The notes below the pieces were generated by a model. The model was not told the DNA's origin, ran no database searches, and saw only the letters and a program-made list of their open reading frames with translations. DNA of 64,000 nt from Gracilaria domingensis. Its lineage: Eukaryota; Rhodophyta; Florideophyceae; Gracilariales; Gracilariaceae. Both the position numbers and the translations under genes were made by a program. This document shows, piece after piece, positions 1-64,000 of the stretch (position 1 is its first letter; each line of letters opens with the position of its first letter). Location: assembly GCA_022539475.1 (NCBI GenBank), contig VCMS01000384.1, forward strand, positions 1 to 64,000, read 5' to 3'.

Positions 1-3000
1 GGATTGGCTCAACAGCCTTGAACCAGTATGGCGTGAAGACATCTTTGATGCTCACACATCCGAGACCAATTCGTTCATGGAAGTGCTTTCAGAGGGTAAT
101 TCGGCCTTGCCTCTATTTCTCACTGCAAAGCGTATATTTTCGTTTCGGCGGAGGATGAGTGCGTTGTCGATGGAGCAAGTGTTTCTACTAAGCTGCAGTC
201 AAAGGCGCACAGCGCATCCCCTACGTATGAGTGCTAGGTCTTCACCTGAATAGACCATCCGGTGTTACTGCCGGCACACCGACGGTTAGCGCGAAAAGTG
301 TGTTGCGCTGTGGGTTGTTCCATGGGCAGGCGTGATGAGGTTAGGTCTGCCGACCAAACTGTTAGAGATTACGAAGACGTCTTGTAGTTGTACAACATTC
401 GCGCTTTGTTTTCACAGCAGGAACTGAGAGCTTTCTGGATGGCGCCACCGAGGCTTGAGGTGACCGGCGGTAGTTGTCTTTCTCTCATATCATTTGCATC
501 TTGCATCTTGTATGAACACCGCTTCATGGCCTCTCTTGTTGCCGATCTGTTTTCGCAATGCGACTGGTTTGTTTTGTTGGCTCCGACCGATACGCGTGTC
601 TTCGTCTCTCAGATCGCCCTCTAGGTCTTAATTGTCCGGATCTCTGTAAAGCTTTCTCAACCAACTCAACGTTTAACCAGTGCGCTGGTCTTGACTGCTG
701 TATATCTTGCCCAGTACAACCCCCCAATCTCAGGTCCCCAATGAATCAAAGCAAGATGACGGACATTTCTGTCTGAATATCGAAGTCCTTTCTGAGTTGA
801 GCACTTCCCTCCTTCTCATACAAGAGAGAGTTATCCAACCACCTCCCAGTATGAGCCCTTTCGCGCGCCATCGCTCTAGTTCACTCCTGGACCAGAACGT
901 CGGCACGAGGCGACATTTCCTTCGGAAAGCTCCTTCACGACAGGTGAAGGCCACTCTCTGGTGCCCAAGTTAGAGCGCGACATGCATTTACAAACGTCCA
1001 TCACTTCCACGTCCAGCGGATCTTTCTCTGGAAGCGGCCACTAGTTGAGGCGTGTGCTTTCCCGTCTTTCTGAATTACGCACACGAACTGCTCGCCGAAC
1101 GATTGCCTCAGGCGACTTGTGCGGCTTTCAATGGAACTCGACCTGCCCTCTTTCAACGCGAGGCGTGAATGGCCATGCGGAGCCGTCCATGGATAGTAGT
1201 TCCACTGCTTGAAAATATGTGCTTGCACTACGTTCTCGTACCCATGTCTGCCGACAGGAGCGGCGCAGCCAAACTGTTCGACGCTTGAAACGGTATGTAG
1301 CACGAAGGTGATGGCGCCAGCAATGTAGAGTGCAGGAGCGGTGGAATCTGCAACGTGTCTCTCAAACCGCTTGCAGGGATGCAATGCGTTGCGATGATGG
1401 ATGTGATCCAGGTGTTTGCAGGGAGTGGACCGCAGAGTTAGCACCCGAACGGCGTTCCTGTATTGAAGCGCAGTGCTTTACAAACCGCATCGCTCGCTTT
1501 ATTGTGTTCTGTCTGCGGCCATCTGAGGTATCTCCCTTCGCCGGCGTACTCTCAGACGGAAGCAAGAATATCTTCGGAAGTGTAGGCGTATGTGCACAGC
1601 CTGATCTGCAGCCGCACTCTCGGCACGACTTGGCCATATATTTTCCGCTGGCCAGTAGATCTAGGTTTCTCAGTATTTCTAATACTGTTCACCGTGAAGC
1701 GTTCTCCACCACGGCCAATCCCGTGCGTCTCGACCGATGAACATTGATCTCGCCGCAAGACCTCCTCTCCGGGCTACTACCGTTTGTAGCAGGTTCATAG
1801 TAGGGCGGTAAGTACTCGTCTCGAGAATGTCTAGTATGGGTGCTCGAATGGTAACTACCTGCATAGTACAGAGTTTGGGAACCAGCCCCTTGTGTTGTCG
1901 CCTCAGGTTCGTGTCGCTTGGTGATGTTACGCTGTTTGGTGAAAGACCGTTGCTCTGACAATTCCAGTCAGTCAGAGGAATTCAGCTCACGAGCTCGCAG
2001 GGCTCATCGCGAAGCTCAAGGAAGTGAAGTTCAAGCGTAACCCGTTATCAGTACGAAAGGTTCGACGTTATCACTCAATCCGTGCTTCAGGCCCTCTCGC
2101 GGGCTTTTGCAGCATCAGCAGTAGTGCCTTCCTCGCTAACCGATATTGGTGCTCGTCAACTTACAGCTTCGCTAGATCTCATACCGGGCCAGGTGGTGCT
2201 GTTCTGGACTTAGCTTTTCGAAGAAGAAATACTGGCCACGGTGCAGCGTACTTTTTGGAGTCAGGGCGCAGACTTCTCTGTTCCAGTATCCCTCTGACAA
2301 ATCCCGATTATCATGTGTGTGGCGTGCCGTGTAGATGCCGACTTGACGTTCACTTGTCTGACGATTGTCCTGGGGTGCATTCTCTGCCAGACACTTTACA
2401 GGTTATGCCCGACGATCTAACACGTTCGGTCGCTACGAGAGCCCACCTTTGTGCGGATATGAACAGACATTGACTTCTCAATAAACTGTATGACCGGTGG
2501 GACAGCGACCGACAGTGCCTATCATCCCTGATACTTTCATGGAGCAATCGTACGAACTTGGGTCTTTTGCGCCCGTTAGGGCGAAGCCGCATCTAATATT
2601 TACCTCGGCGCTGCTATCTGCTTGACACTCTCTAGGTTCTCTAGTGCACACAGTGCTTCCCGACTATTACCTCATCCCAAGTCCTTGTCCCAGGCAACTC
2701 CACGCATTACAAAACCTTGGATCCACGCCCCTTCTCCCCGCACAGTTCTAGATCGCCTTCGCGCCGTGTGCTGATGTCAATTAGTTGCCCGCCATATACT
2801 TTTATCTGACCTCTGGTATGCTTCCTATCTGCGCTCGCGCGTGTAACCACACAGCAGGAAAGAGTCCTGTTAGCTGATAGTAGCATCATGTTGTGCGCGG
2901 AGTGGCTCGCTGCGTATGATGCCGCTCTTTGGTGTCCTGTCACTACAGCGGACCTGTCGGTGGGGCTTCCGTCTGTAGCTCGAAAGTCGCTCATCCGAAG

Positions 3001-6000
3001 CCATAAGAAAAGGCCGGCAATTGGGGTTTGCAGATCAAGTATCCGACGAGTAGGTGAAATCGCGTTCTTATGAAGCGGGCTCCGAGTCATAAAAGCTGGA
3101 GTACACTAAAGTCTGCTGTATACAATCCGAGCCAAGAAAAGTCTGTCATTTCGAAGTCTCTGCTCGCTGGATGTCACCGTTTTGCTGCGAGGATGGAAGA
3201 ACCACGTTGACAAGCCGGAGGGAAGGAAGCAGTGGCGAAAATGTGCCCATCTTTCATGCACCTTCACATTGCATTAGAGATTAAAGACGATATTGCGTCT
3301 CGTTTGCCTCATGGCACTCTTGGAGCCAATTATGTTTAGCGGTTTGAAGACTGGTACGCTCGGATTAGCGCTCCGGATAATGGTCGTTTCTTATTCAGTT
3401 TCCTTCTGTGTTAGGACCAAGGTGTATGCTCAGTGGTCACGCTGTAGTCTTACACGCTTACACACCGGGCAACTGAACATTTGAGAACTGGCAGCTCACT
3501 GGAGCCTGGCACTCGGAGTACGATGAATTTCAAGATAAGCGTTCTCAGGTTTTGTGGAGAGCAGTTATATTCGCATCGTTCAACACTGACAGTTTCGTCC
3601 AAAAGCATACATTAAAAGCTTATTGGTACTCCAAAAAACCCATGCCCATTTTCTTCGTCGACGAAAAGGTCATTTACGGGCCGAAGGTTGACGCAAGGAT
3701 GCCCGGTTAGGCTCCATTTCTTGTGATCGGGAGACTACCCAGAGCGATTCCATTGCGTAGGTGGATGGTGTGTTTCTGGGATCGGGTGCCTGCTTAGCTG
3801 GAAGCGCGATGGATTAGCAGCGAACGGATTAGTGTCGTTTCAAGAACAAGTAGAAACTTCTGATGAAAATAGGTTTGTGAGTGTCCGCCTTCCTTCCTCT
3901 CTGAGAAATGTGTTGGAGTCTTAATTTCCAGCTTCATTGTTGTATAAGTACTTCGCTTACCGGTGAGAGAGGTCACGGCTTCCCCCGCTTGTATTAGACT
4001 TTTACGCAACGAGCATAACGTTTCAGGACGTTCATAGAATATCTCTCTAGATGAGCGAATAAACGCAACAACGAAATGGTATCATGAGAGTAGATTTCTC
4101 AAAGACCCCATCTAATCGCTACACGTAAAATGTTCTCTGCGTTCGCTGACTGAAACGGATGCAAAAGTGGCAAACAGTAAAGTTCATAGAGTTCAGACTT
4201 CACTTTAATCGCCCGTCGTATTGTTGGGATCTTTAACGCCATCTATCTCTCACAGGCCCCAACCAAATCTGCTTACGAACTGCTCTACTCGTCGGTGTTA
4301 TCGGTCCATGCCACGAGAGTACACCTGGAGCGAGGTCGTACAGTCACGTACTTCTCAGCAAAAATCGACGGCTAATCTCTTGAGACTATATTCCATTTGT
4401 CTATCCGCCGTAGTATCATAAAATCGAACGAAGTTTCAAGCAATCGCCAGAAGAGAGCAGTGATTCGGAAGATTAATGCGGAATTCTCGAAGACTAACTT
4501 CGCACGAAAGAATTCAAAACCGCAATTGCAGGGAATGGCTCCGCCTCACCATAATGCAGAGATCGTTTTGGGCATTAGAAGGCCTTCTTGCCGTACAAAA
4601 ACAGACATCTCATTCCGCCACGCATCGAAATTTTACTCCGTTCCTTGCGACTGTCACATTGTCAAGGTTAGCCACGTTCAAGTTGACTTGAATACTCTAC
4701 TAAAAAAGTCTAGACTTCCGCGATTTCTTGCAACGTTTGCATCACGGCGCAATAGCTACAAGCCTCTCCAAGTGAACATTCGTTTCCGAACCAACGCAAC
4801 TTTTCGAATGGAAACGCAGGAACCACGCGGGTTAAGTTGGCTGCGGTCTCCGGTTGCCCTGACGATGCTGAGAGTACCCTTCTGGGAGGCCTAGTTTTGG
4901 GACATGTGTTAATTTTGGGACAACCTCCCGCCAAAACATTTAACCCAACCGAAGCTCCTATATTCCAGAGTATCTCTCGCCCACACGTTAATCCCCGAGA
5001 CACACCCAGAGACCTTTCCCGCCAATGTAAACGACAGATGGGAAAACCTTAATGTGGAACTCCCAGGTTGTCTGACAGCTTGTCTCAGCTGCAGCGGAAG
5101 TCTTGTGGCCACTGCAACCATGCCTTTGTCAATGCGAAAGCATACCTCAGCATTACAAGAACTTATGAGGAGCCGCATGAGCGATCAAGCGCTGTGCACG
5201 CAGCGAAGCCTTGTCGACTTCTCAACAGCAAGCGAACATTCGCGATGTTGCACGCGTCACTGGGGTCGATTGCAAATCAACAGTACACCGCATCAGAAGG
5301 CAGCGCAAGAGACGATACTAAGCTCAACACTTGCTCAGGTACGTGATATTCCATCCAGGTCCCTCGTTTACATTGACGCAACGAAAGAGTGGATATGATA
5401 AACTCGACTAATAACAGCCGCAGAGCGCGGTCGCGGGTAGACCACTAACGTTCAAGCATGTTCTATTCCGCATTGCCGCGGATGAGATAGAAAAGGTATT
5501 CCAAGAACTGGCGTTCCCAGCGAGTTTTTACGTAAGTACGATAGCTATTCAATTCGCGAATATCTGTCAATAAGCATATATCGATAGAACAGGGAACAAC
5601 GCGAAGATCGCATGTAACCATATGTTTATGTAGCAACGTTGAGGACCTTTTTGCTGTACTGTACGATTAGAAAGCTTACGAACCTAGCCTTCTTACAGCC
5701 ACAAACGGATTGGAAACGTTGTGGCGAAACACGGCTGTCAACAAGACCTATGAAACGCAAAGCGGTTGCAAGGTTCTCAGCCTACAACTCTGATATAACC
5801 GGCGGTCTTTCGCTGGCGGTTTAATCAAGGCGTAATCTGGGATCCAAGCATATATAACGGCTTGTCATTGCTGCCCTTCCGCAAAGTGCCGATACGCTCG
5901 CACCTCCAATTCCTCATATGTAGCCGCTGTAACAAGAAAGCTCTTCGAGACTGGGTGGGCTCCCGATAGCTCAAGGAAAATATTACCTACATCTCTCCGT

Positions 6001-7400
6001 CCTGAGAGATTTCGTTTTGCTGTCACGGAAGCCGAATTAAGTTCCACTGCCGTTTGACCGTCTAAACTCAAGGGTACATGGACATTGCGAACATAGTTCG
6101 AATAGAAGCTAGTTGCTCTCACTTGCGCAGTTTTTGCGTGAAGCGATGTTAAGCGATACACACAGGTCTTACCAGGTACCTTCTCCGGTAGAACATAGCA
6201 TCTCTACCTTGCTTTTATTTGAGATTCGGCCACTCCTCCAGGAGGAGATATAGAGATATGGTTCGGTTACTGACTGCTGCGTTCATCGTTATCTGACTAG
6301 TGCCGGTTGTATTTAATGGCTAACGAACAAATCTACCATTTGTTTGCAGCCATGTTGTACCACTACGATTCATAAATTACGAGAGGTGAGGGTTTTCCAG
6401 CCGTGGCAGCATTGAGGGTTCATAAGGGAGAGTTCTGTAGCAAGTTTCCGTTTGGCACAACGCGGTGACTTTATCTGCATGTGCGGGTGTTTCCCGTGGG
6501 AGACAAATATCGGAGGCAGAATGTTTAAAGCTGACGTTCAATACAAACAGGTACTATAATCGCTTTCAACGCGCTTTCGGACGAGCTTCAGACTTACACG
6601 GACGAGAGAAAGTTGCCTGTCTCAAGAGGAAGAAGCACAAATTCGTAGCCGCTGTGAGAGATTTCTCACCTCATTGAGCCTGCGCTTCGTGCCGCGTCAT
6701 GTCTGAACAAGAGACGTACCACAAGGCTGGAAGGTATCATGTATAATCGCAGGGATCAAGGTTCTCAACGAAGATAAAGAATTTCTACTGCCGGTTTGTA
6801 AAGGAGCTCAGAAACCGCTGAACTAATCTTAATGCAACTCATTCGCGCAACCAGTGGGAGGTGGGCAAAGGGTGCAGTGGAAGGTATGCCACAAGACTGA
6901 CACTCGCGAAACAATTGTTTGACGCTGGCCAGCGACCGAAGTGGGGAGTCACACATGAGTGAGAATTGCCCCTTCGAAAGAGAAGGCGGTAAGCTGCGCT
7001 AACGTGGATCCGAGAGACGGAACGGAGAAGAAAAGCGGAACAAGCGAGCAGCGGGCTAAGGATCGCGAACTTGCAAGCGCCGTGCTTCAGGACGGTGAAG
7101 AGAAAGCGCTTATTGATTCAAATACGGCGTGCAGCGGAGAGCAAAGCGCAAGTTAGAAGCGGCTTCAACGTAAGCGGGTGTCGCGTCAGGTGTAGCTGAA
7201 CGCAGCTCCGTGTTGCATGCGACAATGAAAGTCTGGATGTTGTATTGGTAATCGGTTGTGCATTGATGGTTCTGGAGCAAGATCACAGCCTTTACGTTGC
7301 TGGTATTAGGAAGCGTAAGGGCTCCACATTCGTGTCTTTTAATTTGCGGCTGTAGGCAACGCATTGGCGTGGTTTCAGGTGATGCGATCAATATACTCAG
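1..7400. other. No supportable gene
   Basis: I read both strands and found only short open frames with no recognisable domain, no run of plausible codon usage and no clear repeat. The sequence is of mixed composition and looks like old intergenic or fully decayed transposon DNA. Nothing here can be named. Confidence 0.6.
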
Positions 7401-10400
7401 GGGATGAGTAATAGGAGATGCACTCGAAGTTATGACGTTGGACCAATTTTGGCGTTACTTTTGGAATGGCTTTCCCAGTTACCTGATCGATTGACCATTG
7501 CTGGCCAATACGCTAGGTGGACGCGTGTACAACACCACCGTGTGTGTGCATATTACGTACAATAGGTAGTGCACCCTGAGGTGCCTGACACTTTGCTAGC
7601 ACGTGTGCGGACCCTGCGGGTGTGCACCCACGTGTATAGTTAGTTCTAGACCTACTTAGGGAGCTCGCCTCGTCGTCGCGAGACCTGTAAAGTCAATCGA
7701 GCACTTCACTAAGTTAACTCTTTGTCGAGTAAGCGCTCTCTTTGAGTGGCTCTACACGAGTGAGGCTCTGGGCGCCAACCGCCTACCGTCGGGTTATCAG
7801 CTCTCGCGAGTTAGCCACTTCTGGTTACGATGGTCGCTACTCTCTCCGGTACTTTGAGGACATCTTTCGTTGGATGCTCGAGGACCCTGAAGGTCGTCCG
7901 AGGAGGTATAGGACTAGATTACGGAGTGACGTCCGACTCTGTATAGAGTTTTGCCGTGTTGACGGCAAATCGCTGCAATATACCGTTGGAGGATCTCACC
8001 ACGTCTCCGGGCACAGTGCCGAGGAGCGGCCCTTACCCGTACGCCTGTGGGTGTTTCGGTGTGTTTTCTGTTGCTTTCCCTCTCGGGACTACACCTTGTC
8101 GTTGGTCGTGTTTCATCGTTGCCGATACCACCCCATCCCTGGAGTTATTTCATCGTTTTTCACACTCGACGTCGGCGCTTGCACCTGTAGTAGGTATAGC
8201 CAGTTGCCACTTCGGCCTACAACCGAGTTTTACGGTGGTCAAGAGGGCTCTGTCACTGGTCTGCCATCTCTCACGAGAGCGGACCTCAGACAGTCTGGTG
8301 GGTTTCACTGCCGAGTTGACCCACAAAGTGTTCTCCGACTTGAACCGTTCTAGGTCAGCTGTCGTGGAATTGACTTGCATTGTGACGTATCACCGTTTTC
8401 TAGACACAAGATCAGGCGGATCCCTTTAGAGGTGTTGCGGGTTGCAACTTTGATCGTTGTACGCTGACGTGGTGGTTTACCGAGAGGTTATGAGGGGGGT
8501 TGGGGGGTTGTCTCCTTTATTTTCTTTGGACTCGTGTACGAGTTTAACTGGTCACTCTGGATCAGATTGGCTTACTGGTTTCCATGATGACCGCAACCGC
8601 CTCGAGGTTCTTCGAGCTGGTTTAGCGCGGTCGTCCAGCTCGGTTCCACCCGTTGCACGACGCCCGGTCTATCCCAGATGAGGCGCCACCTCTTGAGGTC
8701 GTACCACGCCCCGGAGAGAACGCGTTCAGTTGCGGAAGCACCCGAGGGAAATTGGTTTTCTGCTCAACGCCGTCGTTGAGGCACATCCATGGTTAATCCT
8801 AACTCTGCTCCGTAGCCGAGTTGGCTAGGTTGGATCCGCTTGGATCACTAATCACGCTGCTCCGTGGAACTCTACATGATGTTACCTCGTTGAGGACCGC
8901 GGGTTGCTTGATGCCCAGCGTGAGGGATGTCTCAGGAAGAGCTTACGTCTTCTGAGAAGGGACGTGATTGCCCATTTACTGGAAATCTGGGTCCCCAGAC
9001 GTCTTCGGACATGGAGTTTACCGGCGCATTTGGCTCGATGGGAAACATGCGCATCCGAATATGTGACGAATGTTACGTTCGCGCTTGGAAACGGCTGGGA
9101 TACATCCGTATGGATGAAGCTTCCGGACGCACAGGTTCCTCAAGGGAATCATTCTGCGATTGAAGACCATCGTCGAAGCAGAACGTCGACACCCAAAACG
9201 ATGTTCAATTGATTCGATTCATCGCGCTCTGACTCGAGCGACATTGACGAAGACAGTTCGTCAATTTCATCGATAGTGATGACAACCGTCATAGTCACGT
9301 GTTCGACACGGTCGAAAGCGACGCAGTCTTACTCAGCAGTGTGAGGATCACGTCGTGAAGGACTGGCGCCACTTGGGACTCAAAGAGTGTTAAGCCGGAC
9401 GGAACCGCCTACACAAGCTGTTGTAGTACCCATTATCGGTTGGAAGATGTTACTTCGAACGGCTCCTCGCGAAGGAAAACTGTTAGGTCGAAGGACTACT
9501 TCGAAGGTTGAATGTTCCCTCGAAACAATGAAGATTTCGGGGACAGGATCCTATCCTCTAATCTTGGATTTCCTTGTCAGGCTCCGTCCAGGAGGCCGAT
9601 ATACTCCGTATGAGTTGAAGCACAGCAATGTGTCACTGCAGCGTACTTCAACAGGGACTGCGACAGATCAGTACACTCGAGTTCGAGAAACCTCGAGCAG
9701 CCTCGGAGGAGGAAGTCACGCTTGTTGGCTCGAAGCTAGTGAACTACGTTCTTCAGGTTCGTACGCGACTTCCAACGCGACTTACAGCGCTACTCTTGCT
9801 GGCTTTGCGCGACACTAGACAGAAGAGTGGAGCATCTGAACGGTTTATGTCAACGCGGTTGAACAAGCGTTTCACCGACGTGTAATTGTATTCGCACAGA
9901 GCGGTCGTGCTACCATGATTTGATTGCATGTTCGATGGGACCACACCATATCGTTCGTGGCGCTGCGCCGACGCAAAGAACAACGCGGAATGATCGTACC
10001 TAGATGTGTGGATTAGATTATCGCCCGAGGCGAAGGGAGAGTATCGAGCCGCAACCGCGGCAGCGCCGTCGAAACGCTACTCGCCGGTAGTTCGGATGCA
10101 CCATCGATGGTCGGTCTTTTCGACCGATGTAAACCGCTTCGGTGTGGCTGATAGCGTCCACTCATTGGAATAACCCCGATTCTTAACGGATCTACGACCT
10201 GCCGTCAACCTCGTTCGAGCACGGAAGAGACCCCGCATTGTATGCCCAAGGATGTCCGGAGTGCCTGCAGCCCGCTGCCTTACCGCTAACAATTCGTCGC
10301 GTCTGAATACCGTCCAGGGTGGAACGACGACAGCACCACAACGTCGAGATGGACAATGTCCTCGCGACAAACCGGCCTCGGTCATATTCTACGTGCTACC

Positions 10401-12383
10401 TTCCAGGCACGTACGACGCAGTGCGTACTTCCGCACGTCGACACGGCCGGAAATAGATCTTGATTCGCGATATGTGAACGGGATCGTCCCTCGACGACTC
10501 CGGGAGGTAAAAGAATCTGTCACGATAAAGGCAATTATTATAAGCATGGAGCTTAACTGGGATTACCTGTCCGGTTTATGCTCAGCCTCCGTTCCGGTGA
10601 CAGAGACCACCTTCAAAACCAGTTCCAGGCGAAGTACCCACGCATGGGGTCAGTTAGCCCCCCGAAAGGAGTTTCACGCACCGATTCGGTTGAGCCCCGA
10701 GAAAAGACTGACTCGGGAGTTATCCCCTACGGAGGGGTCTCTCCGACCGAAGTTCGGATATGCGCCGCCCGATTACGGTCGTCACGCTATCGCTCCAGAC
10801 TAGGCTTTGTTAGATCCTTTCAATTGCTAGATAGCGGTCTCACAATCTGTAGATTGAGTCAGAACAGTCCTTTACGGCTTCGTAGGTCGTCCGGTGGATA
10901 CTGGTCGTAATCTCCGTATTCGGATAAAGACGTTCTTGTGAATGGTCAAGAGAACTACAAAGTTATATGCCGATCTTGGGCTTGTCATAACCAGTCATGG
11001 TTCCGACGCTTGTCTGTGTTGATATGCAGGAGCGCCCGGAACCTTTGAATTCACTTGAGTGTCCAAGCCGCGCTACGGATGAACTTCGTCATGGTCCTGG
11101 TTGTGGACCATCGCGGTATGCGACAATACCCCGTGTAGCGTTACTCTTTGGTAGTAAACTCCATCTACCTTCTCATGTATACGACCTTTATTGAATCTCG
11201 GTGATTCATGGTTTTAAGCAGTGTGAAGGACTATATTCCGATGGTTTGCGTAAGCAAGTTGCCGCATCCTCGTTGATACTCAGGGTTGTGACTATTTCGC
11301 TTGTATCTCTCGTATTCTGTATGTCTGAGGTCTTCAGTCTCGTGGTGACCTCGTAGCTCGAAGGATTGGTTTACTATGTGCATGGGTGGATTACCGAGGA
11401 AATCATCGATTCGTAGGTGAGAATCCGCCTAAAGTGCAAGTCGCCTAACACTCGACACCGCGTTGGTGTCGAGTGTCCCAGTCTCCTCCTGGCTGACACA
11501 GGAAGTTTCTCAAACCGTCTCTCGACTACGGTATTCTATCTAAGCTGGCCATGTGGGTCTTCATGCTTTACGCAAATCGCCGCGCTCTCAAAGTCTCCAA
11601 GTCCGGGGTCACCATAACTACTACAGGCAGTGTCTCGTTACGTTGCAGGTAACCAACATTGCCCGATCCATTGTGCATGTCAGAAGCAACTCGCTTTTGG
11701 GAAGGGTAGTATCTCGGTGGAACCCGACAACCATTTCCAGAGTTTTGGTCACGCCCACACCTTTGGCACATACTCCGACAGTGGCTTATCTAAAAAGCTC
11801 AATATTCTTGGTTTACCATTCTCCCGCACCTGCCTCACTATCGTACTGACTCGAAGCTACCTGTGTGTGGAAGTTCTCGGTTATAAGCCGATGCTAAGGA
11901 GTGGGAGGATCTAGCCGACGCGCTTTCACCGCATCGGGATTACCGGGAACAAATGTCACCAAATCCTGGCACCCACCCGGTCAGGGTAAAGTCGTTGCAC
12001 ACAGAACGGAAGATTACAACGACCTGTCATAGAACTGGAAACAGTTGAATTTTGTCATGCATACCTGAGTCTCTAGAGATTAGACTTGAGAGAAATGACT
12101 TAGAGGTGAGTTCACACCCTATGTGGGATGGGATCCCTCGGGTACAATTGGAATCACGGAACACCGGACTGAAGCTAGATCCTAGTGACCTACTTGCCAG
12201 TACTAGCCCCAATTCTCTGGTCTCTCATATTGACCCATATGCGTGCTAGGGTTCCCGAAAGTCTAAGGGAAGTGTATAGAACGGAAACTTACTCAGTCGT
12301 GGTGTGAGAAGTGTTACGCGCTTGGCGTCTAGAGCGGCTCAATCCGCCTCATGGGCCTCGCCTGTAGAGTTGCTAGGTTTCCA
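7400..12383 (+). other. Probable 5' half of a decayed Ty3/gypsy element; no readable gene
   Basis: This stretch lies just upstream of readable gypsy RT and integrase relics on the same strand, where LTR, gag and protease would be expected. I could not recognise a gag zinc knuckle, a protease DTG or a matching LTR pair in it. The short frames (for example 7742-8353) resemble nothing I know. Assignment to the element is by position only. Confidence 0.3.
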
Positions 12384-12778
12384 AAAACCGGCACGGCATC
12401 ATGGCGATGCTTATTGATTACCGTAGCGTCTAAATTCGTGTCACGTCCAAGACGTATATCCATACCCCAAGGATGGGATGAACACCATTGACTCGCTTCG
12501 GAGTGTACAGTGTTCACCGCTTGGATGCCAATTGGGTGATTCTCTGGCAAGTTTCCGATCGTGAAAAGATACAGCGACAAACTGCTTTGTGTCGACAAGG
12601 TTTGTACGGTTTAAAGCGGAATGCCGTGGATTAACCAACGCCACCGGCTACGTTTCAACGGTGCGCTCTACGTCTATTGTCCTCTATCGGCTCGATTCAC
12701 AGTGTAAGATCCTGCTTAGCGCTGATGCATGACGATATCGATCGTTGTTTCTCAGGTAACCTATGATGGTCACATCTT
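12384..12778 (+). pseudogene. Decayed Ty3/gypsy reverse transcriptase fragment
   Basis: Successive frames spell a worn RT core. A KTGTASWR segment corresponds to the usual KKDGSWRFC. It is followed by YPYPKDGMNTIDSL, then LDAN, DREK, QGLYGLKR and PATFQR, ending near a DD pair (LMHDDI) where the catalytic YLDD belongs. The order and spacing match the RT of the better preserved gypsy element at 36-42 kb, which has SYPIPRMDECIDFL, LDANSGYWK and LYRFIRMPFGL. At least one frameshift (about 12,500) and in-frame stops, including a TAA just before PTPPATFQR, make it non-functional. What I see is motif order; family placement rests on known gypsy RT blocks. Confidence 0.7.
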
Positions 12779-14303
12779 AACACGACGTACGGATAAGGTT
12801 CATTGATGAGTCCTCACGAGATCGCGGTGTCTATTACGTGCTAGAAAGACGTCCAAGATAGTGCGAGTCTCTCTTCCTACAGTATTCTGTCAGAAAAACC
12901 CTAGGCTGACTCATCCGTGACTGGACAGCTCTCAGGTTGACGCAGTTCGCGTGAAGTCGCTGAGGAGCGACTACACCCTACGACACAACACTCGTCACTC
13001 CGCAGTATTGTATCTTTCGAGTCTGCTGTTACTCTGCGTTATCCGCTACTATTTTGTCCCAATCGCAGATATTTGCGTCCTCCTCTATATGGATCCATCC
13101 TTCTGCCAGTAAAAGGGTCACCAGTCTCTTTATCAACTGATACCCTAGGCGACATGTAAGTGAAGGCGGTCTGCCTTTTCGGCATTATCTGCGCAGCTAA
13201 AGTCACCGCCAATTTTGGCTCCTTGCCATAAGCTATAGACTTGCGATTGCGAAGTATACACTGATGGCTTCTCAGTGACACGCAGGTTGCCGTTAGCGCC
13301 CTTGTTTCAGGTCCTATCTTCCATCGCATCGTAGAAGCCAGCTGACCTGTCCTGAGTAAAATATCGCATTTAGACGGGCTGCAACACGACATTCCTCTTT
13401 TACGCTTCACAACAGCGTAGCGATCTTCGTCTACGCTAGCGTGTACGGCTGCGGATTTGAAAGCGCTCACACTTATTATGGCTGTCCCGGCACAACAATG
13501 ATACCTTGCGCTCTCTGATGTTAGGTGTCCGGGTCGTTTTTTGATGCGTAGCTCCTTTTTGTAGTGTTTATTGGGGTCTTTACCAGGTTGTCTACGTATT
13601 AGCTCTATGTCGTGTGTATACATCGTGTGGTTATCCTGTTGCGGTTACTGTTTGGGGGTACGGAAGACGGCGTCGGACACCTAATGGATACTGGTTCGCG
13701 ATCCCTTGAACGTACACGAACGTAACTACTCAGTTTTGGATGAACGAGTGCTTCAGCCGTTGGTATGGCCTCGTTAACAACACTTCCAGAGCCATCAGAT
13801 CTTTATGGAGCAACCATTTATACTGTGGTACATCACGGACCATCTCAATATTCGTCTAGCGATGTGGCTCATGGAAACTCCGAAGAACCATGTATCAGGA
13901 CGCATTGATTCACGTTGGCGCATTGAGGTATGATCGGCACAGTTCATTTCTACAGTGGTACAAACAGGGAGTTGCAATTCTGCCTGGCCAATGCACTCTC
14001 CGCTTGCAGGAACAACGCGAAAGCGGCACCACGGATGACGATCTGGACATACCATGCCTTTATGGTGCCTCGAAGAGCACAATGCACGGTAGGTCGAACT
14101 TTGCGGATGACATCTCTGTGACGAATCTGCTACACTTCTGAGAGTTGGAGTCCCTGTGACTGATCTTTTGTACCCATCACTCGAGAGATGATCGAGAACA
14201 GCAAACGGATTGAGTTCTGGTTCGCGAATTCGACGCTCGTCTCAGATGGAGGAAGATCGTACACCTTTCAGGTTAACGAATCAGGAGGTACCTGGTTGGT
14301 TGC
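12779..14303 (+). other. Interior of the old gypsy relic (RNase H / connection region), unreadable
   Basis: In an intact gypsy element the stretch between RT and integrase encodes the connection and RNase H domains. I see no legible RNase H motif here in any frame. The longest open frame (minus strand, 13039-13623) is antisense and has no recognisable motif. Confidence 0.35.
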
Positions 14304-15385
14304 TTGAATGCGTATACCCAAAATTGTGGTCCCTACTCGCTGGCAAAACCGTGTTGTTGGTTGACACACTATGTGAGGTTAGGAGCACACCCAGGAGGTC
14401 GAAAACTTTACTTGACCTGCGTAGGGATTCTTTATGGCCGTCCATGGCATTGGACTTGCTTACGCAGTTACGACGCTCTTGCACCGCAGTGCGCTAGAAT
14501 AACGTTGAAACTTACGTAATACTCGAGAAGTGTAACGCTAGTTCCAGACCGGTCTCCCTTTGAGTTTATCGCTATCGATATCTTTAGGTGAATGGTCAGA
14601 ACCGCAGAGGTAATACCGATTCTGTCTGGTTATGCACCGAATCGCGTTCTCTAGTTGGTAGGACAGTCGGCTGAAACGGATTACGGCCACCGTGGTTGCA
14701 CAAGCTTTTTGCACCACTGGGTCTTTGTGTTACGGTCCACCGGGTTCATCTATATCAGTAACCGTGGACCAGTTCACGTCCGAAGTCTTTTCCAGGACGT
14801 CTTTCGGATCTTTGAGTGTCAAGAATCTATTTACACCACCTACACCCCCAACAAATGTCAGATAGAACGGGATTAAACCGTTACCATGCAAATGCATTAG
14901 ATCTTATGTGGCAGATCACTCTAGATTAGCATTTGTATACGGACGCTATTCGGTACGCGGTTACAACACCCAAGGTCCACCGGGTAACGAAGCTAGCACT
15001 TTTTTGAGTTGTATTGTCAAGAAGTACGCCAACGGTTGCAATCGAGCTCAAGAAACGCTTTCTACGTACCCGTCTGTTGGTTATACCAGGAAGCTTGGAG
15101 TTGGTTAACAAATGGTACCAGTCGCTCGCACCGCGATGGATAGTGCAACACAAGTTGAAAACTGAGACGTTGAACGGCAACGGCGTTGCTGTGCAGACGC
15201 GAGTCACGAAGCGAATTGTTGAAGATGCCAGAGCATTAGGTCGCATTCCTTCTGGTTGCCAAAATTTGCAGATTGCAGCCATAAAGGAGCTTACAGTCGC
15301 ACAACTGCATTCGGATTTCTACCGCAATCCAGCGACAAGCGTTATTTGCACGAATATGCTCTCTTTACCGTACTCGCTCCAATAA
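14304..15385 (+). pseudogene. Decayed Ty3/gypsy integrase and pol C-terminus
   Basis: Pieces in alternating frames follow integrase order. A zinc-finger region reads HYVRLGAHPGGRKLY, then RRDSLWPSMALD, then a Cys-containing segment (the HHCC finger). The core starts at PFEFIAIDIF (first Asp present, about 14,560). The second catalytic position reads SNRGP where SDRGP or SDNGP is usual. QIERD keeps the Glu of the DDE triad. A tail with YNTQ, VHR and VVLSRSTPT corresponds to the conserved YGYNTQVHRSTG...LSRHPPG stretch that ends gypsy pol. Several frameshifts and stops show it is long dead. Much more degraded than the element at 36-42 kb. Confidence 0.7.
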
Positions 15386-16822
15386 CGCTCATATCTGAGA
15401 TTGGTCCCTTAACCATTGCTAATCCAAACTTAGTCATCATTAATCAAGTTGCACCAAAGCTCACCAAACATTGTTACGATGAGAATGATTGTGTATATGC
15501 CAACATATTTTTAGGCAAGAGTGCAATGTCTTTAGGTAAATGATTTTTGCTAGAGAAACTCTGTAGATGCCCAGTGAATACAGTGGATATACTGAGTCAT
15601 CTATGGTGAAAAGCCTATATTATGCATTTGGAACACGGACGGCTGTTTGCGTTTGAAAAACCGAGTATTGACAAAATCCCGCTAAATTCGAAATTTGGTG
15701 GTCTGCTTAAAGGCTGTTAATGTATTGCGCATATGCCCAAGGAAGGATATGATAGTGTAGAATTGCATGCGTATTTATTTCATGTTTCCCTCAAATCGAT
15801 AGCATAGTAGTTTTAAATGCGTGTCACTCATCGATTTCGTATTCAATTTTAGCGCAGAGAGACTTGCATGCGTGCTTTGTTACAATTCATCTAAGTGGGA
15901 TATACAGGTATTTCCTGCTTAGCTTTATTGTATTTCGTCAAATATATATGATGTTTATGTCTCAAATTACTGTTATAATGCATATTCGAGACGCATTCAA
16001 TGTTGTAATGTATTCAAAGGTTTTCACATATCTTTTCCGGTTTTTTCGATCTAAAATTTTCATCGAAATCGAACACATCATATTTTTAAATGACTCTAGA
16101 AGTTCCGATCTATCGTATGATTCTTACCCTTAAAACCAGCATATATCTGCACAGCAATTGAAGTCTTGTGGTTTTTCAGGACACCATACCCTTACCATAA
16201 CAGCTTAGATTGTGATCCAATTTTCCACACTTCTGTCGTGATGCAGGATTTGGACAATTTGCTTTCTTTAAAAATGTCTAAGCATAAGGTAACGTAGGCT
16301 CACGGGATCTTCATTGACGATACACAAACTTGGTTTCTTTTTCTCTGCGCAATATCGAACCTTGTGCATACGGGAAGTGTCGGAACAAGATAACGGAAGC
16401 ATATTTCGAGAAACCATGCGAACGGCATACAAACCATAGAAGATGCCATACTATTTTTGAATCACCTTTCGATGTTCAGGTCAAGGCTACTCATTGATAC
16501 ACAATTCAGAAAGCAGGGTCCGAACGTCGCGAGAAGTAGCGCGTTGCGATGAGAACATCACAGTTCAAAAAAATGATGCAGAATATCACAGTTATAAATG
16601 ATAGCAGATGGAAATATCTAGAGATTAAAGCAATGTTGGAGTTTGTGGGTCTGAAACAATACGTGTCGGACGTATGTAGTGCGTCACTCTTTCGAGCTGA
16701 CCGTTAAAAGACGAAAGGGCTTCTTATTCAAGACTTATTGGAAGAGCGAAAGACACAAAAGAAAAAAAAAAAGAAAAGAAAGTACATTTACTTGAAGCTA
16801 ATCTACGGCGAGGCAAGAGCGG
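15386..16822. other. AT-rich spacer without a recognisable gene
   Basis: Composition is visibly richer in A+T than the flanks, with a poly-A-like purine run around 16,752-16,780. No open frame has recognisable content. It separates the old gypsy relic from the small minus-strand gene ending at 16,823. Confidence 0.5.
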
Positions 16823-17230
16823 TTACGAGTCTAGCAAACGGGCCTCAATGGCCATCAGAAAGCGGCGCATGGTCCGTAGGGTTCTAGAGAGGACCCCATA
16901 CGTGATTTCTGAGGACGATGACGGTTCATCGTCTTCTCTACGCATCTGTACGAATCCTGCCACCAGCCAAATAGGCTCGCGATAGGTGGAAGGTGGATAC
17001 AGAGCTTGAAGAAGCCGGGTTGGTGAGCGAAACGGAAGCGCCAACGGGGAACCAGAATGTGCAGCTGGAGCCGGCTCGACGGAAGGTGGTGGAGCGGGAG
17101 GCTGCGCGATAGGAGAAGCACGAATCTCGCCGACGAACTCGATCGAGTCGGGCTCGTCAAGGTCATCTGATTCGACGGCGGCAGCGACAACGGCAGGAGC
17201 GGCAACGAAGGCAGGACTAGGAGGAGGCAT
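16823..17230 (-). CDS. Small hypothetical protein, Pro/Ala-rich with acidic patch
   Basis: An ATG at 17230 (MPPPSPAF...) opens a 135-residue frame ending at 16,823. The frame is also open upstream to 17,359, but the Pro-rich ATG start is the more natural one. The N-terminal half is low complexity (Ala/Pro/Ser) with an acidic stretch (ESDDLDEPDS). The C-terminal half has a more ordered, arginine-rich helix-like tail (LRTMRRFLMAIEARLLDS). No domain is recognised. A heat-shock-element array (17,376-17,448) begins about 150 bp upstream of the ATG and could serve this gene or the divergent plus-strand unit. It may not be a real gene; a transposon-derived origin is possible. Confidence 0.4.
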   Translation of the reverse strand: MPPPSPAFVAAPAVVAAAVESDDLDEPDSIEFVGEIRASPIAQPPAPPPSVEPAPAAHSGSPLALPFRSPTRLLQALYPPSTYREPIWLVAGFVQMRREDDEPSSSSEITYGVLSRTLRTMRRFLMAIEARLLDS

Positions 17231-17375
17231 GGTAGTAGCAAGGACAGAAGGGCCCGGGCGAAGTAAGAAAGCAGAATATGTTATGCAAAATCTGCAGTAC
17301 TGCTTGGAGTGACAACCCGTCACGCGCGCCACAAAAGGTCGCGAGTGGGAAAAGCGCATGTGCTCCCCATTACAG

Positions 17376-17448
17376 GAAAATTCTGGAACCTTTAAGAGTG
17401 AGCTAGAAATTTCTAGAAAATTCTAGAAAATTCTGAAAAGTTCCAGAA
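17376..17448. promoter_or_regulatory. Heat shock element array
   Basis: Alternating GAA and TTC units separated by two bases occur in perfect phase. Three units lie at 17,376-17,388 (GAA..TTC..GAA) and six at 17,406-17,433 (GAA..TTC..GAA..TTC..GAA..TTC). A further TTC..GAA pair lies at 17,441-17,448. This is the consensus bound by heat shock factor trimers. It lies between a minus-strand small gene (start 17,230) and a plus-strand TATA box (17,768). A looser GAA/TTC-rich patch at 17,528-17,588 is out of phase. Confidence 0.75.
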
Positions 17449-17767
17449 GGCACTGGAAATTTACTATTTACTTCTTATCAGTGATGTTAGATTTATACAT
17501 TTAAGAAGCAGGGGCGCTTCTAGATGTTTCTGAAAGACTTCTTTAGAAGTCTTTAGACTAATCTAGAAGTTCTAGAAGCTCCTTAACAAAATGTTAGAAT
17601 TGGTTGAATGGCTGCGGGCTTTCAGAGAAGGAACGAGTAAGGCAATAATAAGGCGACAAAATGTTTAGAATTAATCTTGCGATAGAGTAGAAATTAGAAA
17701 TGCGTAGAAATGGTTTCTACGATTTGCTATCTTCAAAGAAAAGCTAGAATCGAGGGTAGCAATCGTC

Positions 17768-17775
17768 TATATAAG
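17768..17775 (+). promoter_or_regulatory. TATA box of a plus-strand transcription unit
   Basis: TATATAAG followed by a GC-richer stretch and then a C-rich leader is a classical TATA context. Transcription would start near 17,800. It sits 320-390 bp downstream of the heat shock elements and upstream of the tandem-repeat leader and a gag-like zinc knuckle, so it may be the promoter in the LTR of a retrotransposon. Confidence 0.5.
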
Positions 17776-18036
17776 CAGGTGGCATTCGAGTTGACTCTTC
17801 TTCGGTCCTCTCCAACCACCCACCACCCACCACACCGCCACATAAACAGCAACACCTGCTGGTCAACCTTCCCTCAACTTTTCCTTTCTTCTCCCCTTTT
17901 AGTCTGGTGGGCTTCCCTCAATTGTTATCCACTCCCCCTCTTGGCCACTTGGTGGTTCTGGCCTTTTCCTGTTTTTCCTTTTTTCTCATCCTTTGCCTAC
18001 CTCTGGGATTGGCTCTCATTATTTCTTTTTATTGTT

Positions 18037-18213
18037 TCGAGTTCGTGTCTGAAGTTTGACACGGACTTTTGCCGAGTGAAGTCGAGCTGTGTCTTAAGTT
18101 TGGCACGGCTTTAGCCGTTTGGTTTCGAATCTGTGTCTGGAGTTTGACGCAGATTTAGCCGAATTATTTCGAGTCCTCGTCTGGAGTTGGCGTGGGCTTT
18201 AGCCGTTTTTATT
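18037..18213 (+). repeat. Four tandem ~44-bp repeats in a transcript leader
   Basis: Units begin with TCGA at 18,037, 18,082, 18,125 and 18,169. Each continues with a GTGTCTGGAGTTTGAC-like core and ends in TTTAGCCG or similar, at a period of 43-45 bp. Each unit contains short complementary segments (GTGTC/GACAC, CGGCTTTAGCCG) that could fold as a hairpin in RNA. The repeats lie downstream of the TATA box at 17,768 and upstream of the gag relic, so they would be in the untranslated leader. Confidence 0.75.
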
Positions 18214-20195
18214 TGTTGTCTATTTTATTGTGCACATCTGCACATTGCCATTAATTTGGCTGGTACCCCTGGCACTTCCGTTGGGTTTGTCACCACCCGC
18301 GTCATTCCGTTCAAAAATGACGTTCACATGGTACCCCCAGCAGGGCGCCGTGGCCGCGTGAAGCTTACTATGTCATTTCAACGGTCTTTCCACTACATTA
18401 GGAAGTTTCCTGTTCTACTTTCGATGAATGTTGCGACTACTCTGGCATGGATTGACGCTATGCTCTCGAGGGGCTCTCTCTCTTCTCTCGGAGACAGCCC
18501 CATATACAGGAAGACCTCTAGATATGTATTATGACACCTATGCATAAATGTGTCTTTCTGACTACCGGGCCATGATTACCAATGGAAGAAGCAGCCCTGT
18601 CGTCATTGATCCGTTTCGGTTGGCTGCTGCAAGAACCGGATATCCCTCGTCTGTGCGCATTCACTCTCGTGTGTGAGACTAGCGGGACCTTATCTCTCCT
18701 CTGAAGAAGATGGTGACGCTGCTTCCAGCTCTAAATGAGAGGAGTTTTCTTCTCGTTAGCTTGCTATGGATATGCGATCTGGGCCCAGGTGTGATCTTTC
18801 GCGGGGCTGACAGTTATTGAAGCCTCAAGCGTCTCGTTCAAGTCCCTTCGTTGCGGAAGGAAAGCACTGCGGTTCCTATGAGAATTGAGTGCGCTTCGCC
18901 GCAAGGCAAGTTTACTGCAGAGGCCGGCGGAAGTCGAGACCGCACGCCCGAGTGCAGCGCCACTAGAAGACAAAGTTGAGCGACTGGCATGAGTAGGATG
19001 GGCGTACCTTCATCTCCTTGTGAAGAAGAACCAGAGTGGTGGACCTCGGCAAAACAAGGATCAGACGTGTTCGTACTGTTAGCAACCGGGTCACTTCGCC
19101 AATCGTTGTGAGGTTGAACCCACAACGCAACACCCGTTGTGGTCGCTGGGGAAGGATGGGACACTCCGCCGTGACTTGGGTCGAAGCCTAAGGGCCGAAG
19201 GAGAACGCATGTGTCATTGTTGAGGCCGTTGAAGTCAGAGTCAGCGCTGAGAGGGCCTTGAACGAAGGAAATTGCCTCAACAAGGCTGAGGAGAACACAA
19301 GTTTCAATTGTTGCTTAATGACTTTGATGATGAGGGAAGTCGCTCTGAGCGCAACGAAGAGAAGATGCGGATAGTGTTCTCTACCGAGGCGTTCGCGTGG
19401 TAGGATGCCGTTACCGGTATCTCACCCGCTAATGGTTTCCACAACCAAGCGTTGGCCGGCTCTAAGCTCCAGCGGGGAAGCTCAAGTCCAAGTCCAGCCG
19501 TGTAAGGCGACGGCCCGAAATCCAAGGCCAGCCAGGAAGATCAGATCCAGGAGAACTCGGCAAGTATTAAGTCTACGAGGAACGTGCCAAAGCCCGTCGG
19601 GTATTTCCTTCGGACGTTAGGCCGTGCGATGCGACAAGCAAAGAAGATTTACGAGAATACTATCTGGCAGCTTCACTGGAAAGAAGTTGCTTTTGCTCAA
19701 GCTGCATTACCACCGGCGCTAAAGGTTGTCAATGGGGCTGTGTATTGAACGATTCACGCATTGTTTGATTCGGCGACCATTTCCTAATCTGATGTCGACG
19801 GCCCTTATTTATAGCTCTCACTCGAGCTGAAGCCTTCAAGACAGGCAGATAATCGTTGCAGACAGTACGAACTCCCTGTTCGAGGAGACTGCAGAACTCC
19901 CCGTGGTTCTTGGAACCCTCCGAGTACCGCTCCGAATTCTTGGTTGTTGAGATCCGCCTTTCCACGTAATCATTGGATGGCCCTGCTTAGATCTCTTCCA
20001 AGCTCGTCTGGACCTCGGTACACGCAAGTGGCCATGCAGTTTGACGGACATTCAGCTGTTTTACCATCTGACCATCATCGCCTAGTCTGGAGTTAATTGA
20101 CGCCGTTCAAACCGACAGCGAAAGATTTCACGTAGGCTTCCGAGTCCTTTTTCTCCTGCAGTGAAAGGCGGAAGAGGACGAGAATGAAATCTCTT
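18214..20195 (+). mobile_element. Decayed retrotransposon gag region with zinc knuckle
   Basis: At 19,068-19,109 one frame reads C-S-Y-C-stop-Q-P-G-H-F-A-N-R-C, a perfect CX2CX4HX4C nucleocapsid knuckle except that the residue after the second Cys is a TAG codon. It is preceded by a basic stretch (KKNQSGGPRQNKDQT), as is usual for nucleocapsid. Downstream frames are broken repeatedly. The likely promoter is at 17,768. No RT or integrase block is legible before the boundary with the inverted duplication at about 20.2 kb, so only the 5' part of the element can be supported. Confidence 0.6.
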
Positions 20196-20667
20196 TATCT
20201 ACGAGGCACAGTCCCGCGTCTCTGTGTTCTGCAAGTGAATAGTCTGTTCAGCTTTGGATAAATAAGCTAGTTTGTGGGGCTATTTGGGGCGCGCGGGGTA
20301 GCAGGGCTGCACTCAAAAATATTAAGAACTTTTGGAATATTAATTCCATTTCGCGCAGTTTAGTTCTTGGGTCCCTAGTTTTTGTAGAGGTTTACTTCGC
20401 CGACACCACCCCTTCACTCTTTTCCGGGACCCTCTCTCAAAACTGCACCGTGCTAGTTTAGCTTTTCCATTTTCTCCCATGTTGCAATGCCAATCGCAAC
20501 CTAATCCCCCTCAATCATCCCATCACTCTTCCCAGTACACACCACCCCGCTATTTACCCAGTTCTCGCCCATACGCGTTGCTCCTCTCTCTCCTCTCCGC
20601 CACGCATTTTGTAGAAGTCAGGTTGACAACCTCCCCCTTCTCGTATACCCTCCTCGCCCCAAAACGC

Positions 20668-21589
20668 TTCAAATCCTCCCATCCTTCCTCCTTCCTGTCC
20701 CTTCAGAATCCCCTTCGCAGTCCGCGCTACCTTCGCCGCACTCCTAAACCAGTGCACCGAGCTCCACTCCCTCCGCGGCCCTCCTCCACCACCCTAGCAT
20801 TCCTTCGCTCTTCTTTTAGACGGCTCTTTCCCATCCCAACCCACCACCCTTTGTCTTCGTTGTCACAGGAGACCCCATCTGCACCGCCACCCTTCCACAC
20901 TTCCGTTCGCCGTCTATTCCTCCACACTCCTTTCACCGTCTCCCTCTACTCCACCAAATCTTTTGCTCTTGCACAAGCTCCTTATTCCGGGGCTTCTTGA
21001 ATCAGCTCCTTCTCCAGCACGCCAACCTGGTTCGTTCGAGAACCCCTATTCTCCTCCCGCAACTTCCACCTCCCTTCCCGCACACTCCACTATTTCGTAC
21101 AATGACCTTTCTCATCTCCACTGCCCGAATACCGACAACGAATTCCGCAGCTCGAATTCGCTCAACCGAAACACCACTACTACCCACAGCACCACACCGC
21201 CATTTCCGTTAACATCTCCACAACTTCCATCGTCAGTTGTCACTTCATCACCAACCCAAACATCCCACCCTCCCTTATCTCCCCCACAACCGTATTCTCC
21301 CTGTCACCTTCTCCCGCCCCCACTCTCTATCTCGGTCTCCAACCTCTAACTATCAAGAGTGCACCGCCACCCTTCTCTCATTGCGACCCTCCCCTCCGAA
21401 TTCTACCCCTCTCCACCTCAGCCATCCCACTCTCGCCTCACACTCTTTCCTTCAGCCATTCGTTATTCGCTACATCCGACCAGCCGCCGTAATCAACGTC
21501 CTCTTCGTTTGGTGACGGCGTCGGCCGGTACCTCCTTCCCCTCCAACAGCGCCCAACAGCTCCTATCCTTCACGTACCGTTTACGACAT
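20668..21589 (-). pseudogene. Decayed copy of the coiled-coil protein gene
   Basis: Inverted counterpart of the gene at 30,781-31,710. The start ATG is kept at 21,589, but codon 3 is TAA (the intact copy reads MSNGYVKDEEL). Several indels follow along the body. The end, with an ATG-GGA-GGA stretch, has lost one base relative to the intact copy, so even the stop codon is out of frame. Clear pseudogene. Confidence 0.85.
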
Positions 21590-22240
21590 TTCAGAAGAGA
21601 TAGTTAGTGGATCGAAGTTTCCGCGCTGATACAGTTGCAATCGAGCTAAATATGTGCTGTCCACCCCCAGCTGTCCAACCACGGGCTTATCCAGCACCAT
21701 GATATGTCCCTGTTTCCCTTCATCCCAATTTCCGCCCAAATTACTGGCACACCTTCGCACCTTCCACTATTTGAGCGCCACCTCTCTGCTCTCTCATTTC
21801 GCCTCACATATCCACACCCACCTCGGCCTCGACCGGCGATATTTTCTCCTTCCACCATAAACCCACTCGTGGTTATAGCAACAAGCAGGAAGATAATTGC
21901 CAGTGGAGGCAAGCTAGGGACTAGTGATTGTACTTAGAGTTGCTCACCCTCTGTCTCGTATGGGGGCACTGTTCTTCTCCGCTCACATCTTTGTTGGTTG
22001 TGACCAAAAAAGAATATGTCACCACTCGACACCGGATGACACGGTCAACGAGGGTAGCACGCTAAAGTAGTTCATCCTCCCTCTCCAGGTCCACTGGGGA
22101 TTATGATGTTCCTTCCATCCTTTCCCGGTGGTGATACAAGAGAAATACATCTCCAAGTGGACACGGAGAATTACTAGTCGTGGATAACACGTTAAACGGT
22201 TAACAATGTAGATAAACCAATACAATTTATGCTACTATCT

Positions 22241-22572
22241 CTAAACCCACCTTTGCGAAAACAGCTATGGTTGAGTGGGTTACTCGAGCCAAGATGGCAT
22301 ATCCTGCAAACTGAACATCTTTTCCCTACCGGCCCTCAACTTACTGCTTTCAGCAGTACTGCAGTACCATACTCCATCCACCTGCTTCCCTATTCTGGGT
22401 AGCAATTCCTTGCATGTTCGCACCTTATCAAGAACCACCCTCCAATAAACACCTGTGCCTCAACAACCCTGGCTCCACCGTCATTCACACATAGACATGG
22501 GTCAACTCCTTCCTTCATAAGTGCTTCTACGACCTTTATAAAGTATTCGGCGCAACCAACTCCATCCTTTTA
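22241..22572 (-). pseudogene. Decayed copy of the RPE C-terminal fragment
   Basis: Reverse complement matches 29,832-30,149, including the stretch encoding KVVEALMKEGV and the end leading to the stop. Indels scramble the PGFGGQ loop and the DGG phosphate-binding region. Non-functional, and part of the left arm of the inverted duplication. Confidence 0.8.
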
Positions 22573-22962
22573 ATTATGGCATCCGAGTTGAAGCTATAAA
22601 ACCGTTCACGTCATTTATGAAGCCAAAATGCTCCTTTCATCCTGTATTCAAGGCTCGTAACTCGACTATTTACAACTACTTTAAACTCAGGTTCGAAATC
22701 AGTTTCATTCAGCCACACTTTTCTACTCTTCCACCTACCTTTTCATAAAACATCATCACACTTTGGCTTGTCGTCTCATACAAGCCCTATCATTCATCAG
22801 TACAATCACAAAGTCATACATTTCGCTCACTTTCACAAAGTGAACCATGTTCCCGTCTGCGCTTCCCAACCGTTTGTACTTTAAGTATCACTCTTTACCC
22901 CAGGCAGTTCTTCCGCCCCATTTCCATTTCTATGGTCAAACAAAAACATTCGAACACTTGCA

Positions 22963-23896
22963 ATGGAACTCCAGACCACATGCCTCCCATCCAGCCTCCG
23001 AGTCCCAGATACTCTGAAAGTAACCCATCAAGAGCCTTCATCTCCCCGCCGAAAGACTACGGCCGATAATATGTTGCGGAGGGCAAAGGCGTATAGGTAC
23101 CCGTGGCGAACGAAGAAGATACGGCTCATTTCCGCACAATGAATTCTTGCAGCCAATGGCGTGCTACCTCTCATCTTTCTGATGACCGATACTAGTTTTG
23201 GAAAACGACACCCTGGAGACGTATTCAGGCTTGCCCTTATTCGCTCTAAGAGAATCTCGTTTTCTTCCAGATGCGAGACATCAATACCATGGTCTCGAAG
23301 CTCTGTGTGGACAAATGTTCAAAAGTTGTCCTAATACGTTGGTGTCCCTCACAGAACTCGCAGTCTCCGCAGGATTGGTGATCACTCCTCGAAAGTCCGG
23401 ATGGTCTCACTGTCGCCAAGGAAAATGGTGCCGTCCACGTTGCAACAGGTTAGGTCGTATGGCGGTCTCATTGCGGGGTTGTTCGACGAAGACACATTTC
23501 TCGTAATCTATTATGAGAAGCTCGTGTGGGCTATCAGCGTTCAACATCGTCGGGGCCCTCAAGAGTTTCATTCCTTTATGGACGTAGTCGTCTCACGGAG
23601 TTAGCAGTACGGTTGTGCTGTCACAATAATGAAAGAGCTGTTTGAAATAGTTTCGCTTAAGACAGGGACTTACTTTCAACTGGAAGAGGCCGTGCGGGAC
23701 TTCTTGACATATGGAAAAAACTCCTCGTTGGCTTCCTACTTCTTTCTCCGACTTTCAGTTTAGAAAACGCTATTCTACGACTTTGTTTTCCGCCAGGAAA
23801 GGAAACATTGTAGGCGGTGACCACGCTCTTTTCATAACAAACTACGTGTAACGTTGTTAGGAAGTTGATCCCCCTCCCCATTCCCCCAGCTTTGAG
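22963..23896 (+). pseudogene. Decayed copy of the ketopantoate-reductase-like gene
   Basis: Counterpart of the intact gene at 28,529-29,431. The start region (ATG at 22,963, then a PPSPRYS-encoding stretch) and the end (CAGCTTTGA, stop at 23,894) line up. Frameshifts begin within the first codons, and the Rossmann GxGxxG is disrupted. Part of the left arm of the inverted duplication. Confidence 0.85.
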
Positions 23897-24521
23897 GTTA
23901 AGAACACAGGACTTTCGGTGTTTTGTGAACCTTTTTAGAGATAGTTTAAACATAAAAGTTACTTTATCGAAATGACCTGTCCTATTACAATTACTTATAT
24001 TGTTCGTCCTTCTGTGGTTCACAATGTTGCCCTTTAAATCTACACCCTTGTTCACTAATATTCGGCTAGATTTTGCTAGATAGAAAGGGTTCATCCACAT
24101 CATTAAGTGCACGCTACTAGTAACAAACAATTAATCAAAATTGTAGATATTTCTGAAGAACTAAGCCTTTGCAATACTTTGGGGCCTTTAAGTAAGTAAC
24201 CTTTATACTGTGGTTGTCAAACCCTTAAGGGGTTGTTTTCTCTTCTTTGAAGTTTCTAAGCTCATGTTTGAAGATATTTCATAGTTTTCTTTACCCACTT
24301 GAAACACGTACATATACATGTAATTGACTAATCATCCTTCTTTTAGCTGCAATAATCGGATGCAAAGCTTCTCGTCGAGTAACGTTAAACCAGTACTACA
24401 ATACCGTATATGGTCGTTCTTAGGCTGCTTTTTATACTACGAAAACCTTGTGAACATCAATCACTCCTTTTCATTCGTATACCCACACCCATTGCAAACG
24501 AACTTTCGAATCTTTCAAAAC

Positions 24522-24854
24522 ATGTATAACTCAGAAGTTAGAGCCCAGAAGTAACTCCTCAGCAGTGGCTAACGAAGATATTCGAAATGCTACGCCGTGG
24601 ATTGTGATGTTGACGGTACCTCTGAAAAGAGGGGGAGAACATTCTGCGAAACAGTTCAAATTGCATGAAGTACAATCAACGGCACGCGTTGGTTTCGGAA
24701 TTGGCTACTGGGCGAGAATATAGAGGATGCCGAGAGTTTCATGGAGCACCTGGGTGGCTACACTTTTGGCATCTCTGGGAAACCCACACGGCGCACGGGT
24801 GAGCTTATCCAATGGCTACCGAAATTGATCAGACCTTGGACAGGGAGGCTACGA
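24522..24854 (+). pseudogene. Decayed, gap-truncated copy of the HAD hydrolase gene
   Basis: Counterpart of the intact gene at 27,029-27,901. The first ten codons (MYNSEVRAQK) are kept and followed directly by TAA. Downstream, the DVDGT nucleophile motif and the SFMEHLGGYTFGISG stretch are still legible in shifted frames. The copy runs into the assembly gap. Confidence 0.85.
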
Positions 24855-25720
24855 NNNNNNNNNNNNNNNNNNNNNNNNNNNNNNNNNNNNNNNNNNNNNN
24901 NNNNNNNNNNNNNNNNNNNNNNNNNNNNNNNNNNNNNNNNNNNNNNNNNNNNNNNNNNNNNNNNNNNNNNNNNNNNNNNNNNNNNNNNNNNNNNNNNNNN
25001 NNNNNNNNNNNNNNNNNNNNNNNNNNNNNNNNNNNNNNNNNNNNNNNNNNNNNNNNNNNNNNNNNNNNNNNNNNNNNNNNNNNNNNNNNNNNNNNNNNNN
25101 NNNNNNNNNNNNNNNNNNNNNNNNNNNNNNNNNNNNNNNNNNNNNNNNNNNNNNNNNNNNNNNNNNNNNNNNNNNNNNNNNNNNNNNNNNNNNNNNNNNN
25201 NNNNNNNNNNNNNNNNNNNNNNNNNNNNNNNNNNNNNNNNNNNNNNNNNNNNNNNNNNNNNNNNNNNNNNNNNNNNNNNNNNNNNNNNNNNNNNNNNNNN
25301 NNNNNNNNNNNNNNNNNNNNNNNNNNNNNNNNNNNNNNNNNNNNNNNNNNNNNNNNNNNNNNNNNNNNNNNNNNNNNNNNNNNNNNNNNNNNNNNNNNNN
25401 NNNNNNNNNNNNNNNNNNNNNNNNNNNNNNNNNNNNNNNNNNNNNNNNNNNNNNNNNNNNNNNNNNNNNNNNNNNNNNNNNNNNNNNNNNNNNNNNNNNN
25501 NNNNNNNNNNNNNNNNNNNNNNNNNNNNNNNNNNNNNNNNNNNNNNNNNNNNNNNNNNNNNNNNNNNNNNNNNNNNNNNNNNNNNNNNNNNNNNNNNNNN
25601 NNNNNNNNNNNNNNNNNNNNNNNNNNNNNNNNNNNNNNNNNNNNNNNNNNNNNNNNNNNNNNNNNNNNNNNNNNNNNNNNNNNNNNNNNNNNNNNNNNNN
25701 NNNNNNNNNNNNNNNNNNNN
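24855..25720. other. Assembly gap (866 N)
   Basis: All bases are N. The gap falls near the symmetry centre of the inverted duplication, where assemblers commonly fail. The true distance and content are unknown, and any reading frame drawn across it is meaningless. Confidence 0.99.
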
Positions 25721-25722
25721 TG

Positions 25723-25817
25723 GTGTGGAAGCGAAGGCCGGTAGAACCGAAGTGCTCGAGAGTAGTAGTGATGACGATTTGCCAATAATGAGGCTGCGAG
25801 CGCCTCGAAGTGGATGA
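25723..25817 (+). CDS. C-terminal end of an unknown protein (truncated by gap)
   Basis: Directly after the gap an open frame reads through an acidic, serine-rich tail (ESSSDDDLPIM) to a TGA at 25,817. Composition is coding-like, but with about 31 codons no family can be assigned. It could equally be non-coding. Confidence 0.3.
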
Positions 25818-26083
25818 GAATGAGATGATTAGTAAATTATGTGTGTCTTGCGAGTATTAAGAGTAGTATACTATTACAAGGCTATACATATGAACATAGA
25901 AAAGGTGCGGCAGGCTGGTAATTGAACAAATGTCAAACGTCTTTGGTCCAGTTGCGTCTAATTGCAACATGCCAAATGCTCGGTATCGTTAACATCATTG
26001 GTGGCACCATTCAATTCGCAATTGAACATGTAGCGTCCTAACACTTCTGAAACTGCACTTAAGGTTGCTTTTAAGAGAAGTAT

Positions 26084-26976
26084 ATGCAGTTCTTGTCTAT
26101 GCGGTACTTGTGGCAGTATGGTGACTGTATCAGGAAAATGGCAGAGGAACAGAGAGACTTGGCGGAAATTTCACCAAATACCTTGTCTAAGTTCATATAT
26201 GCCAATGGTTACGGTATATTAAGTTCCGTTGATGGAACGTTGAGAAGAGAAGGAGAGTCAATTCCAGAAGAAGTTGTGAAGTGTATGAAGTTCATTGACG
26301 AACGTGTTGGTTTCGGACTTGTCACAGGGGGTGATGTGGGCGACGTGGAGGGGAAAATGGAAGGACTCGGAGACTATAAGTTTGGTGTCTCGGCGAATCA
26401 TGGAGCTTTCATGCGTTTCTCTGACGAGAGGGAAATTAAGGGTGCATTCAATGATCACACCCTTGACCACACTGTTGACGGACTACTGTTCCTGGCAAGG
26501 GATTTGAATAGGAGGCATGGTATTGTGAATGATGATGACAAGGGGTTCGTGGAGACCAGAAGTGATAGTGGCCTTCCCAATTTCGTGTACAACAAACTGT
26601 GGCAGTGGAAAGAAGAAGTGGATTCTGCTATTGGGGACCTGTTGCAGAAGATGGATGCGTTTGTTATCTATCCCGGCGATAAAAGTTGCGAAATTGTGAA
26701 CAAGCGATACACAAAAGGAAGCGGAGGAGAAATCTTGTGGATAATGAACCGAGATTTATTGATACGGATGACGTCGTGACGTTCGGAAGTGCTTTGAGCG
26801 ACGGGCCTTTGCATGAGGTAGGCGTGTACGGCGTTCACGTCAAAGAAGATTGTATCCCGCGTGGAGTACACAACCTGTTCGAAAGCGTGGAGGATGTACA
26901 TTTGACAATTATGTTGGTGGCTCTGTTGTACGGCTACGAGGAAAAGCAGCAGGATAAAAACCACCATGATTCATAA
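26084..26976 (+). pseudogene. Diverged HAD hydrolase paralogue, nucleophile lost and frameshifted
   Basis: This is a homologue of the HAD protein at 27,029-27,901 over its whole length, for example VKCMKFIDERVGFGLVTG against VKCMKYINARVGFGIATG. It has two lesions. The nucleophile motif reads SSVDGTL where the paralogue has SDVDGTL, so the first Asp, which forms the phospho-enzyme in HAD hydrolases, is Ser. Near 26,720-26,740 the frame shifts: the first frame ends at 26,779, while NEPRFIDTDDVVTFGSALSDGPL continues homology in another frame to 26,976. It is in opposite orientation to the intact copy and is not part of the symmetric duplication. Likely a dead phosphatase, or a pseudo-enzyme if the shift is an assembly error. 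Confidence 0.75.
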
Positions 26977-27028
26977 AAGGGTATTGAGATATATACGACA
27001 CTTTTATTACTGAGATCTCATATCATAG

Positions 27029-27901
27029 CTAAGTATTAAAGGCATCGTAGCACTTGAAACAAATTCCAAGAGCATTTCTAAACCATTGACACTTGCATTT
27101 TCTGTACCCGTACAGTTCTGCCATCCTTCTGATGGTCTCATGCACGTCCTCCACGCCATCAACAAGATATGTTACCGCTGCTGGATGGTCTTCTCCCTTC
27201 ACATGAACTGCCAGGGTTGCCATTTCATATAGAGGGCCATCATTGGAAGCATTCCCGAAAGCAACGATTAAATGTGTGTCGAACTGGGGGTCGTTTTCAA
27301 CCAAGGCTAGCGCCCCACTATTTTTCGTGAAACGAATGTCCCCTATGTCACAGTTTTCATCTTGAGGGTACGCAACCAGGTTTGGAAAGGATGTCAACAC
27401 TTTTGAAATACCGGAGTTAACTTCTGTTTTCCACTTCGACAGTCCATTGTACGTGAAGTTAGGGAGTCCACTGTCTTTTCTAGTGCTCACCACTGCTTGT
27501 TGACGCTCTTCGTGAAGTCCGTGCGATTCATTTGAGGAGAGTGCAAGTCTCTCAAGTTCGGCTGCACATCTTTCGTAACCTTCCCTGTCAAGGTCCTGAT
27601 CAATTTCGGTACCATTGGATAATCTCACCCGTGCGCCTTGGTTTCCAGAGATGCCAAAAGTGTAGCCACCCAGGTGCTCCATGAAACTCTCGGCATCCTC
27701 TATATCTCGCCCAGTAGCAATTCCGAAACCAACGCGTGCGTTGATGTACTTCATGCATTTGACTGTTTCGGCAGGAATGTTGTCCCCAGCTCTTTTCAGA
27801 GTACCGTCAACATCACTAATCACGGCGTAGCCATTTTCGAATATTTCGTTAGCCAGCTGCTGAGGAGTTACTTCTTGGGCTCTAACTTCCGAGTTATACA
27901 T
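27029..27901 (-). CDS. HAD-superfamily phosphatase-like protein (type IIB cap likely)
   Basis: A 290-residue intact frame. I chose the ATG at 27,901 (MYNSEVRAQE) because the decayed inverted copy keeps the same start; the frame is open further upstream to 28,000. HAD motif I is DVDGTL near residue 30, with both aspartates. Motif II is in IATGRD. The C-terminal acidic motif is in FGNASNDGPLYE, preceded by a Lys (TKNSG). A long insert between motif II and the C-terminal part fits a C2-type cap, as in Cof, sucrose-phosphate and trehalose-phosphate phosphatases. The C-terminus is Cys-rich (KCKCQWF...CFKCYDAF). A sugar-phosphate or nucleotide monophosphate substrate is plausible, but I cannot name it. 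Confidence 0.75.
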   Translation of the reverse strand: MYNSEVRAQEVTPQQLANEIFENGYAVISDVDGTLKRAGDNIPAETVKCMKYINARVGFGIATGRDIEDAESFMEHLGGYTFGISGNQGARVRLSNGTEIDQDLDREGYERCAAELERLALSSNESHGLHEERQQAVVSTRKDSGLPNFTYNGLSKWKTEVNSGISKVLTSFPNLVAYPQDENCDIGDIRFTKNSGALALVENDPQFDTHLIVAFGNASNDGPLYEMATLAVHVKGEDHPAAVTYLVDGVEDVHETIRRMAELYGYRKCKCQWFRNALGICFKCYDAFNT

Positions 27902-28528
27902 GTTTTGAAAGCTTTCGAAAGGGTTCGTTTTGCAAATGGGTGTGGGTATACGAATGAGAAGGATGTGATTGATGTTCACAAGGTGTTTCGTAGTATACAA
28001 AGAGTCTAAGAACGACCATATACGGGTATTGTACTACTGTTTTAAAACGTTACTAGGAGGAGAAGTTTTTGCATCGATTTGAAGTAAAGAAAGGATGATT
28101 TAGTCATAAATTATATGTACGGGTTCAAGTGGGTAAAGAAAACTGTAAATATCTTTAACATGAGCTTAGAAATCAAGAAGAGTAAAACAACCTCCATTAT
28201 GGGTTGAAACCCATAAAAGGTTTACCTTACTTTATACGGGTGCCCCAAGTAATGCAAACGCTTAGTTCTTTAGAAATATCACAATTTTTGTACTTGTTTC
28301 GTTACTAGTATCGTGCACTTTAATGATATGGAATGACCATTTTCTATCTAGCAAAGTCTTAGCGAAGTATTAGTGATAAGGGATGTAGGATTTAAAGGGG
28401 CATATTTGAACCACAGAAGGACGAACAATATAAGTAATGTAATAGGAACAGGTCATTTCGATAAAGTAACTTTTATGTTTAACTATCTCTAAAAGGTTTA
28501 CAACACCGAAAAGTCATGTGTTCTAACC

Positions 28529-29431
28529 TCAAAGCTGGGGGAATGGGGAGGGGGATAACTTTTCCTTAACAACGTTGACGTAGTTTGTATGAAAAGGAGC
28601 GGGGTCACCGCCTACAATGTTTCTTTCTTGGCGGGAAAAGTCGTAGAAGTACGCGTTCCTAAACTGAAAGTCGGAGAAAGAAGTAGGGAAGCCAACGAGA
28701 GTTTTCCCATATGCAAGAAGTCGCCCAACGGTCTCTTCCAGGTGGAAAGTAGTACCTGTCTTAAGCGAAACTATCTTCAACAGCTCTTTCATTATTGTGA
28801 GCACAACCGTACTGCACTCCGTAGCGACTACGTCCATAGGAATGAAACCTCTTGAGGCCCCGACGATGTTGAACGATGATAGCCACACGAGCTTCTCATA
28901 ATAGCTTACGAGAAATGTGTCTTCGTCGACAACCCCGCAAGTGAGACCCATAGACCTAAACCTGTCTGCAACGTTGGAGGCCCACTTTCCTGTTGCGACA
29001 GTGAGACCATCCGGACTTTGAGTAGTGACACCATCCTGCGGAGCTGCGTTTCTTGAGGGGACACCAACGTATAGGACAACTTTTGAACATTTGTCCACAC
29101 CGAGCTTCGAAAGCAATGGTATGATGTCTCCATTCTGGAAGAAAATGAGATTCTCTCTGAGCGAATAAGGGCAAGCCTGAATTACGGTCTCCAGGGTGTT
29201 CGTTCTTCCACAAACTAGTATCGGTATATCAGAAAGATGAGAGGTAGCAGCCATGCTGCAGAATTCGTGTGCGGAAATGACCGTATCTTCTTCGTTCGCC
29301 AGCATGGTACCTATACGCCCCCTTCCAACAATAACGGCCCGAGTCCTTCGGGCGGGAGATGAGGCCTGAGGGACGTCAGAGTATCTGGGACTCGGAGGCG
29401 GAGTCGGAGGCATGTCGGACTGGGAGTTCAT
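28529..29431 (-). CDS. Ketopantoate-reductase-like (PanE/ApbA) NAD(P)-binding protein
   Basis: A 300-residue intact frame from ATG 29,431 (MNSQSDMPPT). A Pro/Ser-rich leader of about 28 residues precedes a Rossmann start, RAVIVGRGRIG, with the GxGxxG at residues 36-41. Further blocks fit the PanE family: LIFFQNGDI corresponds to the conserved QNG loop, and YYEKLVWLSSFNIVGA to the catalytic Lys helix with a following Asn. In the family this fold reduces 2-ketopantoate for pantothenate synthesis, but eukaryotic relatives are often of unknown substrate. The decayed mirror copy at 22,963-23,896 shares start and stop. The longer frame to 29,632 has no better start. Confidence 0.65.
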   Translation of the reverse strand: MNSQSDMPPTPPPSPRYSDVPQASSPARRTRAVIVGRGRIGTMLANEEDTVISAHEFCSMAATSHLSDIPILVCGRTNTLETVIQACPYSLRENLIFFQNGDIIPLLSKLGVDKCSKVVLYVGVPSRNAAPQDGVTTQSPDGLTVATGKWASNVADRFRSMGLTCGVVDEDTFLVSYYEKLVWLSSFNIVGASRGFIPMDVVATECSTVVLTIMKELLKIVSLKTGTTFHLEETVGRLLAYGKTLVGFPTSFSDFQFRNAYFYDFSRQERNIVGGDPAPFHTNYVNVVKEKLSPSPFPQL

Positions 29432-29831
29432 TGCAAGTGTTCGATTGTTTTTGTGTGACGATAAAAAGGGAAGATGGGGCGGAGAACTGCTGGGGTAAAG
29501 AGTGATACGTAAGTACAAACGGTTGGGAAGCGCAGAACGGGAACATGGTTCACTTTGTGAAAGTGAGCGAAATGTATGATATGTGATTGTACTGAATGAA
29601 TGATAGGCCTTGTATGAGACGACAAGCCACAAAGTGTGATGATGTTTTATGAAAGGTAGGTGGAAGAGTAGAAAGTGTGCAATGAATGAAACTGATTTCG
29701 AACCTGAGTTGTAAAGTAGTTGTAAAGTACGAGTTACGGGGAGCTTGAATACAGGATGAAAGGAGCCATTTTGGCTTCATAAATGAGGTGAACGGGTTTT
29801 ATAGCTTCAATCAGATTGCCATAATTAAAAG

Positions 29832-30149
29832 GATGGAGTTGGATTGCGCCCGAATACGTCTATAAAGGTCGTAGAAGCACTTATGAAGGAAGGAGTTGTA
29901 GACATGTTATTGTTGATGACGGTGGAGCCAGGGTTTGGAGGACAGGCGTTTATGGAGGGTGTTCTTGATAAGGTGCGAGATGCAAGGGAGTTGTACCCAA
30001 GAATAGGGATACAGGTGGATGGAGGTATTGGACTGAGTACTGTGAAAGCAGTAGTGAAGGCCGGTGCAAACATTTCAGTTGCAGGATCTGCCATCTTTGG
30101 CTCGAGTAACCCAGCTCATGTCATAGCTGGTTTTCGAAAGGTTGGTTAG
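29832..30149 (+). pseudogene. RPE: Ribulose-phosphate 3-epimerase C-terminal fragment
   Basis: About 105 residues match the C-terminal third of the TIM-barrel epimerase. GVGLRPNTSI corresponds to the GVAxxPxT strand. VDMLLLMTVEPGFGGQAFM is the catalytic loop with PGFGGQ, IQVDGGI carries the catalytic Asp, and AGSAIFG is the phosphate-binding turn. The upstream two thirds are absent: the same frame hits TAA just before 29,832. It could be the last exon of a spliced gene (the preceding AAAAG could act as a 3' splice site), but no upstream exon is recognised within 400 bp. The same fragment is present in the left arm, so it was already truncated when duplicated. Confidence 0.75.
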
Positions 30150-30780
30150 AGATAGTAGCATAAATTTATTGTTTATTACATTGTTACCTTTACGTGTTAT
30201 CACAACTAAATTCTCCGTCTCCATTGGAGATGTATTTCTCTTGTATCACAACCGGGAAAGGATGTGAGAGAACATAAATATATCCCCAGTGGACGCTGAG
30301 AGGGAGGATGAACTACTCTACGTGCTATCATTGTTACCCATCCGGTGTCGAGTGGTGACATATTCTTTTTTTGTCACAACCCACAAAGGATGTGACGGAA
30401 GAAGAACATGTCCCCAGTCGACAGAGGGTGAGCAACTCTAAGTACAATCACTAGTCCCTAGCTTGCCTCCACTGGCAATATCTTCCTGTTTTGCTATAAC
30501 CATCGAGTGGGGTTATGGTGGAAGAGAAAAATATCGCCGGTCGAGGCGAGGTGGGTGGGGACTATGTGAAGAGGGGACAGAGAGATGGCGCTTAAATAGT
30601 GGAAAGTGCGGAGGTGTACAGTGGATGTTTTGGCGGGAAATGGGATGAGGGAAACAGGGACAATCATGGTGCTGGATATAGCCCGTGTGGTTGGACAGTG
30701 GGGGTGGACAGCACAGTTTAGCTCGATTGCACTGTATCGCAGCGGAAACTTCGATCCAACTACTACTTCTTTTTCTGAAG

Positions 30781-31710
30781 ATGTCGAACGGATACGTGAA
30801 GGATGAGGAGCTGTGGGTGCTGTTGGAGGGGAAGGAGGTACCGCAGACGCCGTCACCAAAGCGGGAAGAGGACGTGATTACGGCGGCTGGTCGGATGTCG
30901 CAGAAGAAGGAAGTGGCTGAGGAAGGAAAGAAGTGTGAGGCGAGGAGAGGGGATGGTGATGAGGTGGAGAAGGGGATAGAATTGGAGGTGGAGGGGGTCG
31001 CAATGGAGAGAAGGGGTGCGGTGCATCTGAGTCAGTTAGAGGTTGGAGACCAGATAGAGAGTGGGGGGGGAGAGGGTGACAGGGAGATGCGGTTTGTGGG
31101 GGAGATGAAGGCGAGGGTGGGGATGTTGGGGTTGGTGATGAAGGAGCAACTGGACGATGGAATTGTGGAGATTGTAACGGAAATGGGCGGTGTGGTGCTG
31201 AGTGGGGGTGGTAGTGGTGTTTCGGTTGAGGCGATTTCGAGCCTGCGGAATTCGTTGTCGGTATTGGGAGTGGAGATGAGAAATCATGTGTATGGGATGG
31301 TGGAGTGTGCGGGAAGGGAGGTTGGAGAGTTGCGGGAGGAGAATAGGGTTCTGAACGAGAGGTTGGACGTGCTGGAGAAGGAGGTGAAGGAGTTGTGCAA
31401 GAGGCAAAGATTGGTGGAAGAGGAGACGGTGAAAGGAGGTGTGGAGGAAAAGACGGAGAAGGGAAGTGTGGGAAGGGTGGCGGTGCAGAAGGGGTCTCCT
31501 GTGACACCGAAGACAAAGGGTGGTGGGGTTGGGGATGGGAAGAGCCGTCTGAAGAAGAGGCGTAAGGAGATGAAGAAGGTGGTGGAGGAGGTGCCGCGGG
31601 AGGGAGTGGGAGCTCCGGTGGTGACTGGGTTTAGGAGTGCGGCGGAGGTAGCGCGGACTGCGAAGGGGATTCTGAGGGGACAGGAGGAGAGAAGGATGGG
31701 AGGGATTTGA
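30781..31710 (+). CDS. Hypothetical coiled-coil protein, charged
   Basis: A 309-residue frame from ATG 30,781 (MSNGYVKDEEL). The coding strand is very purine-rich, giving Glu, Lys, Val, Gly and Arg. A Leu-heptad stretch (REVGELREENRVLNERLDVL and onward, roughly residues 180-215) predicts a coiled coil. The C-terminal part is basic (SRLKKRRKEMKK) and then ends with AAEVARTAKGILRGQEERR. No known domain is recognised. The mirror copy at 20,668-21,589 is decayed. The strongly biased strand also makes long frames on the opposite strand (31,036-31,908), which I treat as artefacts. Confidence 0.55.
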   Translation: MSNGYVKDEELWVLLEGKEVPQTPSPKREEDVITAAGRMSQKKEVAEEGKKCEARRGDGDEVEKGIELEVEGVAMERRGAVHLSQLEVGDQIESGGGEGDREMRFVGEMKARVGMLGLVMKEQLDDGIVEIVTEMGGVVLSGGGSGVSVEAISSLRNSLSVLGVEMRNHVYGMVECAGREVGELREENRVLNERLDVLEKEVKELCKRQRLVEEETVKGGVEEKTEKGSVGRVAVQKGSPVTPKTKGGGVGDGKSRLKKRRKEMKKVVEEVPREGVGAPVVTGFRSAAEVARTAKGILRGQEERRMGGI

Positions 31711-32385
31711 AGCCGTTTTCGGGCGAGGCGGGTATACGAGAAGGGGGAGAGTTGTGCACCTGACTTCTACAAAATGAACGCGTGATGGGCGAGAAATGGG
31801 TAAATAGCGGGGGTGGTGTGGACTGGGAAGAAGTGATGGGATGATTGAGGTGGGATGAGTTGCGATTGGCATTGCAACATGGGAGAAAATGGAAACGCAA
31901 ACTAGCACGAGTGCAGTTTTGAGAGAGGGTCGCGGAAAAGAGTGAATGGGGTGGTGCGGCGAAGTAGAACCTCTACAAAAACTAGGGGACCCAAGAACTA
32001 AACTGCGCGAGATGGAATTTAATATTCCAAAATTTCTTAATTTTTTGAGTGCCAGCCTCTGCTACCCCCTCGCGCGCCCCAAATAGCCCCAAAACTAGCT
32101 TAGTTTCCAAAGCGAACAGACTATATTCCACTTTGCAGAACACAGACGTGTGCTGCACGATTGTGATGGATGAAGACATTGGTCTCAGAACTAGCCTCTC
32201 TGGAATTTTTGTTCATAACTCTCCCGTTTTCTACCCCGTCCGCATCCAGAACTTCTTCACAAGTCCTTTAAGCTTCATTAAATTTGTTTCTTCCCTCCGC
32301 GGCTTTCCGGTCAAGACCCCTTTTCTTCATATATTTCATCAATGAAGTAGGTCCGTAACGAAACGCCGGTTCTAGAACTGGGTAT

Positions 32386-33290
32386 TTATGCTTTTACAAC
32401 TCCAATGAGATGTGACAAGCAGGCTATGGATTCCACAGATACTTTGGAGCATAACAAAGGGCCATTTCGACGTTTCTTCGTGTATGCCTGACCTTGTTCT
32501 CCCTGGTAGAGTCCTGAAATCACCCACTCAGCGATGACCAGAACATGCATGTGACCATCGGTACAATGTTCAACGAACTGAAGTGCTTTCCCGTAGGAAA
32601 CAGCGATCTGATTTTCAATGTCGTCTTGAAAATAACCGGAAAAGAAACAGTTTTTTATTTGAGTACCAGAAGGTGTTTGATGTTTTCCATACAACGCAGT
32701 AATTTGCATGAGTGTCTTGTCCTGGTGAAGTCTATCCCAGAACGATTTCGTCTTTGTTTTCAAGTAACTGGTTGGAGCTATTCTCTGATATGTTCAACTC
32801 CTGTTCATAGTAGAGATTCAGAAGTTGTCTAAGAGTCGGGAACAATTGTGATTCAGCTGCAGTTATGGACGTCGCCTTTCGTGGATGCGTGAGCTCACAG
32901 TCTAACAATTCTGGGCATGCGCTTCTTCTTTGTAGGGCAGTTGAAGGAATTTCTAAGTCTCCCATTCGTCAAGAAATGGAACTTGAATTCCAGTTCTAAT
33001 TGAGAAAAGACTGGCTGCTGTGTAGTACTTAACTTTCTCTCACCCTCATTGGGCGAATTTGTCCTTGCATAGTTTGATCTATTCACCTGACCTGCAAAAC
33101 TTTCGGTTGCACTTTTTGTTTGAATTGAAATCGGGTGACAACTTTGTATGCTTTGTGCAAGAGGAAGAATCAAGTGGTACACGTATTTGCACAAACGTAT
33201 TTGGTCTGGACGTAGCTGGTGGTAATGATCTGTGAAATGTCGATAGAAACGCTTTGAAAGGTACTCGATACGATCCACAAGCACATCATC
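32386..33290 (-). pseudogene. CACTA (tnp2-type) transposase C-terminal fragment
   Basis: Two frames are paralogous to the C-terminal half of the transposase at 43.4-45.5 kb. One (32,895-33,284) carries DRIEYLSKRFYRHF and LCKYVYHLILPLA, matching HCIDFYEHFERDYFQ and MCKYVIHLVLHLK there. The other (32,386-32,763) carries VSYGKALQFVEHC, VISGLYQGEQGQAY and SLSHLIGVV-like ends, matching VEIYYGRSHTFMDF, VSGLETGAQGQIY and ISRLISVVGH. The N-terminal catalytic half is missing. It lies immediately outside the right arm of the inverted duplication. Confidence 0.7.
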
Positions 33291-33456
33291 AAGCTCTCCT
33301 TGGCAGCAGAGTGATACAAGCTAGACGAAGACATACCAACCATCTAATATCTCTTTTGAGATGCACTCATGTAAGGATACGAGGCTTCTACAATGAACGA
33401 AATGTTTCCACTCGTTTGCTTTCTGTAGTACAGCGTCGGCTGTGACAACGTACTAT

Positions 33457-33737
33457 CCCTACGAACATCGAATCTGGCCGAAATATGGCCGAAAATTGAC
33501 CGAAAGGAGGGCGTTTAGCTCGAAATTTTGTGAGAACCCCTATCTCGCCAAGATAAACAATTTCCATTCAGGAAGATGTGGCCAAAATATGGCCCACATA
33601 TGGCCCAAATATGGCCATCTACGAAAACAAAAAATGTTCGTCGCCACGAGTTACACGTCCTCACAGATTCTCGAGCTAAACGCCATCATTTCGGTCAATT
33701 TTCGGCCATATTTGGGCCAGATTTGATGTTCATAGGG
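33457..33737. mobile_element. 281-bp MITE with ~80-bp terminal inverted repeats
   Basis: The left end begins CCCTACGAACATC and continues through GGCCGAAAATTGACCGAAA and GCGTTTAGCTCGA. The reverse complement of the right end reads CCCTATGAACATC, GGCCGAAAATTGACCGAAA and GCGTTTAGCTCGA. Both sides are flanked by TAT (33,454-33,456 and 33,738-33,740), a 3-bp target site duplication. The interior repeats ATGGCCCA/ATATGGCC motifs. A 3-bp duplication fits Harbinger- or CACTA-type mobilisation, and a CACTA fragment is adjacent. Confidence 0.8.
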
Positions 33738-33740
33738 TAT

Positions 33741-36388
33741 GCCCTGGTAAAGGACCGAATTGCGCAGCACCCAAGCGGGGACAAAGGAGCACTCAATGGA
33801 CGCTAACAACGGGCCACGAGATAGGCGTGGAGCACCGGTAGTCACGGAAGGATGACCCTTTGGGAAACTAAGCGATGGAGGAATCCGCTAGGGGGTGCTT
33901 GAGCTTTACCACGGGGAGCTCTGCCCGGCGGGAGATGCTTAAGTGCACCTCTCACGGGCAGTAGCCACGTGTCAAAAATAATAAACTATCTACCTATAAG
34001 GGGGGTCCCAAAGGCCGACACGACAACTGTCACAACCCTACACGTGTGGTTCCCATGGTGCGCCCTGTGCACACTAACTACTACACAAACTACTATTATG
34101 CACCCATCGGGAGTTGCATCCCATTGCACTACAGACTCCCCTTCTTGGGCCTGGCATCGTCCCGAGGCTGGCCAAACACTTCCCATGCAGGGGGCGAAGG
34201 CGAACGAAAACGCAGCAAAGCACCAACTTCTAATCCTCCAAGATCCCGTTGGGGTAACGAACGAGCGCAATGGGATGCTCTAATGAGCACTTCTACCTGG
34301 CTGGGCAATGCAACCTGCGCTACGAACTAACCAACATGGTCCAATCGACACGGTGAGGCATCGTTTGCCACTGCATCCTATTCCAATTGGGCGAACAGTG
34401 AGCGCGGGAAGTTAACGAGCTCACGATTTTGCCTTACTCCCACGACGGGTGAAACAGTGAGCCTGCGGCGTATGAAAGAATTACATGTAAGAAGAATCCC
34501 TGTTGAGCAGTACGCGACGATGGCGAATGCGTGTCGCGAGGGTCCCACTGACTTGCCCAGCGTCGACCAAACAGGGCAAGCCACACGGCGCGGATGAACC
34601 GCACTCCAAGACGCGAGTGTCCCCAATCGGGTCTGAGATTGAGCGCGCGTGTGTTGCACGACCATAACCCCGAGGGTGGGAAGTAACACCACTGAACTTG
34701 GTCACAGGAGCGCAAACTGCGGAAGTATTCTCTGCGGGCACAAAAATGCCAAGCCCAAGAAGGCACAGAGCTTTCCCAAGCATCAAATCCCGAATGGGGC
34801 AATCAGCGTGATAATAAGCACGCGCGTGGCGCCCAGTGGCGCAAAACGGCCTTCCCAGAAAGCAACACGACTGTCGCAAGATGGAGGCCCTGCATTCTCA
34901 ACCAGGTTGTCGCTCGTACGAGCTAGTGTCGTGGGCAGGGCGCTTCGACCCTTCCCAGTTGGGTAAACGTAGAGCGTGAGGGAGACAACAGTATGTACGT
35001 GGCTCTCCAGTTGAGATCGTTGAATTTCGCCTGGGGAGCACGCGACACGCCGATAACGTTCCCACTTCCCCAACGGGTCACCGTCCATTGCGCACGCGTG
35101 CGCTGTAGGCTCCTGAGAGTAGTCGCTTAGATTGCTCTCCATGGTCAGTTGTTGGTAACCCTCAGGACAGTGCATCCAATTACACTACGAACTCCCCTTC
35201 TTAGGTGTGACCTTTGAGCTCGGCCGAGTCCCATGCGGGTGAATATCACAAGTGAAAATACGCGTGAATGCGAGCCACGAAGTGCCCAGATGGGAACAAG
35301 ACCAGCACACGAAATCAACAGGGCGAACCACGTTTTGCCTTATTCGAGGTCCCACCCGAGTGACACACGAGCGCACGAGCGTTGCGGCTGGAGACGAATT
35401 GCCGAAGGAAGAAATCCCGAGAGAGTCACGAACGAGTGCGACCGCGAAACAGCGAGGTAGAGATCGCAGCAATCCCATGGCGGGTCGTCCGGCCGATTAG
35501 GAACCAGCTGCAGGCACATGAGAGTGCTGGAGTTTCGACTCCTACAATCCCTGCAAAACGCGAGCGAGCGATGCGCCATGGCAAGCCTCAGAACGGAAAA
35601 ATCTCGTTTGGGTCGATAGTCCGATAAGCGTCGCCAAAAGCTAGCTCCAAGCCACCCAGGATCACATTTGAGCACAATGCGACCGAGAACGGGTTTTCAG
35701 TCCGTCCTTAACGCGAGGATCCTACGCAGAGTCCAGCGACGCCTGTAAGATACTGAGCCATGACGGTTGCACTGGTGGCACTGTAAGCAAACCGGATGGT
35801 CGGATGCTGTTGTTGTAGTAGACATAGTAGTAGTAGTAGTCCACGTGTATGCCGGTGGCAACTAGTGCCCCAAAGTCGGTAAGCCGTACACGTGTGTGGC
35901 GGCGCCACACTAGATATTTATTTTCGCCCTGTCGGCGCTAGCCCCCAAGATAGTAAACCAAGGTGCTCCCTACTAGGTTCTTCGTCTTGTTTCCCGTAGC
36001 ACGGATTATAAGTCGTAATAGGAGCTCAGCTTGTCTAAGACCTGTGCAGGCTGTTCAGCAGTGATATCACTACCGTTGCACCGGCTCTCTGCTTAGGCGT
36101 GTGGTACCATCTTGGACTGCACGTGTCTTCGTACTCGGTTTCACCACAGAGTGCCGTGAGCTACTCCTCACCTTCAACGACCGCCTTTTTCAACTCGGCA
36201 GCTCACACGGTGTTACACCCCGTTTGCCGCCCATCCACACCACCGTTCCCGTACATATTCATTGAGTAGACGCCCGCGCGTACTATCTCACAACTGGTCT
36301 CCAGACTTAGAACGGTTTCTCGTGGAAGAACAGACTCGTATTCGCCGTATCGGAAGTAAGGAGTAGCCCAAAAGCTGCACAACCCCTT
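33741..36388. other. Region upstream of gypsy gag; degenerate repeats, no gene
   Basis: Probably contains the 5' LTR and leader of the element that follows, but I could not find a matching 3' LTR and so cannot set boundaries. There are partial direct repeats about 1,060 bp apart: the TGCATCC..TTGCACTAC..ACTCCCCTTCTT pattern at about 34,110 and again at about 35,170, and TTTTGCCTTA stretches at about 34,430 and 35,333. A (TAG)n run lies around 35,815-35,841. No open frame is convincing. Confidence 0.45.
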
Positions 36389-38745
36389 ATGTCTTCAAAG
36401 TCGAAGTCCTCTCGGTTTGACGAGCTCGCTGGTCCAAAGTCCGTGTCGGCTGGCGACAGTACTCTCCGAGGTGAGGCGAACCCACCTGCGCTCTCTCTGC
36501 CACCTCCGCGGTCGAATAGTAGCCGCCGTGAGCCGCGTGGACTCATTCCACAAGTGGATAACCCGGAGCGCTTGCTCCGTCGAACCGGGGAAGCACCTTC
36601 GAACACGGAAGTTGGAAGAGGAGACCTTGGACCAGCACCTCTTGTGCAGACTCGTGGCCCCGAGTCGGCAACATCTGCTATGCTAGACGCACCAACCGTC
36701 TCGGATTTTGCCTTCCTCCTTCCCCAGTTAGAGAGGTGGTTGACGGAGGAACTCTCTAATCGTGTGCCTGTTCAGGTTGATAGTGTCCTTGAAAAACGAG
36801 TCTGGTCCGGTATTGAAACGCAGCTCCCTGTGATCGGGGAAACTGTGTCGACCCGTCTTCGGAATGCTTCGGTTGTAACCGAAGCGGTGGTTGAAACTGT
36901 GGAAAGTGAAGTCGGGAACCAACTCCGCAGGCATCGCCTACTACCTCCGGAACATACCCTCAACCTCAACTCGCAAGGGAAGTGGTGCAGCAACTTGGTC
37001 ACCCCGACAGGGCAACTCTCGCCGAACCCTTAAGGGATGAAGTATTTAATGCGGGAGGCCTCCCCGTGATGGGCAGATCGCGGTGGGCACGTCGAACGTC
37101 GCTCGAAATCCGAAAGAGGAAGGGCTCCTCAATGAAGCAGATACCATTAGAGGCACGTCGAACCCCTTACCACCTCGGGTGAACCCGAACTCGGTCGGCC
37201 TCCTCCACAATCAAGAACTTGTGCGGGGCACGTTGAATGCCGAGCCAGTTCAGGTACCGAATCCGGACGGCCTCCTTCGCAGTAGGGAGACTGCGCGAAG
37301 CACTTCGAACGTCATCCCGGACCCGGAGAAAAAGAAGCGTAAGAAAAGGAAGAACCGTAACAGGAGGCGTCAAGGGTCTCGCTATTCTCGTTATGGAAAC
37401 TCCGACTCCGATTCCGAATCGGAGAACTCTGGCTCTAATACGAGTCAATCCAGCGATACGGAAGACGAATCTGATGTCTTCCGTATCCGGCGAATCAAAC
37501 CGAACAATCGAGAGTTCGCCAAGGTCTTAAGCTTTAAGACCTACCGCTTGATGAACCGTTCGAAAAAGTACAATGCCAGAGTGGCCCGGAGAGTTGCAAA
37601 GTCCGCTAAGCGGATGGGATTGCAGATTCTCGAGAAGTTCAGTGGGAATGATCCGATCACGGTTCTCAAGTTTCTCAGTGCGTTTGAAACCGCATGCAAC
37701 CAGAACGGCATTCATGAAGAAGCCGCTATCTGGTTCTTTCAGTTCTTTACATTCGTCTCGGGTTTAGAGCTCGTCAAGGACTGTATTTCTGGCGAGTTAG
37801 GAGCTGTAGATTCGGATGAGGACGAATGAGCTTCTACGATCCGGTCCGGAGGTCGTGAACCATCTCTTGGAGACGTATGCTACAGATGAAGTTATCGCCG
37901 AAGCGTACCACGATATCACCACTTATCGGCAGAGTTCCAGAATTACGGAAAGTGAATTCGCTGACGGCTTGTGGAAGAAGAATCTTCGCTGCGGTAACAT
38001 ATTCGCTGATTCGGGTTGGAAGGCTTTATTCGTAGAAGGTCTACTACCTGCGATCCGGGCCTCGGTCCGCAACCATTCCGCGACGCACCCGAAAATCAAA
38101 TTCAAGCAGTTAGTGCTGTTCGCCGAAGGCTTAGGAGATACTCACCGTGGTGGAAAGAAAGTTTACTCTACGGTGGAGAAGGCCCGTGACGCACGCCAGT
38201 CACGTACTCGAGCTCTCCTTACCGAAACTGATACTAGTACGGAGTCTGGGTTAGTCGAAGGCCAGGCTGGAGAGACCCTTGCAGTATTGCTCTCGCCGAG
38301 CGTCTCCTTCCTATCAATACCGACGACTAGTACCACCTCACCTTCTCAGATGAATCAGAGTACGGTGCGTTCAACCCCGTACTCGGCATACCAGACACCA
38401 CGACAATCCTTTGAACCGAACCGGAACCCAGCATGTCGTATATGCTTGTCAACTACTCGCCCTTGTTGCGAGTGGATGCCTGCCGAGATCCGGAAAAAGT
38501 TGCTCCAGAAACGTGAGCAGAACTACGTTGATGAAGGTTATTTCCGCCGTCGGATACCATATACTGGAGGCCAGGGAAGTCGCCCCAGTAATGTCGGTAG
38601 CCTGGAAATTCGCGCCGAAAATAGCGCTCCGATCCTCGGAAGTCTTCAACCAGCCAATAGAGGTCCCCGTCGTTCGGCTTTTACAGTGGAAGAAGACCCA
38701 ACCCATCATCCTGACGAGGAGGAAAACGCTCATCAGGACGCGTAG
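36389..38745 (+). pseudogene. gag: Gypsy Gag, three frames
   Basis: The reading begins at 36,389 (MSSKSKSSRFDELAG), passes to a second frame near 37,000-37,080 and a third near 37,820, and ends at 38,745. Parts are: a Ser/Pro-rich N-terminus; three to four tandem ~24-residue repeats (37,083-37,320); a Lys/Arg block (KKKRKKRKNRNRRR) with a Ser/Asp/Glu tract; a capsid-like helical region (KFSGNDPITVLKFLSAFETAC, then ESEFADGLWKKN); and a Cys cluster (CRICLSTTRPCCEW) in place of a canonical CCHC knuckle. Assignment as Gag is by position and capsid-like pattern. Confidence 0.65.
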
Positions 38746-38834
38746 AGACGACGCGCCCTGTCACCAATGACAGCCTCAGTAAAGGTCCAGCCGTTGAACG
38801 GAATGCCGTTGCGGAAGAAGGACTCCATCATGAA

Positions 38835-39233
38835 GTGTTGAATTGTGAGACCGACACTTCCGAACCGGTCTACCTATTTCAAAGTCAGAACTACAAAGTC
38901 CTGACAGCCCTATATCACAAGCCCCGCCTAACTCGGATTATTACAAGTGCCGTGGACACCGGAACATCTCGGAACTTGGTGCACACTCGTGCAATACCAC
39001 CTGGGTGGGAATCGAGACTGTTACCCATAACAGCCCCCCGTGTGTCGGATGCTTCCAACCGCTCGATGAATATCCTCGGCGTAATACCGTTGGATATCCA
39101 ACTCGGTAACTTGAAGGTCCGTATTCGGTTTCTTGTATCTTCCAATCTGTCTCTGGATTGTATCTTGGGCACGTCCTTTAAAGACCGTTACGTGAAGGCG
39201 ATCTACCCCGCGGAGCGGAAAATTTCATTCTAG
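38835..39233 (+). CDS. Gypsy aspartic protease
   Basis: A 132-residue open segment. The active-site motif is AVDTGTSRNLV (Asp codon 38,955-38,957). It is followed by the flap region and the second family signature, LDCILGTSF, near the C-terminus. Length and layout fit retropepsin-like proteases of gypsy elements, which act as dimers to process Gag-Pol. This is the only pol module here without an obvious lesion, though it is separated from RT by broken frames. Confidence 0.7.
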   Translation: MLNCETDTSEPVYLFQSQNYKVLTALYHKPRLTRIITSAVDTGTSRNLVHTRAIPPGWESRLLPITAPRVSDASNRSMNILGVIPLDIQLGNLKVRIRFLVSSNLSLDCILGTSFKDRYVKAIYPAERKISF

Positions 39234-39838
39234 AACTCACCACCCGTGGCTATTCTCGATGCCGGTAAAGGTTCTCGTGACGGGACATCCATCCCTGCCC
39301 GCATTCTGAGACATACGGTATCGCAGAAGCTCCGCGTGGCCCGCGCCATCACACTCCCTCCTATGTCCGAAATGGCAGTCTTGGTTCAAACCGGTACATA
39401 CAGAATGGCATACTTGCAAAACAAGATTGATACCGTTCGCCGGAACCTACAACTGCTGGCTAATGGTATAACGGAAGTCTTTCCGAAAAGGCCGTTCTAC
39501 GTATTGGTCGCCAACGTGAGTGAGCGACCCCCACATTTATCGAAAAACACCGTAGTCGGCGAAGCTCAACCAGCCCCAGCAGCTCTCTTGTCCGTCATTG
39601 ACTTGAACCCGCAGCAAGTCGACGAGGACGTCGATGACCCTAAGAAGGGGGTACAAAACACGAGAGTGAGTCACCGGAAATGGACTGGACATCGACAGTA
39701 CAAATCGGTGAAGAGTACGAGCCGCAACGGAATAAGATCATTCAGCTCCTTTCCGAGTACGCTGAGATGTAGGACGGACACTTAGGAACAATCTCGGCCG
39801 CAAAACATCGGATTGAACAGGATCCTGATGCACACCCA

Positions 39839-40390
39839 GTGCACCAAGCCCCCTGCCGATCCGGTCAGAAAGCCCGAGAATGGGAGAAGGAGCAGGTCAC
39901 AAAGATGTTGAGGGAAGGAGGAATTGAACCGTCGTCGGCGAAGTCGGCTAGTCCTGTGGTCATCGCCCTGAAAAAAGATGGCTCTTGGCGCTTCTGCATT
40001 GATTACAGAAAGCTTAACGCCGTTACAGTTCGTGACTCTTACCCGATACCACGAATGGATGAATGCATTGATTTCCTGGGAGAAGCAAGAGTGTTCTCTA
40101 CCCTTGACGCCAACTCTGGGTATTGGAAAGTGAAAACAGACAAGCCCGATAGAGATAAAACTACTTTCACCTCCCATGTGGGTCTCTACCGCTTTATTCG
40201 GATGCCATTTGGCTTAGAAAACGCCCTTGCAACGTTTTAAAGAGCTATAGATGTCATCCTGAATAAGGTTCGTTGGCAACGTGCTATAGTGTATCTCGAC
40301 GATGTCATAATCTACTCGAGCTCCGTAATGGATCACTATCGACACCTGGCTGAGATACTTGATCTACCGAGAAGCCGGAATAAAACTGAA
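39839..40390 (+). pseudogene. Gypsy reverse transcriptase with in-frame TAA
   Basis: RT blocks in order: KKDGSWRFCIDYRKLNAVT, SYPIPRMDECIDFL, VFSTLDANSGYWK, LYRFIRMPFGLENALATF, then IVYLDDVIIYSS. The catalytic YLDD is at 40,292-40,303. After ALATF the codon is TAA (40,238-40,240), where the family has Gln (ATFQRA). A CAA to TAA change would explain it. A frameshift follows near 40,350-40,370, moving into the connection/RNase H frame. Non-functional as it stands. Confidence 0.85.
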
Positions 40391-41090
40391 GTTGAAGAAG
40401 TGCTTCTTCTTCCAGTCAGCAGTTGATTATCTGGGACATGTGATACGACTCGGGAAGCTTCAGGTGGCGTCGAAGACTTGCGACGCTGTGACGAAAGCTA
40501 GACTGCGACGGACACAGACTGGGCTTTGGGCGTTGCTAGACCTCTGCAATGTCTACAGATGCTTCGTAACGAACTTTGCAAGGATCGCCCACCCTCTGAA
40601 CCGGAAGATTGAGAAGGACCCGCCTTTCGACCTCGAACTGTTCTCGGAAGAGGATATGGACGCTTTCGAAGAGCTGAAGAAGAGGCTCACCACCCCTCCA
40701 ATTTTGTCTCTACCGAAGCCCGGAAAGCCTTACATCTTGGAGACGAACGCGTGCGACTGTCAGATCGGATGTACTCTGCTTCAGCAGCAAGAAGATGAGA
40801 AATATTACCGCCCCGTCGAATATTGGAGCCGTTCGCTGACCGCCCCAGAGAGGAACTACTGTACCTCTGAACGGGAATTTCTTGCCATAGTATGGAGCAT
40901 GCTGCTCCTGAGGCCCTACCTGGAAGTCCAAAGTTTTTATTGTTCGGACAGATCACAACGCTTTGCGTTGGCTCCTCAATATAAGCGATGCTACGGGAAG
41001 GCTCGCAACATGGCGCCTACGCCTTGCCGAGTTCGACTTCGAGCTGCAATACCGACCCGGTATTAAGCATCTCCGTGCCGCTGCAGTTTT
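40359..41090 (+). pseudogene. Gypsy connection and RNase H domain, catalytic Asp replaced
   Basis: Starts with REAGIKLKLKKCFFF and VDYLGHVI, the usual sequence after RT, then FVTNFARIAHPLN and LPKPGKPYILETNACD. In RNase H the first catalytic residue is the Asp of the ETDAS motif; here it is Asn (AAC at 40,746-40,748). SEREFLAIVWSM, with the conserved Glu, is present. Near 40,940-41,000 the frame slips; the expected DHNALRWLL and WRLRLAEFDFELQYRPG segments are legible in other frames. Confidence 0.75.
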
Positions 41091-41463
41091 GCGGATGCCA
41101 ACTGACGGAGAAGACGAAATGGCTTTTAGAGGATGACATTTCGTGCCTACTTGTGAATGAGATAGATACCGACACAGAATACGCCGTCGCGGATGTACTT
41201 GTGAACAGAGAAATCATAGAGGACGCCTTGATTAACTGGCCTACGATCACCGAATACGGGAAGCCGCTACATGTATCCACAACCATCCCGGAACAAAAAC
41301 GGACGTAAGCCCGATAAAGGTTGCGGGGTTCCTTGCCGTTTAGGCCAAAGATCCCTTCTGCAAGGCGAAAGCCGAATCCGTCGGAGATCCTAAGTCCCAG
41401 TTCGATTACAATCGTTCCGGAATACTGTGCAGATTCTCGCCGATCGACGGAGCCGTACAGAGA

Positions 41464-42337
41464 GTGGTACCGGAGTTCCTACGGGAAAGAGTTCTCGAAC
41501 TGGCTCATTTCCAACGTTTGGCTGGACACCCAGGCGCGATCAAGATTTACTACACCTTGCGTCGGGATTTTTACTGGCCCTTCAAGTCACAGCATGTGGT
41601 TGAGACCGTTTCTCGGTGTGAACCCTGCCTGGCAGCCCGCGGAACCCACTTCAAGAACCAGAAGTACTTGAAGTTGTTCCCGGCAACGGGCCCTTTCGAG
41701 TTCGTGGCTATGGACATATTAGGTCCTTTTGCCGAAAACCGGACGCGGAAAGAAGTACATACTGGTGATAACGGACCGCTTCACAAACCTCACTAGAGCC
41801 ATACCGCTGTCGGACACAAAGGCGACTGATATCGCTCTCACCTTTCTCGAGAACTGGGTGTATCATTACGGCATTCCTACCTATCTTCTCAGCGATAACG
41901 GCCCACAGTTTGTTGCCAAGTATTTCGAATCGCTTGCCGCTGATCTCGGTATCACGCACGCCCTGAAGACTGCGTACCACGCGCAGACGAACGGACAAGC
42001 CAAAAGGTTTAATAAGGTTTTAGCAACCCCCTTGCGGCATTACGTATCTGAACACCAGAAGGACTGGGACAAGCTGGTCCAACCGCTGGTGTACGGATAC
42101 AACCCGCAAGTTTACCGTTCAACCGGATCCACACCCTTCTAACTCTCCCTCACGCGGCACCCTCCCGGGGTTGTGTTCGACGAACCCACGTCAGCCCTCC
42201 TGCAAACGGCATCTCTCCACCCGACAACGGCTGAGACCCGTCGCGTAACACAAGCCCGCATATCGGAACTACTCAAGCTAGCCCACCCCAGATTAGGCAA
42301 AGCGCAGGCCCTAAAAGAAATTATTTCAAAAATGTGA
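41464..42337 (+). pseudogene. Gypsy integrase with catalytic Glu replaced by Lys
   Basis: Two overlapping frames (41,464-41,796 and 41,729-42,142) make up the integrase. The HHCC finger is HFQRLAGHPG...CEPC. Core Asp 1 is in AMDILGPF (41,713-41,715) and Asp 2 in LLSDNGPQF (41,894-41,896). The third DDE residue should be the Glu of GQVERFN, but here GQAKRFN has Lys (AAA at 42,002-42,004). The conserved tail runs to STGSTPF, then TAA (42,140-42,142), then LSLTRHPPG in the same frame, so that stop is also internal. Frameshift, stop and lost Glu make it dead. Confidence 0.85.
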
Positions 42338-42340
42338 AGG

Positions 42341-43403
42341 AATAATGAACGTAATGTGAGCCTTGTTTAGAAGCTATTATTGGCAGTTGTAAAACATATG
42401 AAACCAGCTTTATTTGAATGTAATATGACTCAGAGGACTTCATATCACCTTCCTCATAACCTCAAAGGAAGTTCCTATTTGACACCTCCAGTTCTCCGGA
42501 ATCGCGTTTGGCGCAGGCAGTGGTCCATGCGTTCTCCATCTTCGCAACCGGAGCCTGAAACTATATCGCGGTATCGTCACCCATTCCGGCCTCGCGCGCC
42601 AATATAATATGCTCCAAAAGTCCGATTGCACGCGTTTCCTTCATCTTCCGCTGGTCATCTTCGTGCCCCGCCACTGGCGCTCTCGGCTATGGCCGACATG
42701 GATACCTCATGCACTTGTCTCTCGCTCAAGCGCTTGAACTGGGAGATGTTTCAGAGTCCCGCGCGACACGCCATGCTTACCACGACGGACGCCGTCCCCA
42801 GAGCAGCAGCAAGGAAGAGTTCGACAGACGCAGAACTAGCCGGCGTGCTTGCGAGAGCAGAAGAAGGCCATGCTTTGAAGAATTGACCGTAAAGTAAAAA
42901 CCTCATTCATGAAGCTCTCTGTCCTGCCGGTTTGAGGAACCGAAAACTCTCTTCGTTGAGGAACGTTATAGGTGCAGATCGTTGCCTTGCTTGGCCCGTT
43001 TCCCATCTTCCCCCCTCTTTCACTGGTTCGCAGATCCGCCCACCTTCGGTGTAATCGTCGAAGGGACTTCAGAACTTCATGGTTGTAAACCGTGTCTCAC
43101 ACAGAGTATGAATCATTCACCACTTCTGCCTCGCGATCCCACCGTACTCTCCCATCCATGCTGGCTGGCTCTCCTTAGCTCTTGGAGAGGTTTAGTCGCA
43201 CAGTGTATGCATCATGCAACGTTTCTTTGCTGGAAGCCCATGCGTTTCTCCCATTCATTCCGCAAAGCTATCTTTTGACTTTCAAAACGGTTTTAACAAG
43301 AGAAAATGGTGCATAACAGTTCTGAGGTGTTGTACGGTGAGATTCTGGAGTTCGCAGGTCCAAGCGTAGCTGAGACATACCCATATCAGTGTTGCAGAAG
43401 AGC
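42341..43403. other. Intergenic, no recognised gene
   Basis: Lies between the truncated gypsy pol tail and the CACTA transposase 3' end. It would contain the 3' LTR if one were present, but I see no match to the sequence before gag. Short open frames (for example 42,626-42,886) show no motif. Confidence 0.45.
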
Positions 43404-46400
43404 TTACGACGTTCTTCGCAGTGCATTGCTCTCTCCTCTAATGCCACGAAGAATGCGGTTGACCCCATCTGGCGATGGAGTGTCTGGTGCAAGGAGGTGA
43501 TCAATCCTCGCGCATTGGTCGATAAAATAGCAACGCTTCCTGCTTCTGGTACGACTGCTCAGACCCGATTCATTTCCAAGTATTGCTGACGACGGAATCT
43601 CATGTCCAACGACACTAATCAGACGCGAAATGATCGAGACGTCTTCAACAGTTCGAGAGGTGAACGCCTGCTCCACGTCGCAGTTCTTGTAAATTTGCCC
43701 TTGAGCTCCAGTTTCCAAACCTGAAACCCATTGCATTAAAACCACCTTGTATTCGGATTGCCAATGAGGCCACTGGTCTTTCAAGTCGTCTTGTAAAGTG
43801 AAGTCCATGAACGTATGCGAGCGACCGTAGTAGATCTCAACCATTAGACTGTTTTCTATCGGCATTTCACAGGCAACATAGAGCTTGCTCTTTCTCGTTT
43901 GGCTCGTAAACAGAGTGAGGATACCTTCAACAGCCCAGAAGCATTCTGCACAACGCCACCAGAATTGAATCGCAGTTTAGGATAGAATGTGCAGAACGAA
44001 AGTGTCTCAATAAGAAGGGATGATTCAGTAGCTGAGAGTCCTTCGTACTTTTGCCGAAGGTAACCGTGCAACAATCTCTTTAGCAATTGATTCTCCTCAG
44101 ACTCGTCAATGAATTCGTACTTATGTCCGGCACCTCGAAGCGCGTACCCATCTTCGCGTTCAAGTTCATCCCACTCAGGATCGTCTCCGGCAAATCCCAC
44201 TTTGCAATAGGACTTGAAACTCTCGTACGAGAGCGCTGACCGAAATAGAGACGATGACGCATGTGTCCGAGCATTGAACCTTCCAAGAATCCAACCAATG
44301 TAACGCTCCATCCAATACTGAGAGTACAGTACTGGTGGTCCATTTGTTCTAAAGCATTCCTTCAGATGTAGAACCAAGTGAATTACGTACTTGCACATGT
44401 TCACATGCTCAAGTTTGTGCTGAAAGTAATCACGCTCAAAATGCTCATAGAAATCTATGCAATGATTTCCAAGCTCGTTCAAATTGGTCTCCGTCAAAGA
44501 TCCACGCCAGCACAAGTCTACAATCTGAACCAGGAAGCTCCATCCGGATATGTACGGCTCATCAAGTATCCCATCCAGTACGATTGGACTGTAATATAGT
44601 ATGAATGCTTCAACATCTTTGGACTTCCATTCAGAAAATCGCGACATTGACCTTGGACAGGAACTCATCTGGCTCGGTATGCCGCTACCAAAGCTCTGCA
44701 GCTCACGGTCAATTCTCTGTATGTGTACTGCACTCAGGTGGTATGGCTGACTAAGACCATCGCACCATAAACGAATGAAGTCTTTCCCAATATTGTAAAA
44801 TAGGTGGATGACATCGATAGGGAAACAAGAGTAGGGCTCGAGATGTGATAGTGAGAAAAGAACTGAACCTTCAGAAATTCCTGACTCCTTTTCTAGTTCC
44901 ATTCTGTTGTTTCCTTGAACAAAATCCAGTTGTGATATAGTCTTCAAGGTATCACTTGTATCACGTATGGGAAGTGCCTTGATATCGAACATGTTGCACA
45001 GTGACCCGTTGTTCATCCTGAACATGCTTGGATAGTAGTAGTGTCGGTGAGTGGGTGACCACACTTCTTTTATCTGACAGTACCTACAAGGAGCTTTTCC
45101 ATTATGAACCTTCAACCCAGCGATCTTCTTCATTGCTGGGAGATCCCCGCCGCACAATAAGAGATGGACACGCACACGCCGTGAAGAACCATCAAAGAAC
45201 ATAAAGACGGTCCCTGAACCATCTTTGTTAATGGATTCAATTTCTCTTACAAGAGGATAGATGAAGGATTGTAAGTTCACTGGCTCGCTTGGACCAGGAA
45301 CAAATCCCATCGAAAGAACGTTCCTCACTGAAATGCGCTTGTGCGGAGGTAGGTTGCATAAGAGAATTGCAATGGGCCACACGTCGTAAGATCGCTTTCG
45401 AAAAGCTTGAAATCCATCACATGATAGCATGATGAACACGTCATTGCTCAACTCGGAGTGGCCCCCAAATCTGTCACATAACCGTTGATATACTTCTCCA
45501 TCAAAGAAGTCGCTGTATGTCCCAGTCGTGTAGTGATCCCTAGACTGTACGAAAACAACTCTTCGCCTATATCTTTGTCTAGGAATATATCACGGAACTT
45601 AGGTGCCAGCTTCATCTTGTAAAAAGATAGATCAGGACTTTGAACAGTCTCAAGAGAACGCAGCTTTCCACACACTGAGCATCCAGTGTGGTGTGGGTCA
45701 GAGAAACACATATGCCTCGGACATATGAAAAACTCCTCTACGGTTTCTTCTATTCCGGAGTCCTTCTGAAGTCTAGATAAAACTGTATTCCAACTACGAT
45801 AGGGTTCCCTGATCACCTGGAAAATGTCATTTATAACTGCTTGAGTTAATCCGTTCTTGAATTAGATCTCCACCCAATCCTTGTTTGCGTTCATCCAAAA
45901 ACAGAAGGCTTGAGACGGACCTGAGGTAGATTGGAGCACGCAAAATTGAGATTGAGAGCTCTGAATATCGTCCGTTTCCGCCTCAGTACACTCCTGGTGA
46001 CAACTAAGGGCGGATGCCTGTTCAAGGCTTTCGAGGGAAATACTCATTGGGTGAGAAAGCGTGGTTGTATGCGATGTAGTGGAGGGCCTTTGCGGTGACC
46101 CATTGAAAATGACATTGAATTCTACTTCTTCGTGCTCAGCCAAGGAGGAATTCGGCAGGTTCTGTGTCATCAAATCCTGACTGCCTTGGGGCTGGTCCAG
46201 AAAACTAATGCTATGTTCTGGACTTGAGGAGGGTGAATGGAAAGTTGTAACCGGCTCTGCATTTTCTGCGACAGCGGGAGATGTTGAGGAGGTCATCCCA
46301 GTTGCGAGAGATGGTAGCAGTGGCCCGGAGACGTCCTCAGTTTGTGCGGTATGGTCTTCAAGATGGGCGTCGTTAGCAGAATAGTTAAGAGATGATGCGT

Positions 46401-46590
46401 TGTTCTCTTTTTCCAAACCAGGAGCAGATTTCCGTGAAGCAAGCAGAATTTGCTGAACATAATCTCTATATAATCTTCCGTATTCTTCCATTACATTTTG
46501 GCTTCGTGCAAAAGTAGGTCCCAATTTCAGATCCGCACGATAACCATCACGCACTCTCTGGTTGTTCGCAATTCTTCGATGATTAAGCAT
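43404..46590 (-). pseudogene. CACTA-type transposase (tnp2 / Transposase_21 family), interrupted
   Basis: The sequence has four parts. 46,590-45,862 is a Ser/Thr-rich N-terminus. It continues in the same frame, past one TAA (45,862-45,864), to 45,448; this part carries a zinc-binding-like CPRHMCFSDPHHTGCSVC. A shift near 45,450 leads into a 531-codon core (45,451-43,856) with SCDGFQAF, SYDVWPIAILLCNLPP, MGFVPGPSEPVNL, the GGDLPA motif and PCRYC, the hallmark blocks of tnp2 transposases. A last shift near 43,860 leads to the C-terminal segment ending at 43,404. The shifts could be introns, but the TAA sits inside otherwise continuous sequence. A truncated relative lies at 32.4-33.3 kb. Confidence 0.8.
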
Positions 46591-46669
46591 TGTGCTGCGA
46601 CTTACTCCTTTTCCCTTTGGGTAGCAGGAACACTCCTACTGTGGCAAACACACATATTTGGTTGTACCC

Positions 46670-47389
46670 ATGTTTCCCGAACGATATCTTCCGGACGGTG
46701 CTCAATCTCTGTGTGTCATGGAGTTCGAGTCATCTGTCCAAGTCTGTCTTCAAGATTTCCTTCTTAGTAATGTGGAAATAGATGCACTCGTTACTGATCC
46801 AATTTCGTTTCAATCCCCTTCTCTTCGTGAAACGTTTTCATCTGGTTCAACCGATAGATCCCTCTTCCCTTCCCGGCCTTTGAATGCGATGGGTGTTCCG
46901 AACCGCCTCTCCATCATTCTCTGTAACTGATCAGCATCATCGCTTCTCGTCAGAACGTCCCCGAACAGTTCACCATCTCGCGCTAGAATTACACCGCTCA
47001 CGCCACTTGAAAGGCACTTGCAGAAGGCAAAAGATGATATTATTCAAGCATTCCGCGTTGAACTTGGAGTTCTGAGTCGTCGGCTTGAAAACTTGGAGAC
47101 ACCTTCAGCTTTTCCTCTTATTGCCAGCCCCGTCCAAGGAGTGGACTTTGCAAGAGAGCCAAATGTTACAGCTCCCATGCGCGCCGCCATAGAATCAAGG
47201 ACTGCTTCAATTCCAAAGGGTCAGGAACGGTACATTCAGTTTCCCGACGATGTTTCTGATAAGAAGCTGAATTCAGATGCAAAGGATGCGCTAGGAGTTC
47301 TCATGCTGCAACATATTGGTCCTGAATTTGGTAAGCTGAGCTGGTCGAAAGCTTCGAAGTCAACGCATATAGCAATTCAGTTCATTTAA
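46670..47389 (+). pseudogene. Divergent ORF next to CACTA transposase, coiled coil, one TGA
   Basis: From ATG 46,670 (MFPERYLPDG) one frame runs to 47,389 with a single TGA at 46,928-46,930. Sequence on both sides is coding-like and in the same frame. After the stop there is a coiled-coil-like stretch (LERHLQKAKDDIIQAF, then LGVLSRRLENLE). It starts only about 80 bp from the transposase N-terminus on the opposite strand, so the two would share a bidirectional promoter. It may be the element's accessory protein (a TnpA-like role is a guess) or a host gene. Confidence 0.45.
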
Positions 47390-47500
47390 AAGGTCATGTC
47401 TGTTCATAGAGGTTGAATTCACACCAGTGTGGATATCTTCCGGTATTTCCCTAGCCTCTTCGGCGACAGGCCCCGGTAATGCCGCAGCATTCGGTGTTAT

Positions 47501-48300
47501 TTAGTTATCGGAACTATCCCCATGTGCCATACCCTTAGACACGAGAGGCTGCAGGCGTTCTGTGTCCACCATTGGCACGGCTCCGAGCTCCAACTCCCGT
47601 GTCTGTCCTCCTCCCTGGCATCGTATATCAGATGAATTGGACCTCGTACGAGCTTCAACGGCCCCCGTTCTGGAAAGAGGGGAAGGTCGAGGAGTAACTC
47701 GCCTATCAGTCGTCTCTCGATTTCTTATTGTCTTTCTCCCTTGTCCGGACCCATTGCGAGGCATAATACGATTCATAGCGGCCCCAGTTCTAGAAGACAG
47801 GGAGGGACGTGACGAGCTTAATATATTAGGGTTCTCACGACTTCTCGTCATTGTCCCTTGTTGTCCAGATCCACTGGGCTGCGTAACCCGCGCCCCAGTA
47901 GCTCCGGTCTTCGATATCGGCCAGGGACGTGAAGGTCTTGGTGTCATACGAACCTCTTCATTTCCAGTTGTCATGCCCGCCTGTCCTCACCCGCTGGGCC
48001 CAGTTACCTCATCTTCTTGGGGAGTAGAGACACATGCACGATTTGCATTATCGGCAGTTGACGGCACGACATCGTTGGCTAATGCACGAATTATTGACGC
48101 AATCTCGGAAGACACTCCGCTGCGAGATGGGCGAGAGAGTACTGTAGAAGGACGCCCACTGACTCTCTCCTTCGTCGAGAACGACTTCCGTTTAGGAAGT
48201 TTGGTGCTTGTAGCCTGATTCGTATCATTCGATGTCTTCTCTTCTTCTGTCCACTCTTGTTCCGCTGCGTACTATTTCGCTTTCTCGGCGTAATACCCAT
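47501..48300 (-). pseudogene. Basic repeat protein with 40-residue tandem repeats, one TGA
   Basis: The minus-strand reading begins around 48,300 (MGITPRKRNS...). The better coding frame runs from about 48,270 through KLPKRKSFSTKERVSGRP and VTGPSG, then TGA (near 47,987), then GQAGMTTGNEE in the same frame to 47,501. Three 40-residue repeats follow, each with a PRPS..SRTGA-like start, a GSGQ core and a TRSRE-like end. The stop lies inside a partial fourth repeat, where the others have Ser. The product would be Arg/Ser/Thr-rich, probably disordered and nucleic-acid binding. It is on the same strand as the methyltransferase/SET block and 210 bp downstream of it. Confidence 0.5.
47661..48010 (-). 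repeat. Three 120-bp tandem repeats
   Basis: The GCCCC-GTTCTGGA-like unit start recurs at 47,661, 47,781 and 47,901, an exact 120-bp period. Each unit encodes 40 residues on the minus strand, so the frame is preserved. A partial unit follows around 48,000. Confidence 0.8.
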
Positions 48301-48510
48301 GTTGTGGAGATAAACGGGGTAATGAAACGAAATTGTTGGGAGGGTGGGGGGGGTGCATGGTTCAGATATTCCGGGAGACTCCGCAGTTCCTGCTTTTTAG
48401 GAATTTGACGTGCCCAATGGGTCGCAAATATCACCGTTACAAATAGATGAAGAGCTCCAGTGTACATGTACAACGCGTATTGCAGTCAGCTGCAACATTC
48501 ACAAGCATAT

Positions 48511-49377
48511 TTACTTTCTATTCGGTACTGCACTCATCGATTGCTCCAATGTCAGAGCCCAGTCCCAGGCGTACTGCTCTCCGTAGTTGAAATACAACTC
48601 TTCGCCCCTCTCAATATCTCTTACTGCTCTACAACGAAGTAGAGCATAGTTAGAAAGGTCGGAATTAAACTGTATCACGGACTTTGCTTCCACCATCTGC
48701 ACATTGGCACTTCGAGTCCTGTTCGACCGGGGCTGCGATAAATCGGGATCCCCGGCATGATATCCGCCGTCGTTAATGTAGCCCCCGATACAAAAAGGCG
48801 CCGGGACATTGTAGACTTCGCTCTCCTTCCTATCCTGAGCCTGTCCTGGTCTGTTCCTCAGGTGCAGAAACTCCGAACCAGGCACAGTGACCATCATAGA
48901 AAACAACTTGTACCGCACAGAAGTTGCTCCAAGACAGCCACTTCCATACGTTAGATGTCTTTCCTTCGGGCTGGTCAGATCCGCGTACACCAAAGATCCA
49001 TAAAAATGACAGATAGTTTCCCCAGCCAATATCTTATGTTCCGTGAACACCCCCATACCAGCACGGGGATGTCGAATCTTAGAAGATGCTACATGTAAGC
49101 GATAGCTATTGGCTCCAACAGTCAACAGCATATGCATATCCATTAGATTCAGAGCTCCTCGGTACTTCTCGTCCCAAAGATCTACAGTATGCAGTCCACA
49201 CTTGTCGACAATCTCCCAGTCCTTCCAGTATCTTCCTAGGAACTGAGTAATATGTGCAGGCATCACTTGGTACTGGGGGTATCCAAATAGAGCCTCCCAT
49301 TCATGCCGACCTCGGTCCCGATGTGGAACCCGGTCATAAGTCGTTAAAGCAGCATCCACCACCTCCTGTTCAACCAC
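48511..49377 (-). CDS. SET-domain protein, putative lysine methyltransferase
   Basis: 288 codons are shown here, but there is no ATG near this 5' edge and the frame is open into the upstream gene, so it is probably the C-terminal part of a larger protein. The SET domain spans about residues 98-268. RHPRAGMGVFTEHKILAGETI is the SET-N block, and YGSLVYAD follows. A central insert ends with CIGGYINDGGY. Then come ANVQMVE, the SET-C block LLRCRAVRDIERGEELYFNYG and the closing Tyr-rich segment. The family transfers methyl from SAM to protein lysines, often histones. The Cys-rich post-SET zinc cluster of classical histone enzymes is not evident. Confidence 0.8.
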   Translation of the reverse strand: MVEQEVVDAALTTYDRVPHRDRGRHEWEALFGYPQYQVMPAHITQFLGRYWKDWEIVDKCGLHTVDLWDEKYRGALNLMDMHMLLTVGANSYRLHVASSKIRHPRAGMGVFTEHKILAGETICHFYGSLVYADLTSPKERHLTYGSGCLGATSVRYKLFSMMVTVPGSEFLHLRNRPGQAQDRKESEVYNVPAPFCIGGYINDGGYHAGDPDLSQPRSNRTRSANVQMVEAKSVIQFNSDLSNYALLRCRAVRDIERGEELYFNYGEQYAWDWALTLEQSMSAVPNRK

Positions 49378-49381
49378 GATG

Positions 49382-50443
49382 TCATTCTTCCCCCCCGCGA
49401 AGAACGTCGGCCATAAGAGTCGTTACATGGTGCTTCGCATGGCTGAAACATGGCCTATTCTTCTCGCACCGCAAGAACTTCCTATGCTTTGTCATCGATA
49501 GGCACGCCATACCCGTAGAACACGTTCCCACGAATATTTCCATGACAAGATCACCCGGTCTTGTGAAGCGACATATCAACTCCTTCATCACCTCCCTGGA
49601 CTTCTGCTCCGGTCTTATGTACTGCCCACCTGGTACTGAGCTACCTGGCTCATGTACCTTCCATGTCAACCACTCCCCCGCCCTCGGTTTCGGCACCCGG
49701 TCAATTACATTCCTGTTAGCCGGGAAAGTAGAAGGAATGAAATTGTTCTCCTCAAATGGAGTAAGACTGGCTTCCTCGGATGTTCGCAATCCACGCTTGA
49801 CCCCATGAACGGCGTACTCCGTTACGGGCTGTATCCCAAACTTCCGTGGATTCCCGCCAACATTACTTCGATCCCGGATGAACACCAGTGGATTCCCATC
49901 CACTTTAAACGAAGCCATGAGTTGTGGCTTACCTTCGCCTGCAGCGTCATCTTTCGTACTCGCGGTTTCCGAGAGTATCCCGTGCCAAACATGAAACTGT
50001 GCCATGGCACAGAATATAATGAAGTGCCCACCTGACCGAAGCGCGGAACTTATTAAGTCTGCCGTACTGATCATGTCATCCTCACTGAAGACATCGTGAG
50101 CACTATTCCGTTTGCTCCTCTTCCTTCGAGTGTTAAAGGGAGGGTCTGTTAGGAGAAGCTGTGCCTCACCCCATAAAATCTCACTCTGATTCACAAACGT
50201 TTCATGTGTGTGCCTCAGGTCCTTCATGTCACAGTTGTACGCTACAAAGTGTGACTTTCTCATCCCCTTCCACACCTTGTCCATATTCATTCGAAGAAGA
50301 CTGTATATCTCCTTCATGGGCGGCTCAATACCTGTCTTTTGAATGTTGTACCCGGCAACCCGAGATTCATGCTCCCAAAATTCATGCTCCGCACGATTCA
50401 CCGGCTTCTCGAAGTCGTCGCTATCGGAGCTCACGAGGTCCAT
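49382..50443 (-). CDS. Beta-class DNA amino-methyltransferase (N6-adenine or N4-cytosine)
   Basis: A 353-codon intact frame from ATG 50,443. The catalytic motif IV is LLLTDPPFN (DPPF at residues 100-103). About 200 residues later come a motif X-like RPEQKSREVMKELI and motif I, GDLVMEIFVGTCSTG (residues 297-311), followed by FLRCEKN, the acidic SAM-binding strand. The order IV ... X-I defines beta-class amino-methyltransferases (DNA methylase N6_N4_Mtase type), as in bacterial restriction and cell-cycle enzymes. It differs from eukaryotic MT-A70 proteins, which use DPPW. Cytosine-N4 versus adenine-N6 cannot be told. Preceded in frame by ORF A (one TGA) and followed by the SET frame after a G7 tract. 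Confidence 0.8.
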   Translation of the reverse strand: MDLVSSDSDDFEKPVNRAEHEFWEHESRVAGYNIQKTGIEPPMKEIYSLLRMNMDKVWKGMRKSHFVAYNCDMKDLRHTHETFVNQSEILWGEAQLLLTDPPFNTRRKRSKRNSAHDVFSEDDMISTADLISSALRSGGHFIIFCAMAQFHVWHGILSETASTKDDAAGEGKPQLMASFKVDGNPLVFIRDRSNVGGNPRKFGIQPVTEYAVHGVKRGLRTSEEASLTPFEENNFIPSTFPANRNVIDRVPKPRAGEWLTWKVHEPGSSVPGGQYIRPEQKSREVMKELICRFTRPGDLVMEIFVGTCSTGMACLSMTKHRKFLRCEKNRPCFSHAKHHVTTLMADVLRGGEE

Positions 50444-50449
50444 ATGCTC

Positions 50450-51691
50450 TCAGCGAGGTGGAGGTGCAGCAGACTTGGTCGAAGAAGGTCCGGCATTACC
50501 GGAAGATTTAGGAGTTTTCGTCAGTTCAATATCGGGTTTCGCGTGAATGGCCACATTGAACCCTGCCGCATGACGCATATCCTGTATCGGTTTCCATAGC
50601 AACTCCGAAAATTTCTGAAATCGTGCAGGCAACTTACCGGAGTCAGAACCAGATACGGTATCCATCCGTATCTCCGAAAACTCTATCCAGTTCCTCATCT
50701 GATCAACCCGTAAGCTATAGACGCTATCGTGGGTGCATATGGTTTCGAGGTCTGTCAAATATTCCTTAGCCAGTATTCGGAGGTTTGTACTGCATTCATT
50801 ACTCAAGGTCTCCACGGATCCACTAGTACTGCTCTGTGGCACATCCTGTGTGTTGAATCGATTACTCTGGCTTAGCGGGGCATAACCAGACTCCCGTGTC
50901 TCTAGCGCTGTATACTTCAACGTTTGCATATTCATGTAAATGTATGGTTTCACCATCTGCTGAACGTTCGTGTATCCAAGATGAGCCGCAAAACAACTCC
51001 ATGCCCATACGACCTCACTGATAGCGAATCCCAGTCGATCGCAGTTGTCTTTGGAGAACGACGTAAAAGTGGGTATGTACACAGACGGTGCATGGTTCAC
51101 TTTTCGTTTCTTTTTCGGTTGTTTCTTCTTCATCATTCTGATGTTGTTGTTCTCTCCCATTATGTGGCCGAGGTATGATAAGTATATAACGACCTCAAAT
51201 GGGTCCACAGCTGTTGGTGGGATGAACTCTGTCGTCTTCAGAACCTGCTTTCTCCTGGTCATGAAATAACCAAACAGGCATCGCACCGGTAGGTATATAA
51301 CCATATCCAGAGAGAGAAGGAAATAATCGCAGAGTCTCTGGTCCTCATCCCCGTCCTTCTTGTCAAGAAGCTTCGTTACAAGATATCGTTGCTCCACAGG
51401 TTTGTTATTCACAACACTCTTTCGCAGCTGTTGCAGTGTCAAGTTCTGCAGATTCTTGGAGTTAGTGGCCTCCTCAAACATCTTCCTTGCCTCCGGAATA
51501 TCCTTATAGTTCTCGGTGCAGAACTCTATTAGCCCTCTAAACCCCACGTCCCGTGGCCGATCAGGGCCTCCATTGCTGTTTGCCAAAGCATCGCGAAGAA
51601 CCAAGAAAAGTCTGACATATGCATGGAACGCCGGAGAGGGAGCACTCATGTCGATAGGATGTATCTCCTCTCCATCATCAGTGGAATCCAT
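50450..51691 (-). CDS. Unknown 413-residue protein with SV40-type NLS, upstream of methyltransferase
   Basis: An intact frame from ATG 51,691 (MDSTDDGEEIHPID). The only motif I recognise is PKKKRKV at residues 192-198, identical to the classical monopartite nuclear localisation signal and set in a Lys-rich stretch. The surrounding parts look mostly helical, with hydrophobic segments (FLLSLDMVIYLPVRCLFGYF; EVVIYLSYLGHIM). The C-terminus is Ser/Pro-rich (SSGNAGPSSTKSAAPPPR) like a linker. The TGA stop is followed, in the same frame, by GAG-CAT and the methyltransferase ATG. A TTTAAA lies about 30 bp upstream of the start. Confidence 0.65.
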   Translation of the reverse strand: MDSTDDGEEIHPIDMSAPSPAFHAYVRLFLVLRDALANSNGGPDRPRDVGFRGLIEFCTENYKDIPEARKMFEEATNSKNLQNLTLQQLRKSVVNNKPVEQRYLVTKLLDKKDGDEDQRLCDYFLLSLDMVIYLPVRCLFGYFMTRRKQVLKTTEFIPPTAVDPFEVVIYLSYLGHIMGENNNIRMMKKKQPKKKRKVNHAPSVYIPTFTSFSKDNCDRLGFAISEVVWAWSCFAAHLGYTNVQQMVKPYIYMNMQTLKYTALETRESGYAPLSQSNRFNTQDVPQSSTSGSVETLSNECSTNLRILAKEYLTDLETICTHDSVYSLRVDQMRNWIEFSEIRMDTVSGSDSGKLPARFQKFSELLWKPIQDMRHAAGFNVAIHAKPDIELTKTPKSSGNAGPSSTKSAAPPPR

Positions 51692-51980
51692 CGCTTCAGC
51701 GCAAACAACGGAGGCGAGCCTTTAAATGGCGACTTACGCTGGACACCCCCGCTTTCGGCAGCTCCTCCCAGCGCACTGCCATTCTCGTCCGTGTCCGTGT
51801 CCGCCCCCTTCTGAGGTCGGTGTCCGTGCCGCTTTGAGTGGGTGCGATAACGTCGCGTGTAGGCCACGTCGCGATTCGGAGCTATTGCAAAGGTCGCGTA
51901 TTGTGCTAATAGTCGCGGACCAAGTGCGTGTGAAGCGCTAGTTTTCTCTAGTTTGATATATGTGCACGGCGTGTGCAGGG

Positions 51981-53481
51981 AAATCACTGTCGGAAGTGCT
52001 GGGAGGATTGTTCTGGGAGGTCTCCGAAGAGTGCCAGTATGTGGCCAGAACGTGCCCGCGGGCGGGGGTGGGAGTCGGTCGTGTTAGAGTAGGTACCCTA
52101 ACACGACCGAAACTCCCCGCCCGCGGGCACGTTTTGGGCGATTTTTTGAAAAATGTGCGATTTTATGCCCGCGGGCGTGGGGCTCCGATCGTTTTAGGGT
52201 ACCTACCCTAACACGACCGACCTCCCCCGCCCGCGGGCACGTTCTGGCCACATTCTGGCGCCTTCCCGGGACCTCCCAAAACACACCCCCCGGCACTTCC
52301 TGTACCCACTGCGTCACCTCAGTGCGCCATCCCGTTTTCTCCACCCTCCAGAAACTCCCTAATTTCCACGCGCACCACACCTACCCTAGAGAAGAAAATG
52401 GTGTCGAGTGTCAATTATGTGGGGGACTCTATGCATTCTGCGCCGTGTTCGACGACGGCGGCTGATATACTGGATGCACCGCCGATGGCCCGGCGGCCGC
52501 ACCTGGCGCAGCAGTACTTAAGAGCGCCATCGATAGCAGCCTTTTGTAGTCTAGTGGTAAGCTATGAAACAACTTATAACTTTCAGTAAACTAATCTTTA
52601 CGCCAGTCATCGACTGTACACGACGTAATTCCATCCCGGAGCCGTGAGTTCGTTACGCGCATGCGGCCCATCGGAGGGCCGCTGCTGTGCTCGCCAGCGA
52701 CCGCGCGCAACAACAGTCTCACTGCGTAATCACGAAACCGACCGCTGCTGACACCAGGGTGTGAAGGGCGTTGCGATCGTGCTTCACACACTTCCGTAAG
52801 TTCTCTCCCTCTCCTCTTACCACCTTTGTGCTACAAACACAAAGTGTCACAGTTCGTAGCCTCTATCGCAGCCTCGCCTGCTCCCGGAGATTCTGTGGTG
52901 GGACACTTCCGTCGCGCGCTCGCCGTTCAAGTGCCATGTTGCACAACTGCAACTGCCTGGTGCATATACTGCTGCAGCGTGTAGAACAGGTGGGAACCAC
53001 TCAATAGTACAGATTCAGTCACTGATTCAGTGAGCTGTAGCACCTCGGAAGGGAGATCGTGATCGCAGAGAGGGTAGGTGTGGTGCGCGTGGGAATTAGG
53101 GAGCGTTTGAAGGATGGAGAAGACGCGTTGGTGCATTGAGGTGACGCGGTGGGTGCCGGAAGTGCCGGGAGGAGGGTTTTGGGAGGTCTTCGGAGGGTGC
53201 CAGAATGTGCCCAAAACGTGCCCGCGGGCGAGGAGGGCGGGGGTCGGTCGTGTTAGGGTAGTGACCCTAACTCGACCGGCCTCCTCGCCCGCTGGCATAA
53301 AATCGCACATTTTTCAAAAAATCGCCCAAACCGTGCCCACGGGCGGGAGGGGGGTCCGGTCGTGTTAGGGTAGGTACCTTAACACGACCGACCACCCCCA
53401 CCCCCCCACCCGCGGGCACGTTCTGGTCACATTCTGGCGCCTTCCCGGAACCTCCCAAAACACGCCCCCCCGCAGTGATTT
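51981..53481. mobile_element. 1.5-kb foldback element with ~406-bp inverted repeats
   Basis: The left repeat 51,981-52,386 begins AAATCACTG and ends CACCACACCTACCC. The right repeat 53,072-53,481 begins GGGTAGGTGTGGTG and ends CAGTGATTT. Each is the reverse complement of the other with minor differences, and about 685 bp lie between them. Each repeat also contains two smaller palindromes (52,052-52,130 and 52,166-52,240; 53,218-53,296 and 53,333-53,419) built of GCCCGCGGGC and GTGTTAGGGTA..TACCCTAACAC arms. The structure is that of a foldback or non-autonomous DNA transposon. It begins 290 bp upstream of the ORF A start, so it may instead be the terminal structure of a larger unit. Confidence 0.8.
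52398..52560 (+). CDS. Possible first exon inside the foldback element
   Basis: An ATG at 52,398 just inside the left inverted repeat opens a frame (MVSSVNYVGDSMHSAPC) that reaches CTAGTG followed by GTAAGC, a good 5' splice donor. Beyond it the frame stops at 52,589. No downstream exon is recognised, so this could be chance. Confidence 0.15.
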
Positions 53482-54182
53482 CGCTACACTCGGCCGCCCG
53501 TACGTTAGCGCCGCTGTCCACGTGTATTAGTGGGAGTAGGCTGTACATGAATGTGAATAAGTGTACTCCTGACTACTATGCAAAGCATTTGAAGAGCACG
53601 ATTAGAGAGCGCGCCCTAGGAGAATTTAAAGTGTACTAATAACGTACTATATTGCTACAAATTTGCTACTGAAACACGAATGGCGTACAGGTGGACAACG
53701 TGGAGCACCAAGTCACTTGTGAATGCCCGCACAAATGGCGTACTGTAAAACGTAGTACGCCAAGAGTATGTCAATGGCTCGCCACAGCCGTGTACGCCAT
53801 TTGTAGATGTGCTCAAAAGCGCAACTAAACCGATACCAACGAAATGGCGCTACCGTACTGCAACTAAAGTGAAAAGTCGTCTCAGAAAGACCTTCGGTAC
53901 ATTCGTACCTTCGGTACACTTCGTAAATAACAAGAAGGCCAATTTTCAAAGTTAGAAAGTCTCTCGTATGCGCCACCGCCGCCGCGATTCATGTGTTAGT
54001 TTGAGAGACAGCGCCGATCAGCGCTTTCTCTCTCTAAGTAGCACAATTTCTACTCGCCAAACAGCGCCTCCGCATATATCCGACCTACATCCTTTGTACG
54101 GGTGGGTCCAGACGACAACCTCCAGAAAGCCTGTTAGTCCAAAAGCTATAGCCCCCCTCCCTCCACTTCCTTCAGGTCGCCC
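53482..54182. other. Intergenic, no recognised gene
   Basis: AT-richer sequence between the foldback element and the GH36 remnant. GTACGCCAT-like motifs recur around 53,670-53,870 in both orientations, which may be a minor repeat. No coding content is seen. Confidence 0.4.
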
Positions 54183-55150
54183 TCAGTTACGCACCGTTGG
54201 CACCGCGAAATCCACCCTATTGCCCTTGTCCTTGACCGCAACCAAATCGAAGAGAACGGAATCCGCGTCGAACATAAACTTCACAGCCAACCCCGCATCC
54301 CCCGGCGTCTTACCAGTAAGCGTCAGCACCTCCTTAAAGTGATGATATACACCACCCGACGCCATCAATAGCGCCCGTATCATTATTGCTCATCAACATA
54401 CCAGGACACAGCTCCTCCATCTCACAACTAAATCCGGTATCAACCCCCTCAACTTCATTCGCTGCAACAACTGCCCCACAATACGCCGCACGTTGATTGC
54501 CATCGCTAGAGCTCGTCGCCTATGACGTGACGCGAACATCCAGGCCGCCGAATCCGATTTGAACGGTGACTACAACCGGTGCATAGCCTTCTCATAAAAC
54601 AGTGGCGCCAGCCGTTTGCGCAGGTCCATGCCACCCTTCACCTCGTTCACCTCTTCCGCCGTGAAAGTGCGCGGGTCAAGCTTGTATCCAAACGTTCCAG
54701 ACATGGCCATCACAGCCTTTGTCTTCATCGGCGTCGAGCGAAGCGTCTGATGGTTCGGTACCACTAAAATATGAGCCCCCATCGTCGAACAGGGGCATAC
54801 CAAAGATGTTCCGTACTGAATCGACGTATGCGACTGCGCGTCCGTGTTATCAGACGTCCAAATTTGTGGCGAGAAGTACAGCAACCCGGCGTCGAACCAA
54901 CTCCCACCACCAGAACAACTTTCGAACAGCACCTTCGGGAACGCCTCAGTCAGTCGTCCAAACAACCCGTACACACCCAAGATGAATCGATGCCCAATCT
55001 CCCCCTGCCTTTCCTTGTGCCAGTCTTGAGAGGACATCTTCGTCAAATGTCGGTTCATATCCCACTTGATGTACTCAATGTTCGCCGTACTCAGCATCTC
55101 GTACAGTTGCTCGTGTATACGAACACCCGTCTGAGCAGCGGTAGGAGTTT
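54183..55150 (-). pseudogene. GH36 alpha-galactosidase fragment, stops and frameshifts
   Basis: The readable body shows GH36 blocks in order. IEYIKWDMNRHL contains the catalytic nucleophile Asp, and ESCSGGGSWFDAGLL follows. IWTSDNTDAQ contains the acid/base Asp. IQYGTSL, MGAHILVVPNHQT and GTFGYKLDP complete the catalytic part. The frame meets TAG at 54,570-54,572 right after MHRL, but SPFKSDSAAWMFASRH and LRGLIPDL continue the family pattern in the same frame. Two frameshifts near 54,380-54,420 lead to EELCPGML and DADSVLFDLVAVK of the C-terminal beta-sandwich. The N-terminal domain and first barrel strands are missing because the sequence joins SCC2 near 55,150-55,210. GH36 enzymes hydrolyse alpha-galactosides. 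Confidence 0.8.
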
Positions 55151-55184
55151 CAGCCTCCAAGCAAAGTTCTTCAGCTTTCTGCAA

Positions 55185-56760
55185 GGTCCCATGAGAATGG
55201 ATCGGATTATCGATATCGCTCGTTCTCTTACAAAGGTCGCGGTATCACACAAGCGCTTCTCCACCACGGACAAGATCTTGGACATAAGGACAGGATCACG
55301 TTTCTCACCATCCTTCAAACCCTCAATGCCGACCGATTGTTCTGGACCACTATGCTGTAGCAACGAGCGGCCAATAAGGTCAAAAGCGGCATCTCGTGCC
55401 AAAGTCCATACATCGCGGCAACTAGCCTCAATATAACTAAAAACATTTAGCAAGTGACATAAAAGACCTCGACAAGCATTATCGATGGAAGAAAGAGCTT
55501 TGATAGACTTCACGCGAACGGTAGGTGCGCTGTAATGAAGACCATCTAGTATAGATTGTAGTATTGTGCCAAAGCCTGAAGTGAAACTTCTGTTCTTGCC
55601 AATGAAGCATGCTGCTCTTAACGCATCGCTGCAAGTTATCTCTTCATTTCTCATGCGGCAAGCTGCTACGTGTTCGGCTCGCCTTCTTGAAATCTCTTCC
55701 AATGCCGTCATTGCGCTGTTTTCGACATCTGCGCATCCATCCTGGCCATCGATAACTTCCTCGTCATCCTGAGGATCGCCCATATTTCGTTCCTGGTTCA
55801 TAATCTGGGCCCGTCTTTTTTGTTTCTTGGCAACCTGGTGGTCATCAACGAGGAAAAAGCCGTCATAAAAGGAATTGGCAGCAGCTACTTGAAGAGATGG
55901 CTTGGGATCGAGGAAAAGTAACAATGTCTCTCTCTCCTTCTCAAGAACTTCCACTTTGATGTCAAAAGATACGGACTGTTCGATCTCTTTCAATACATCG
56001 ATGTCATACAGATCTCAAATCCTTGAAGCAAGAGAGCCCAACACATCAAAGAACATGCACTTGGTATGCACCGTTTTGTCTTCAGGAGACCGAGGTCGAG
56101 TGATGACGGCGACAGACAATGTCTGCAAACTCAGCTCCATAGATGGCCATTCTGGCCGTCCACAAAAGACAAGCAAATCCTCAAGAAGACTAGAGAACGC
56201 CGTTCTATACTCATGGTCACGATCCGAGCACGCTCGAACCAAAAGTGGGTCGAGAACGTGTACAGACGCTTTCAACGCACGACCGTGCCTTGCCTTTCTC
56301 ACCGACACCAGGTCATTCTGAGCAGATGATGTTGTACGTGACTTCGAACGGACCGGGAGGTTTCGAACAGGATCACTGCTTGCAATACAAACAAACCGCG
56401 CGAAGAGAGCCGATGACGCTCTTACAGTAGTCTGGTCTTCTGCGAGTTTGAAGAATCGTAAATTCCTTCTCGCAGCAGGAACAGAACTCGCTGCCTCCCT
56501 GACACCGTCAAGGATTTGAACACGGTGGTCTGGATACGACGAGAAAATCATACATACAGTCTTGATCGCGTGAGATTGAAACCACTCAACGCCTGTCACA
56601 GAGGGAGAGTGGTCGCACACCCTCGCTAGTCGAGATGCAACAGAATGGGGAAGAAATTGCTCCTTGCTGTGAAGGGTACTGAGAGCATCAAGTAGAACAA
56701 AAACTTGATCGAAAAGCGCCTCGTCACGCTTGAGTATCGTCCTTTTTGACCCCTCGCTTC
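55185..56760 (-). pseudogene. SCC2: SCC2/NIPBL cohesin-loader fragment, interrupted
   Basis: The homology is to the HEAT-repeat region of SCC2 (Nipped-B), which loads cohesin on DNA together with SCC4. Upstream is a frame with LKRDEALFDQVFVLLDAL. The next block, SHAIKTVCMIFSSYPDHRVQIL, matches the family's KYPxHR/IL element. VLGSLASRI is followed by TGA (56,015-56,017), and DLYDIDVLKEIEQS continues in the same frame. Then come VRVKSIKALSSIDNACRGLL, ARDAAFDLIGRSLLQ and DTATFVRERAISIIRSIL, the most conserved family repeats. Only about 520 residues of a protein that normally exceeds 1,500 are present. Downstream it changes into GH36 sequence. Confidence 0.7.
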
Positions 56761-57125
56761 AACAGCGGCAGCAGCAGAACCCACAACTCTTTCAATTCCC
56801 GTATTTGGGATTAGGGCGACGCAATGCACTCGGCTTGAACAGAAGGGGCATATGCGGCTGGTGCTCACCCGAGGTCCCAAGCACTGCATCTATCGACAAG
56901 CTACATCGCATGTATGTAAACGCGAATGCAACAAACTTGCTGCGTTCTAAGCTTACCTAGAGTCAAAGGGGCAGCGTCTAAGCGAACGGCATGCGTTGAG
57001 TTATTGATTGTCGATGGACAGTCAGTCACCAGGTAGAAATATAAACACAGATTAGCCAATCCTTGTCTTAACTGAGCTCTACTTCTCAGCATCGAGTTAT
57101 GCTTGTACCACAACTGACACAATCA
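56761..57125 (-). other. Possible further SCC2 coding, unclear
   Basis: One frame is open from about 56,950 to about 56,790 (including SKFVAFAFTYMRCSLSIDAV), and another covers 56,889-56,626. They may be decayed SCC2 or an upstream exon: GGGTGAGCACC looks like a 5' splice donor. I cannot align them to the family with confidence. The ECM29 stop codon lies at 57,126. Confidence 0.3.
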
Positions 57126-60100
57126 TCACGAAACCCCAAACACTGTACACAGTCTTATAGCGACAGATCGCACACCAGGTTCGGAATCTTCGCTCCGAGA
57201 CCTCTTGATCGCTGCCAATGTGTCTTCTCCAATCATATCTTTCATTGTCGCAGAATCTGAGATAACTTTCGCCAGGTGATCAAGAATTGCTAACCCGCTC
57301 TTTCTTAGCATGTTGTACTTGGGTTCGTGAACGCCGTTTTTGCTGAGGATTACTAATCGTTTCGTCAATGCCTCCCGTCGTTCCATGGAGTCTCCAAATT
57401 GCAGTTCATTTGTTGAGAAGCGTTCGGACAACCTCTCAGCCGCTTGCAGTACAACTAGTCGGACGTCCCAATCGTTCTGCATCAGTTCCTCAAACACACA
57501 GAGAAGATCTTGTATGTGTTCTATTTGCTTCTCCATTCCCGCTCTCCCGTTGACTGCAGATTGCAGACATTGGATCGCCGCTTTGCAATGCAGCCTCTGC
57601 GCCTTTCGCGCCTTATTGCGAGGATCAACAGCATCCGCATCAGACCCAGTTACCCACGCCATACGCGATACGTTTGGTACGCTGGCATTCACATCGGACG
57701 AGCTTGGTGACACCATTTCTGACAAATGGTGTTTGACTTCCTCGTACATGCACACGGTTTCCCGAGTGTTCACCAGCACTTTACCCGCTGCATCAATGGC
57801 TGCAATGCGATAGTTCTTCTTCCCTCGATGGGATTCGGAGAGCAGAGCCTGCACGACAGTTGTGCCCCCTCCGCACGCCTCCCACAGAGATGCACTCAAG
57901 CAAGAATCTGCCAGAGACCCAATGGCTTCAATGGGAACATGTTGTCCTTCCCAAATATGACCCGGAAGCACCATCAACAACGCTTGGCGCTTCGAGACAT
58001 GAACTGCACATCCACTGTGTCATTCGACGCGTTGGCCAGGTCCCCTAGCGTGGCTGCAGCGCTTCTCTTTACGCGGTACTAAGCAGAAGTAGATAGACGT
58101 TGCTCACATATTTCAACAATCTCCCTTTCGTACAAACGATGCCCGGCCTGAGTAATCGGCGCCCCTTCATCCCAGATATCTTTCCAGTTCTTGCTGGCAT
58201 CTCCTGCATCATCGTCTGTTTCACGTCGTCCCATGTATGCCAGATGCAGTATTGAGCTGGCGTGCTGCTGAGCAGTATCGGGAGCCATTCGCCACAACCC
58301 AGCAGCCAGTGATGAGGCAAGCGAACGATCCCGAGGGTCTTCCGATGTGCCCTTCTTGCTAATTTGTTGGCAGTACTTTCCAACTTCATCGACGCGGCAC
58401 AACTTAGATGCTCTACCAGCAGCGTTGCACCATGCCTTTCGAAGCATAGCATTTCGCTCCATACCAGCAGCGTTTGCCGCCGGAAACAGAAGCTTTGAAG
58501 CGTACGGTTCCATGACCACCGCTCTGGATTGGAGAACGCTCGAAATCAACCTCGCTGTCGCTGCGCGTGTCGGAAATCCCACTCCTATGCGAGCTAGTCG
58601 GGCAAGATTGGAAACCACCTCGGCGGCGATTGTCTCATCAACTTGCCCTCCCAACTTTTCAAGTGATTCGATCAAAGAGGACGATTACATACTTGCCGCA
58701 GTGACCCGAGCGTTCTACAGTTCCTCCGGTGATGCCACATGATACTCCGCGTAGTTCAAGATTTGCGGCTCCAGCTCCGTCGCTATTTCCAACAAATTCG
58801 CAATCAAATCCGGCAGAGACGACCGCAGTGCCGTTCCTCCATGCCTTATGATCTCAGACAGAGTCTTGGACACAAGTGCTCTCTCCTCCTCTGCGCTGTG
58901 TGTGATAGACGTCATTAGCACTGACAGCACAACGCCAACAGCTTGAGCCGAGTTTTCCTCACCAACATACCCTGGATTACATAGATGTATAGAGAGTGTC
59001 GAGAGTGCTCTTCCAGTCCCCTGAGCGCTCTTGCGCACACTTTCCTTGATGTCATCCATAGCCCTCAGCCTGTGGTACCAGAAATCCTTCAACGAGTCTT
59101 TCACTTCCTCCCATGTGCGAGACGTAAGCACGTCCCGAAGCGCTGCGCACCCCGCTTCTCGTGAACGTCATTGCCTCGAAACGATTGACTTGATGCAATG
59201 CTCAGTTACCGCCGGCAAGTTTGCCTTTATAGCTTCTGCCACTGAGCCGTGACCAGACTCTTTGACAACGGCCGATATAATGGAACCCATAGCAATGCGG
59301 ACGCTCTCAGTTGGATCATGGCAATACACATACAACCGTGGCAAAAGGTTCTTCACGTGCGGCCGAAGATGTTCGGCCGCGATTTCATTATTCAACAGCG
59401 CACTACCAGCCAATGCGGCGCCCTTGCGACTGTTCCAAAGCGCGGCATGGCCGGCAAGATCCATGAACTTATACACAAGTTCGGGTTGACCCATGTCCTG
59501 AGCAAGACTGCAGAGCTCTTTATACGTCCCAGACGGCGCGCCAGCCGACTTTGATTGAACGTCCACGCCGCTGAATTCCAGCAATACGCCTTGATCGCCC
59601 GGGACCGTCGCAGCAGCTCGCTTGCCTGCCGTCAAAGATCGGACAAGGTTTCCAACAAGAACTTGTTGATCCTTTGGGGGGCATATGTTGTACACCAACG
59701 CAATGCCGTAAGAGGCCATCTGTTGCGTGAAGTCGGATCGATCTGACAAGAACACAGTAAACGCCTTTTGTACATCTGGCAGAAGATCCAGAAGCAACTG
59801 TTGCTCCTGAGTGATTCGCGCTTCGTCCGCGGTGGTTGCGAATGTGTACTTCTCACTCTCTGATCTGTCCGCGAACAACTTGATAAACGTTAACAGACAT
59901 ACAAATCCACCTGGTCGTGCGTTTGGCCTTTCGTCAAAGACCAGCGACATGATCGTTTTGACTGTCTCAGGCAACAAAGAAACCTTGCTCTGGTCAGCAT
60001 CGTCGTAGATCCTCTCTCGCACACCGTAGCTGTGCTCCCTGAGTTCTGTTATACTCTGCAACTCGCTCGAATCTGCTGTCCCGCTAGATTTGGACACATC

Positions 60101-62673
60101 GGTACTTGTTTCCTCATGTGCAGAGGGTGAAGGGACGTCCAATGCGGAGATGCATCGGACCAGACACTCGGCAGCAGAGAAGCAAATGTCGTCTTCCTTT
60201 CGCTCCCGGAAGACATGTAGCAGGCCCTCCAGAGCCTTCCTCTGGAAAGACGTTCTGGGCTCCCCAACGCAGATCTTTCCCAACGCATTTGACGCGGCTT
60301 GAACTACCTTGGACGGCGAAGACGACAACTTGAGGATGCCTGTTAGTTTAGACAGAATCCTCTCTCGGGAAGCTGGCGACAGCGGCAGTTGCTTTCTGGT
60401 TCCAATATCTGCCACCGCCTCGCACGCTGCAGCCCGGACAATCTCGGATGATTCTATTGGGAGCATTATCCTCTTGGAAATACGCGCCGTAACTTGAGAG
60501 ATCGGGGTGTTCTCTAATTCATGCCATATCACGTCCGCTCGCCTCGCTGCGGAGCAAATGATCTGGCCACTGGCCATTATTCTCGCCACCCGTTCATCCT
60601 CGCCGTGCCTGCCAGAAGCGACTCCAGACTGGTTCGGTTCAAGCCCTGCGCCAAAGCGCGTGACGAGTTGCTCTATCTCCTCCATGGAGAGCGCATCAGT
60701 GCAGACGCCTACGAGATTAGAAACGGCGCGCGCGACGACAACGTCGCCCAAAGCAGACTTACGAGCAATCAGTTTGAACAAGTCGTCCAGTCTGTGTTGA
60801 AAGGCTTGCGCAACTTGTTCCCTCAGCGACGCTGTGTTCGAGGCAAGCAAATCAATAGACAGTGCGGATGTCAGCAGGTCTTGCCTCTGATTTGGGTCGG
60901 GGTGCAAAAAGACTTGTTGCGCTGTGCGTAATGCCACGTTCAAAGCGTCCAACATCGACGGATCGGCGCTCAAAAACAAATCAATCTCGCCGGCAGGCAA
61001 GAGCTGTATTCGTCGTTGAGGAGTGAGCTTGTGGATCAAGCACTTGAGACAGAAGTGTAGATATACAGCAGCCGACTTGCTGCGCGGTTCGTGGCGCTCG
61101 CAGTGAGACGTATACACTGCGACATTGTGTCTAAAGTCAGGGAATGCGCTCTTCAATAGAGGCTTCTCGTGGCGCAGTGTGGGATCCCGCGCAATCTTTC
61201 GTGGCTTCAGTCCAACGGCTACCAGCTGGGATACGCGCTCACTGTTGTCAGCACACGCGACGATGTTGATCAAGCGAGCATCAGCCTCCGTAAACGCAAA
61301 GCACTCATTCGCCCAGTGTACAGCCGCGTCCCTGGCTCGTATGGAAAGATCATGCTCGTCGGCAATAGCGTCCATGAGCGTGGCAAGCACAACAGTGCGT
61401 AACTGCGTAGTGTCTTGCTCGGAGATAGTGACGATGCGCAAAAGAGTGATGAGCGCTTGAGACGCAGAGTTCCTGACCTGCGGCTGATGCGTACGCGACA
61501 GAGAGCCCGAGAAGAACAGCTGTAACGACACAGCGTCGTCCAGCACCAGAGACGGAATGCGCAAGGCCAGGTCGGACAGCGCGGTATAGCCAAAGGCGCG
61601 AAGCGTATCCGAAAACGACGGCGCTCTGTCGGTTTGATTATTGACCAAGTTGAGCATGAGCTCAACAAAGTGCTTCGAATTGGCCAACAACACATCATCA
61701 TCACAATTGGCGACAACAAACGAAACAAACTGCATGCCCAACGCCTGAAACGTGGTTGGGATGCCCGGCGTAAACAAACTGTGTCGAAAGACATCAAACA
61801 CCTCCGGAAAGCAATTGGCACAAAGCGTCACCCTCAGCAAGCCCTTGGCAAGCAAGACAATCCTGACAGTCACTGGAGCCAGCGCATCATTGAACAACTC
61901 AAACAGCGTTGCGGCAATGGTTGGATCGGCAGCGGCGAGCACATCACATGCATCCACCCTCTTCATGGCATCTTCGCCCGCCGCAACCAGTGCAGAGCCA
62001 CTAGCGCTGCCGGCAGCGACCAAAAAGTGCGCAAACACGCGCGCGGCGCGCGACGCGTCATGCTCAATGGTGGCGTACTCCGACGCAAGGCGAATGACAG
62101 CCAACAACATTTGCTCCGACAGCGGAGACTTGATCTTTGCACGAAGCGCAAGCCGCGCATACGAGAAAAACGCATCCACGGCGCGAGCATCACAGCGTTT
62201 AACACGCTTCCACAAACTGAACGGCACGCGCGCAGGACTGAGCTCGGAAGCGCCCGCCAGCGCGCGCAGCGCCAAAAAGTGCAGCACGTCTCGATTCTGC
62301 GGCGACTACAAGCGCGTAGCGGCACCAAGCAGCTCGGGCAACGCCGCGGCCTTGTCCGCGTGCGGCAAACGATCAAAACACTTCGCCAGATAGCCGCCCT
62401 GCACGGCGAAGTTGGCGGTGAGCAGCGCGGCATCGGGGGCAGTGGCGACGGAAAGCACGTGCGAAAACGGCAGCTGCAGCTGCGGGTGCGAGCGAATGCG
62501 CACGTTGATGTGGTGCAGCACCTGGATACACTTGGCGCGCGCGGCGGGCGACGGGGTGCTGAGCGCGGACAGCAGCGTGGGAAGCAGACGCGACACGACC
62601 TTCTGCAGCGCTCGTCGCGCGCCAGCAGCAGCGCGTTGAGCGCGGCCTCCACCGTCTGCAGCTTGGCGTCCAT
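57126..62673 (-). pseudogene. ECM29: Full-length ECM29 proteasome adaptor gene, five internal stops and two frameshifts
   Basis: ECM29 is a HEAT-repeat scaffold that binds and stabilises 26S proteasomes. The start is ATG 62,673 (MDAKLQTVEAAL), followed by a 1-base shift near 62,612 into LQKVVSRLLPTLLSAL and INVRIRSHPQLQLP. A 1,039-codon open stretch covers 62,287-59,168. Other family-like blocks are DDIKESVRKSAQ, LEPQILNY, GVGFPTRAATA, LPGHIWEGQ and the C-terminus ending CTVFGVS. From start to stop is 5,548 bp, about 1,849 codons, the usual length of the family, so no introns are needed. Internal stops in the homologous frame are TAG 62,306, TGA 59,168, TAG 58,715, TAA 58,685 and TAG 58,079. 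A second frameshift lies near 58,000. From memory of the family, 59,168 and 58,079 fall at conserved Trp positions. Confidence 0.75.
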
Positions 62674-63062
62674 GGCGGGGCGCGCGGCCGGCGGCTGCGG
62701 CGCCAGCGGAGCGGCGCGGCGGCCTTGACGGCGCGCACGGCTGCCCCGCGACGTGGCACACGTGTGGCGGCCATGCGAAACGGCGCGCCTTTTGGGACGA
62801 GCTGCTGCGTGCGGTAACAGATACTTGTTCAAGCGCTCTATAGCACCCGGAATGTTCGTCAACATGCGGTGAACGCTCCAGATCATTTCATTGACCGTGC
62901 TAAACCATCGTCTAGGAACATCCTTGGACGTCGCAACGAGCGCCGGTGCGAAGCGGCGCACGCCGCCCTCGCTGCGGCGCAGCGCGAGCCGCAGCACGTC
63001 CGCGCCGTGCACGAGCGCCCAGCAGCGCGCGAGGCCGCCGACAGTGTTGGGCAGCTGGACGC

Positions 63063-63150
63063 CGCGCCACCGCCACCGCCACGCCGCCGCCACCGCCACG
63101 CCGCCGCCACCGCCACGCCGCCGCCACCGCCACCACCGCCACTTCCGCGC
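63063..63150. repeat. GC-rich minisatellite (CGCCAC/CGCCGC units)
   Basis: Tandem CGCCACCGCCACGCCGC-like units about 18 bp long, nearly pure C/G/A, lie inside the unknown gene. They generate Arg/Trp/Gly/Ala- or Pro/His-type low-complexity frames on every reading and are a likely site of length change. Confidence 0.8.
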
Positions 63151-63716
63151 CGCCGACCGCCAGCACGCCCAGCGGCACCTCCGTGCGCGCCAGCCGCCTG
63201 CCCGACTGCGCCGTCACGCTCACGTTGTGCGCCAGCGAGTACAGCACCAAGCGTGCCAGTTCCGACGGCAACATGGTGCGACGCATCTGCGGCATATAGT
63301 TCACCAGCCCCTTGGCGCTTATTTTCGCCGCCGTTGAAGCCCAGGCTGCCCCCGTACGTAATGCCTACCATCCTTGTGGTGCTTACGTTCTCCAGTTGGC
63401 CACGCTGTGGCTGTGTGCTGTTCAGCACGCCAAACATGTCCATGGTCAGCGCTGTGTGGTACATCGTCACCTCCTTCTGCTGCTGCTCCTTCCTTTCCCG
63501 CCCGCACCATCCGTTGTGCGCCATATCGTCCCCCGCCATCACTCTGCCTGGAAGGTAGCAATCCAGCCCGCTTTCATTCAGTACCTTCACCTCATACACG
63601 TGGAACGCCCTGTTACTTGCGTCCGCCGTCAGGTTCCGGCTCGTTAAAATCGAGAGATCCTGCGGAAATTCGTCCAGTGGCCCTTGCGTCCACGACACGC
63701 GAACATCTACATAATG

Positions 63717-63735
63717 CTGTGTGTGTGTGTGTTGT
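63717..63735. repeat. (TG)n/(CA)n microsatellite at a reading-frame change
   Basis: A run of GTGTGTGTGTG-type repeats coincides with the point where the first frame of the unknown gene ends (EDNTHTHSIM, stop) and the second begins. Slippage of the repeat by one or two bases would explain the frame change. Confidence 0.75.
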
Positions 63736-64000
63736 CCTCCATAATCTCCACAATCTCCTCCGACAGACGGTAAATCGCCTTCTCAGTACCGCTCACACAG
63801 CCGAGTAGCTGTGTTTCCGCATCAATGTCTGTCACGTTTGCAACCTGGGCCCATACCCATCCATCCTCATCAGTGAACGAGCACGCGAAAAACGCCTCTC
63901 TACCGTTCGGTAAAACGAACGTAGCAGCGAGAGAACCATCTCCGTAAGACAGTTGTGCCATTTGCAAGCTTTTCCCGTTGGGCAGGGTGCATTCTGCATA

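Follow-up and report, generated by a model that had tools for sequence, protein, structure and literature searches.

The window analysed here, a 64,000-nucleotide stretch of contig VCMS01000384.1 of the red alga Gracilaria domingensis, carries three closely packed open reading frames on its minus strand, separated by gaps of 6 and 4 nt. The first in the direction of reading (50450..51691, 413 aa) includes an NLS-like basic run, KKKQPKKKRK, belongs to no known family and matched none in Pfam. The middle frame (49382..50443, 353 aa) matched the N6_N4_Mtase profile PF01555 (E 1.7e-10, 41.7 bits; Pfam cut-off 26.7), and its DPPF (motif IV) lies upstream of a motif-I-like FVGTCSTG, i.e., in the permuted order of beta-class methyltransferases. 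The third frame (48511..49377, 288 aa counted from a GTG codon) matched the SET profile PF00856 (E 1.7e-7, 32.0 bits; Pfam cut-off 22.4) and in this copy is out of frame with the methyltransferase. The packing of the frames and the motif order given in a preliminary description of the locus were borne out, and the profile search supported both of its domain assignments.

In complete copies elsewhere in the genome the three parts form a single gene. At one locus (L018) an ATG-initiated frame of 1045 aa encodes the N-terminal domain, the beta-class amino-methyltransferase and the SET domain in one protein, with both Pfam families above their cut-offs (PF01555, 56.9 bits). Against this frame, three lesions stand out in the window copy: codon 414 is a stop, 15 nt are inserted in frame at codon 434, and a single nucleotide is inserted at codon 761. 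It is the first and the last of these that divide the gene into three frames. Its motif I is also altered, reading EIFVGTCSTG against DMFAGTFSTG in 28 of 30 copies. The three frames of the window are thus one broken gene, a cut-down relic of the fused one. The single frame of the complete copies rules out a reading of them as three separate genes. The view of the preliminary description that methyltransferase and SET domain belong together is supported, both lying in one polypeptide in those copies. That description had also called the block almost free of lesions and suggested a recent arrival; the stop, the frameshift, the altered motif I and the loss of both ends contradict the former and leave the latter unsupported.

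A search of the G. domingensis genome revealed at least 115 places for the methyltransferase, at least 135 for the SET domain and at least 101 for the N-terminal part, the non-window places among the matches listed being 78-94% identical to the window copy. Since the same three parts recur genome-wide in the same order, the block in the window is more than a chance arrangement. Of 65 linked pairs of N-terminal part and methyltransferase (from the 101 listed places), 56 have the two joined in frame with a 9-nt spacing; of 75 linked pairs of methyltransferase and SET domain (from the 115 listed places), 41 show a spacing of 12 nt and 16 one of 9 nt. Neither indel nor stop was found in four of 29 non-window methyltransferase-side loci (L018 included), and a 1055-aa stop-to-stop frame without internal stop in 9 of the 115 listed methyltransferase places; frames longer than 1055 aa were left out, as several loci contain runs of N. 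Copies with the methyltransferase and SET domain in different frames have spread as well (11-nt gap in 8 of the 75 linked pairs, among the matches listed). Eleven of the 29 loci lack one nucleotide at codon 760, where there is a run of G; programmed frameshifting between the two domains was considered and set aside, one inherited indel accounting equally well for these deletions. The dN/dS of the methyltransferase was measured in nine non-window copies; in the five whose dS from L018 was 0.04 or more it was 0.18-0.24, a substitution pattern indicating purifying selection. A 1015-aa protein from another source (P0004) has the same architecture (41% identity over 97%) and matched PF01555 with 68.6 bits (Pfam cut-off 26.7); another protein, P0005, retains the SET domain but is missing the DPPY motif.

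The motifs of both domains are mostly intact: TDPPF occurs in all 30 copies compared and FAGTFSTG in 29 of them, the window copy being the sole exception. The nearest profiles of the methyltransferase domain are phage and restriction-modification enzymes, and its relatives among solved structures are DpnA, CcrM and MboIIA. The DPPF/DPPY motif, together with these adenine-type structural relatives, leans towards 6mA over an N4-cytosine product, the enzyme being probably DpnA/CcrM-like and specific for adenine-N6; according to the part of the bdelloid rotifer study consulted (PMC8885841), N6_N4_MTase domains evolved either base specificity repeatedly. The SET motifs GMGVF, YIND[AG] and F[DN]YGEQY are present in 29, 27 and 28 of the 30 copies, respectively. 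The usual SET motif is NHS, at the position of which the Gracilaria domain has ND. Among solved structures, KMT5A was the best relative with a four-sequence profile, EZH2 being weaker; the domain thus shares its family with KMT5A/SETD8, EZH2 and MLL by profile, but its sequence similarity to them is weak.

The fused gene belongs to a dispersed repeat, of which the window holds a truncated copy (47371..53616, minus strand); other copies run past both ends. On the SET side, 13 of 14 non-window loci extend as far as position 47371, where each of the 13 ceases to resemble the window; on the opposite side the similarity of 12 loci ends at 53616, and the copies whose similarity ends at these points share sequence with one another further out. 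At 47371 the window cuts off the start of a downstream region with a basic/coiled-coil frame, 'ORFx' (47371..48220, minus strand): window positions 47371-48629 align at 93% to positions 1-1261 of locus L070, where the start of this region lies. The ORFx frame downstream had no match in Pfam, PHROG, PADLOC or solved structures. One end of the repeat is precise: 28 places were scored from 1026 candidates, and the 27 other than the query's own all end within 8 bases of one point, with nine different flanks read beside it. The terminus pattern was not found in the window, as expected of a truncated copy. The suspicion that the block may belong to a mobile element is supported in so far as the fused gene is carried by a repeat that is dispersed and has one sharply defined end. 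A Transposase_21 frame at 43859-45589 of the window was set aside as the element's transposase because its 76 other matches (25-84% identity) are far more varied than the methyltransferase copies.

Copy number and context also rule out, for practical purposes, a bacterial contaminant joined to the scaffold, the outcome that according to the preliminary description would have overturned its reading. The PF01555-type family is chiefly prokaryotic, but there are more than 100 places in the genome, with a SET domain fused to the methyltransferase; one methyltransferase place lies on a G. domingensis contig of 1,013,300 bp (C22), and the products of a neighbouring gene have been deposited as G. domingensis proteins. 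A scan of bacterial genomes gave one methyltransferase match of 50 residues only.

A passenger gene family, amplified within an element that does not need it to move or within a subtelomeric or segmental repeat, is a rather unlikely alternative. Consistent with it, Pfam recognised no mobility gene (transposase, recombinase or reverse transcriptase) in the frames tested, the split-frame copies have spread, and some places are found at the ends of contigs (e.g., C105:21, C96:257 and C239:38); long repeats that interrupt an assembly would, however, also leave copies at contig ends. None of four telomere-type strings was found in the loci examined. The precise terminus with nine unrelated flanks and the retention of the fused architecture in P0004, from another source, argue against a mere passenger.

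The element has a second gene, weakly ParB-like, which runs divergently from the fused gene, with 30-bp palindromes between them. Among the 66 listed ParB-like and 101 listed N-terminal places, 30 divergent pairs and no same-strand pair were found within 6 kb; among the matches listed, 36 of the 66 ParB-like places have no divergent N-terminal match within this distance, and 27 have neither an N-terminal nor a methyltransferase match. The protein had no match in Pfam, NCBIfam or solved structures. In a profile comparison with the ParB/sulfiredoxin family (hhalign) it gave an E of 0.0077 and a score of 24.1, above all 40 shuffles (at most 21.0), the match being weak but colinear over both motifs; HMMER against ParB was weak (E 0.11). 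The N-terminus of P0005 did not score above shuffles against ParB, and P0005 showed no significant similarity to P0008. In the window, a separate fragment of the ParB-like C-terminus (25722..25814, plus strand; 97% identity over 31 residues to P0009) adjoins a run of N (24855-25720). The window also holds four palindromes with no more than 2 mismatches (100 shuffles gave none): GTCGTGTTAGGGTANNTACCCTAACACGAC at 52078..52107 (30 bp, 1 mismatch), 52188..52217 (2 mismatches), 53247..53276 (2 mismatches) and 53359..53388 (1 mismatch). Exact palindromes occur in 11 of the 12 places that span the interval between the ParB-like and fused genes. An arrangement of the element as a 26-kb palindrome, with methyltransferase and SET domain on the ParB side too, was rejected: such linkage occurs at 1 of the 66 ParB-like places, and in C465 it spans a 663-nt run of N.

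The size of the element and the co-occurrence of ParB-like domains with adenine methylases in phage and plasmid proteins, described in the consulted part of PMC5512222, could point to an integrated viral genome. We regard this origin as improbable, since the IMG/VR contigs scanned contained no relative apart from one 65-residue methyltransferase match, and no capsid or polymerase family was found by Pfam in the chosen frames.

Taken together, these data make the window locus very probably the decayed and truncated remnant of one copy of a large mobile element that is dispersed in the G. domingensis genome and encodes a methyltransferase-SET fusion. The preferred explanation as a whole, which adds to this identity a proposed mode of action, is held with moderate confidence. 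In the proposed mode of action, the palindromes of the element would be bound by either the ParB-like protein or the N-terminal domain, and the fused enzyme would modify both DNA and lysines within the element's own chromatin; the joint marks may control how the element is expressed or how visible it is to the host, or tag new copies during transposition. Taken by itself, this self-marking is put forward tentatively and as less likely than not; catalytic activities, targeting, the role of the ParB-like protein and the mode of movement are all inferred. The predicted writer could instead act on the host or on competing elements, either by counter-silencing or by protecting the cell from DNA viruses and other elements. 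In the available portion of their text, Morozov et al. (2019; PMC6338049) raise, as a speculation, a role of methylases encoded by transposons in defence against DNA viruses, and the phage and restriction-modification profiles nearest to the methyltransferase would suit such a role; still, both the NLS-like run and the palindromes linked to the gene are at least equally compatible with targeting close to the element, and we consider action on foreign or host targets unlikely, if somewhat less so than a passenger role.

Transposon-borne DNA methyltransferases are already known. DIRS retrotransposons carry Dam-like adenine methyltransferases together with a tyrosine recombinase and reverse transcriptase/RNase H. 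Dinoflagellate and charophyte retrotransposons carry C5 DNMTs (de Mendoza, 2018; PMC5890265, text consulted in part), and methyltransferase-bearing retrotransposons are said, in the accessible part of PMC6338049, to occur also in Rhodophyta. As far as these sources go, the Gracilaria element resembles both kinds in bearing a DNA methyltransferase, but theirs are Dam-like or C5 enzymes of retrotransposons, whereas its own is PF01555 fused to SET, and neither a recombinase nor a reverse transcriptase was recognised among the frames tested. In bdelloid rotifers, too, a eukaryote has captured a bacterial N6_N4_MTase with permuted motifs, N4CMT, and supplied it with a chromatin domain (Rodriguez, 2022; PMC8885841); the paper describes this enzyme as lacking eukaryotic homologues. 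N4CMT is a host gene with a C-terminal chromodomain, a histone reader; the Gracilaria gene is repeat-borne, and L018, P0004 and the window frames gave no chromodomain match, a SET domain, which would write, standing in its place. The Bacillus cereus ParB-methylase fusion Bce_0392 and phage polyvalent proteins, as presented in the consulted part of PMC5512222, also combine a ParB-like domain with an adenine methylase, but in Gracilaria the weakly similar ParB-like domain lies on a separate, divergent gene and SET is added. The best-ranked results of our literature search described neither a transposon-borne methyltransferase-SET fusion nor PF01555 paired with PF00856.

It is conceivable, if doubtful, that large mobile elements of eukaryotes include a new class, represented here, with its own chromatin-marking kit and without known transposase or reverse transcriptase, in which a ParB/Srx-like protein on a palindrome array (a binder or a nuclease nicking for transposition) accompanies a single enzyme that would mark lysines and, in prokaryotic fashion, DNA. 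The deposited names of the ParB-like products, 'SasA' and 'mediator subunit 15-like', suggest that genes of this repeat have been annotated as unrelated proteins. With more than 100 places per part and complete frames, the system is directly accessible to nanopore base calling and biochemistry. Should the fused enzyme prove active, the marking of DNA and of histones would be coupled in the one protein of a selfish gene, which would provide a natural test of one enzyme setting both marks and of why transposons carry methyltransferases.

The three minus-strand frames of the window lie where the preliminary description had placed them, and in a Pfam search the middle one (49382-50443) was recognized as an N6_N4 DNA methyltransferase (MTase; PF01555) and the third (48511-49377) as a SET domain (PF00856), both above the Pfam cut-offs; the N-terminal frame (50450-51691) matched no known family in this search. 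All three are present, MTase together with SET, but not as three separate genes, since in L018, the reference copy elsewhere in the genome, the N-terminal part, MTase and SET are read as a single 1045-aa frame that begins with ATG and contains both Pfam domains. Searches of the Gracilaria domingensis genome, the window's own places included, revealed no fewer than 115 places for the MTase (the best 115 of 569 candidates), at least 135 for SET (the best 135 of 588) and, from 685 candidates, at least 102 matches at 101 or more places for the N-terminal part; among the matches listed, identity to the window at other places was 79-93%, 78-92% and 83-94%, respectively. An MTase match followed within 1.5 kb downstream at 65 of the 101 N-terminal places, with a spacing of 9 nt in 56 of these pairs, and a SET match followed within the same distance at 75 of the 115 MTase places, the spacing being in frame in two classes (12 nt in 41 pairs, 9 nt in 16) and out of frame at 11 nt (eight pairs). 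A stop-to-stop frame of 1055 aa without internal stops was found at nine of the 115 MTase places listed. Among 29 non-window MTase-side loci compared with L018, four, L018 itself counted, carried neither indel nor stop, and 11 shared the loss of one nucleotide at codon 760, which lies between MTase and SET; as the loci chosen were the best-scoring of the MTase-side matches, intact copies are possibly over-represented, and the numerous small indels of the truncated L017, L020 and L030 are alignment noise. Contig C100 (272773-292610) holds two N-terminal-MTase-SET units back to back, approximately 13.5 kb apart, with 85-88% identity to the parts in the window.

The window copy (47371-53616, minus strand) had been described as almost free of lesions, which comparison with L018 contradicts: a stop in register at codon 414 separates the first two frames, codon 434 carries an in-frame insertion of 15 nt, a single inserted nucleotide at codon 761 precedes SET, and motif I is altered, a change absent from the other 29 copies compared. 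Both ends are missing as well, as other copies continue beyond 47371 and 53616 with mutually shared sequence. The suggested recent arrival gains no support either, because the window copy, with dS to L018 of 0.089-0.093 across the N-terminal part, MTase and SET, has diverged further from L018 than most of the nine others for which dS was obtained (0 to 0.115), only L035 exceeding it, in the MTase. In the five of these nine whose dS was 0.04 or higher (L011, L033, L034, L035 and L037; L033 and L034 have identical MTase and SET values), dN/dS against L018 was 0.18-0.24 in the MTase, 0.20-0.52 in SET and 0.39-0.57 in the N-terminal part; the corresponding values for the window copy were 0.39, 0.49 and 0.33. 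Motif IV of the MTase was retained in all 30 copies, and the SET motifs GMGVF, YIND and the terminal tyrosine motif in 29, 27 and 28 of 30, respectively. The solved-structure relatives of the MTase are the adenine enzymes DpnA, CcrM and MboIIA, although sequence alone does not give the base modified, and those of SET are KMT5A and, more weakly, EZH2.

The 1045-aa frame matched two entries in a protein search. P0004 (1015 aa) is 41% identical across 97%, with MTase and SET both above cut-off; P0005 (1278 aa) is 24% identical across 43% and retains SET, the DPPY motif being absent. P0004 likely originates outside this assembly, since none of the best 150 places scored in the genome pairs a 68.6-bit PF01555 match with an unbroken frame that long. 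L001, which represents a second subfamily in the G. domingensis genome, is nearer to P0004 (54% identity) than L018 is (42%), and the family therefore predates its recent bursts. Search with the MTase alone gave only two remote matches, and the phage matches in 66 records were below 60% identity (25-26%, covering the MTase only, in the 15 rows listed).

The interval upstream of the fused gene contains 30-bp palindromes, four of them with at most two mismatches in the window, a level reached by none in 100 shuffles. Exact copies occur in 11 of the 12 places whose loci reach this interval (L055, L057-L064 and L066-L068; L069 is the same place as L062), the twelfth, L060, being inexact. Beyond it lies a second gene in the opposite orientation. 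Among the 66 places matching this partner gene (the best 66 of 826 candidates, hence a minimum), 30 divergent pairs with the N-terminal part were found, the gene starts being 0.4-1.9 kb apart, and no same-strand pair within 6 kb; judged by the matches listed, 36 of the 66 had no N-terminal match nearby and 27 neither an N-terminal nor an MTase match. The partner is a 677-aa frame, and the deposited proteins related to it are 1097 and 1170 aa long; none of these gave a Pfam or NCBIfam match of note, and the middle part of the frame matched no solved structure. Two short motifs resemble ParB/sulfiredoxin, and against a profile of 22 bacterial ParB_N domains hhalign gave E 0.0077 (score 24.1, columns 5-73), above all 40 shuffled sequences (maximum 21.0), HMMER giving E 0.11 only. 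This similarity is suggestive of a ParB-like protein. The N-terminus of P0005 did not score above shuffled sequences with the same profile, and P0005 had no significant similarity to P0008, a deposited partner-gene protein. P0008 and P0009, both deposited as G. domingensis, bear unrelated names (LPXTG 'SasA' and mediator subunit 15-like).

On the 3' side of SET follow a basic and coiled-coil frame, which matched no known family, and a tail with a sharp end, the last 4.6 kb of which, read in L072, showed no known family among the frames tested. Among the best 28 of 1026 candidates, the 27 places other than the query's own terminate within 8 bases of one point, and the nine flanks read were all different. 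The distance from MTase start to this terminus, calculated by hand from genome-search coordinates, was 9.53-9.55 kb in four copies (on contigs C38, C49, C296 and C359); in some copies, part of the sequence from the SET region to the tail has been deleted. The copy on C465 is interrupted (L070:1922) by another repeat, 15 other copies of which start within a few bases of the same point.

Elsewhere in the window, a Transposase_21-type frame (PF02992, E 2e-14) occupies 43859-45589 on the minus strand and has at least 76 further genomic matches, of varied identity. Broken plus-strand frames at 36300-41800 resemble a Ty3-type retrotransposon (gag/protease/RT-like), and the long minus-strand frames at 55000-62300, of up to 1045 aa, resemble a host protein with HEAT repeats, for instance GCN1. 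A run of N (24855-25720) has a ParB-like protein fragment at its right edge and, presumably, a phosphatase-like frame at its left.

Taken together, these sequence features are most simply read as a fused writer that would mark the element's own chromatin: one protein with an NLS-like run unites the predicted DNA and SET writers, and the element also carries palindromes and a linked partner that may bind DNA. Against this reading stand the weakness of the ParB similarity, the fact that copies in which SET is out of frame with MTase have spread, and P0005 without DPPY. The main rival is that the protein serves counter-silencing or defence instead, antiviral defence being a speculation made for transposon-encoded methylases (PMC6338049). 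Were the element's own chromatin marked, silencing, protection or licensing of the element would all be possible outcomes.

Transposon-borne DNA methyltransferases as a kind are established. DIRS elements carry Dam-like enzymes and dinoflagellate and charophyte retrotransposons C5 enzymes (PMC5890265), and Rhodophyta are said to have retrotransposons that encode methylases (PMC6338049). In bdelloid rotifers an N6_N4 enzyme captured from bacteria is fused to a chromatin-reading domain (PMC8885841), and bacterial ParB-methylase proteins are known, the ParB domain of one having been shown to nick DNA (PMC5512222). The G. domingensis element shares with the DIRS, dinoflagellate and charophyte cases a DNA methyltransferase carried by a mobile element, but is set apart from known cases by the SET fusion, the partner gene and the palindromes; no report of a methyltransferase-SET fusion of this type was found in the literature searched. 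On a bolder reading, the element may possibly represent a new element class.
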